NCBI GenBank assembly: GCA_024742835.1
Contig: JANSXS010000032.1
Coordinates: 1 to 37,398, forward strand
Reading direction: 5' to 3'
Length of the DNA: 37,398 nt
Source of the DNA: Paracoccaceae bacterium
GTDB lineage: Bacteria > Pseudomonadota > Alphaproteobacteria > Rhodobacterales > Rhodobacteraceae
In this document: piece by piece, positions 1 through 37,398 of the stretch
Numbering within the stretch: position 1 is the first letter of the stretch
Layout of the letters: each line of letters begins with the position of its first letter
Translations under genes and position numbers: made by a program
The notes under the pieces: model-generated
Seen by the model: the letters and a program-made list of their open reading frames with translations, nothing else
Databases searched by the model: none
What the model was told of the DNA's origin: nothing

Positions 1-147
1 ACTGTCCGGCGAACAGCCAAGCTTCGGCGCGATCGCCTTATAAGCAGCCGTATCGCTGGAATAATCGGCACGGTTCTCTCGAAACATCCGAACACCGCGT
101 TCGCGAAGCTCGGCCGGATAGGCGGGGGTGAATCTCTGCTTTGTCAT
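1..147 (-). CDS. IS3-family transposase OrfA, N-terminal part (cut by window edge)
   Basis: On the minus strand an ATG at 147 follows an AGGAT Shine-Dalgarno about 8 bases upstream and opens 49 codons that run off the window start. The peptide starts MTKQRFTPAYPAELRERGVR and goes on through a helical stretch to IAPKLGCSPDS, the beginning of the helix-turn-helix of IS3-family OrfA proteins, which bind the element's ends. An ATG at 156 is in frame but lacks a ribosome binding site. The element's terminal sequence lies just upstream at 172-197, as expected for an intact left end. Whether the rest of the element is intact cannot be seen. Confidence 0.75.
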   Translation of the reverse strand, partial: MTKQRFTPAYPAELRERGVRMFRENRADYSSDTAAYKAIAPKLGCSPDS

Positions 148-171
148 AGGGCTCATCCTTTGAGTATTTTA

Positions 172-197
172 CTCTCCGGTAAACCCGGGGCGGTTCA
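172..197 (-). repeat. Probable terminal inverted repeat of the IS3-family element
   Basis: Read on the minus strand the sequence begins TGAACCGCCCCGGGTTTACC, which resembles ends of IS3-family elements that start with TG. It lies about 25 to 50 bases upstream of the OrfA start, the normal spacing. The other end is outside the window, so the repeat cannot be confirmed by pairing. The bases immediately outside (198 onward) belong to a different transposase remnant, which fixes the junction at about 197/198. Confidence 0.55.
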
Positions 198-373
198 CTA
201 AGGATCGCCACAACACACATTTGCGCCGAAAGGCGTATACCGCAATCGCCGCCAAGATGGCCCGCACAGTTCACGGGATCATTAAACATAGCGAGCCCTA
301 TCGCCCCTTCTTTGAGGGGTGATCGATCGCAGAAGGACCTTTCTCTGTAAGGGCCGTGGAGGCAGACATCTGA
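198..373 (+). pseudogene. C-terminal remnant of an IS110-like transposase
   Basis: The plus-strand frame starting near 200 reads THLRRKAYTAIAAKMARTVH and then a stretch ending YRPFFEG, followed by an in-frame TGA at 320-322. Beyond the stop the same frame continues SIAEGPFSVRAVEADI to a second stop at 371-373. The Arg-rich segment followed by AAxMARxxH and a YRPF tail resembles the C-terminus of IS110/IS116-type transposases. There is no start, the N-terminal catalytic part is missing, and an internal stop is present, so it is a dead fragment. The left boundary coincides with the IS3-type end at 197, suggesting that element inserted into it. The family call is from memory and moderate. Confidence 0.45.
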
Positions 374-565
374 CCTCGTAGATAATGTTCAGGCCTTCTG
401 TGTTAGCGACCCGATGATCTCGTCTTAAGGACGGTGAGAGCCGCAACAGCGTACTCTGTGTTTGTTATGGGAGAGACTGTCGTTGACCAAATCGCCGAAC
501 TGAGCCAATTTATCAACGTGTCGAGGCACCTCGATACGACAATGACCTGATGCCAAATCAGCCAA
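374..565. other. Intergenic debris without a recognisable gene
   Basis: This stretch between two transposase remnants has no reading frame with a recognisable product on either strand. A 27-codon plus-strand frame starting at the ATG near 468 exists but resembles nothing known to me. It may be decayed mobile DNA. Confidence 0.4.
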
Positions 566-1093
566 TTATTCCGCGCATAGGACGTTATCAACGACCAGGA
601 TATCAGGATATCCCCGTTCACGGGCCACGCGTTCCAGCATGTCCACGACCCGCTCTCCCGGAAGCGAGAAGTCCACCTCGATCGCCGGGCACTCCCGCGT
701 GCAGTCGTCCTTGAGGTTGGCTGTGCGGAACTTGCGGCCATTGGCCAGCGCGTCGCTGGTGAAGTCGAGCGACCAGCGCTGGTTGGGCGCAATCGGGCAC
801 CAAGCCCCCTCGCGCGGGATCTTCTTGCGCTTGGTGCGGCGCAGCCACAGCCTTTCTTCGCGGTAGATGCGCTCGACGACCTTGACGTTCACCTTGAAGC
901 CCTCGCGGACCAGCTTGGCGTGCAGCATGCGATAGCCATACCTCCTGTGTTTGCCTGACAGGGTGATCGGGCGCTCTCTCAGCCGCGCGTGGCGGTCTGG
1001 CCGGGCTTGATAGGTCAAGCTCGACCGCGAAATTCCAACCAGCCTACACGCTCGCCGCTCCGAAAACTGATGTTCGTCCGTCAGCGTCTTCAC
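566..1093 (-). pseudogene. IS3-family (IS407-type) transposase OrfB, 3'-truncated
   Basis: The minus-strand frame encodes the HTH_21 segment (FSERRACRLVGISRSSLTYQ), the HRRYGYRMLHAKL region and the integrase core with WSLDFTSDAL, which carries the first catalytic Asp. It then reaches ILVVDN, where intact relatives continue with GPEF carrying the second Asp, but here it runs into VLCAE and a stop. The final DDE Glu and about 100 C-terminal residues are lost, so it cannot be active. It continues the frame of the OrfA remnant through a -1 frameshift signal at 1123-1129. Confidence 0.8.
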
Positions 1094-1116
1094 CGCGTCG
1101 CGGCGGTGCGCAGGCG

Positions 1117-1277
1117 TCAGAAGTTTTTTGCCAGCAGCCCCTTCAGACCCGCATTGTCGAGCATGGCATCAGCAAGAAGGCGCTTCAGCTCGGCATTCTC
1201 GGCTTCGAGGTCCTTCAGGCGGCGCAGCTCTGAAACTTGCAGCCCGCCATACTTGGTGACCTGCCCCCAAGGCTCCG
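1117..1277 (-). pseudogene. IS3-family OrfA, C-terminal remnant with frameshift signal
   Basis: On the minus strand the peptide KYGGLQVSELRRLKDLEAEN continues through a leucine-zipper-like coiled coil to AMLDNAGLKGLLAKNF and a stop at 1117-1119, as in the C-terminal half of IS407-type OrfA. The N-terminal helix-turn-helix half is missing beyond about 1277. A slippery heptamer A-AAA-AAC (minus strand, 1129 to 1123) lies just before the stop. A -1 slip there gives KKLLTPAHRRDAVKTL, which joins OrfB directly, so the programmed frameshift that makes the OrfAB fusion is still readable in the fossil. Confidence 0.7.
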
Positions 1278-1329
1278 TTATTAATAACGAGAGTTTGCGG
1301 GGATCAGATCATATCTGTTGTGGATATTG

Positions 1330-1600
1330 GGTGCGAGAGCACCGCCGCATGACGTCAGTTTCTCGAAGATCTGGATAAGCGCGGCCTCGATCGTCCCCAG
1401 TTTGTGATCATCGACGGCGCGCCGGGGCTGGAAGTGTCGGTCGTGGCGCTCTGGAGCAACGATTTGCCCATCCAGAGGTGCGCGGTCGACAAGCACAGCA
1501 ACCTGCTGGCTCATGCCCCCAAGCATATGCACGAGCAGCTGAGCTATGACTATCGCGACATGACCTATGCCGAAACGGCGGCTGATGCGAAAAAGTACCG
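1330..1600 (+). pseudogene. IS256/mutator-type transposase fragment
   Basis: The plus-strand frame reads FLEDLDKRGLDRPQFVIIDG and then APGLE, ALWSNDLPIQRC, KHSNLLAHAPKHMHEQL and YDYRDMTYAETAAD, the central region of IS256-family (mutator) transposases around the second catalytic Asp (VIIDGA). A TGA at 1350 interrupts the frame, and the preceding GVREG-like segment is out of frame. After about 1595 similarity stops. Both ends are missing, so it is a relic. It lies immediately beside the IS407-type remnant. Confidence 0.7.
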
Positions 1601-1769
1601 CCTGATCAGGCCCAAATCAAACCGCTCAAAGGACGCCGCCGGAGAATTTCTACCACTTTCGAGACACCACAGAAGACTCCCTATGAGCCGTGTCTTGCTT
1701 GGTGGCTCAGGCTGACCACATCTATACCTAACCAGGGCTTTCATAGCTAAAAAAATGCGGCTACAGACT

Positions 1770-1793
1770 GGCTATAGCGTCATTTGCATAGCC
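1770..1793. promoter_or_regulatory. Small inverted repeat upstream of serB
   Basis: GGCTAT (1770-1775) and ATAGCC (1788-1793) form 6-base inverted arms about 30 bases before the serB start. It could be an operator half-site pair or part of the serB promoter zone. The repeat is short and could occur by chance. Confidence 0.2.
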
Positions 1794-1822
1794 GTACCCT
1801 CACCGCCGGAAACCTGTCAGTC

Positions 1823-2692
1823 ATGTTTGTCTCAACCCTTATCGCGCGTCCCGGCGCACTTGATCCCGCCCTTGTCGGAAACTTGTGCATTGCATGGGGC
1901 GGCCATGGCGAGACATGGTTGTCGCCGGACGAGGCGGCGGAGTTCCAAATGCCCGATATCCCCAACAATCGCTGGAATGTGTGGGCAGATCTTCAGGTGG
2001 ACGGGGTCGATCTGATTGTGCAGCCTGCGAAAGGTCGCGCGAAGCGGATGCTTCTGGCCGATATGGACAGCACCATGATTCAGCAGGAATGCATCGACGA
2101 ACTGGCCGCTGAGGCGGGCGTGGGATCGCTTGTGCGGGACATTACCGCGCGGGCGATGAACGGCGATCTGGATTTCGAAGGTGCGTTGACAGAGCGAGTG
2201 ACGCTGCTCAAGGATTTGCCGGAAGCGGTCATCGACCGTGTACTGGACCAGCGGATCACGCTCATGCCTGGCGCTCGGGCGCTGGTGGGGACGATGCGGG
2301 CGCAGGGCGCTTATGCCGCGCTCGTCTCGGGTGGGTTCACCGCATTTACCGCGCGCATTGCGAACCTGTTGGGGTTCGATGAGCATCGCGCGAACACGCT
2401 CCTGATCGAGGGCGGGATGCTGTCCGGCCTTGTTGCACAGCCCATCCTCGGGCGGGCCGCAAAGGTGCAGGCGCTGGAAGAGATCACCGCTCGTCTTGGC
2501 CTGTACGAGGCCGACGTGATCGCGGTCGGCGACGGCGCGAATGATCTGGGCATGTTGGCGCGCGCGGGCACGGGTGTTGCCCTACACGCAAAGCCAAACG
2601 TCGCGGCGCAATGCGATGTGCGGATCAATCATGGCGACCTGACGGCACTGTTGTACCTTCAGGGATATCATAAGGAGCAGTTCGTTGGCTAA
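1823..2692 (+). CDS. serB: Phosphoserine phosphatase SerB
   Basis: SerB hydrolyses O-phosphoserine to serine, the last step of the phosphorylated serine pathway, in the cytoplasm. The protein (289 residues from the ATG at 1823) has an N-terminal ACT-like region of about 70 residues. The HAD-phosphatase core follows: motif I D80-M-D-S-T with the nucleophile Asp80 and acid Asp82, motif II SGGFTAFT, and motif IV GDGANDLGM with the Mg-binding Asp. Length and motif order are normal. The frame is open further upstream to 1784, but family alignment favours the MFVSTLIA start. No strong Shine-Dalgarno is visible. It stands alone, with decayed insertion sequences upstream and the thiamine riboswitch 48 bases downstream. 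Confidence 0.93.
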   Translation: MFVSTLIARPGALDPALVGNLCIAWGGHGETWLSPDEAAEFQMPDIPNNRWNVWADLQVDGVDLIVQPAKGRAKRMLLADMDSTMIQQECIDELAAEAGVGSLVRDITARAMNGDLDFEGALTERVTLLKDLPEAVIDRVLDQRITLMPGARALVGTMRAQGAYAALVSGGFTAFTARIANLLGFDEHRANTLLIEGGMLSGLVAQPILGRAAKVQALEEITARLGLYEADVIAVGDGANDLGMLARAGTGVALHAKPNVAAQCDVRINHGDLTALLYLQGYHKEQFVG

Positions 2693-2705
2693 CGCCGCCG
2701 TTCCC

Positions 2706-2734
2706 TTGCAATCCCTGCTCTGCCTGCATACCGT
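2706..2734 (+). promoter_or_regulatory. Candidate promoter of the thiBPQ operon
   Basis: TTGCAA (2706-2711) and TACCGT (2729-2734) are spaced 17 bases apart and sit a few bases before the riboswitch aptamer. The -10 match is poor, so this is only positional support for transcription starting between serB and the aptamer. Confidence 0.25.
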
Positions 2735-2740
2735 CACTAC

Positions 2741-2830
2741 ACCTCGGGGTGTTTTTGCTATCGGCCGGAACTGAGACGCAGCGTGCGAACCCGTTGAACC
2801 TGACCCGGTTAGACCCGGCGTAGGGAAGGT
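2741..2830 (+). ncRNA. TPP riboswitch (THI element) upstream of thiBPQ
   Basis: The conserved aptamer blocks are present in order: TCGGGGTG near the 5' end, CTGAGA at 2771-2776, then ACCCGTTGAACCTGACCCGG, and the closing GTAGGGAAGGT. ACCT (2741-2744) can pair with AGGT (2827-2830) as the base of P1. TPP binding to such elements lowers expression of thiamine synthesis or transport genes. It precedes thiB by 45 bases, so high TPP should shut off thiamine import. The assignment is firm from the consensus. Confidence 0.95.
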
Positions 2831-2839
2831 AATCGGAGC

Positions 2840-2872
2840 TTCCTCCAGCCTTTCCCGCGCCGCCTGGAGGAA
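2840..2872 (+). promoter_or_regulatory. Shine-Dalgarno-sequestering hairpin (expression platform)
   Basis: TTCCTCCAG (2840-2848) is perfectly complementary to CTGGAGGAA (2864-2872), which contains the thiB Shine-Dalgarno GGAGG. The 9-base-pair stem with a 15-base loop would hide the ribosome binding site. The 3' part of the aptamer (GGGAAGG, 2823-2829) could alternatively pair, with one bulge, with CCTTTCCC in the loop (2849-2856). That suggests a translational switch. The hairpin is seen directly; the switching model is inference. Confidence 0.65.
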
Positions 2873-2875
2873 AAG

Positions 2876-3853
2876 ATGAGACACCCGGTTTTTGCGATAG
2901 CAACGATACTGGCGACGGGCGGCATGGCCGCGGCGCAGGATCTGACCGTTTATACCTATGACAGCTTCGTTTCCGACTGGGGGCCGGGGCCAAAGGTCGA
3001 AGCCGCGTTCGAGGCGGAATGCGGCTGCGATCTGTCACTTGTGGGGATCGAAGATGGCGCGGCGCTTTTGGCGCGGATCAAGCTCGAAGGCACACGCACA
3101 GACGCCGATATCGTGCTGGGGCTGGACACCAACCTGATCGGCGCCGCGCGCGACACCGGGCTGTTTGCCGAGCACGGGATCACGCCGGATCTTGATCTGC
3201 CGATCACGTGGGACGATCCGACATTCCTGCCGTATGACTGGGGCTATTTCGCCTTCGTCGCCGAAAAAGGCACGGATCAGCCGGGCAACTTTCGCGCGCT
3301 TGCGGAAAGCGACACCCGGATCATCATACAGGATCCGCGATCGTCCACGCCCGGTCTGGGTCTGCTGATGTGGGCCAAAGCCGCCTATGGCGACGACGCG
3401 CCCAAGATCTGGGAAGGTCTGGCCGACAATATCGTGACCGTCACGAAAGGCTGGTCAGAGGCATATGGGCTGTTCCTTGAAGGCGAGGCGGACATGGTTC
3501 TGTCCTACACCACCTCACCCGCCTATCACCTGATCGCCGAAGAGGATGACAGCAAAACGGCTGTGCCCTTTGACGAGGGCCATTACATGCAGATCGAGGT
3601 TGCTGCAAAATTGGCATCCTCCGGCGCGCCGGATCTTGCCGACCAGTTCCTGAGCTTCATGCTGTCTGACACGTTCCAGGAAATCATCCCGACGACGAAC
3701 TGGATGTATCCCGCGAAGCTGCCCGAAAGCGGCCTTCCCGCCGGGTTCGAGACGCTGACAGTGCCGGACAAGGCGCTGTATTTCCCACCCGAAGAGGCGG
3801 CGGCGATCCGTGACGAGGCGTTGAATGAATGGCTGACCGCGCTCAGCCGCTAA
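2876..3853 (+). CDS. thiB: Thiamine ABC transporter, periplasmic binding protein ThiB
   Basis: ThiB binds thiamine, TPP or thiamine monophosphate in the periplasm and delivers it to ThiPQ. The 325-residue protein has a signal peptide (MRHPVFAIATILATGGMAAA, cleavage after AAAQ). The mature start DLTVYTYDSFVSDWGPGP is typical of ThiB, and internal YDWGYFAF and TKGWSEAYGLFLEGEADMVL segments match the family. The ATG at 2876 follows GGAGGAAAAG. It is first in the operon behind the TPP riboswitch and overlaps thiP by 25 bases. Confidence 0.94.
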   Translation: MRHPVFAIATILATGGMAAAQDLTVYTYDSFVSDWGPGPKVEAAFEAECGCDLSLVGIEDGAALLARIKLEGTRTDADIVLGLDTNLIGAARDTGLFAEHGITPDLDLPITWDDPTFLPYDWGYFAFVAEKGTDQPGNFRALAESDTRIIIQDPRSSTPGLGLLMWAKAAYGDDAPKIWEGLADNIVTVTKGWSEAYGLFLEGEADMVLSYTTSPAYHLIAEEDDSKTAVPFDEGHYMQIEVAAKLASSGAPDLADQFLSFMLSDTFQEIIPTTNWMYPAKLPESGLPAGFETLTVPDKALYFPPEEAAAIRDEALNEWLTALSR

Positions 3854-5385
3854 GCGCCAGACCGGGGTTATGGGCGGCGGCACTTGTCGCTGTCATGATC
3901 CTTGGTGCTTTGACGGCGGTGGTATGGCGAGCGGAACCGGGGGGCGGACTTGGGCCGTCCGACTTGGCGGCGCTGCGGTTTACACTGGTACAAGCGGCGC
4001 TTTCGGCCATTCTGAGCGTCGGGCTGGCGATACCGGTCGCGCGCGCGCTGGCACGGCGGCGCTTTGCCGGGCGGCGTGGCCTGATCGCGGTACTTGGCGC
4101 GCCCTTCATCCTGCCGGTGATCGTGGCCGTTCTGGGTTTGATCGAGGTGTTCGGGCGTGCCGGCTGGGTCAGTCAGGCGCTTGGCGCATTCGGTTTGCCG
4201 CCAGTGCCGATATACGGGTTTCACGGGGTCGTCCTGGCGCATGTGTTCTTCAACCTGCCACTGGCCACGCGCCTGATTCTGCAAGGCTGGCAAGAGGTGC
4301 CGGGCGAGCGGTTCAGGCTGGCCGCACAGCTTGGGGTCGATGGGCCTGCCATGTTCCGGCTGATCGAATTGCCAATGCTGCGCAAGGTGGTGCCCGGTGC
4401 CTTGACGGTGATCTTTGCGATCTGCCTGACCAGTTTTGCCGTGGCCTTGATCCTTGGCGGCGGGCCGCGCGCCACGACGATAGAGCTGGCGATCTATCAG
4501 GCGTTCCGCTTTGATTTCGATCTGGGGCGCGCGGCGCTTCTTTCGGGCATCCAGATCCTGCTGACCACTGCAGCGGCGCTTCTGGCGCTCCGGCTTGGTC
4601 AGGGTGAAAGTTTCGGCGGCGGGTTTGACCGTACTTTGCAAAGATGGGACGGGCGAACCCGGACGGCCGAGGCATTCGATACCGTATGGATACTGCTTGC
4701 TGCCGTCTTTCTGATCCTGCCGCTCCTAGCCATCACTCTTTCGGGGCTGCCGGGCCTGATGGAACTGCACGCGTCGGTCTGGTGGGCGGCTGGAACCTCG
4801 CTTCTGATCGCGGCGCTCAGCACGGCGCTTGTACTGATCATGGCGTTGCCGATGGCCGTGGCCATCGCGCTTGGGCGTGGCAAAGTGGTTGAGGTGGCGG
4901 GTTTTCTCGGGCTTGCCGCTTCTCCGCTGGTGATCGGCACCGGGCTTTTCGTGCTGATCCGCCCTGTCGCGGACCCCACCGCGCTTGCGGTGCCGGTGAC
5001 GGCTTTGGTCAATGCGCTGACTGTGCTGCCCTTCGCGCTGCGCATCCTTGTGCCACGGGTGAGGGACATCATGCAGGGTCAGGCGCAGTTGGCGCTGTCG
5101 CTCGACATCACCGGGTTACGATTTTTACGGCTGATCCTGATGCCGCGCCTGCGTCCACAGATCGGCTTCGCCGCAGGGCTGGCGGCGGCGCTGTCCATCG
5201 GGGATCTGGGGGTGATCACACTGTTCGCGGACCCCGATATCGCCACCTTGCCGTTGCAGATCTACCGGCTGATGGGCGCATACCGGATGGAGTCGGCGGC
5301 GGGGGCGTCGCTGTTGCTGTTGATGCTGTCCTTCGGCACATTCTGGCTATTGGACAAGGGGGGGCATGGTCATGCTGAAGCTTGA
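3829..5385 (+). CDS. thiP: Thiamine ABC transporter, fused permease ThiP
   Basis: ThiP is the inner-membrane channel of the thiamine importer. At 518 residues it is a duplicated permease with about 12 hydrophobic segments. Each half has an EAA-type loop that contacts the ATPase: GERFRLAAQLGVDGPAMFRL in the first half and a QAQLALSLDITGLRFLRLIL segment in the second. The ATG at 3829 lies inside the end of thiB (25-base overlap), implying translational coupling, and the 3' end overlaps thiQ by 20 bases. Length is near the ThiP norm of about 530. Confidence 0.93.
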   Translation: MADRAQPLSARPGLWAAALVAVMILGALTAVVWRAEPGGGLGPSDLAALRFTLVQAALSAILSVGLAIPVARALARRRFAGRRGLIAVLGAPFILPVIVAVLGLIEVFGRAGWVSQALGAFGLPPVPIYGFHGVVLAHVFFNLPLATRLILQGWQEVPGERFRLAAQLGVDGPAMFRLIELPMLRKVVPGALTVIFAICLTSFAVALILGGGPRATTIELAIYQAFRFDFDLGRAALLSGIQILLTTAAALLALRLGQGESFGGGFDRTLQRWDGRTRTAEAFDTVWILLAAVFLILPLLAITLSGLPGLMELHASVWWAAGTSLLIAALSTALVLIMALPMAVAIALGRGKVVEVAGFLGLAASPLVIGTGLFVLIRPVADPTALAVPVTALVNALTVLPFALRILVPRVRDIMQGQAQLALSLDITGLRFLRLILMPRLRPQIGFAAGLAAALSIGDLGVITLFADPDIATLPLQIYRLMGAYRMESAAGASLLLLMLSFGTFWLLDKGGHGHAEA

Positions 5386-6064
5386 GAACGCGATCATCGC
5401 CAACGGCCCCTTCCGGCTGAGTGCGAATATTGAGGTTGCGCCGCGCCGCAAGGTCGCGGTGATCGGCCCGTCGGGCGCGGGCAAATCCACCCTGATCGAG
5501 GGCATTGCGGGCTTTCTGCCATTTGACGGCGGTCATGTGTTTTGGCAAGGGCGCGACATCACGCGGGACGCGCCGGGCAAGAGGCCGGTTGCGATGCTGT
5601 TTCAGGATGGCAACCTTTTTCCGCATCTTAACCTGGCGCAGAATGTCGGGCTTGGGTTGCGGCCTGATTTGCGCCTGTCCAGCCAAGACCACGCAAAGGT
5701 TAAGGCCGCCCTGGCGCGTGTCGGGCTGGATGGCATGGACACGCGCAAGCCCGCCGACCTGTCCGGAGGGCAGCGTAGCCGCGCCGCGCTTGCGCGGGTG
5801 CTGGTCCAGCGCCGGGATATCCTGCTTCTGGATGAACCCTTTGCCGCGCTTGGTCCGGCACTGCGTGCAGAAATGCTTGATCTGGTCGTGGCCCTGACGA
5901 ATGAGACCGGCGCGACACTTCTGATGGTCAGCCACGCGCCCGAAGACGCGCGGCGCATCGCGGATCAGGCCATTCTGGTGGCCGAAGGACGCGCCGAGCC
6001 GCCTGTCGATGCGGTGCAGCTACTCGACAACCCTCCACCGGCACTCCGCGCCTATCTTGGATGA
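5366..6064 (+). CDS. thiQ: Thiamine ABC transporter, ATP-binding protein ThiQ
   Basis: ThiQ hydrolyses ATP to drive thiamine import through ThiP. In the 232 residues, Walker A is GPSGAGKST at 34-42, the signature LSGGQRSRAALARVL starts near 132, Walker B is ILLLDEPFAAL, and the switch His lies in MVSHAPEDA. The Q-loop is in LFQDGNLFPHL. Two in-frame ATGs are close together (5366 and 5372), so the exact start is uncertain by two codons. It is last in the riboswitch-controlled operon, with the convergent asparaginase gene ending 23 bases further on. Confidence 0.93.
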   Translation: MVMLKLENAIIANGPFRLSANIEVAPRRKVAVIGPSGAGKSTLIEGIAGFLPFDGGHVFWQGRDITRDAPGKRPVAMLFQDGNLFPHLNLAQNVGLGLRPDLRLSSQDHAKVKAALARVGLDGMDTRKPADLSGGQRSRAALARVLVQRRDILLLDEPFAALGPALRAEMLDLVVALTNETGATLLMVSHAPEDARRIADQAILVAEGRAEPPVDAVQLLDNPPPALRAYLG

Positions 6065-6087
6065 TCTCATGCCGAGGCGCGCATGAC

Positions 6088-7083
6088 TTAAAGCAGGTCG
6101 GACACCGGCTTCATCACGCCCACCTCTTCCTTGCGCCGGTTCAGGATCGGCGCATTGCAGAAACGCCGCGTAGATGGATGCGAAGGGTCTAGCAGGCCAA
6201 GCCGGATCAGCAGCGCCGCGATGGTGCAATTCGCGCCCCGCGTCGTGCCATCAGCGATCTTGAGCGCGATACCCAGCCCACGTGTGGGCGCGATGCCCAC
6301 GAAATATCCCTCTGCCCCGGTCTTGAGCGCCACCGGCTCTGAACAGGCGCGCATCAATTCGGTACAGGCGCGTTTTTCGCCTGCAACAAGCTCGGGGTGG
6401 GCAATCATCGCCTGCCACAGCCGCACGGCAGCGCTTTGCCGTGCATCCACGCCCTCGACCGCGCCAGCGAACCAGCCCATTGCCCGCGCCATGCCGCGCA
6501 TCGTCGTCAGGAAATTGGGGGCCGCACAGCCGTCGATTCCGTGGCCGGGGCTTGATTCGCCCGTGACACTCTCGAACGCCTCAAGGCAGGCTTTCTGCAC
6601 CGGGTGGTCGATCTCGACATATTCCGGTCCACCCCCCAGATGCTGCGCCAGCGTGAGGAATCCGGCATGTTTGCCGGAACAGCCGTTATGCACCTGACAG
6701 GGCGACTTTTCATTGCAGATCATGTCGTTGAACGCGGCGCGGTCCTGCGGCATCTGCGACCCGCAGCGCAGATCGTCGTCATTCAGCCCCAGATCGGCCA
6801 GCCACGCTGTGACCCGGTCGGTATGAATCGCCCCCGCCTGATGCGACGCACAGGCAAGTGCCAGATGCTCGGACGTCAGGCCATGCGCATCAGCCGCGCC
6901 ACTTTCGACCAGCGGCAGCGCCTGGATCATCTTCGCGGAACTGCGCGGATAGACAACCGCCTCGGGATTGCCCCAGGATTCCACGATATCGCCCTTGGTG
7001 TCGCAGATCACCGCATGACCCAGATGCAGGCTTTCCACGATCGGGCCGCGCCAGATCTCGGTCAGGGGGGCAGGGTTGGTCAT
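6088..7083 (-). CDS. L-asparaginase, Rhizobium etli ReAV-type (AsnA II family)
   Basis: This cytoplasmic enzyme should hydrolyse L-asparagine to aspartate and ammonia. It belongs to the PF06089 family, unrelated to E. coli asparaginases. The 331-residue protein carries S48-S-A-K51, matching the SxxK catalytic pair of R. etli ReAV. C135 and K138 (in CSGKHAG) and C186 (in GIDGCAAPNF) correspond to the Cys-Lys-Cys zinc site of that structure. The start is the ATG at 7083, preceded by GGAGC at good spacing; the frame extends 16 codons further upstream without a better signal. It stands alone, convergent with thiQ. Family membership is secure; substrate activity is inferred. Confidence 0.88.
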   Translation of the reverse strand: MTNPAPLTEIWRGPIVESLHLGHAVICDTKGDIVESWGNPEAVVYPRSSAKMIQALPLVESGAADAHGLTSEHLALACASHQAGAIHTDRVTAWLADLGLNDDDLRCGSQMPQDRAAFNDMICNEKSPCQVHNGCSGKHAGFLTLAQHLGGGPEYVEIDHPVQKACLEAFESVTGESSPGHGIDGCAAPNFLTTMRGMARAMGWFAGAVEGVDARQSAAVRLWQAMIAHPELVAGEKRACTELMRACSEPVALKTGAEGYFVGIAPTRGLGIALKIADGTTRGANCTIAALLIRLGLLDPSHPSTRRFCNAPILNRRKEEVGVMKPVSDLL

Positions 7084-7262
7084 AATCGCTCCTTCGCGGC
7101 GATTCCGCGCGCGGAAAATCGCCAATTCCACCTTTCATGTCTCGCGTGTTTCAGGCTAATGTTGCACTGTCGAGAAGAAAATAGCCGCCACCTAAAAATT
7201 CCGTAAAGGTATGCGTGCGGCTGCAAATTGTTGAGGTTATGGACGGCTTGGAGGCTGTACAA

Positions 7263-7790
7263 ATGGGATCATGGGTAGCACGTGGCATAACTGGCGCGTT
7301 TTTGACAGTGGCAGCAAGTGGCGCCTTCGCACAGGCGGAAAGCGATAACAGGGTGGCCGCAGAAACCGCCTGGAGCGTCTTTGAAGACAGCGATCCAAAG
7401 GAATGCTGGGCGGTGTCTGCACCCACGGAAACGGTGAACACCCGCGATGGCCGCGTGGTGGCGGTTCGGCGTGGGGATATCCAGTTGATGACGTTCTACA
7501 GGCCAAGTGTGGGTGTATCTGGCCAAGTCACGTTCACCGGCGGCTATCCCTTCGCGGGCGGATCGACGGTCAATGTCAGGATTGGTGATCAGGAATTCGA
7601 AATGTTCACCAAAGGCGAATGGGCTTGGTCCGCAAATGATTCTGACGACGTAAAGATAATCGCGGCGATGAAGCGCGGTACCGATGCCGTTCTGACCGCA
7701 CGGTCATCGCGTGGCACCATCACAAAAGACACGTTTTCCCTGCTCGGATATACCGCCGCAGTGGAAGAGGCGGGCCGTCGCTGTAATTGA
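7263..7790 (+). CDS. Secreted protein of the invasion-associated locus B (IalB) family
   Basis: The 175-residue protein begins with a signal peptide (MGSWVARGITGAFLTVAASG, cleavage near AFAQ). The mature part has an IalB-like (PF06776) pattern: an ECWAVSAPT segment with Cys, a basic R-R-G-D beta region, SVNV-like strands with a GDQEFEMF core, and a C-terminal FSLLGYTAAVEEAGRRC with a second Cys that could disulphide-bond. The ATG at 7263 is set by GGAGG eight bases upstream; earlier ATGs in frame lack one. IalB proteins are periplasmic or envelope proteins of unclear function in free-living alphaproteobacteria. Monocistronic by position. Confidence 0.72.
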   Translation: MGSWVARGITGAFLTVAASGAFAQAESDNRVAAETAWSVFEDSDPKECWAVSAPTETVNTRDGRVVAVRRGDIQLMTFYRPSVGVSGQVTFTGGYPFAGGSTVNVRIGDQEFEMFTKGEWAWSANDSDDVKIIAAMKRGTDAVLTARSSRGTITKDTFSLLGYTAAVEEAGRRCN

Positions 7791-7807
7791 AGCGTTTCAT
7801 ATACCGC

Positions 7808-8758
7808 TTACGTGGTGCGAGGCGCCGCCGCTCGACGTAACCTGTCATTGATAGCCAGCCCCAGGCCGGTCTGGGGTATGGGTGCGATCGCGATACCCTC
7901 TGGCGACATGGCATCCAGCGCGTGCAGGCTTGCGAACAAGTTGGCCGCGGCCTCTGTCAGGTTGGCGGATGGTGACAGGTTCATCGTACAGTCCATCGGA
8001 CCAAAGCCCAGAAACGCCTCGCCCGCATATGGCCGTATCACGTCAAGCCGCACCGGCGCTCCCGGCGCGTAATGCGACGCAAGCTGACCAGGAGCGGTGG
8101 GTGCGCCTTGCGTCAATGGTCGGGCCAATGGCTGCGCCAATACAGCCTCGATTGCCTCGGCGGAGAGCCCGCCGGGGCGCAATAAATGTGGTGCGCCGCT
8201 TAGACCCACGATGGTGGATTCGACCCCGACATCGCAAGCACCGCCATCGACAATGGCCTCTATCCTCCCTGAAAGACCCAAGGCAACGTGATCTGCCGTG
8301 GTCGGGCTGATGCGCCCGGACGGGTTGGCCGACGGTGCGGCGACAGGCCCCCCGAACGCCGCCAGCACCGCCCGCGCCACCGGATGGGCAGGTACACGTA
8401 CCGCCAGCGTCGGCAATTCAGCCGTCACAAGCGGCGATAGCCCTGTTCCGGCGCGCAGTGGAAGGACGAGTGTCAGCGGTCCGGGCCAGAAGACCTGCGC
8501 CAGCCGCTCTGCCTCCTTTGACCAAACGACCAGATCACGGGCATCGGCGGCGCTCGCCACATGCACGATCAGCGGGTTGAACCGTGGCCGGCCTTTTGCC
8601 TCGAAAATACGTGCAACGGCATGGTTGTTGTGCGCATCTGCGCCGAGACCATACACCGTTTCTGTCGGAAAAGCGACCAGACCACCATCCGCCAGTATCA
8701 TGGCCGCTGTGGCGTAGCCGTCTTTCGTGGCAAGCAAAAGGTTTGTGGAAGATGACAT
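7808..8758 (-). CDS. Threonylcarbamoyl-AMP synthase, Sua5 type
   Basis: The enzyme makes threonylcarbamoyl-AMP from threonine, bicarbonate and ATP for the t6A modification of ANN-decoding tRNAs. About 316 residues: an N-terminal YrdC domain with FPTETVYGLGADA, the basic KGRPRFNPLIVH nucleotide-binding segment, WPGPLTLVL, RVPAHPVA and SANPSGRISPT. A C-terminal Sua5 domain is introduced by SHYAPGAPV. The two-domain length separates it from short TsaC. The start is ambiguous: ATG at 8758 or GTG at 8770, neither with a strong Shine-Dalgarno. It converges on the IalB-like gene. Confidence 0.92.
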   Translation of the reverse strand: MSSSTNLLLATKDGYATAAMILADGGLVAFPTETVYGLGADAHNNHAVARIFEAKGRPRFNPLIVHVASAADARDLVVWSKEAERLAQVFWPGPLTLVLPLRAGTGLSPLVTAELPTLAVRVPAHPVARAVLAAFGGPVAAPSANPSGRISPTTADHVALGLSGRIEAIVDGGACDVGVESTIVGLSGAPHLLRPGGLSAEAIEAVLAQPLARPLTQGAPTAPGQLASHYAPGAPVRLDVIRPYAGEAFLGFGPMDCTMNLSPSANLTEAAANLFASLHALDAMSPEGIAIAPIPQTGLGLAINDRLRRAAAPRTT

Positions 8759-8961
8759 TGAGGCCTGCACGGTGCCTGTGGTTGCTGGACTTGCGCGGCG
8801 GAACGTACCGCGCGCGATCCTTACAGCGGAGCGTTGTCAAAGCCAAGCCGCCCCGGCGGCAAAACCATGTCACCTGCGACCATCCGGGGCGTGACAGCCC
8901 GGGAATAATCGGCTATCCCAGACCAGACTTCACGATCACTTGCGACATGAGGAACGGGATC

Positions 8962-9096
8962 ATGGCAGACCACAAGCACGGCGAAATGGATATCGAGGTT
9001 CAGGAAAAGACCTTTGATGGCTTTATGAAATGGGTGACCTACTCGTCCGTTGCCATTGTCGTCCTGTTGCTGTTCATCGCATTGGTCAACGGTTGA
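8962..9096 (+). CDS. aa3-type cytochrome c oxidase subunit IV
   Basis: This 44-residue peptide has a short polar N-terminus (MADHKHGEMDIEVQEKTFDG), then FMKWVTYSS and one membrane helix AIVVLLLFIALVNG. That is the pattern of bacterial aa3 oxidase subunit IV (PF07835), a single-helix subunit of the alphaproteobacterial terminal oxidase. The ATG at 8962 is preceded by GAGGAACGGGATC, a good ribosome binding site. The frame is open much further upstream, but that portion has no family similarity. The catalytic oxidase genes are not in the window, as is usual for this subunit. Confidence 0.88.
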   Translation: MADHKHGEMDIEVQEKTFDGFMKWVTYSSVAIVVLLLFIALVNG

Positions 9097-9146
9097 TCCG
9101 CCAGCGGGTCGGAACCGGGCACCGGCATTAGCCTGAAAGGCGGGCG

Positions 9147-9773
9147 ATGGGTTTTCGTGCGATCATGGTGGCAGGTCTTGCCGCCATCGCCCTTTCTGGT
9201 TGCGCCGCCGAACAGGTCTGGTCCCCCGATGACATGGTTGACCGCGAGGCCTATGTGCATGACGGGCCACCGCGCCTGACGATGTTCACGATGATAAATC
9301 GTGAGACGGGCAAGGGCGGGCACACGTCCTTGATGATCAACGGCTCGCAAAGGGTGATTTTTGATCCTGCGGGCAGTTTCAAACATGAAACCCTGCCAGA
9401 GCGGAACGATGTGGTTTTCGGGATCACGCCGCAGGTGGAGGATGTCTACGCCCGCTATCACGCCCGCAAGACGTGGTATGTGCGTATTCAGAGCCTTGAT
9501 GTGGATGCTGCAACCGCCGAACGCGCGCTTGCATTGGCGCAGACAAAGGGTCCGGTTCCACAGGCATTTTGTGCCAAGGCAACCTCGGAGATTCTGGCGG
9601 ACGTGTTTCCCGGTCAGATCTCGGGCACATTTTACCCGGTCCAGCTATCAGGGCAATTCGCGGAACTGCCCGGAGTGACCGAGCAGAACCTGTACGAGTA
9701 TGATAGCGACGACAATTCGAGGGTGCTTGCGCAATGGGATCCGAACGGGGTTACGGGTCGGACCACCAAGTGA
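9147..9773 (+). CDS. Lipoprotein with possible permuted papain-like (NlpC/P60-type) fold
   Basis: The 208-residue protein starts with a lipoprotein signal peptide ending in the lipobox LSGC, giving a lipid-anchored Cys19. The mature part has a GGHTSLMI segment near the middle and QAFCAKATSEIL further on. A His-first, Cys-later order with the Cys at the start of a helix is the layout of permuted NlpC/P60 proteins (YiiX/LRAT-like) and related DUF4105-type proteins. Such proteins are amidases or acyltransferases. No named family was recognised with certainty, so the enzymatic role is inference. It follows the oxidase subunit IV gene by 50 bases and converges on azlD. Confidence 0.6.
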   Translation: MGFRAIMVAGLAAIALSGCAAEQVWSPDDMVDREAYVHDGPPRLTMFTMINRETGKGGHTSLMINGSQRVIFDPAGSFKHETLPERNDVVFGITPQVEDVYARYHARKTWYVRIQSLDVDAATAERALALAQTKGPVPQAFCAKATSEILADVFPGQISGTFYPVQLSGQFAELPGVTEQNLYEYDSDDNSRVLAQWDPNGVTGRTTK

Positions 9774-9790
9774 TCCGCACGGCGCCGGGA

Positions 9791-10117
9791 TCATCCCAAC
9801 AAGTATAGCAGGATGTAAAGCGTCGCCGCACCGCTTAGAATCGCGCCGATCGCGTTCTTGAGCCACAGGCCAACAGCAAGCGTCACACCCGCCGCGATCA
9901 GCCGGGCGGGGTCTGGCACGCCGCCGGTGGCTGGCGGAAAGACCACCATGGGCGCAACAAGACCGGGCAATACCGCAACAGCGGTATATCGCAGGTGCCG
10001 CAGTATCCATGGCGGCAACGGGCGATCCCCGATCAGCCCCAGAAACACGAAGCGCAACAGAAAACTGCCCGCGCCAAGCGCAATGATCACCAGCCAGAGC
10101 CATCCGGTGTCGATCAT
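9791..10117 (-). CDS. azlD: AzlD-family small membrane protein
   Basis: AzlD is the small partner of AzlC in branched-chain amino acid export. The 108-residue protein has about four hydrophobic segments and the family-typical LRFVFLGLIGDRPLPPWILRH stretch (in part), where the Arg and Pro residues lie between helices 1 and 2. Its ATG at 10117 overlaps the azlC stop codon by 4 bases, so the pair is coupled. Substrate is inferred from the family only. Confidence 0.85.
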   Translation of the reverse strand: MIDTGWLWLVIIALGAGSFLLRFVFLGLIGDRPLPPWILRHLRYTAVAVLPGLVAPMVVFPPATGGVPDPARLIAAGVTLAVGLWLKNAIGAILSGAATLYILLYLLG

Positions 10118-10833
10118 GGCTGCCAGGCACCTTTTATTACCAGACGCCGCTCGATCTCGGCTCCGGTGATCATGCCGCACATACCGGCCACCAAAAGCCC
10201 CAGGTTGTAGGGTAGCCACGCCAGCAAAAGCGCCATGCCAACCGATACAAGCGCTGCCGCCACATGCGCACGCGTGCGCAACATCGGCGCGATGATCGCC
10301 AGAAAGGTGATCGGCACCGCGAAATCAAGCGCGAGCCAATCGGGGATCGACCCGCCCAGTTTGGCCCCGACAACCGTCAGGATGAACCAGAACGGGCAGA
10401 TCGGCGCGACCGTGCCCCAGAAATAGGCAAGGCGCTGCCGCAGCGTCCAATGCGGGTGCAGCTCATAGGCCAGGATCGAACAGCCATAGCTTTGATCGAC
10501 AAGAAAGTAGGACACCAGCGCCCGCTTCCACAGGGGTGCCTGCCCCAGATAGGGTGTCAGAGAGGCCGAATACATTGCCATGCGCAGATTGACCGCCAGT
10601 GCCGATGCCAGCACGATCAGCGTCGGCGCCTGATCCAGCATAAGCTGAAGCGCGGTAAGTTGTGCGGCCCCTGCGATGACCGCCACCGAGAAACCGAGCG
10701 CCTCTATCGCGTCCAGTCCTGCTTGCGTCGCCACGACCCCGAACAGCACGGCAAAAGGCCCCACCACCAGCAAAAAAGGCGCGGCATCCCTTACGCCTTT
10801 GAAGAAGATGGATTTCGTGGTTTCCGTCGTCAC
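10114..10833 (-). CDS. azlC: AzlC-family permease (branched-chain amino acid export)
   Basis: AzlC forms an inner-membrane exporter with AzlD, linked to leucine/isoleucine/valine or azaleucine efflux. The 239-residue protein carries the conserved GVRDAAPFLLVVGPFAVLFG first helix, GAAQLTALQLM, NLRMAMYSASL and the DQSYG motif. Translation appears to start at a GTG (10833) with only a weak ribosome binding site. It is divergent from fdhD, with 74 bases between the starts. Confidence 0.87.
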   Translation of the reverse strand: MTTETTKSIFFKGVRDAAPFLLVVGPFAVLFGVVATQAGLDAIEALGFSVAVIAGAAQLTALQLMLDQAPTLIVLASALAVNLRMAMYSASLTPYLGQAPLWKRALVSYFLVDQSYGCSILAYELHPHWTLRQRLAYFWGTVAPICPFWFILTVVGAKLGGSIPDWLALDFAVPITFLAIIAPMLRTRAHVAAALVSVGMALLLAWLPYNLGLLVAGMCGMITGAEIERRLVIKGAWQP

Positions 10834-10907
10834 GCCAAGGCCCTAGGTTACCGGCCTGAGAGACCGCGGATCGGCATCCGCCTACGCTTTTGTCCGGAGG
10901 ATTGCAA

Positions 10908-11789
10908 ATGTCGGAAGAACAGGATGCGGGCGACTATCTTATCGCGCCTAACCCCAAGGCCGGGCGGCTGACCCGCATGGTGACCGGCATCGACCACGAA
11001 GGACAAAGCATGGATTTGTCCGTCGTCGAAGAAAGGCCGCTCACGATCTTTCTCAATGGTCAGGAAATCGTCACGGCGATGACCATCGGGGACTACCCTG
11101 AATATCTGGCGCTTGGGTTTCTGCGCAATCAAGGCATGTTGCGTGATGGTGAAACCGTCAAGGGCGTGGATTATGACGAGGATCTGGAAACGGTTGTCGT
11201 GCGTACCGACGGGCAAACCACCTACGAGGAAAAGCTCAAGAAAAAGACCCGCACCAGCGGGTGTGCCGTGGGCACGGTCTTTGGCGACATGATGGAAGGG
11301 CTGGAGGATGCGCGCCTGCCCGATCTCGGCGTGAACACGTCCGATCTTTATAGCCTTGCCGCCAGGATCAACCGCACGCCCTCGCTGTATCTGGAGGCGG
11401 GGGCGATCCACGGCACGGTGCTGTGCCAGGGTGACCGGCCCCTTGTCTACATGGAGGATGTGGGCCGGCACAACGCGGTCGACAAGATCGCGGGATGGAT
11501 GTTGTCCGAAGGGGTCTCGCCAGATGACAAGCTGCTTTACACCACCGGGCGGCTGACCTCGGAAATGGTAATCAAGACGGCCTTGATGGGCATTCCCGCG
11601 CTTGCGTCGCGGTCAGGCTTTACCGCGTGGGGTGTAGAGATTGCACAGCAGGTTGGGCTTACCCTGATCGGGCGGATGCGGGGGCGGCGGTTTGTCTGCC
11701 TGTCGGGGGCCGAACGGCTGGTCTGGGATGCCGATCCTGCCGCCATCGAAGAAGAAGACCGCAAACATCGCCGAAAGAGCGCGTCATGA
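10908..11789 (+). CDS. fdhD: Formate dehydrogenase accessory sulfurtransferase FdhD
   Basis: FdhD carries sulfur from a cysteine desulfurase to the bis-MGD cofactor and makes formate dehydrogenase active. The 293-residue protein has family motifs EERPLTIFLNG, GDYPEYLALGFL, EDVGRHNAVDKIAGW, TTGRLTSEMV and SRSGFTAWGVEIA. The Cys motif is GC119AVG: C119 matches the first Cys of the CxxC motif (C121 in E. coli), but the second position is Gly. The ATG at 10908 follows GGAGG; an earlier in-frame start at 10890 is unlikely. It leads a four-gene Moco operon and overlaps mobA by 4 bases. Confidence 0.93.
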   Translation: MSEEQDAGDYLIAPNPKAGRLTRMVTGIDHEGQSMDLSVVEERPLTIFLNGQEIVTAMTIGDYPEYLALGFLRNQGMLRDGETVKGVDYDEDLETVVVRTDGQTTYEEKLKKKTRTSGCAVGTVFGDMMEGLEDARLPDLGVNTSDLYSLAARINRTPSLYLEAGAIHGTVLCQGDRPLVYMEDVGRHNAVDKIAGWMLSEGVSPDDKLLYTTGRLTSEMVIKTALMGIPALASRSGFTAWGVEIAQQVGLTLIGRMRGRRFVCLSGAERLVWDADPAAIEEEDRKHRRKSAS

Positions 11790-12430
11790 CCCGGCCCCTG
11801 GGTGTGATCCTAGCCGGTGGCCTGGCAACGCGCATGGGTGGCGGCGACAAGGGGCTTTTGTCGCTTGGCGATCGCACGATCCTGGATCACGTCATCGCGC
11901 GCCTTGCGCCGCAGGTCGCCGGCATGGCCCTGAATGCCAATGGGGATTCCGCCCGTTTCGCGGCCACGGGCTTGCCCGTTTTGCCAGATCCCATTGCCGG
12001 GCATCCCGGTCCGCTTGTCGGCGTGCTGGCCGGGCTTGACTGGGCCGCCGGGCAGGGCGCGCAGGCCATTGTCACGGTCGCCGCCGATACGCCGTTTTTC
12101 CCGCGCGACCTGGTGACATGCCTGCAAGGCGCGACACAGGACATGGCCGCGCCCCTTGCGCTTGCCGCGACGCCACGCAGCGAAGGTGAGCGCACCAAAT
12201 CCATGAGCCGGTCCGGCCTTGTCCGTCACCCCACATTCGGGCTCTGGCCGGTTGCGTTGCGGCATGATCTGCGCACTGCACTGGAGGATGGGCTGCGCAA
12301 GGTCGTGCTGTGGACGGAAAAACATGAGGGCCGCGAAGTGGTGTTCGACACCGGCGACGCGCCCTTTTTCAACGTCAACACCCCCGAGGATCTGATCCGG
12401 GCACAACAGATGGCAAAGGCGCAGGCATGA
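11786..12430 (+). CDS. mobA: Molybdenum cofactor guanylyltransferase MobA
   Basis: MobA transfers GMP from GTP to molybdopterin to make the MGD form of the cofactor used by DMSO-reductase-family enzymes such as formate dehydrogenase. The 214-residue protein begins VILAGGLATRMGGGDKGLL, the nucleotide-binding LAGGxxxRMGxxK motif. It has the PDPIAGHPGPLVGVLAGL and VAADTPFFP (metal-binding Asp) segments and a C-terminal FFNVNTPEDL. The start ATG at 11786 overlaps the fdhD stop by 4 bases, and its end overlaps mobB by 4 bases. Confidence 0.95.
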   Translation: MTRPLGVILAGGLATRMGGGDKGLLSLGDRTILDHVIARLAPQVAGMALNANGDSARFAATGLPVLPDPIAGHPGPLVGVLAGLDWAAGQGAQAIVTVAADTPFFPRDLVTCLQGATQDMAAPLALAATPRSEGERTKSMSRSGLVRHPTFGLWPVALRHDLRTALEDGLRKVVLWTEKHEGREVVFDTGDAPFFNVNTPEDLIRAQQMAKAQA

Positions 12431-12918
12431 GAGTTTACGGTGTGGTTGGCTGGAAGAACGCAGGCAAGACCGGCCTGATGGAACGGCTTGTCACCGAAAT
12501 CTGCGGACGTGGCATCACCGTATCCACCATCAAGCACGCGCATCACAGCTTTGACGTGGACCATCCCGGCAAGGACAGCCATCGACATCGGCAAGCTGGC
12601 GCGACAGAAGTGTTGCTTTCTTCGCGCAAGCGCTTTGCGCTCATGCACGAAATGAAAGGCGAGGCCGAACCGCCCCTGTCCGAGCTTCTGGGCAAACTGG
12701 CCCCGGTCGACCTGATCCTGATCGAAGGCTACAAGCGCGATACCCATCCCAAGGTCGAGGCGCATCGCGCTGAAACCGGCAATCCCCTTATCGCACCCGA
12801 GGATCAATCGATACGTGCGGTGGCCAGCGACTCGCTGCTCGATCTGGATCGCCCGGTTTTCGATCTCAACGACACCCGTGCGATTGCTGATTTCATATTG
12901 GCTGAGGTCGGGTTGTGA
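12427..12918 (+). CDS. mobB: Molybdopterin-guanine dinucleotide biosynthesis adaptor MobB
   Basis: MobB is a small GTP-binding protein that aids MobA in MGD formation but is not essential. The 163-residue protein has a P-loop GWKNAGKTGLMERL at about 8-21, then STIKHAHHSFDVDHPGKDSH (Switch/Walker B-like region with conserved Lys-His) and DLILIEGYK, all typical. The ATGA overlap with mobA and GTGA overlap with the next gene indicate tight coupling. Confidence 0.94.
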   Translation: MRVYGVVGWKNAGKTGLMERLVTEICGRGITVSTIKHAHHSFDVDHPGKDSHRHRQAGATEVLLSSRKRFALMHEMKGEAEPPLSELLGKLAPVDLILIEGYKRDTHPKVEAHRAETGNPLIAPEDQSIRAVASDSLLDLDRPVFDLNDTRAIADFILAEVGL

Positions 12919-15014
12919 CACGCTTTGACACCATCGCGATCGTGGACTGGTCAAGTGGCAAGGACACGGGCCCGACACCGCGCAAGGACGCGATCTGGCT
13001 GGGTGTGACGCGGGACGGGACCGATGCAGAGCCTCAATACATACGTAACCGCATGGAGGCCGAGGTCCGCCTTGCCGCGCTGATTGAACAAGAGCGCGCT
13101 GCGGGCCGTCGGCTGATGATCGGCTTTGACTTTCCTTTCGGCTTTCCTGACGGGTTCGCCAAGGGGCTGACCGGATCGACCGATCCGTTTGCCGTCTGGC
13201 ACTGGTTGGAAACCCACATCGAGGACAGCGCGCAGGGCAATAACCGGTTCGAGATCGCGGCCCGGATCAACGGGTGTTTTCCCGGCATTGGTCCGTTCTG
13301 GTTCAACGGTCTCAAGCAGGACATCCCCGGCCTGCCCCGCCGCGACACGCGCGAGGGCCACGGCGTGCCGGAAAAGCGCCGCTGCGACATTGCGGCCAAG
13401 GGGGCCTTTGCCTGCTGGCAGATGGGCGGCGCGGGCGCGGTCGGCGGACAGGTGCTGACCGGGCTGCCGGTTCTGCACCGCCTGCGCCAAAGCTTTGCCG
13501 GTCAGGTGGCGGTCTGGCCATTCGAGCCGCCCGCGGCCCCCGTCGTTTTCGCGGAAATCTGGCCCGGTCTGATCAATCCGGCGGTGAAAAAGGCCGAAGC
13601 GGCAGGCGGCATCCGCGACGCCCATCAGGTCCGCTTGCTGGCGCGTGCCCTGTCTGGCCTGTCCGAAACAGAACTGGCCGACATGCTGGATGTCAGCGCA
13701 CCGGAAGAAGGCTGGATCATGGGTCTCGGGCACGAGCCGCGCCTTGTCGAGGCCGCCCAGACCCTGCGCCCGCCGCCCTTGCGCAACGATTGTTTCGCCC
13801 TGCCCGCCGGCGTGGACTGGACCCCGGTGGACACCGCGCTCGACTTTCTGCGCGACCGGTTGCACCCGGTGGTGGCACCAGCGGAACTGCCGCTGGCCGA
13901 CTGCCTTGACCGTGTGCTTGCCGCGCCCGTCACCGCGCACCGCGCCAATCCCCCGCAGCCAAACACGGCGGTCGATGGATATGGCTTTGCCCATGCCAGT
14001 CTTGGCGAGGAGGATCAGGTGCTGCCTTTGGTGGAGGGGCGCGCGGCTGCCGGTGCGCCATATGGGGGGCACGTTCCCAAAGGGTGCGCGATCCGGGTTC
14101 TGACTGGTGCCGCCTTGCCAGAGGGCGTCGATACCGTGATCTTGCAAGAGGACGTCACCGTGGGCGCGGACCGAATTGCCTTTCGCGCAGGCGTCAAGCC
14201 GGGTGCCAACACCCGCCGCGCTGGTGAGGACGTGATGGCAGGCGACACCATCCTGTCGCCGGGCCGTGTTCTGACACCTGCCGATCTTGCCCTTGCCGCA
14301 GCCACGGGGCGCGCCTGTTTGCCCGTGCGCCACCGGCTTCGCGTTGCTGTTCTGTCCACTGGCGACGAATTGCGCGAGGCGGGTCAGGCCACCGGCGAAG
14401 GTCAGATATTCGATGCCAACCGCCCGCTGTTGCTGGGGCTGGCGCGGAAATTTGGCTATGCGCCCGTTGATCTGGGCCGGGTGCCGGATGACCGCGCCGC
14501 CCTTCGCGCGCTTCTTGATCAAGGCGCGGCACGGGCCGACGTGATCCTGACCTCCGGTGGGGCCTCTGCGGGCGACGAAGATCACGTCTCTGCCCTGCTC
14601 AACGAAACCGGTGCTATGGCGCAATGGCGCATCGCCGTCAAACCGGGCCGCCCGCTTGCGCTGGGCCTCTGGAACGGCACACCGGTTTTCGGCCTGCCCG
14701 GAAACCCGGTGGCGGCGATGGTCTGTACGCTGATCTTCGCGCGTCCCGCCATGCGTCTTCTGGCGGGCGAGGCATGGCGCGCGCCCCACGCGCTGACAGT
14801 GCCCGCCGCCTTCCACAAGGCCAAGAAACCGGGGCGCCGTGAATACCTGCGTGCGCGCTTGCGCGATGGACGTGCGGAGGTGTTCAAATCCGAAGGTTCC
14901 GGGCGCATCAGCGGTCTAAGCTGGGCCGAAGGGCTTGTGGAACTGCCTGACGGTGCGGCAACCATCGCTCCGGGCGATCCTGTCACCTACTTGCCGTTCG
15001 ACAGCTTCTATTGA
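12915..15014 (+). CDS. moeA: DUF429-like domain fused to molybdopterin molybdotransferase MoeA
   Basis: The 699-residue protein has two parts. Residues about 320-699 are MoeA, which inserts molybdate into adenylylated molybdopterin: VDGYGF near 353, LSTGDEL, GQIFDANRPLL, TSGGASAGDEDHV near 546-558 and FGLPGNPVAAM near 593. Residues 1 to about 300 start IAIVDWSSGKDTGPTPRKDA and contain MIGFDFPFGFPDGF and VVFAEIWPGL. This arrangement resembles DUF429/RNase H-like proteins (first-strand Asp, then IxxDxPxGxP), though the match is distant. MoeA alone is about 400 residues, so the fusion is real in frame. Translation starts at a GTG overlapping the mobB stop. The role of the N-terminal domain is unknown. 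Confidence 0.88.
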   Translation: MTRFDTIAIVDWSSGKDTGPTPRKDAIWLGVTRDGTDAEPQYIRNRMEAEVRLAALIEQERAAGRRLMIGFDFPFGFPDGFAKGLTGSTDPFAVWHWLETHIEDSAQGNNRFEIAARINGCFPGIGPFWFNGLKQDIPGLPRRDTREGHGVPEKRRCDIAAKGAFACWQMGGAGAVGGQVLTGLPVLHRLRQSFAGQVAVWPFEPPAAPVVFAEIWPGLINPAVKKAEAAGGIRDAHQVRLLARALSGLSETELADMLDVSAPEEGWIMGLGHEPRLVEAAQTLRPPPLRNDCFALPAGVDWTPVDTALDFLRDRLHPVVAPAELPLADCLDRVLAAPVTAHRANPPQPNTAVDGYGFAHASLGEEDQVLPLVEGRAAAGAPYGGHVPKGCAIRVLTGAALPEGVDTVILQEDVTVGADRIAFRAGVKPGANTRRAGEDVMAGDTILSPGRVLTPADLALAAATGRACLPVRHRLRVAVLSTGDELREAGQATGEGQIFDANRPLLLGLARKFGYAPVDLGRVPDDRAALRALLDQGAARADVILTSGGASAGDEDHVSALLNETGAMAQWRIAVKPGRPLALGLWNGTPVFGLPGNPVAAMVCTLIFARPAMRLLAGEAWRAPHALTVPAAFHKAKKPGRREYLRARLRDGRAEVFKSEGSGRISGLSWAEGLVELPDGAATIAPGDPVTYLPFDSFY

Positions 15015-15092
15015 CCCACACGCTGATTATGCCCGCCCTGACAGTGCGCAGATGAACGCGGAAACGGCTCTATCAAGGCATAGACTTTGGGC

Positions 15093-15121
15093 TTGCCCGA
15101 AAAGATGTCGCGCCTTATGTC
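15093..15121 (+). promoter_or_regulatory. Candidate promoter of the riboswitch-LuxE/LuxC operon
   Basis: TTGCCC (15093-15098) and TATGTC (15116-15121) have 17-base spacing and end about 10 bases before the aptamer. The match to a housekeeping promoter is moderate and untested. The 280-base non-coding stretch between moeA and the next gene otherwise holds only the aptamer. Confidence 0.3.
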
Positions 15122-15130
15122 ATGGGAAGA

Positions 15131-15249
15131 TCCATAGGGGAGCCTCGCTACAGAGGCTGAGAAATCGATAGGTCCGAAGGCATTATGCCAAAGGCCGGTG
15201 CGATGACCCTTTTAACCTGATCCGGATTATGCCGGCGGAGGAAATGGGA
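15131..15249 (+). ncRNA. TPP riboswitch heading the LuxE/LuxC/ABC/SDR operon
   Basis: Consensus blocks are in order: ATAGGGGAGCC (15134-15144), a P2 stem of GCCTC with GAGGC, CTGAGA just after it, a long P3 insertion, GACCCTTTTAACCTGATCCGG, and the closing GCCGGCGGAGGAAATGG. CCAT (15132-15135) can pair with ATGG (15244-15247) to close P1. The P3 arm is longer than in the first riboswitch, a common variation. The next gene starts 60 bases downstream on the same strand. This is a confident TPP aptamer, so TPP should repress the operon that follows. Confidence 0.93.
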
Positions 15250-15267
15250 TTTGCTTGAGGTGGCATT

Positions 15268-15304
15268 CGCATTCGACGCCTGCACCGGTTCCCAAGAGGA
15301 TGCG
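15268..15304 (+). promoter_or_regulatory. Possible Shine-Dalgarno sequestor of the LuxE-like gene
   Basis: CGCATTC (15268-15274) can pair with GGATGCG (15298-15304), which overlaps the AAGAGGA Shine-Dalgarno (15294-15300) of the LuxE-like gene, using one G-U pair. The stem is only 7 base pairs with a 23-base loop, so it is a weak candidate for the expression platform. Confidence 0.3.
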
Positions 15305-15309
15305 GACGC

Positions 15310-16389
15310 ATGACGCACGAGCCTGTCGTTTTCCGGCTTCTGGAGTTCATCGCGGCGGAGCCGTCTGGTGATGACGCGTTCAACGGCTTGGCATTGACGC
15401 TTTTCGCGTATCAGTTCCAGAACAACGCGCCTTTTGCGAAATTCGCGCGGTCGCGTGGCAAGACGCCCCATACGGTCAGGCATTGGTCGGACATACCGGC
15501 GGTTCCGATCAATGCCTTCAAGACACTTGATCTGACATGCTGCCCGCCACAAAAGGCCGCCGCTATCTTCATGACGAGTGGCACCACCCAAGCCGGACGG
15601 CGCGGCAAAAGCCACCACGCCGCGCTTGATGTCTATGACGCCTCGATGCGGCATAACTTTTCAAGGTGTTTCATGCGGGGCGATGACCGCCTGACCATGG
15701 GCATTCTGTTTCCAGACCCGGCGACGCTGCCGAATTCGTCGCTTGCCCATTATCTTGATCTGGCAATCTGTGGCTTTGGCACCGGGCAAAGCGATTGGCT
15801 CTTGGGTCCGGACGGCATTGACCTGCCCCGTCTGGTGCGCGCGCTGGATCAGGCCGAGACCACGGGTCAGCCCTATGCGCTGCTTGGGGCCAGTTTCAGC
15901 CTTGTTCACGCGATGGATGCCTTGCAGGCAATGGGCCGCCGCTTTTGCCTGCCGCCAGGAAGCCGCATTCTGGACACCGGCGGCTTCAAGGGGCAATCCC
16001 GAGAGCTGGAACCCGATGCGTTTTATGACGCGCTTGAGCATACATTCGGTGTGCCGCGCGCAAGTTGCATCGGCATGTATGGCATGACCGAGCTGTCAAG
16101 CCAGTTCTACGATGACGGCAACGCGGTTTGCCCGTCGGTCAAGTCGGGTCCGCACTGGGTACGCAGTCGGGTCGTGAACCCTGTGACGGGCGCGCGCGTC
16201 CCCAAGGGGGAACGCGGCGTGCTGGTCCATACGGATCTTGCCCATTACAATATCGTCACCTCCATCCTGACAGAGGATGCCGCGATCGAGGTCGATGACG
16301 GGTTTCTGTTGCTTGGTCGTGTGACGGGGGGCGATGCCGTGGGCTGTTCGGTTGCGGTCGATGAATTTCTTCGGGCGGCGGCGGTCTGA
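15310..16389 (+). CDS. LuxE-like acyl-protein synthetase
   Basis: LuxE-family enzymes activate a free carboxylic acid with ATP to an acyl-adenylate and pass the acyl group to their own Cys, then to LuxC. This 359-residue protein has the adenylate-forming loop MTSGTTQAGRRGKSH near 87-101, an HDxx-type mid-region and GMYGMTELSSQFYD near 258. Its C-terminus is DAVGCSVAVDEFLRAAAV. C346 lies 13 residues from the end, matching the acylated Cys364 of Vibrio harveyi LuxE (14 from the end of 378). The ATG follows AAGAGGA. It is first behind the TPP riboswitch, 6 bases before the LuxC-like gene. There is no luciferase or LuxD nearby. The substrate is unknown. Confidence 0.87.
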   Translation: MTHEPVVFRLLEFIAAEPSGDDAFNGLALTLFAYQFQNNAPFAKFARSRGKTPHTVRHWSDIPAVPINAFKTLDLTCCPPQKAAAIFMTSGTTQAGRRGKSHHAALDVYDASMRHNFSRCFMRGDDRLTMGILFPDPATLPNSSLAHYLDLAICGFGTGQSDWLLGPDGIDLPRLVRALDQAETTGQPYALLGASFSLVHAMDALQAMGRRFCLPPGSRILDTGGFKGQSRELEPDAFYDALEHTFGVPRASCIGMYGMTELSSQFYDDGNAVCPSVKSGPHWVRSRVVNPVTGARVPKGERGVLVHTDLAHYNIVTSILTEDAAIEVDDGFLLLGRVTGGDAVGCSVAVDEFLRAAAV

Positions 16390-16395
16390 TCGGGG

Positions 16396-17835
16396 ATGCT
16401 GGAACGCGCCTGTCACCTTCCCGGTCTTGATCCCGACGCGCTTGACTGGCACCGCCTGAGCTTTGCGCGCGGTGATACAGGGCCGGACATTGCGGTGCCT
16501 GTTCTGGGGCCGGGGGATATTGACCGGCTTGCCGCCCATGTACGCGACAACGCGGCTGCGCGTCTGCGCGCCATGCCTGTCGCGCGGATCGTCGAGGCGA
16601 TTGACGCCGTGATTGTACGCCTGCTCGACCGGCAAGATCCCTATCGCAGAAAGATGGAACAGATGCTGCCGGCCGTTACTGGATATGATCCCGAGATGGT
16701 GCGGCTTGGGCTGACACGGTATCTGATGACGTTCCGCAAGCCCGAACTGCTGCGGTTTCTGGCAGAGGATTTTCCCAACCCGGCCATTCTGGATGGGTTT
16801 CAGCCATTGCCCAAAGGCGGCTATGGCAAAGCGTTCGGCCCGCCCCTTCTGGCGCATATATGGGCCGGGAACGTGCCGGGCCTGCCGCTTTGGAGCATGG
16901 TCTGCGGGTTGCTGGTGAAATCCGGCACGATTGGCAAGGTATCCAGCGCGGAACCGCTTTTCGCGGGTTGGTTTGCTCAGGTTCTGGCCGAGGTCGCCCC
17001 GGATCTTGCCGAGTGTCTTGCGGTGGTGTGGTGGCAGGGTGGCGAAAGCGCCCCGGAACAGGCAATGCTGGGGGCGGCCGATCTGACCTTGGCTTATGGC
17101 AGCAACACGTCACTGGCCGCCATTGCGGGCCGTATGCCCCCCGGCAAGCGCCTTTTGCGGTTTGGGCACAAGGTCAGTTTCGCGATGATCGCCGCGGTGG
17201 CCCTTGATCCCGCCAAGGTGGCCGATACCGCCCGCCGCGCCGCGCGGGATATCGCGCGCTATGATCAGCAAGGCTGTTTTGCGCCGCATGTGGTGTTCGT
17301 GGAACGGGGCGGTCGGCTGTGTCCCCGCAGCTTTGCGCGCTATCTGGCCCGCGCGCTTGATGCCTTTGGCCATCGCTTTCCCGCGCGCGCCCTGACCATG
17401 GCCGAGACCGCCAGCTTTGCCGCGTGGTGCCAGCAAGAGGAATTCACCCATGATGCCGAGGTCATGGGCGATGCGCATGGTGGGTGGACCGTGTCTTTCC
17501 ACAACGCTGGTCAGGGATTTGGCCCGTCATGTCTCAATCGGTCTGTCAAGGTGGTGGCGGTCGACGATCTGGCCAATGTGCCGGGCCTTGTTGCCCCTTT
17601 CCGGGCGCTGTTGCAGACCGTGGGCATTGCGGCCTCGCCGGATGAACTGTTCAGGCTCGCCGGGTTGCTTGGGGATGCAGGCGTGACCCGAATCGCGGCA
17701 CTTGGCGACATGACCACACCCGAGGCCGGCTGGCATCATGACGGGCGCTGCAACCTGTCGGATCTTGTTCAGATCACCGAAATAGATGCCCGCGCCCCGC
17801 CCGCCGCTGACAAGCTGGCGTTTTACGATGACTGA
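16396..17835 (+). CDS. LuxC-like acyl-CoA/acyl-protein reductase
   Basis: LuxC-family enzymes (PF05893) take an acyl group onto a Cys and reduce the thioester to an aldehyde with NADPH; they share the aldehyde-dehydrogenase fold. The 479-residue protein has the family GKAFGPPLLAHIWAGNVPGL region, VVWWQGG, and SNTSLAAI. The catalytic segment is YDQQGCFAPHVVFVE, with C294 in the place of C286 of V. harveyi LuxC. Length is normal (about 480). It lies 6 bases after the LuxE-like gene and overlaps the ABC ATPase gene by 8 bases, so the operon continues. A role in light production is unlikely without luxAB. Confidence 0.88.
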   Translation: MLERACHLPGLDPDALDWHRLSFARGDTGPDIAVPVLGPGDIDRLAAHVRDNAAARLRAMPVARIVEAIDAVIVRLLDRQDPYRRKMEQMLPAVTGYDPEMVRLGLTRYLMTFRKPELLRFLAEDFPNPAILDGFQPLPKGGYGKAFGPPLLAHIWAGNVPGLPLWSMVCGLLVKSGTIGKVSSAEPLFAGWFAQVLAEVAPDLAECLAVVWWQGGESAPEQAMLGAADLTLAYGSNTSLAAIAGRMPPGKRLLRFGHKVSFAMIAAVALDPAKVADTARRAARDIARYDQQGCFAPHVVFVERGGRLCPRSFARYLARALDAFGHRFPARALTMAETASFAAWCQQEEFTHDAEVMGDAHGGWTVSFHNAGQGFGPSCLNRSVKVVAVDDLANVPGLVAPFRALLQTVGIAASPDELFRLAGLLGDAGVTRIAALGDMTTPEAGWHHDGRCNLSDLVQITEIDARAPPAADKLAFYDD

Positions 17836-18598
17836 CAGCCCAAGCTTTCTGAGCATCGAGTCTGTCGGCTTTGCCTATCCCGGCGATTGTCCCAGCCTTG
17901 ACGGTGTAAGCCTGTCCCTGAAACGGGGTGCGTTTCACTGCCTTGTCGGGCGCAGCGGTTGCGGCAAGACGACCCTGCTCAAACTGGCTGCGGGTCTTTT
18001 GCGGCCCGGCTCTGGGCGCGTCTGTATCGACGGGCAACCCCTGACCGGCCCGTCGCGTCAGGCCGGGTTTGTGTTCCAGACACCCAGCCTGCTGGAGTGG
18101 CGCACGGTACTGGACAACGTCTTGCTGCCCGTGTCGCTGCACCGGCGGGTCACGTCCCGCGATCGCGTGCGGGCGACTGATCTTTTGGCAGGAATGGGGA
18201 TCGAAGACCACGCACGGCGCTACCCGTGGCAATTGTCCGGCGGACAGCAAAGCCGGGTGGCGCTGGCGCGCGCCCTTGTGACGGACCCGCCCGCGCTGTT
18301 GCTGGATGAACCCTTTGCCGCGCTGGACGCGATCACGCGAGAAGACTTGCAGAACGATCTTTTGCGGCTGACCCGCACGCAGGGCACCACCGTACTTTTC
18401 GTCACGCACGATATTGCAGAGGCGGTGTATCTGGCGGGGCATGTGTCAGTGATGGAAAACGGGCGCATCACCCATGATCTGGCAATAGATTTGCCTGGCA
18501 CGCAAACCGATGACAAACGCTATCACCCCGAATTCACCGCAACCTGTAGCAGGATCAAGGCGGCGCTCGCCCGCTCTGATCGGGTGGGGTCGTCGTGA
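17828..18598 (+). CDS. ABC transporter ATP-binding protein (nitrate/taurine/HMP type)
   Basis: The 256-residue ATPase energises the importer encoded with it. Walker A is GRSGCGKTT at 41-49, then the Q-loop FVFQTPSLLEWRTVLDNVLL, signature LSGGQQSRVALARAL, Walker B LLLDEPFAALD and the switch His in FVTHDIAEAV. The WRTVLDN element after the Q-loop is characteristic of the SsuB/TauB/NrtD/ThiZ group. The ATG at 17828 overlaps the end of the LuxC-like gene by 8 bases. Because of the TPP riboswitch it would be called ThiZ-like; specificity is inferred from context only. Confidence 0.9.
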   Translation: MTDSPSFLSIESVGFAYPGDCPSLDGVSLSLKRGAFHCLVGRSGCGKTTLLKLAAGLLRPGSGRVCIDGQPLTGPSRQAGFVFQTPSLLEWRTVLDNVLLPVSLHRRVTSRDRVRATDLLAGMGIEDHARRYPWQLSGGQQSRVALARALVTDPPALLLDEPFAALDAITREDLQNDLLRLTRTQGTTVLFVTHDIAEAVYLAGHVSVMENGRITHDLAIDLPGTQTDDKRYHPEFTATCSRIKAALARSDRVGSS

Positions 18599-19356
18599 TG
18601 GGCGGGCGCGCGGTTTCGGCCTTGATGTTGCTGGCGATCGTCGCGGTCTGGGAAGGCTGGGTCATGCTTTCAGGGGTGTCCGCAATCCTGCTCCCGGCCC
18701 CGTCACAGATCCTGTCGGTACTGTGGCAGGGCCTGACCGATGGGTTCCTGTGGCCCCATATCCGGATCACCGCGGCCGAAACGCTGTTGGGGTTTTTCCT
18801 GGGAAGCAGCATCGGCTTTGCCTTTGGTGTGCTGCTGGCAGAGGTAGAGCCGCTGCGCCGCCTTCTTTGGCCCTATATTCTGGCAAGTCAGGTGGTGCCC
18901 AAACTGGCACTCGGGCCGATCTTTATCGTCTGGTTCGGGTTCGGCCTGACCTCGATCGTGGTGATCACCGCGCTGATCTGCTTTTTCCCATTGCTTGAAA
19001 ACACGGTCACCGGCCTGCGCGCCGCGCGCCCCGAGCAACGCGACCTGTTTCGGATGCTGGGCGCGACCCGGATGCAAACGCTGTTGCGGCTGAAAATCCC
19101 GGCTGGATTGCCGCTTGTCCTTGCGGGGGTGCGGGTGTCGATGGTGCTGGCACTTGTCGGCGCCGTGGTGGGCGAATTCATCGCCGGAAGCCAGGGTCTG
19201 GGCGCCAGCATCATCGCGGCGCAGGGCATGATGGATACCCCGCTGATGTTCGCCCTTTTCACCCTGATCACGGTGATGGGGATGCTGTTTTACCAACTGA
19301 CCGTTTTGGCTGAACGCTGGCTGCTGCGCAGTCGGCAGAAAGGACATGAAAGATGA
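18598..19356 (+). CDS. ABC transporter permease (nitrate/taurine/HMP type)
   Basis: The 252-residue membrane protein has about six hydrophobic segments. The start LLAIVAVWEGWVMLSGVSAI and ILLPAPSQIL are typical of the SsuC/TauC/ThiX permeases, with the EAA loop ARPEQRDLFRMLGATRMQTL. A GTG at 18595 directly precedes the ATG at 18598; the latter overlaps the last base of the ATPase stop. It forms one importer with its neighbours. ThiX-like is the contextual name, and the transported compound is not known. Confidence 0.9.
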   Translation: MGGRAVSALMLLAIVAVWEGWVMLSGVSAILLPAPSQILSVLWQGLTDGFLWPHIRITAAETLLGFFLGSSIGFAFGVLLAEVEPLRRLLWPYILASQVVPKLALGPIFIVWFGFGLTSIVVITALICFFPLLENTVTGLRAARPEQRDLFRMLGATRMQTLLRLKIPAGLPLVLAGVRVSMVLALVGAVVGEFIAGSQGLGASIIAAQGMMDTPLMFALFTLITVMGMLFYQLTVLAERWLLRSRQKGHER

Positions 19357-20327
19357 TGTTACGCGCCCTTGCCGCCGTGGCGGCTCTTATCCTGAGCGTT
19401 TCGCAGGCCTCCGCACAGGAGCTGGACAAGATCACCATCGCCGGCTGGAGCCAGCCGATCAGCGAAATCACCAATATCCTGGCCGAACCCGACAAGGGGT
19501 TTTTCAAGGCCCAAGGGATCGCGCTTGGCTATGTGCCGGGCACCGGGGGCGGCTCTGCCATCACCAACATGGTTTCGGGCGCCGCAGACGTGGCCTTTAC
19601 CGATCCATCTTCGCTGTATCAGGCGCTTGACCGGGGCGAGGATCTGGTGGGGATCTACAACATTTATCCGCAGAACGTGTTCAACGTCGTGGCCCCCGTG
19701 GATCGCAGCATTAAAACCGCCGCCGATCTCAAGGGCAAGACCATCGGTGTCTACAGCCTGAATAGCGGCACCCGGCAAAACCTGCTGTTTCTTCTGAACG
19801 AGGCGGGCCTGACAGAGCACGACGTGACCATTCAGGTCACCGGCCTGCTTAATTTCGCACCTGTGATACAGGGGCAGGTGGATGCCACCGCCGCCACGGA
19901 TACCGGCCTTTATATCGGAAAGCTCAAGGGGTTGGGCGAGGTCGATGTCATCAATGTCGCCGACAGCCTGAACGTGCCCGCTGATCTGTTCGTGGTCACG
20001 CGGGACTATTACGAGCGGAACAAGCCGCTTTTGCGGCGCTTTCTGCTGGCCTATCGTGACAGCGCGCAATGGATGATCGACCACCCGAAAGAGGCCGCAG
20101 AGATCGCCGTGACCCGTGCGATCAACGGGCGTGACGTGGCTGTCAACCTTGAGATCATCAAGCTGCGCAACCTGTCCGCCCAGTCCGAGACGACCCGCGC
20201 CAAGGGTCTTGGGCATTTCGACCCAGAGATCTTGCAGGCCGGTGCGGATGCGTTTTTCAAGCATGGGCTGATCGCTGCGCCGCTGGATATGAACGCGGTG
20301 ATCCGATCCGACCTGTTGCCGGAGTAA
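19353..20327 (+). CDS. ABC transporter substrate-binding protein (NMT1/ThiY-like)
   Basis: A 324-residue periplasmic protein with a signal peptide (cleavage after ASA, before QELDK). The mature form begins ITIAGWSQPISEITNILAEP, with KGFFKAQGI and the GGGSAITNMVSGAADVAFTD pattern of SsuA/NMT1/THI5-like binding proteins. GKTIGVYSLNSGTRQNL covers the second-lobe entry. It belongs to the fold used by pyrimidine-precursor (ThiY) and sulfonate binders. It overlaps the permease by 4 bases and ends 4 bases before the SDR gene. The acidic or cationic nature of its ligand cannot be told from the sequence. Confidence 0.88.
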   Translation: MMLRALAAVAALILSVSQASAQELDKITIAGWSQPISEITNILAEPDKGFFKAQGIALGYVPGTGGGSAITNMVSGAADVAFTDPSSLYQALDRGEDLVGIYNIYPQNVFNVVAPVDRSIKTAADLKGKTIGVYSLNSGTRQNLLFLLNEAGLTEHDVTIQVTGLLNFAPVIQGQVDATAATDTGLYIGKLKGLGEVDVINVADSLNVPADLFVVTRDYYERNKPLLRRFLLAYRDSAQWMIDHPKEAAEIAVTRAINGRDVAVNLEIIKLRNLSAQSETTRAKGLGHFDPEILQAGADAFFKHGLIAAPLDMNAVIRSDLLPE

Positions 20328-20331
20328 GCCA

Positions 20332-21099
20332 ATGGATTTTGCTGGCAAAACCGTTCTGATCACAGGGGCCGGTCGCGGCATCGGCGCAGCCATCGCCAAA
20401 GGCTTTGCCACCGAGGGGGCCTCGGTTGCGGTCAATTACCTGCAAGACGCCACATCCGCCTCGGCCACGGTCGACGCCTGCACCGTAGCCGGTGGCACAG
20501 CCCTGGCGATGCAGGCCGATGTCACGGATGCAGGGGACGCGGCGCGGCTGGTGGCCGCCACGCAGGACGCTTTCGGCAAGATCGACGTGCTGGTTCATAA
20601 CGCCTTTGCGCCTTATGTCTTCTCGCCGGAGAAACGCGCGCTGTTCTGGGAAACGGACTGGGCCGCGTTTCAGGCCCAGATCGACGGGTCCGTCAAGGCG
20701 GCCCATGGCATGGCGCGGGCCGTTCTTCCTGACATGCTGGCACGCGCCGAGGGTTGTATCATCAACATCGCCACGAATTTGGTCGAACGGCCCGTCGTGC
20801 CCTACCACGATTACACCACGGCCAAATCCGCGCTTGTCGGCTTTAGCCGCAATCTGGCGGTAGAACTGGGGCCCTTGGGCATCCGGGTCAATCTTGTGTG
20901 TCCCGGTCTGGTCTATCCCACGGCGGCCAGCCGGGCGGTGAAAGAAGATCTCAAGGACGCGCTGATCGCACAGACACCGCTGCGCCGGATCGCCACGCCG
21001 GCGGATGTTGCGGGGCCGGTGTTGTTCCTGGCGTCACCCTGGGCGGGGTTCATGACGGGGCAGACCCTGTATGTCGATGGCGGCTTCGTGATGCGCTGA
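20332..21099 (+). CDS. Short-chain dehydrogenase/reductase (FabG-like, BKR_2 type)
   Basis: The 255-residue NAD(P)-dependent oxidoreductase has the Rossmann motif TGAGRGIG at 11-18 and the catalytic Y-T-T-A-K. The usual catalytic Ser position, 13 before the Tyr, is Thr (in ATNLVERPVVPYHDYTTAK), as in the BKR_2 subgroup. It then has VNLVCPGLV and a C-terminal ATPADVAGPVLFLASPWAGF and DGGFVMR. It follows the binding protein by 4 bases as the last gene of the riboswitch operon. In this setting it could reduce the aldehyde made by the LuxC-like enzyme to an alcohol. The substrate is inference; annotation as 3-oxoacyl-ACP reductase would be misleading. Confidence 0.88.
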   Translation: MDFAGKTVLITGAGRGIGAAIAKGFATEGASVAVNYLQDATSASATVDACTVAGGTALAMQADVTDAGDAARLVAATQDAFGKIDVLVHNAFAPYVFSPEKRALFWETDWAAFQAQIDGSVKAAHGMARAVLPDMLARAEGCIINIATNLVERPVVPYHDYTTAKSALVGFSRNLAVELGPLGIRVNLVCPGLVYPTAASRAVKEDLKDALIAQTPLRRIATPADVAGPVLFLASPWAGFMTGQTLYVDGGFVMR

Positions 21100-21217
21100 C
21101 CCAAAGCGTTTCACCTTTTCCCCAAGACATCTGCGAAAGACCGTGAGTCAGGTTTTTTGCGAAAAGTGGACGAGCCAACCCTCGCGCCCTATCCTCTGTA
21201 CAAAAAGGGGAGCGCCA

Positions 21218-22147
21218 ATGCGGTGGGTTGTTTACTTTTGCCTCATCCTGTCGCTTGCCGCGACGAGTTCGACCGTCCGGGCGGCAACGCAAAAGGACAG
21301 TTACCTCGAAATGGCGCGGCAAGGCTGGAGCTATGAGTTGCGCACGACGATGATCGGGCGCGACCTTTCGATTCCGGTTCACATCAACGGGCGGGATCTG
21401 GCCGGGGCGTCGATCTGCATGGTAGGCGAGCGGCCCAATGCCGGATCTTTGGACGTGATCAACGCCTTCCGCAAGCTGGTCGCACATATCTATGGCAAGC
21501 CGGTGCCAATGCGATTTGCCGGACACAGTGCGGAGGATTGCGGGCAGGGGCGTATGATCGTGCTGAGGCTTTATTCAGGTGCGCCACCCAACAGCGCGCT
21601 GTCGGATGATCTCAATTGGATGAACCGCACCTATCAGCTTGGCTTGCCCAAGGACAGGTTTTATGCCGCCAGTTCCCCCGCGATGGCGCAAACTTTTTTT
21701 GGCCGACGAGGGCAAGGCACGCATATTCTGGTTCAGCAAACCGCCGTTCCCGGCAGTGACCGTCTCGAGGATATCTTTTTCCGGTCGATTCTTGTCGAAG
21801 AGCTCTATCAATCCTTCACCTTTGGCATGGATATTCTGCAATTCGACAAGCAGGGCCCGTTTTACTCCAAGCTTCAGGAGGTGCCCCTGAACCTGAACCG
21901 GCTGCCATGGGGATCTCGGGCGTTCAAGAAGGCGCTTTTGGGGACGAACCCGCCGGGTCTTTGTGAATTCGACGTTCTGATGATGCACGCGGTGGCCAAG
22001 GCCCCGGTGGACGAGACGACAATGCCTGTTTTCATTGATTTCATCGACGACAATTTCGACGACCTCGTTGCAGCGACGCGCGCGACCCTCGCAGATGACA
22101 CATATCAGATCATCCTCGATACCGATTGTCGGCCCGCCCTCGACTAA
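21218..22147 (+). CDS. Secreted DUF2927-like protein
   Basis: The 309-residue protein has a signal peptide (MRWVVYFCLILSLAATSSTV, cleavage near RAATQ). It contains a central FFRSILVEELYQSFTFGMDI segment, similar to the EEL-Q helix of DUF2927 proteins, and a C-terminal WGSRAFKKALLGTNPPGLCEF. Two Cys in the N-terminal half (in ASICMVG and AEDCGQG) could be bridged. The ATG at 21218 follows GGGGAG; the frame is open upstream but without a signal. Function is unknown. It stands between the riboswitch operon and the MoxR operon, and the family match is moderate. Confidence 0.55.
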   Translation: MRWVVYFCLILSLAATSSTVRAATQKDSYLEMARQGWSYELRTTMIGRDLSIPVHINGRDLAGASICMVGERPNAGSLDVINAFRKLVAHIYGKPVPMRFAGHSAEDCGQGRMIVLRLYSGAPPNSALSDDLNWMNRTYQLGLPKDRFYAASSPAMAQTFFGRRGQGTHILVQQTAVPGSDRLEDIFFRSILVEELYQSFTFGMDILQFDKQGPFYSKLQEVPLNLNRLPWGSRAFKKALLGTNPPGLCEFDVLMMHAVAKAPVDETTMPVFIDFIDDNFDDLVAATRATLADDTYQIILDTDCRPALD

Positions 22148-22238
22148 CCGCTGCGCGTTAAGACGTTAGAAGGTATTTGTGTTTTCCGTGCCGCGGGCTA
22201 GGCTGCTTTCATGCCCGATTTCGCGGCAGGGAGGATAC

Positions 22239-23195
22239 ATGGACAAGCGCGCGGATCACGCCTCCGGCGGAGTCGAACTTTTATCTGCGCATCTTGCGCG
22301 GGGCCTTGTTGGCCATGATCTATTGATCGAGCGATTGCTGATCGCGCTTCTCTCCGGGGGGCATGTGCTGATCGAGGGGCCACCCGGCCTTGCCAAGACG
22401 CGCGCGGTCAAGTGGCTGTCACAAGCCGTGGAATGTGACTTCCGCCGCATCCAATGCACACCTGATCTGATGCCGTCCGATCTGACGGGTACGCCTGTCT
22501 ATCACCCAAAGGACGGGACGTTTGAATTCGTACGTGGCCCGGTGTTCAACAATCTCGTACTGGTCGACGAAATCAACCGCGCCCCGCCCAAGGTGCAATC
22601 GGCGCTGCTGGAATCGATGGCGGAAAATCAGGTGACCGTGGGCAACGAAACCCATGCACTGCCCGATCCGTTCTTTGTGGTGGCAACACAAAACCCGATC
22701 GAGCATGACGGCACCTTTCCCCTGCCCGAAGCACAGCTTGACCGTTTCCTGATGCATGTGGTGCTGCACCTGCCCGATGCCGGGGCCGAACGCCGTATTC
22801 TTGATCTGGTCGAGGCCGAAATCACCGATGGCACCGCCCCGTCACAGCGCATGACGATGGATGATCTGCACGCGGCGCGACGGGCGGTCAAGTCGGTGCA
22901 TCTGGCGCCGGAATTGCGCGATTACATCGTGAGGCTTGTCACGGCCACCCGCGAGGGGCCGCTTGCCGAGGATATCGAACACGCCGTCTCGCCGCGCGGA
23001 TCGCTGGCGCTGGCCGCCACTGCCAAGGCGCGGGCCTATTTGCAGGGACGTGACCATGCCCTGCCCGAGGACGTGGCGGCGCTGGCCCGCGATGCGTTGG
23101 CACATCGCATGGTTCTGCGGTGGCGTGCGCTGGCCGAGGGGCGCAAACCCCGCGCGGTGATCGACGATATCCTTGCGGCGGTAGAGCCGCTGTGA
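22239..23195 (+). CDS. MoxR-family AAA+ ATPase
   Basis: MoxR ATPases act as chaperones with VWA-domain proteins in metal or envelope complex assembly. The 318-residue protein has Walker A GPPGLAKT at 47-54, QCTPDLMPSDLTGTPVY (AAA_3), Walker B LVDEINRAPPKVQ, sensor 1 ATQNPIEHDGTFPLPEAQLD, and the C-terminal lid SPRGSLAL. The ATG at 22239 has AGGGAGG; the frame extends 20 codons further upstream with no support. It begins a seven-gene operon joined by 4- to 8-base overlaps. Confidence 0.92.
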   Translation: MDKRADHASGGVELLSAHLARGLVGHDLLIERLLIALLSGGHVLIEGPPGLAKTRAVKWLSQAVECDFRRIQCTPDLMPSDLTGTPVYHPKDGTFEFVRGPVFNNLVLVDEINRAPPKVQSALLESMAENQVTVGNETHALPDPFFVVATQNPIEHDGTFPLPEAQLDRFLMHVVLHLPDAGAERRILDLVEAEITDGTAPSQRMTMDDLHAARRAVKSVHLAPELRDYIVRLVTATREGPLAEDIEHAVSPRGSLALAATAKARAYLQGRDHALPEDVAALARDALAHRMVLRWRALAEGRKPRAVIDDILAAVEPL

Positions 23196-24097
23196 CAAGC
23201 GCGCTCAAGGCCAGGGGCGTGGCTCTGGGCGCTGACGCTCTGATCGCCTTGCGACAGGTGGCGCTGTCGGCGCGCCGCGATCCCGCTTTGGCCGCCTTGC
23301 CCGGCGGCTTTGCCACCCGTCGCAAGGGGCAGGGGCTAGAAGTGGCCGATACGCGCGAATACGTGGTGGGAGATGATTTCCGCCGTCTTGATTTCGGAAC
23401 CACGGCGCGGACCGGGGTTTTGCATGTCAGGCAATTTCAGGAAGAACGGGACCGCATCACGCTTCTGGTGGCCGATTTCCGGCCTGCGATGCTGTGGGGT
23501 ATCCGGCGCGCGTTCCGCTCTGTCGTGGCGGCTGAAATCCTGTCCGTCATTGGCTGGAACGTTGTGGAAAGCGGCGGGCGCGTCGGGTTGCTGGCTGTGC
23601 TGCCGGATAAGCTTTTGGTGGTACCGGCGCGGGGTCGGGCGCGCGGGATGCTTGACGTGATCGGCGGGCTGGTCGAAGGGCATGACACCGCGCTGCGCCG
23701 CGTTCAGGCCGGATGGACCGGCGATCCGCCGCTGGCAGAGGCGCTTTTGCGCGTCGACAGGCTTGTGCCCTCGGGGGCGGAGATGGTCATGGCGTCGGGC
23801 TTTGACAGCCTTGGTGGCAATTTCGAGGACCGGATCGAAGATATCGCCCGGCGGCGTGTGCCGCGCCTGATCCATGTGACCGATGCGGTCGGCATGTCCC
23901 TGCCCAAGGGGCGCTATCCGATCCGCCTGCCCGACGGGACGCGCCATCACATTCGCAAGCGTCAGAATGCGGGTGGCACGGCGGAAAGCCAGACATGGAT
24001 TGCCGGACATGCCGCCATGATCGTGGACGCCGGTCAGCCGGTCGAGGTGAGCGCGGCGCGTGTCGCGTCGGCATTTGCGCCAGAGCGGCGGCCATGA
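23192..24097 (+). CDS. DUF58 (MoxR-associated) protein
   Basis: DUF58 proteins are part of MoxR-VWA gene sets and are thought to be VWA-related. The 301-residue protein has the diagnostic GGFATRRKGQGLEVADTREY and VGDDFRRLDFGTTARTG segments, where the D-x-R-x-Y and R-x-I/L-D-W/F region is conserved. A GTG at 23192 overlaps the moxR stop; no ATG is available nearby. It overlaps the next gene by 4 bases. Cellular role is unproven. Confidence 0.88.
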   Translation: MTSALKARGVALGADALIALRQVALSARRDPALAALPGGFATRRKGQGLEVADTREYVVGDDFRRLDFGTTARTGVLHVRQFQEERDRITLLVADFRPAMLWGIRRAFRSVVAAEILSVIGWNVVESGGRVGLLAVLPDKLLVVPARGRARGMLDVIGGLVEGHDTALRRVQAGWTGDPPLAEALLRVDRLVPSGAEMVMASGFDSLGGNFEDRIEDIARRRVPRLIHVTDAVGMSLPKGRYPIRLPDGTRHHIRKRQNAGGTAESQTWIAGHAAMIVDAGQPVEVSAARVASAFAPERRP

Positions 24098-24453
24098 GCG
24101 ATCGCGCGATCAGCAAAGAGGCACTGCTATCCGGCCTGCGCGATATCCGGCTGCCCGAGCCGGGCCCGATGGACATGCTGGCCAACGTGACCGCGACCAT
24201 TGCGCTGGCCAGCGGTGCTGCGCTGTTGATCGTGTTCGTCTGGCGCCTGCTGTCCAGCCCGCGATTGCCCGACACACCGCCATCCACACGCGATCTGGAC
24301 CACCTGCCAGACGCCGAGCGACGTGTCGCGCTTTTGCATATGCTCAAGGCCCGCGCACCAGACCGCTACGCGGCGCTGCGATCACGGCTTTACCGTCCCG
24401 ATGGCGATCTGGATCTTGCCACGCTCGAAGCCGAGGTCGCGCGCCATGTTTGA
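24094..24453 (+). CDS. DUF4381-like small membrane protein
   Basis: The 119-residue protein has a polar N-terminus with LRDIRLPEPGP, one membrane helix near 32-52, and a basic/acidic C-terminal half. The LRDIHLP-like start followed by a single helix is the layout of the DUF4381 partners found between DUF58 and VWA genes of Bat-type operons. Overlaps of 4 bases upstream and 8 bases downstream tie it to the operon. Function is unknown. Confidence 0.75.
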   Translation: MSDRAISKEALLSGLRDIRLPEPGPMDMLANVTATIALASGAALLIVFVWRLLSSPRLPDTPPSTRDLDHLPDAERRVALLHMLKARAPDRYAALRSRLYRPDGDLDLATLEAEVARHV

Positions 24454-25411
24454 GCTTGCGCAGCCCTGGGCGCTGCTTTTGCTGCCGCTGCCCCTGGTGC
24501 TGCGCCTTGTGTTGCCCGCGCGCCGTCTGGCCGGGGGCGCGCTGGATGTGCCCGAACGGATCGGTGCCATGCTTGGCCGGGATCAGGCCGCGCCCGACAC
24601 CCGCCCGCGCCGGGCATCCGCCGAAAACCTGCTGGCCTGGGGCATCTGGGGCTTGTTGGTCTTTGCACTCAGCGGTCCGCGCGATCTGGAGCCGGTGCCG
24701 GCGCTCAAGGTTACGGGGCGAGATCTGGCCATCGTGCTGGATCTGTCCGGCTCCATGGTGCGCGACGATTTCTATCTCGACGGGCAACAGATCACCCGGT
24801 TTGACGCGGTGACCAAGGTGGGCGCGGATTTCGCACGACGCCGCGGCGGGGACCGGGTGGCGCTGATCGTGTTCGGGTCCGAGGCCTATTACGCGGCACC
24901 CTTCACCTTTGACGTGGAGGCCATTGCCCGGCGTATCGAGACCGCCGTGATCGGCATTTCGGGGCGCGCCACGAATATCTCTGACGGGCTTGGTCTTGCG
25001 CTCAAACGCATGGCGAGTTCTGACGCGGAAAGCCGGGTTGTCATCCTGTTGTCGGATGGTGTGAACAACAAGGGTGCGACCACGCCGCGCGGCGTTGCCG
25101 CTCTGGCCGCCGATATGGGCGTGCGCGTCCATACCATCGCGCTTGGTCCCAAGGATCTGAGCACCGCCGAAGAGGGCGAGAACGGCGTGGTGGATGCCGC
25201 GACCCTGCAGGCGATTTCGGATATCTCGGGGGGTGAAAGCTTTCGGGTCAAGACCACCGATGATCTGGTCGCCGTGACCGACGCGCTTGACCGGCTCGAA
25301 TCGACAGATAGCCAGGGGCTGGCCGCAGAGGTGTATCGCGACTATTGGCCGTGGCCTGCCGCGCTGGCCGCGTTGATGGGCCTTGCGCTGGCATGGAGGG
25401 AAACGGCATGA
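24446..25411 (+). CDS. VWA-domain membrane protein (BatA-like)
   Basis: The 321-residue protein has an N-terminal membrane helix (residues 5-25), a second near 65-80, then a von Willebrand factor A domain. Its MIDAS motif is DLSGSMVRDD, a later Thr lies in RATNISDGLGLAL, and LLSDGVNN carries the third MIDAS Asp. A C-terminal helix lies near WPWPAALAALMGLAL. This is the BatA layout: a membrane-anchored VWA protein working with a MoxR ATPase. It overlaps both neighbours. Confidence 0.88.
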   Translation: MFELAQPWALLLLPLPLVLRLVLPARRLAGGALDVPERIGAMLGRDQAAPDTRPRRASAENLLAWGIWGLLVFALSGPRDLEPVPALKVTGRDLAIVLDLSGSMVRDDFYLDGQQITRFDAVTKVGADFARRRGGDRVALIVFGSEAYYAAPFTFDVEAIARRIETAVIGISGRATNISDGLGLALKRMASSDAESRVVILLSDGVNNKGATTPRGVAALAADMGVRVHTIALGPKDLSTAEEGENGVVDAATLQAISDISGGESFRVKTTDDLVAVTDALDRLESTDSQGLAAEVYRDYWPWPAALAALMGLALAWRETA

Positions 25412-26307
25412 CCCTGCCCGACCTGATGCTGATGCGGCCCTTATGGCTGTTGGCGCTGCCGGTCCTGGCCGTTGCGGCATGGTGGCTGTGCCGTCGTCAG
25501 GGCGGTATCGGCGATTGGACGCGCGTGGCGGACCCCGCGTTGCTGACGGCGATGGCGGCCTTGGGCCGGATCGACCCACAGGCGGGGCGCGCGCCTGTTC
25601 TGGCTGCTTTTGCCGTAGCGGCGATCACGGTGCTGGCCCTGTCGGGGCCGGCGGTCGAGCGGCGTGATGCGGTGTCATTCCGCAATCTGGATGGCGTGCT
25701 TTTCGTGGTCGATACCTCGGCCAGCGTGACGCAAAGCGCGCGCTGGCCACAGATGCAGACCATGGGGCGGTTCGGGCTGGCGGGGCTGGGCACAAGGCCC
25801 GGCGGGCTGATCGTCTTTGCGGGCGACGCTTATGTGGCCACGGACATGACCGGCGATATCGACCAGCTGGGCCAGACATTCTCTCTGATCGACGCCGAAA
25901 CGGTCCCCGATCCCGGTTCGCGCCCGCAACGTGCGTTGATGCTGGCCGCGCAGCTTCTGGAAGAGGCAAAGGTGATCGCGGGCGATGTGGTGCTGCTAGG
26001 GGATGGGGCCGGGCTTGGCCCCGAGACCCTTATCGCCGCCGAGCGGATCGCGGCGCAGGGTGCGCGGCTGTCTTTTGTCGCGCTTGAGGCTCCGACGCCC
26101 GCGATGGCCACACATGCCGGCTTGGCCGGTGGGCAGGTCTTTACACTGGATCAGACCGACGCGTTTTCCGACTATCTGGCCGAGGATGCCCGTACCCGGC
26201 TGGAGCAACAGGATTTACCGCTTTTGTTCTGGCATGATCTGGGGCGCTATCTTCTGGCCCTTGCGCTGTTGCCGATGCTGTTCTTCTTTCGCAGGGCCGC
26301 GCCATGA
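25408..26307 (+). CDS. VWA-domain membrane protein (BatB-like)
   Basis: The 299-residue protein has N-terminal hydrophobic helices (LWLLALPVLAVAAWWL and another near 70), a VWA domain with MIDAS DTSASV, a second MIDAS part GDAYVATDMTGD and a third near LLGDGAGLG, and a C-terminal helix followed by RRAAP. It is the second VWA protein of the operon, corresponding to BatB. The ATG at 25408 overlaps the previous stop by 4 bases. Confidence 0.85.
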   Translation: MTLPDLMLMRPLWLLALPVLAVAAWWLCRRQGGIGDWTRVADPALLTAMAALGRIDPQAGRAPVLAAFAVAAITVLALSGPAVERRDAVSFRNLDGVLFVVDTSASVTQSARWPQMQTMGRFGLAGLGTRPGGLIVFAGDAYVATDMTGDIDQLGQTFSLIDAETVPDPGSRPQRALMLAAQLLEEAKVIAGDVVLLGDGAGLGPETLIAAERIAAQGARLSFVALEAPTPAMATHAGLAGGQVFTLDQTDAFSDYLAEDARTRLEQQDLPLLFWHDLGRYLLALALLPMLFFFRRAAP

Positions 26308-26978
26308 GAGGGCTGGCGATATGCGCTGCGCTCGCGCTGGCGGTGTCGCTTGCGCTTGGGGGAGCGGCCCCGTTCGCGCGGCTTTCGCTGGCCACGGGCG
26401 CGCCGGGCCTTGCCGCGATGCTGTTTGACGATCCCGCATGGCGCGGTGTTGCCGCCTTTCGGTCGGGCGACATGGATCAGGCCGTGCAGGCGTTCGCCGA
26501 AGCCGGGCATGGGTTCAACCTTGGCAATGCAGAGGTGATGCGCGAAAATTATGCGGCTGCGCTGGAGGCGTTTGACCTTGCCCGCGCCCGTGGCGACGCC
26601 GACGCAGAGGCGAATTTCGATCTGGTTGCCTCCTACTACGCGGGGCTTGGCATTGATCCCGACAGTCTGGGTGTCTTTCCAAAACGCAAGGATGGGCCAA
26701 CCGCCGAAAGCTCGATCGCCCGCGGCAATGCGCGTGCGGCGGGCACCGGGACAGAGACGACGAATGTCAACACGATGATGGGAATGGCCGAACTGGATAG
26801 CCGTGGCCGTCTTGGTGTGCGCCGGGTTTTCGACGACAAGTTCATGGTGGCTGATGACCGCTGGCTGCTGCAATTGTCCGACGTTCCAGGCGATTACATG
26901 GCTGCGCGTGTCTTGTTCGAGCATAAACGCCGCGCCAAGGCGGGGCTGTCCCCGCCCGAACCGGAGGATCCGCGATGA
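26304..26978 (+). CDS. TPR-like membrane/periplasmic protein (BatC-like)
   Basis: The 224-residue protein starts with a signal peptide or anchor (MRGLAICAALALAVSLALGG) and then tetratricopeptide-like helices: FRSGDMDQAVQAFAEAG, FNLGNAEVMRENYAAALEAF and a third AEANFDLVASYYAGLG. NLGNA followed by Y-x-x-A-x-x-x-Y/F is the BatB/BatC TPR signature. A low-complexity Thr/Gly segment follows, then a charged C-terminus. It probably scaffolds the VWA complex. Overlaps of 4 bases on each side. Confidence 0.75.
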   Translation: MRGLAICAALALAVSLALGGAAPFARLSLATGAPGLAAMLFDDPAWRGVAAFRSGDMDQAVQAFAEAGHGFNLGNAEVMRENYAAALEAFDLARARGDADAEANFDLVASYYAGLGIDPDSLGVFPKRKDGPTAESSIARGNARAAGTGTETTNVNTMMGMAELDSRGRLGVRRVFDDKFMVADDRWLLQLSDVPGDYMAARVLFEHKRRAKAGLSPPEPEDPR

Positions 26979-28138
26979 GATGGATGATCTGCGCGATCTT
27001 GGCCTTGCTACCAGCGTTTGCCATGGCGCAATCGCGCACAGTCTTGCCGGATGAGGTCGCGTTGCGCGTGGAGGTGGAACACATGGCCGCCACGCCGATG
27101 GAGCGCGAGATGATCATCATCCGCATCCAGGGCACCTATCGGCGGCACGTCACCCGCGAGGCGCTGCAACAGCCGGATCTGTCGGGTTTCAACTGGTCGC
27201 AACTTGGCCCTGACCGCTGGTGGGAAGAACGGATCGGCGGTCGCATGTACAAGCGGTTCGAGCGCAAGATGGCGCTGTACCCCGACACGGCCGGTTCACT
27301 GACGGTGGGGGCCTTTACCCACAACCTGACGCTGACGGATGAAAGCGACAACTGGTTCGAATACCCGGTCAGTTCCGAGCCGGTCACGATCGAGGTGGCA
27401 CCCGCCCCGCAAGGTGAAGACTGGTGGTTTCCGGTTCGCCGTCTGCGAATTTCCGACAAGTGGTCGAACGCGCCGGATCAGCTGGAGCCGGGTGAGGGCG
27501 TGTTGCGCATCGTGCAGATCGAGGCGCTGGGCGTGACGCCCGAGATGATCCCACCCATGCCGGACCTGACATCGCCCTCGGCGATGATCTTTGCGCATCC
27601 CGAAAAGCGGCTTGTCGACCTATCACCCGAAGGGCCCGTCACGCGCGCTTTCTGGCGCTGGACGATCCGGCCAACCAATGACACATCCGCAATCGTGGAG
27701 CCCATCAGCTTTGCCTATTTCGACACGACCGAACGCACGCATCGTGAGGCGGTCATCACGGCGCAGCGGGTTGCCTATAACGCGGGATCGGCACCTGCGG
27801 CTGCGGTTGCGATGGACCCCGCCCGTCAGGCCCGGTTGCCGGGCCGCTGGGCGCTGGTGCTGGGCCTGTGCGTTTTCGTGGGCGGTGTCGTCTACGGGAT
27901 CTCGGGCCGTCGGTTCAGCCGGGCACAGGTGTACGGATGCTTTCCCATCCTTGACCGGCTGCGTTTGCGAATGTGGCGCGCGGCGCGGTCCGGCGATGCA
28001 CGGGCGCAAAGACGCGCGATAGCGGCGCTGTTGCAAAGGGATGGTGCCGATCCTGTCTTGTTGGAAAGGCTGCAACAGGTGGATCGCGTGATTTTCGCAC
28101 CCAAGGCACCTCTGTGGCGGGCCGATACCAACGGTTGA
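26975..28138 (+). CDS. BatD-like (oxygen tolerance) membrane protein
   Basis: The 387-residue protein has a signal peptide (cleavage near AMAQS), an extracytoplasmic beta-rich part of about 270 residues, a single membrane helix near 289-308 (WALVLGLCVFVGGVVYGISG), and a basic cytoplasmic tail of about 75 residues. Order and size match BatD proteins that end MoxR/VWA operons. The operon ends here: 76 bases separate it from gfa, which has its own ribosome binding site. Confidence 0.75.
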   Translation: MRWMICAILALLPAFAMAQSRTVLPDEVALRVEVEHMAATPMEREMIIIRIQGTYRRHVTREALQQPDLSGFNWSQLGPDRWWEERIGGRMYKRFERKMALYPDTAGSLTVGAFTHNLTLTDESDNWFEYPVSSEPVTIEVAPAPQGEDWWFPVRRLRISDKWSNAPDQLEPGEGVLRIVQIEALGVTPEMIPPMPDLTSPSAMIFAHPEKRLVDLSPEGPVTRAFWRWTIRPTNDTSAIVEPISFAYFDTTERTHREAVITAQRVAYNAGSAPAAAVAMDPARQARLPGRWALVLGLCVFVGGVVYGISGRRFSRAQVYGCFPILDRLRLRMWRAARSGDARAQRRAIAALLQRDGADPVLLERLQQVDRVIFAPKAPLWRADTNG

Positions 28139-28214
28139 ATTGTCAGGTGGGTGTTTTACGGGCACCCTCTGACCACGTGCGAAGATAATGAGAATTGTGC
28201 GAGAGGGAGGAACA

Positions 28215-28844
28215 ATGGGACTATTCGACAAGCTTTTCGGCGGCGGTGATGCCGCGCTGTCAGTACCGAAATACACGCATGTGAAAATCCATCCGCAGGT
28301 TGACAACGGCATCCCGCCCACGTCGCCGGACTTTGGTGGCGGTAAGCTGAGCTGCAAATGCGGCAATGATCCCGTGGTCGTCGAGGTCTCTGCACAGACC
28401 GCGCATAATCATGTGTGCGGCTGTACGAAATGCTGGAAACCCGATGGCGCGGTGTTTAGCCAGATCGCCGTCGTGTCGCGCGATAATGTTGCGGTCAAGC
28501 AAAACGGCGAAAAGCTTGAAATCGTGGACCCCGAGGCGGCGATCCAACGCTATGCCTGCAAGGAATGCGGCACGCATATGTATGGCCGGATCGAGAACAC
28601 CAATCATCCGTTTCACGGGTTGGATTTCGTTCATACGGAATTGTCCCCGGACAAGGGATGGGCCGCGCCCGAATTTGCGGCGTTCGTGTCGTCCATCATC
28701 GAAAGTGGTGTCGAGCCGTCCAGAATGGACGAGATCCGTGGCCGGCTGAAGGAAATCAAGCTGGAACCCTATGACGCGTTGTCGCCGCCCTTGATGGACG
28801 CGATCGCCACGCATGTCGCCAAGCAAAGCGGTGCCGTGAAGTAA
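28215..28844 (+). CDS. gfa: Glutathione-dependent formaldehyde-activating enzyme Gfa
   Basis: Gfa helps formaldehyde condense with glutathione to S-hydroxymethylglutathione, the first step of glutathione-dependent formaldehyde oxidation in the cytoplasm. The 209-residue protein has the zinc cysteines in [17 protein letters not shown] and [13 protein letters not shown]. Further family segments are [15 protein letters not shown] and [14 protein letters not shown]. Length is slightly above the usual 190. The ATG at 28215 is preceded by GGGAGG. It is followed by a hairpin and the regulator genes, and the next enzyme of the pathway begins at 37153. Confidence 0.94.
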
Positions 28845-28860
28845 CCGGGTCTCCCAGCGA

Positions 28861-28897
28861 CAGCACCGGGATAGTGCCTTTGGGCAACCCGGTGCTG
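28861..28897 (+). terminator. Hairpin terminator after gfa
   Basis: CAGCACCGGG (28861-28870) pairs perfectly with CCCGGTGCTG (28888-28897), leaving a 17-base loop, and is followed by TTTGCGTT. The stem is strong and the T-run short, so termination may be partial. It separates gfa from the regulator genes. Confidence 0.6.
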
Positions 28898-28961
28898 TTT
28901 GCGTTGCCCGCTTGCAAATGGCTGACAATCCGGTACCTTCTGGTTCTTGGGAGGATTTGCC

Positions 28962-29687
28962 ATGGATCAAAGAGCCAATGCGGCGACGCATGGGGATGTT
29001 TCATCCGTATTGATTGTTGATGACCACCCGCTTTATCGAGACGCGCTCGCCTCGGCCATTCAGCTTGTATTTCCCAACGCCGAGATCGCGCAAACCGAGA
29101 CCCTGAGCGAGGCGATGGGCGCAATCGAGGACGGTGTACGGCCTGATCTTGTCATGTTCGATCTGAAGTTGCCCGATGTGTGTGGCATTTCCGGGTTTCT
29201 GAGCCTGCGGGATCAACTGCCGACAACGCCCATTCTGGTGATCTCCGCGCTGGCGTCGGTTGAGCTTGTTCAGACCCTGATGCGCGAAGGCGCGGTTGGC
29301 TTTTTGCCAAAGGAAACATCCGCGCAGCATCTCAAAGAGGTTCTGTCGCAGGTCGGCGCAGGACAAACCTATGTACCGGCGGCCTATCGAAGCGCGGGCC
29401 GGTCGTCGGACATCTCGGCGCAGAATGAACCGATGCACCCCAGGCTGGCCGCGTTGACCCCACAGCAGCGCAAGATCATGAAGCTGATCTGCGCCGGCAA
29501 GGCCAACAAGCAGATCGCTTATGAGCTGTCCTTGGCAGAGGCCACGGTCAAGGCGCATATCACTGCCCTGTTGCGACGGCTGGGTGTGCGAAACCGGACA
29601 CAGGCCGCGGTTCTGGTCGAAAGCGAAGGGCCTGCGCAGCTGGCGGATTCCGGAGATCCCGAAGCGCAAGCCTTTCTCAGCCGGTAA
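28962..29687 (+). CDS. LuxR-family response regulator (FlhR/AgmR-like)
   Basis: The 241-residue protein has a receiver domain with acidic pocket D20-D21, the phosphorylated D67 in MFDLKLPD, a conserved Ser/Ala in VISALAS and Lys in FLPKETS. A C-terminal LuxR helix-turn-helix follows: LTPQQRKIMKLICAGKANKQ, then AYELSLAEATVKAHITALLR. The ATG at 28962 follows GGGAGG. It is next to a hybrid kinase gene and lies between formaldehyde genes, like FlhR of Paracoccus, which with FlhS controls flhA and C1 oxidation. Which genes it controls here is inferred. Confidence 0.87.
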   Translation: MDQRANAATHGDVSSVLIVDDHPLYRDALASAIQLVFPNAEIAQTETLSEAMGAIEDGVRPDLVMFDLKLPDVCGISGFLSLRDQLPTTPILVISALASVELVQTLMREGAVGFLPKETSAQHLKEVLSQVGAGQTYVPAAYRSAGRSSDISAQNEPMHPRLAALTPQQRKIMKLICAGKANKQIAYELSLAEATVKAHITALLRRLGVRNRTQAAVLVESEGPAQLADSGDPEAQAFLSR

Positions 29688-29693
29688 GCTGGG

Positions 29694-30851
29694 ATGCGCG
29701 ATCACACCACTGGCCCGGACTATGTGCGGGTGTCTCAATCCAATGCGACAGATGCGGTCGAGGCCGTCAACGAGGCGGTTGCCCCCCTGTCTCTGGCCGA
29801 GATCTGTTTCGTCGTCGCCTTTCTGCCACAGGCAATGGACAGGGACGCGGTGGCCCGGCATCTGGATCGTGCGCTTGGCGGTATTCCGGTTTTCGGGTGC
29901 ACAAGCGCTGGTCAGATCACACCCGGAGGGTACGAATCCGACGCGCTTTTGCTTTTGGCCTTTCCCAAGGCGCATTTTCGCTGCGCGTCATCCCTGATCG
30001 AACCGCTACAGCCGATCTCGACTTCGGCCATCGCCGCGCAGGTGGCAAAGCAACAGGCGCAGTTTCAGCATACAGCTGGCTGGAACCGGTTCGCATTGGT
30101 CTTTGCCGACGGGCTGTCCAAGCAAGAGGATCTTCTGACCTCGACCCTTGAGACGGTTCTGTCCGAAACGCCTGTTTTCGGCGGCTCCGCAGGTGACGGG
30201 CTGGAATTCCGGGAAACGGTCGTCTTGCAGCATGGGCGGTTTCACAGCAACGCCGCGCTGTTGTTGATGATCGAGACGAACCTGCAATTCGAAGGGTTCA
30301 GCTTTGATCATTTTCTGCCAAGCGATACGCAACTGGTCATCACCGCGGCGGATCCTGAGGCAAGAAAGGTCTTTGAAATCAATGGCGCGCCAGCCGCCGA
30401 TGAATATGCCCGGCTTGTCGGTTGCACGGTAGATGACCTGTCACCAGAGGTGTTCGCGGAGCATCCGATCCTTGTGCGGCACAAGAACACCTATTTTGTG
30501 CGCGCGATCAGCGACGCGTCGGATGATGGATCGCTGTCTTTCATGGCGGCGATCGACGAGGGTGTGATCCTGACGCTTGGCCGGGGTATCGAGATCATCG
30601 AGACGCTGAAATCTGGTCTGGCACGCCGGGATGCGGCCGGGCAACCGCCGGATTTCGTGCTGGGCTTCGATTGTGTGCTGCGCAAGCTGGAAATCGAACA
30701 AAAGCAGCTGCATGACACGGTGTCGGATGCCTTTCGCGAGGCGCGAGTGCTGGGGTTCAATACCTATGGCGAACAGCATTGTGGCGTGCATATGAATCAG
30801 ACATTCGTCGGGGTGGCGTTTTTCGCGCCCAAGAGCGGGAGGTTCGAGTGA
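29694..30851 (+). CDS. FIST-domain sensory protein
   Basis: FIST proteins are predicted small-ligand sensors that work with signal-transduction partners. The 385-residue protein has a FIST_N domain with PVFGCTSAGQITPGG and VFADGLSKQED then TPVFGGSAGDG, and a FIST_C domain with GAPAADEYARLVG and ending VLGFNTYGEQHCGVHMNQTF. No transmembrane segment is visible, so it is likely cytoplasmic. It lies 6 bases after the response regulator and overlaps the kinase start by 4 bases, implying the three are one signalling unit. Confidence 0.9.
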   Translation: MRDHTTGPDYVRVSQSNATDAVEAVNEAVAPLSLAEICFVVAFLPQAMDRDAVARHLDRALGGIPVFGCTSAGQITPGGYESDALLLLAFPKAHFRCASSLIEPLQPISTSAIAAQVAKQQAQFQHTAGWNRFALVFADGLSKQEDLLTSTLETVLSETPVFGGSAGDGLEFRETVVLQHGRFHSNAALLLMIETNLQFEGFSFDHFLPSDTQLVITAADPEARKVFEINGAPAADEYARLVGCTVDDLSPEVFAEHPILVRHKNTYFVRAISDASDDGSLSFMAAIDEGVILTLGRGIEIIETLKSGLARRDAAGQPPDFVLGFDCVLRKLEIEQKQLHDTVSDAFREARVLGFNTYGEQHCGVHMNQTFVGVAFFAPKSGRFE

Positions 30852-33142
30852 ACCTTGTCGATCCAAACGCCCCGCTGGAAACGCAACTAGAGCGGCAATC
30901 ACGGATCATCGCGGCGCTAATGCGCCGTGCCGACCGGCAGAACGAGGTATCGCTTTCCGCCTATAGCGCCTTTCAATCTGCCATCGAGTTGCAGGCACAG
31001 GTTGCCGCCAAGACCCGCGATCTGGAACGCGCCGCAAGCGAACTGGAAAGTATCCGGGGCGACCGCGAACGTACGCGGCGCAATCTGCACGATGCGCTTT
31101 CGGCCATGGAAGAGGGCTTTGCACTGTTCACCGAGGGGCGGTTGGATATCTGCAACGAGCTTTTCCGCAACCTGCTGCCGGATATCGCGGTCCAGATCGT
31201 ATCGGGTATCACGCTTGATGTCTATTTCGACCTCATGACGCAAAGCCAACACCTGTTGTCGACGGACCGCAAGATCCATCATTCCGCCTCTCGTCTGGAA
31301 CAGCGCAAAGGTACGGCCACGGCGCTGTCCACTGTCATCGGGCTGTCGGGCGATATCTGGTATCAGCTTAGTCTGCAAAGAACCTCTTCGGATAATGTCG
31401 TTCTGCTTCTGACCGAAATCACGTCGATCGTGCGGCATAATCGGTCCGAAAAGGAAACGCTGATCGACCAGCAGGCGGTTTATCTTCAGGCTGTATTTGA
31501 AAACATGACCTCGGGTGTGTGCACCTTTAGCGCCGAAGGCCGGATCATGATGCAGAACGGGCAGTTTCGGACGCTGCTTGGCGTGCCGTTTACGGTTCTG
31601 CAAAAGGGCACGCCGCTGACGCGGGTTCTGGATTATATCAAGGCCAACATGATCATTACCGACACCGCCTTTTTGCGGGCGGATATCTGGCGCGATCAGC
31701 TAAAGCGCAAGGGATCGTTGCACCGCCGTGTGCGCCATGGCGACGGGCGGGTGTTGGATGTCGAGGCCAACGCGCTGCCCGATGGTGGTTTTCTGGTGGA
31801 ACTCAAGGATGCCACGCTTGAAAGCCGCACGACCGAGATGCTGGAAAATCGCGTGCTGGAACGCACGGCGGAACTGACCCGCGCCAATGAACGGCTGACC
31901 GAACAATTCGAGGAAAAAGAGCGCATCGAAGAGGAATTGCGCCTTGCCAAGGAGCGCGCCGAGGCGGCGGTATCGTCCAAGACGCGGTTTCTGGCGGCGG
32001 CCAGCCACGATCTTTTGCAGCCGATCAATGCGTCCAAGCTGTTGATCTCGACCTTGCAGGAGGCGGCCCACGATACCGAGCTTTCACCGATGGTCGACCG
32101 GCTTTACCGGGCGTTCAATTCGACAGAACAGCTTTTGCACGCGCTGTTGGATATCTCGCGGCTCGAAAGCGCGGACCCCGACGAGGTGACCCCGACCGAG
32201 GTCAATCTTGGCGCGCTGATGGCAAGCGTTTATGCCGATCAACTGCCGCTCGCGGAAAAGAAGAATGTTCGTTTCAGGGTGGTGCCCTGTGATTGCTTCG
32301 TCTGGTCGGATCAGGTTTTCCTGCTCCGCTCGATCCAGAATCTGGTGGTCAACGCGATCCAGTATACCGATCCGGGTGGCTGTGTTCTGTTCGGTTGCCG
32401 ACGGCGCGGTAACAAGGCTGTATTACAGGTCTGGGATACAGGGATCGGCATCCAGTTGACAGATCAGCAACGCATCTTCGAGGAATTCGCCCGCGCCGAC
32501 AACGTGCCGCTTGGCACGGGCATGGGGCTTGGCCTGTCGGTGGTGGATCGGGCCTGTCGTCATCTGGGGCACGCACTTCAGGTATGTTCAACGCCGGGGC
32601 GCGGGTCTGTTTTCAGTATCGAGATGGATGTGATTGCACCCCCAACCGCCAAACAGGACGGGACCGTGCTGTTGCGCTGTGATCCTGAAAGCGTGTTCGA
32701 CCATCTGGTGCTGGTGGTGGAAAACGACGAGGATGTGCTGTTTGCCACGACCCGCCGTCTGGAACTTTGGGGCGCCAGCGTGCTGGCTGCGCAATCCATT
32801 GGCGAGGCGCTTGGGTTTCTGCGGGATATCGGAATACCGCCCGATATCGTTCTGGCCGATTATCAGTTGAACGACGGGGAAACCGGCCTGAAGGCGGTGG
32901 CGGCAATTCGGGATTGCTGTCAGCATCACGTGCCCGCCATCCTGATCACCGCTGACCGCTCCGAGGCGTTGCGCCGGATCGCGGCTGAAAGCGATGTCTC
33001 GGTCATGAGCAAGCCGGTAAAGCTGTCGCGGCTGCGCCCGTTGATCGAATGGAAGATACGCGAAAACATGGCAGGCGAAAAAACAAGCGATGATGCTGGT
33101 CTGATGGCACCGACAAAAGTCGGCCATGACAGTGATCCGTGA
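30848..33142 (+). CDS. PAS-containing hybrid histidine kinase (FlhS/ErcS'-like)
   Basis: The 764-residue protein lacks membrane helices. It has an N-terminal coiled coil (to about 75), two PAS-like domains (about 85-200 and 215-330), a long coiled coil, and a HisKA domain with H387 in ASHDLLQPINASKLL. HATPase_c motifs follow: QNLVVNAIQYT, DTGIGI and GTGMGLGLSVV. A C-terminal receiver domain has D671 in VLADYQLNDG and Lys in MSKPVK. The SHDLLQPINA H-box is characteristic of the NahK/ErcS'/FlhS kinase group. Translation starts at a GTG overlapping the FIST stop. It is the likely partner of the LuxR regulator and FIST protein; the signal is unknown. Confidence 0.88.
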   Translation: MNLVDPNAPLETQLERQSRIIAALMRRADRQNEVSLSAYSAFQSAIELQAQVAAKTRDLERAASELESIRGDRERTRRNLHDALSAMEEGFALFTEGRLDICNELFRNLLPDIAVQIVSGITLDVYFDLMTQSQHLLSTDRKIHHSASRLEQRKGTATALSTVIGLSGDIWYQLSLQRTSSDNVVLLLTEITSIVRHNRSEKETLIDQQAVYLQAVFENMTSGVCTFSAEGRIMMQNGQFRTLLGVPFTVLQKGTPLTRVLDYIKANMIITDTAFLRADIWRDQLKRKGSLHRRVRHGDGRVLDVEANALPDGGFLVELKDATLESRTTEMLENRVLERTAELTRANERLTEQFEEKERIEEELRLAKERAEAAVSSKTRFLAAASHDLLQPINASKLLISTLQEAAHDTELSPMVDRLYRAFNSTEQLLHALLDISRLESADPDEVTPTEVNLGALMASVYADQLPLAEKKNVRFRVVPCDCFVWSDQVFLLRSIQNLVVNAIQYTDPGGCVLFGCRRRGNKAVLQVWDTGIGIQLTDQQRIFEEFARADNVPLGTGMGLGLSVVDRACRHLGHALQVCSTPGRGSVFSIEMDVIAPPTAKQDGTVLLRCDPESVFDHLVLVVENDEDVLFATTRRLELWGASVLAAQSIGEALGFLRDIGIPPDIVLADYQLNDGETGLKAVAAIRDCCQHHVPAILITADRSEALRRIAAESDVSVMSKPVKLSRLRPLIEWKIRENMAGEKTSDDAGLMAPTKVGHDSDP

Positions 33143-33175
33143 CACTTTAGGATGCTGAAAGGGAGGACAACGAAC

Positions 33176-33847
33176 ATGCGCATAATACTTGCTCTGATGG
33201 CGTCTTTGACGCTTCTGGCGATGCCTGCGGCTGCGGCCACGGTCGATGGCCAGAAAACCTATGACCTGCTTTTCAAGGATGGCACGCTCAACGATTTCGA
33301 GAAAGACAAACAGCTTGTCTACGAACGGAAGGTGACCAATCTGGCCAAGCCGGAAAGCGGGGCGCACAACACCGGTGACATCATCCTGCGGATTGCGCCG
33401 GAAGACGAGACGCTTGTCGCGCTGACTTTCCGTCAAGGAGAGGCATTTCGCCGGATGGGCTCGTTTCCGGGGAGCGTCGGAAACCCGATGATCATGGTGT
33501 TTTACGAAAGTGTCGTGCGCGACATGGCCGAAGCCGCCGGCGGCAGCCCATACTATATCCGCAATCGCGTTAAAGAGGCGCTTGTCCAGCCGACCGACGT
33601 CGAAGAGGGCGAGGCGATGTTCAACGGCGAGAGCGTGCCGACAAAGACGATCCGTCTGGCCCCGTTCAAGGACGATCCCAACAGCGACCGGATGCAGGGC
33701 TTTGGCGATCTTGAATTGACCGTCACGATGTCCGAAGCTGTCCCCGGTTGGTATCTTGGATTCGAGGCGGCGGTCATTCACGAAGCGAGCGGAGAGCCGA
33801 TCTATCGCGCCGTCACGACGCTGGATGGAAAGAAAGATCTGGAATGA
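33176..33847 (+). CDS. Secreted protein of unknown function in the C1 cluster
   Basis: The 223-residue protein has a signal peptide (MRIILALMASLTLLAMPAAA, cleavage near AAAT) and a beta-rich mature part without cysteines. No family was recognised. A DGQKTYDLLFKDGTLNDFEK segment begins the mature form. The ATG at 33176 follows GGGAGG; eight earlier codons in frame lack support. It overlaps the next gene by 4 bases, so the two are probably co-expressed. Its position between the kinase and the quinoprotein relay genes suggests a periplasmic role in C1 metabolism, which is inference. Confidence 0.7.
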   Translation: MRIILALMASLTLLAMPAAAATVDGQKTYDLLFKDGTLNDFEKDKQLVYERKVTNLAKPESGAHNTGDIILRIAPEDETLVALTFRQGEAFRRMGSFPGSVGNPMIMVFYESVVRDMAEAAGGSPYYIRNRVKEALVQPTDVEEGEAMFNGESVPTKTIRLAPFKDDPNSDRMQGFGDLELTVTMSEAVPGWYLGFEAAVIHEASGEPIYRAVTTLDGKKDLE

Positions 33848-34200
33848 TGAAACATCTTGGTCTTGCAGGTGCTGTGGTGATTTGCCTGTCCCTTCCGGGA
33901 CAGGCGCAGGATGTGGCGGCTGAATATAACGATTATCCGACAGAGGCGCGGGCGGATTACGTGTTTGGCTGTATGCAGACGAATGCGCAAACGCGGCAGA
34001 TGTTGATCCAGTGTTCCTGTTCCATCGACGAAATCGCGTCGATTCTGCCCTATGAAAAATATGTCGAGGCCGAAACGGTTCTGTCCATGCGCCGTGTCGG
34101 GGGAGAGCGCATGGCCGTGTTCAACAGCTCTGCCGCCGCCGAGAACCTTGTTGTTGAATTGCGCCGCGCACAGGCCGAGGCGGAGCTTGTGTGTTTCTGA
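33844..34200 (+). CDS. Small secreted cysteine-containing protein
   Basis: The 118-residue protein has a signal peptide (MMKHLGLAGAVVICLSLPGQ, cleavage near AQD). The mature part has four Cys: one in YVFGCMQTN, the CSC in IQCSCSIDEIA, and one in the final VCF. The paired spacing suggests disulphides or metal or heme contact, but there is no CxxCH heme motif. No family was recognised. Its ATG overlaps the previous stop by 4 bases. A hairpin terminator follows. Confidence 0.7.
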   Translation: MMKHLGLAGAVVICLSLPGQAQDVAAEYNDYPTEARADYVFGCMQTNAQTRQMLIQCSCSIDEIASILPYEKYVEAETVLSMRRVGGERMAVFNSSAAAENLVVELRRAQAEAELVCF

Positions 34201-34244
34201 CAGCGCAGAGGCGACATAAGAGCATGTCACGTCATGCATGAACA

Positions 34245-34275
34245 AAACCGCGCCTCGGATATCCGGGCGCGGTTT
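34245..34275 (-). terminator. Hairpin terminator for the SoxYZ-like gene (minus strand)
   Basis: AAACCGCGCC (34245-34254) and GGCGCGGTTT (34266-34275) pair over 10 bases; the loop itself is a palindrome CGGATATCCG. Read on the minus strand the stem ends in TTT and continues TGTTC, suiting termination of the leftward gene that ends at 34350. Confidence 0.55.
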
Positions 34276-34277
34276 AA

Positions 34278-34322
34278 AGCGTTTTGCCTTTAAGCTGAGA
34301 CACCAATTGAAGGCGAAACGCT
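34278..34322 (+). terminator. Hairpin terminator for the rightward operon
   Basis: AGCGTTTTGCCTT (34278-34290) pairs with AAGGCGAAACGCT (34310-34322) through 13 base pairs, one a U-G wobble that is allowed only in plus-strand RNA. The stem is followed by CTAGTTTTTC. It may also belong to the AAGCGTTT-type intergenic repeats common in Rhodobacteraceae (related words at 7790 and 21104). Confidence 0.55.
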
Positions 34323-34349
34323 CTAGTTTTTCACCTAACGCTACGGGCG

Positions 34350-35162
34350 TCAGCCCTCGGCGGCCTTGGAAAGAACGCTGGTAAACACGTTGCCTTCGGT
34401 ATCGGTCGCCCTGACAGTCAGGCTTTCTGCTCCGTTGTCATCATAGGCAAACCGAAACACCGGGTTTTCCGAAATCGAAATTCCACCATCCATGGTGAAC
34501 AGCATCTCGTCGCCCTGTGCCACTTCGATATGGTCGATAAAATGCGCTGGTACGAAAAGCTGTGTGATCTGATCGCGTTGCAGCCCGGAATAGTTCGGAT
34601 GTCGGATCATGATCTGTGCTTCGCGCCGGGGCGTGGACATCTGCGCGTTGCTCTCAAAGCTGCGCAGCTTCATCTTGCCCATGCCGGCCAGCGCCACTTC
34701 GGGATCGCGTGACGCAGGGGCCGAACACCCGCCAGAGGCCTTTACGAATCGGCCTGTCATGTGCAGGCCCGCATCGCTTTCGGTGATGACCCGCACGTTG
34801 GAATACTGGTCGACCCGGACCCGCAATTCGAAATCAAGCGGACCCATAGCGTCGCCAAACGTGAATGTCGCCGCAATCGGTGCAGGGTTTTCGTCAACAA
34901 CCACGATGGCCTGGTCGATATCTATTTCCGGTGCCGTCTGTCTCAGGATGATCGGGACTGTCGCCGCGTCATGCGCGCGATAGGGCGCGTCGATGAACAG
35001 GAAACGTTCTGCATCCTTCGGCATCAGGTCGCCGATAACATCGCCACGAAGCTCCTGCCAGGTGCCGCTATCTTCCAAAGGGTTTTTGACCGTGTCGGTC
35101 GCGAAAACCGGGCCTGTCAGCATAATTCCAAGCGCGGCAAGTTGAACAAATTTTCGTGCCAT
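34350..35162 (-). CDS. Quinoprotein dehydrogenase-associated SoxYZ-like carrier
   Basis: The 270-residue periplasmic protein has a signal peptide (cleavage near VFAT). It has an N-terminal SoxY-like half ending in KASGGCSAPASRDP, where C146 is in the place of the swinging-arm Cys of SoxY, and a C-terminal SoxZ-like half beginning MRHPNYSGLQRDQ in part. This fused architecture is that of proteins that accompany PQQ dehydrogenases of the methanol type. The proposed role is a covalent carrier in a relay with zinc hydrolases. The ATG at 35162 follows GGAGGAG. It is divergent from the hydrolase gene. The dehydrogenase itself is not in the window. Confidence 0.82.
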   Translation of the reverse strand: MARKFVQLAALGIMLTGPVFATDTVKNPLEDSGTWQELRGDVIGDLMPKDAERFLFIDAPYRAHDAATVPIILRQTAPEIDIDQAIVVVDENPAPIAATFTFGDAMGPLDFELRVRVDQYSNVRVITESDAGLHMTGRFVKASGGCSAPASRDPEVALAGMGKMKLRSFESNAQMSTPRREAQIMIRHPNYSGLQRDQITQLFVPAHFIDHIEVAQGDEMLFTMDGGISISENPVFRFAYDDNGAESLTVRATDTEGNVFTSVLSKAAEG

Positions 35163-35283
35163 GCCTTCTCCTCCTGCATGGGAATTGGCATGGTATGACA
35201 TAAAAAGGGATGTTTTTATAGCTATATATCGGTCGTAACGCATGACAGTTTCGTGTGGCGGCCCTTTTTCCCACAGGTGCCCC
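35163..35283. promoter_or_regulatory. Divergent promoter region of the carrier and hydrolase genes
   Basis: These 121 bases contain an unusually AT-rich core (AAAAAGGGATGTTTTTATAG around 35201-35221, then CTATATATC) between two outward-facing genes of one predicted pathway. Promoters for both are expected here. No specific operator was identified. Confidence 0.45.
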
Positions 35284-36327
35284 ATGTTCGAAGCCATCAT
35301 AAGCCTATGTTTGTCCCTGCACCCCGAATCCTGCCGGGATCAACTGATTCCGGGCTATGAGGCACCGTCGCAAAGCCAATGTGCGGCGTCTTTGGCGGGC
35401 AGACCGCCGGATATTTCCTTGCCGACGGGCGTCTTTGCCAATGGCGCGCCAGAATGCCAAGCCGTCGGTCAGGCGCTGGAGTTTACGGAAATCGCCCCCG
35501 GTGTTTTCGCGCATCTGGGCAGGATCGCTGAACCATCGAGTGAAAACGCGGGCGATGCCGCGAATCTCGGTTTTATCATAGGGGCCGAACGCGTGGCGGT
35601 GATCGACACCGGATCTGCCCGCTGGATGGGCGAGGCGATCTGGCGCGCCGTGCGGCAACACACAAACAGGCCTGTCACGGACGTGATTCTCACGCATATG
35701 CATCCCGATCACGTCTTGGGCGCAAGCGTTTTTACCGAGGCGGGCGCGCGCGTCCACGGCCATGCCGGCCTTGACCGCGCCCTTGCGGACCGCCGGTCGA
35801 ATTATCTGGAAAGCTTCGAGCGCCTCATCGGCAGCCAAGCCTTTATCGGCACAAAGGTGGCCCGCGTCACACATCCTGTCACGACCGAAACCGTGATCGA
35901 CCTTGGTGGGCGTCGCCTTGTTTTGCGCCCGTGGTCGCTGGCCCATAGCCCAACGGACCTGACGGTGCTGGACGAGGTCAACGGAACGCTGTTCGCCGGG
36001 GATCTGGTCTTCGATCGCCATGTCCCCACGCTGGACGGTAGCGTGCGAGGCTGGCTGCGCGTGCTGGATGAATTATCGCTGATCGCGGCCAGCCACGTGG
36101 TGCCGGGGCATGGCGGGCCGGTGCTTGACTGGCCGCAGGGGGCCGAAAATACGCGGCGTTATCTTGAAACGCTCGCCCGGGATACGCGTGCAGCGATTGT
36201 GCGCGGTGAACGGCTGGGCGAAGCGGTCCTCCACATCGCTCAGGACGAGGCCGCGCAGTGGCAGCTTTTCGAGTCTTACAACCCGCGCAATGCCACGGTC
36301 GCCTTTACCGAGCTCGAATGGGAATAG
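35284..36327 (+). CDS. Quinoprotein relay zinc metallohydrolase (MBL fold)
   Basis: A 347-residue metallo-beta-lactamase-fold protein. The zinc motif THMHPDH gives H138, H140, D142 and H143; AHSPTDL, AGDLVFD and VPGHGGPV supply further ligands. The N-terminus MFEAIISLCLSLHPESCRDQ and a Cys-containing leader of about 60 residues match the type 2 relay hydrolase. With the SoxYZ-like carrier this is a known pair next to PQQ enzymes; the reaction is unproven. The ATG at 35284 is chosen over an earlier frame start for its fit and a weak AGG. It converges on the gene ending at 36362. Confidence 0.82.
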   Translation: MFEAIISLCLSLHPESCRDQLIPGYEAPSQSQCAASLAGRPPDISLPTGVFANGAPECQAVGQALEFTEIAPGVFAHLGRIAEPSSENAGDAANLGFIIGAERVAVIDTGSARWMGEAIWRAVRQHTNRPVTDVILTHMHPDHVLGASVFTEAGARVHGHAGLDRALADRRSNYLESFERLIGSQAFIGTKVARVTHPVTTETVIDLGGRRLVLRPWSLAHSPTDLTVLDEVNGTLFAGDLVFDRHVPTLDGSVRGWLRVLDELSLIAASHVVPGHGGPVLDWPQGAENTRRYLETLARDTRAAIVRGERLGEAVLHIAQDEAAQWQLFESYNPRNATVAFTELEWE

Positions 36328-36361
36328 GCCCCTTGCGACGGTATTCGACGCGCGCCTCGTC

Positions 36362-36979
36362 TCAGTCTTTCTGGACCTTGGAAAGCAGCATCTGAGCCGC
36401 TGAATATAGACGCCGTTCGAGAATCACGGGCGTTTCGCAAAGATAGATGATGGATTTTTGCCGGTCCGAATAGATCAACTGGTCCCAGTCAAGCTGTGCT
36501 TCCAGAGAATCGATTCGATCAAAATCCGGGTCGTCCGCGTCCAGTTGCGCGTTCATTTCTTGCCGCAAGCCTTCGATTTTTTCCGTCAGGGCGATCTGGC
36601 CAAGGGAAAAATCGCCGATTCCCCCTATGATCTGGCCCCGGCGGCGGGACAGCGAATCAAATACGCTGGAAAAGACATGGCTCAGCATGTCCGGGTCGCC
36701 CGCGTATTTTTCCGCGAAGGCGGCGATCTGCGGCTCCAGCTCCTCCAGCTCGAGCTTGCGCAGGCCAAGCTGACCGGCAAGTTCCTGAATATCGCGCCGC
36801 GCCTCGGCGCTTTCGGGCAGTGTTTCGGGTACCGGATGGGTCCACATAAGCCCCAATGACAGGCGCTCTACCTTCCTTTGAACGCAGGGCCAGGTCGGAT
36901 CGGAATAATCCGCCGCGAAACCGGGTCCGGCCAGGCCAAGACAGGTCAACGGCACAATGAGAATATTAGAAAGTTTCAT
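36362..36979 (-). CDS. Secreted coiled-coil protein of unknown function
   Basis: The 205-residue protein has a signal peptide (cleavage near GFAAD) and a mature part that is almost all helical, with a WPCVQRKVERLS start and a C-terminal IIYLCETPVILERRLYSAAQ. The two Cys may bridge the ends. No family was recognised. The ATG at 36979 is preceded by GAGAGAG. It lies between the quinoprotein hydrolase and the formaldehyde dehydrogenase gene, from which it diverges, so a role in the C1 cluster is possible. Confidence 0.65.
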   Translation of the reverse strand: MKLSNILIVPLTCLGLAGPGFAADYSDPTWPCVQRKVERLSLGLMWTHPVPETLPESAEARRDIQELAGQLGLRKLELEELEPQIAAFAEKYAGDPDMLSHVFSSVFDSLSRRRGQIIGGIGDFSLGQIALTEKIEGLRQEMNAQLDADDPDFDRIDSLEAQLDWDQLIYSDRQKSIIYLCETPVILERRLYSAAQMLLSKVQKD

Positions 36980-37152
36980 GACATCTCTCTCCCTTGCGGA
37001 CACTATGTCCAAGCGCCCGCCGTCTGTCCATGCAGCGAAATACCCACCAATGTACTAATTGTTCTGGCGCGGTAGGCGGTCGCATACTCGATCCAACTTG
37101 CGATGGTGCCCAACGGGAGAGCGGTGCCATCAGCAAAAAGAGGAGGTTGGCA
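36980..37152. promoter_or_regulatory. Divergent control region upstream of the formaldehyde dehydrogenase gene
   Basis: The 173 bases between two outward genes must hold the promoters of both. An AT-rich patch with TGTACTAATTGTTCTGG lies near 37050-37066. The GGAGG at 37142-37146 is the ribosome binding site of the rightward gene. No known operator was recognised. Confidence 0.35.
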
Positions 37153-37398
37153 ATGCGCACTCGTGCCGCGGTCGCTGTTGCAGCGGGCAAGCCGCTTGAG
37201 ATCATGGAAGTAGAGCTTGACGGCCCGCGTGCCGGCGAGGTTCTGGTCGAGATCAAGGCGACGGGTCTTTGCCACACCGATGAATTCACCCGTTCGGGCG
37301 ATGACCCCGAGGGCATCTTTCCGGCGATCCTGGGTCATGAGGGCGCGGGCGTCGTGATCGAAGTGGGCGAGGGCGTGACCTCGCTGGAAGTTGGCGAT
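37153..37398 (+). CDS. S-(hydroxymethyl)glutathione dehydrogenase, N-terminal part (cut by window edge)
   Basis: The class III alcohol dehydrogenase oxidises S-hydroxymethylglutathione, made with Gfa, to S-formylglutathione with NAD. The 82 visible residues include [16 protein letters not shown] with the catalytic zinc Cys, and [20 protein letters not shown] with the GHEGAG motif. The ATG follows AGGAGG. The gene (flhA/adhI/frmA in other species) continues beyond the window. Pairing with gfa and the regulator genes makes formaldehyde oxidation the clear theme of this end. Confidence 0.92.

Follow-up and report, generated by a model that had tools for sequence, protein, structure and literature searches.

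We describe a conserved gene module, headed by a TPP riboswitch aptamer and built around genes of the LuxE, LuxC and SDR families, that is real and probably a new branch of vitamin B1 salvage. Known salvage of B1 precursors begins from HMP, FAMP/AmMP, HET or thiamine. In the branch that we put forward, with confidence slightly better than even, a heteroaryl carboxylate reductase of two proteins derived from LuxE/LuxC would act together with an SDR to regain HMP from thiamine's fully oxidised pyrimidine waste acid, and the system, always under a TPP riboswitch, would have spread on plasmids through Proteobacteria and Bacillota. No description of an acid-reducing B1 salvage route was found in the literature searched.

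The riboswitch and the operon behind it

The operon lies on contig JANSXS010000032.1 of a Paracoccaceae bacterium (GCA_024742835.1). The window, by which we mean the whole stretch of DNA that was analysed, covers positions 1-37,398 of the forward strand, and all features given here are on the plus strand. A TPP riboswitch aptamer (RF00059) occupies 15126..15260 and was detected by cmscan over the full model (1-105) at 68.5 bits (E 1.4e-11), above the Rfam gathering score of 54.3 bits. The original prediction had its start at 15131; the element is confirmed and the start moves by 5 bases. The aptamer ends 49 nt before the gene for a predicted LuxE-like acyl/aryl-acid adenylating ligase of 359 aa (15310..16389; PF04443, 33.3 bits against a cut-off of 24.9). 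This gene is followed by those for a predicted LuxC-like thioester reductase of 479 aa (16396..17835; PF05893, 302.6 bits), an ABC transporter ATPase (17828..18598; PF00005, ABC_tran, 112 bits), an ABC transporter permease (18595..19356; PF00528, BPD_transp_1, 92.9 bits), a periplasmic binding protein of the NMT1/THI5 family (19353..20327; PF09084, 148.5 bits against a cut-off of 20.5), and a short-chain dehydrogenase, the SDR (20332..21099; PF13561, adh_short_C2, 205 bits). The six same-strand genes are spaced, in order, by 6, -8, -4, -4, and 4 bases; the value of -8 takes as the ATPase start not the opening of its ORF at 17786 but an inner ATG, at 17828, which overlaps the luxC stop.

These Rfam and Pfam scores bear out the earlier description of an aptamer with six tightly packed genes of the named families on one strand. 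The reported lack of luxAB and LuxD also holds for the six operon genes, among which Pfam and NCBIfam scans gave no match to luciferase (LuxAB) or LuxD families. The gene set is not that of a lux bioluminescence operon, in which luxA, luxB, and luxD stand in one operon with luxC and luxE. Promoter and terminator scans and the strand fold (z -0.56) yielded nothing informative.

The luxE-luxC-SDR core across genomes and plasmids

A TPP aptamer lies upstream of the LuxE orthologue in 8/8 alphaproteobacterial genomes and 27/27 plasmid records, or 35/35 loci examined, which cover at least 10 genera and include many close copies within Pantoea and Azospirillum. All but one of the plasmid records (26/27) exceed the RF00059 gathering score, the exception being Priestia (49.0 bits, E 1.8e-8). 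LuxC is found beside LuxE at 35/35 loci, with both genes broken over ORFs in Pseudomonas silvicola. The SDR is present in 8/8 genomes and 20/27 plasmid records, which is 28/28 of the loci where it is visible, a count that leaves out 7 Azospirillum plasmid records consisting of unannotated short stretches. The recurring core is luxE-luxC-SDR. At every other locus examined the aptamer again comes with luxE and luxC, so the association is more than chance. The original prediction had suggested looking for LuxE-LuxC pairs behind TPP riboswitches, and such pairs occur at 35/35 loci. Its broader claim, that a thiamine-related acid is imported and reduced under TPP control, draws strong support from this core; the enzymology is a part that we infer.

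Carriers of the module include Azospirillum, Pantoea, Priestia, Niallia, and lactobacilli, and so comprise both Proteobacteria and Gram-positive bacteria. The 27 plasmid records score 318-545 bits for LuxC and the other 8 records in that search at most 93 bits, a sharp gap which argues that the LuxC of these loci forms a distinct subfamily. A family-level scan matched 4/198 genomes at E <= 0.001, and the only full-length match was the window's own. No match was found in E. coli in a search with the Pantoea module. As for viral carriers, 31 stretches fitted a pattern and none was confirmed.

Residues expected of the enzymes are retained. The catalytic-type cysteine C346 of the LuxE-like protein is invariant among aligned relatives, and both C294 in the YDQxxC motif of the LuxC-like protein and Y161/K165 in the YxxxK motif of the SDR are invariant across 15 aligned rows. 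The LuxC-like protein matches LuxC in 7xc6_A (E 8.1e-23), with YDQQGCF lined up against YDQQACF. Among the matches listed, the nearest structures to the predicted LuxE-like model are PaaK-type aromatic-acid ligases, and the SDR is predicted to carry out an aldehyde-to-alcohol step. Both Lux families are named after fatty-acid reduction, and these could be ordinary fatty-acid reductases that happen to lie under TPP control and supply, for instance, an aldehyde or alcohol for membranes or signalling. We regard this as highly improbable. The proteins score far under the NCBIfam equivalog cut-offs for the long-chain bioluminescence enzymes (LuxE-like, 48.7 bits versus 550 for NF052244; LuxC-like, 99.3 bits versus 750 for NF052251), heterocycle-type transporters accompany the core in most of its forms, and the aptamer is present at 35/35 loci in two phyla and on many plasmids.

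The transporter differs between loci, being a ThiXYZ-like ABC system, an NCS2 nucleobase permease (found in Gram-positive versions), or none adjacent. The ABC importer is outside the constant core. By sequence, the binding protein of the window is closest to 3qsl, whose function is unknown (E 5.9e-10), then to FAMP-binding 3ix1 (E 4.4e-7) and sulfonate-binding SsuA (E 6.6e-7). Its predicted model is of moderate quality (pLDDT 72); Foldseek placed thiamin-bound 4nmy from C. difficile and FAMP-binding 3ix1 at the top, and by VIA-align Z, SsuA came first among the matches listed, at 27.0 versus 24.9 and 24.7. We predict from sequence and model a pyrimidine-type B1 precursor as ligand. The proximity to SsuA, the moderate model and the inconstancy of the importer count against the HMP pathway proposed below. 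In Niallia, ThiW (TIGR02359, 175 bits), an NCS2 permease, and luxE-luxC-SDR form one TPP-headed run. Table 1 of PMC6593275 gives ThiW as a transporter of HET. With ThiW alongside, the pyrimidine half would fall to the NCS2 permease and the Lux genes.

Thiamine genes of the carriers and the choice of acid

The genome of the window contains a TPP-headed operon, thiD-thiO-thiS-thiG-thiE-thiF, in which ThiO and ThiF are best hits under the curated cut-offs and ThiS was assigned by eye; no match to thiC or thiM was found in this genome. Across the carrier genomes, ThiC is detected in 0/8 and the ThiM family (HET kinase, PF02110) in 0/8, full-length ThiG in 6/8, and a ThiE-family gene in 8/8. Since thiC and thiM are lacking, thiG is kept in most carriers, and the ThiE family is present in all, the missing piece would be HMP. 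The original prediction had proposed testing for co-occurrence with thiD, thiM and thiE and for loss of thiC or thiG. A ThiE-family gene is present and thiC missing in 8/8 carriers, though 257/385 genomes of the class also lack thiC; ThiM has no match, and loss of thiG is not the rule.

Several findings temper the HMP reading. ThiC occurs in 128/385 genomes of the class, and its presence in 0/7 class carriers against this background gives p 0.10; 0/8 carriers versus 12/36 genus non-carriers gives p 0.08 (Fisher), and the same comparison for ThiM, 0/8 versus 8/36, gives p 0.32. With so many class genomes also without the gene, thiC depletion in carriers is not significant, and we dropped it as statistical proof (Fisher p 0.08-0.10). 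Full-length TenA is encoded in 3/8 carriers, including the window's genome, which implies that another pyrimidine salvage route already exists there. Two carriers, G277 and G391, have only partial ThiG-family hits of 23-25 bits (Pfam cut-off 23) that are not ThiG-like in length. Neither has a ThiM match or a full-length Thi4, so HMP alone would not suffice for their pathway, barring a missed thiazole source. Thi4 was considered as such a hidden source and rejected: its numerous short matches in all 8 genomes never exceeded 34 bits, though some were above the Pfam cut-off of 26.2, and we read these as FAD-motif noise because the family also matched in 14/14 controls. Among plasmids, ThiG was found in 7 Azospirillum records separate from the lux-bearing ones; their accession numbers are neighbouring, so they probably belong to the same strains. 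The ThiC search among plasmids gave 379 records, 60 of them listed.

These gene contents bear directly on which acid is used. Reduction of a carboxylate to an alcohol would suit 4-methylthiazole-5-acetic acid, with HET as product. This substrate seems very unlikely since PF02110, the family needed for HET use, is matched in 0/8 carrier genomes; in addition, 6/8 carriers have their own ThiG, and Niallia has a separate thiazole-type importer in ThiW. The substrate could instead be thiamine acetic acid, perhaps phosphorylated or in some related form, reduced to thiamine. That would account for G277 and G391, which lack both a full-length thiG and a thiM match, and it accords with the thiamin bound in 4nmy, the binding protein's top Foldseek match, and with the thiBPQ thiamine uptake genes in the window's genome. 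We nevertheless consider it improbable, because it leaves unexplained the thiD-O-S-G-E-F operon in a thiC-less genome, ThiG in 6/8 carriers, and ThiW beside the module in Niallia, and because a thiazolium compound is unlikely to enter through NCS2 nucleobase permeases. HMP might also be made from another pyrimidine acid of B1 breakdown, with the operon logic otherwise the same. Gene content fixes the half that is produced and not the exact acid, and ThiY-type and NCS2 transporters suggest no more than a small heterocycle. We know of no other natural acid that is one two-step reduction from HMP, and rate this variant as rather unlikely. Of the three acids named in the original prediction, the pyrimidine acid therefore fits best, thiamine acetic acid explains less, and the thiazole acid is unlikely.

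A proposed pathway and its relation to known systems

We consider it on balance probable that the operon, under its TPP-class riboswitch, acts on an acid that derives from thiamine and is taken up by the cell, and reduces it to HMP at the expense of ATP and NADPH. The acid is most likely 4-amino-2-methylpyrimidine-5-carboxylate or something closely related. The 5-carboxylate is a known thiamine metabolite, going by the title of Neal and Pearson 1964 (ref 144 in PMC7780320). We infer both the response to the ligand and the reductive direction. When TPP is scarce, the operon would be expressed, and the NMT1/THI5-type ABC importer would bring the acid into the cell. The LuxE-like protein would adenylate it with ATP and then take the acyl group onto its own C346; C294 of the LuxC-like protein would accept the group, and the thioester would be reduced to the aldehyde, which the SDR would convert to HMP. 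Finally, ThiD would phosphorylate HMP, and ThiE would join the product to the thiazole supplied by ThiO/S/G/F.

If this pathway is correct, a pool of oxidised B1 waste becomes usable by auxotrophs, and an excretion product that was supposed to be a dead end returns to the B1 economy. It could also account for the survival of some HMP-requiring bacteria, among them marine and plant-associated ones and lactobacilli. To our knowledge, this would be the first use of the LuxE/LuxC thioester relay in vitamin salvage.

The module shares its two protein families and the YDQxxC cysteine with the LuxC-LuxE fatty acid reductase of bioluminescent bacteria (7xc6). In the alignment with LuxE the final pair is residue 339 with 357; C346 lies 7 residues further on, where C364 of LuxE, which we take to be the acyl carrier, would fall. 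Unlike the bioluminescence system, the operon is TPP-controlled, adds an SDR and heterocycle-type transporters, and has neither luxD nor luxAB; its proteins are also far below the long-chain equivalog cut-offs. With ThiXYZ/TenA salvage, which converts FAMP and AmMP to HMP, it shares a TPP-controlled NMT1/THI5-type ABC importer in HMP-requiring genomes, and ThiY (3ix1), along with SsuA, is among the near matches to the model of its binding protein. TenA and YlmB are absent from the operon, however, and carboxylate reduction is predicted in place of deformylation and deamination. ThiM/ThiW salvage of thiazole is likewise TPP-regulated recovery of one half of B1, and ThiW itself occurs in the Niallia operon, but ThiM is matched in 0/8 carrier genomes and it is the pyrimidine half that is predicted here. 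The closest parallel in gene set is the 'Ah' HMP-auxotroph variant in Table 1 of PMC6593275, defined as ThiG/D/E without ThiC, as in the window's genome. The part of that source consulted gives CytX, ThiXYZ, and YkoEDC as HMP transporters and names no acid-reducing enzymes, whereas the present operon would equip such an auxotroph to make HMP from an acid.

A TPP-headed operon of reductase-type and importer genes

The original prediction of a TPP aptamer followed by six tightly packed genes was borne out by cmscan and family scans. The full-model aptamer (15126-15260, forward strand, 68.5 bits) is separated by a 49-nt spacer from a luxE-like gene (15310-16389). Behind it on the same strand, with almost no gaps, lie luxC-like (16396-17835), ABC ATPase (17828-18598), permease (18595-19356), NMT1/THI5-type binding protein (19353-20327) and SDR (20332-21099) genes. 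A 334-aa gene at 21143-22147 lies 43 bases 3' of the SDR gene; its product matched nothing in Pfam or NCBIfam scans, and at the corresponding place in R. litoreus a gene is annotated on the opposite strand.

A second TPP aptamer (2735-2843), some 9 kb before the operon, heads thiBPQ, the two spanning 2735-6064, and through this importer intact thiamine uptake is probably also available to the cell. The window also encodes a 699-aa MoeA (12915-15014) within an fdhD-mobA-mobB-moeA cluster. The additional N-terminal part of this protein, of about 280 residues, resembles the second part of the MobB/unknown-domain fusion model PRK14495, with a score below its cut-off. A transposase fragment (566-1093, reverse strand) with an rve integrase core and HTH_21 sits close to the contig's left end.

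Distribution of the module and its transporters

We searched for LuxE orthologues in 84 genomes of the genus, 385 of the class and 72,556 plasmid records. They occur in two genus genomes (the window's own and G598), in seven class genomes, the window's included, and in 27 plasmid records from Pantoea (13), Azospirillum (9), Priestia, Pseudomonas, Niallia, Lactiplantibacillus and Levilactobacillus (one each). The plasmid records are often near-copies inside one species, and independent lineages number about a dozen. A TPP aptamer lies 5' of the module (luxE, luxC and SDR) in 8/8 carrier genomes and 27/27 plasmid records, the Priestia aptamer falling below the gathering cut-off (49.0 versus 54.3 bits). 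LuxC adjoins LuxE at all 35 loci, scoring 318-545 bits in the 27 module plasmid records versus at most 93 bits in the eight other plasmid records that gave a LuxC match. The SDR was seen in every carrier genome and in 20 of the 27 plasmid records; the other seven are Azospirillum, short unannotated stretches that lie outside the SDR count. On the Pseudomonas silvicola plasmid (L023, 9055-12326), luxE and luxC are each broken over several ORFs behind an aptamer of 63.8 bits, and this copy either is decaying or carries sequencing errors.

The grouping in the LuxE tree (15 rows), where Niallia and L. plantarum cluster away from the remaining rows and Priestia is placed among proteobacterial ones, fits horizontal spread of the module, as do shared lactobacillar accessions. 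Small plasmids of Lactiplantibacillus plantarum and Levilactobacillus brevis carry an NCS2-luxE-luxC-SDR module whose proteins have identical accessions, which suggests that plasmids were exchanged recently.

Homologues of the window's ABC importer lie inside the module in five of eight carrier genomes (not in the modules of G406, G496 and G573), in Priestia and in the two fully read Azospirillum records. Immediately upstream of luxE, Niallia and both lactobacilli encode an NCS2 permease (PF00860, 243 and 256 bits for the two proteins scanned), for which the nearest model is xanthine permease, with a score below its cut-off. Neither fully read Pantoea locus has an importer homologue in its module; at one of the two, genes for a peptide-type ABC system precede the aptamer. 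The Niallia megaplasmid (L019, with this feature at 6697-6993 and 7023-7559) has two tandem aptamers, then ThiW (TIGR02359, 175 bits), NCS2, luxE, luxC and SDR; by eye, a terminator-like hairpin and T-run follow the first aptamer. Table 1 of PMC6593275 lists ThiW as a transporter of HET, the thiazole alcohol of vitamin B1, and ThiXYZ as a transporter of HMP, its pyrimidine building block.

Thiamine genes of the carrier genomes

A third TPP aptamer in the window's genome (G000; 3.03 Mb, 99.89% complete) heads thiD-thiO-thiS-thiG-thiE-thiF without thiC (locus L053 of contig C28, 3858-8189); there, ThiS was called by eye, and ThiO and ThiF are named from best hits that fall short of the curated cut-offs. 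In G605, of the same genus, a thiC match stops about 1.3 kb before thiG.

Co-occurrence with thiM and thiE, and with loss of thiC or thiG, had been proposed as a check. ThiC is absent from all eight carrier genomes and the ThiE family present in all; the ThiM family is found in none and ThiG is full-length in six; G277 and G391 gave only partial ThiG hits (23-25 bits, around the Pfam cut-off of 23). TenA is full-length in G000, G598 and G406, partial in G496 and G573 (up to 37.3 bits) and absent from G277, G391 and G301. In the genus, 36 genomes without the module were scanned as well: 12 encode ThiC (two partial) and eight a ThiM above cut-off. The carriers' thiC depletion is not statistically compelling (p 0.08 against genus non-carriers, 0.10 against the class), because 257 of 385 class genomes also lack thiC. 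The argument therefore rests on the kind of gap, not its rarity.

Six of the eight carriers retain ThiG and ThiE and lack HMP synthase and HET kinase, which would leave HMP as the compound they must acquire. This pattern matches the 'Ah' HMP-requiring variant described in PMC6593275. The main exception is G277 and G391, which each retain one ThiE-family gene. In both, the genome's other TPP aptamer lies in front of ABC importer genes of the branched-chain-amino-acid type (about 4364-8720 in L067 of G277; 3256-7548, reverse strand, in L068 of G391), recognized in G391 by family scan (Peripla_BP_6 and BPD_transp_2) and in G277 by ORF resemblance; they possibly encode another B1-related importer.

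A candidate salvage route to HMP

Genes, aptamer, conservation, residues and gene content are matters of direct observation. If TPP controls the module in every lineage, as the aptamers predict, its genes would be needed at low TPP, and a role in salvage is then likelier than one in breakdown. The LuxE/LuxC pair with the SDR would form a carboxylate-to-alcohol pathway, converting 4-amino-2-methylpyrimidine-5-carboxylate to HMP, the alcohol that carriers lack. For this route we infer the transport, the substrate, a thioester relay, the reduction and the regulation. Three acids had been put forward originally: the pyrimidine acid matches the HMP gap, but the thiazole acid fares poorly, since HET kinase is found in 0/8 carriers.

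By the title of Neal and Pearson 1964, cited in PMC7780320, the pyrimidine acid is a thiamine metabolite in rat urine. PMC10470507 describes roseobacters whose growth is supported by HMP or AmMP and not by FAMP, AmMP and FAMP being other pyrimidine precursors. A plasmid-borne thiazole source alongside the module is plausible, because Pantoea LPP-1 plasmids carry thiOSGF, according to passages of PMC3505739 that do not name P. dispersa.

In literature searches that covered few subscription journals, LuxE and LuxC with thiamin and riboswitch matched only a cyanobacterial transcriptome paper, and TPP riboswitch with acyl-CoA reductase matched nothing. Queries on methylpyrimidine/LuxC/thiC, on the candidate acids and on LuxE/LuxC together with reductases of heterocyclic or carboxylic acids gave no relevant title among the matches listed, and the word 'reductase' is absent from the main text of a TPP regulon survey (PMC3766115). 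Salvage of vitamin precursors under a TPP riboswitch is a known kind of system; in this candidate route, a known enzyme family would apparently serve a new purpose.
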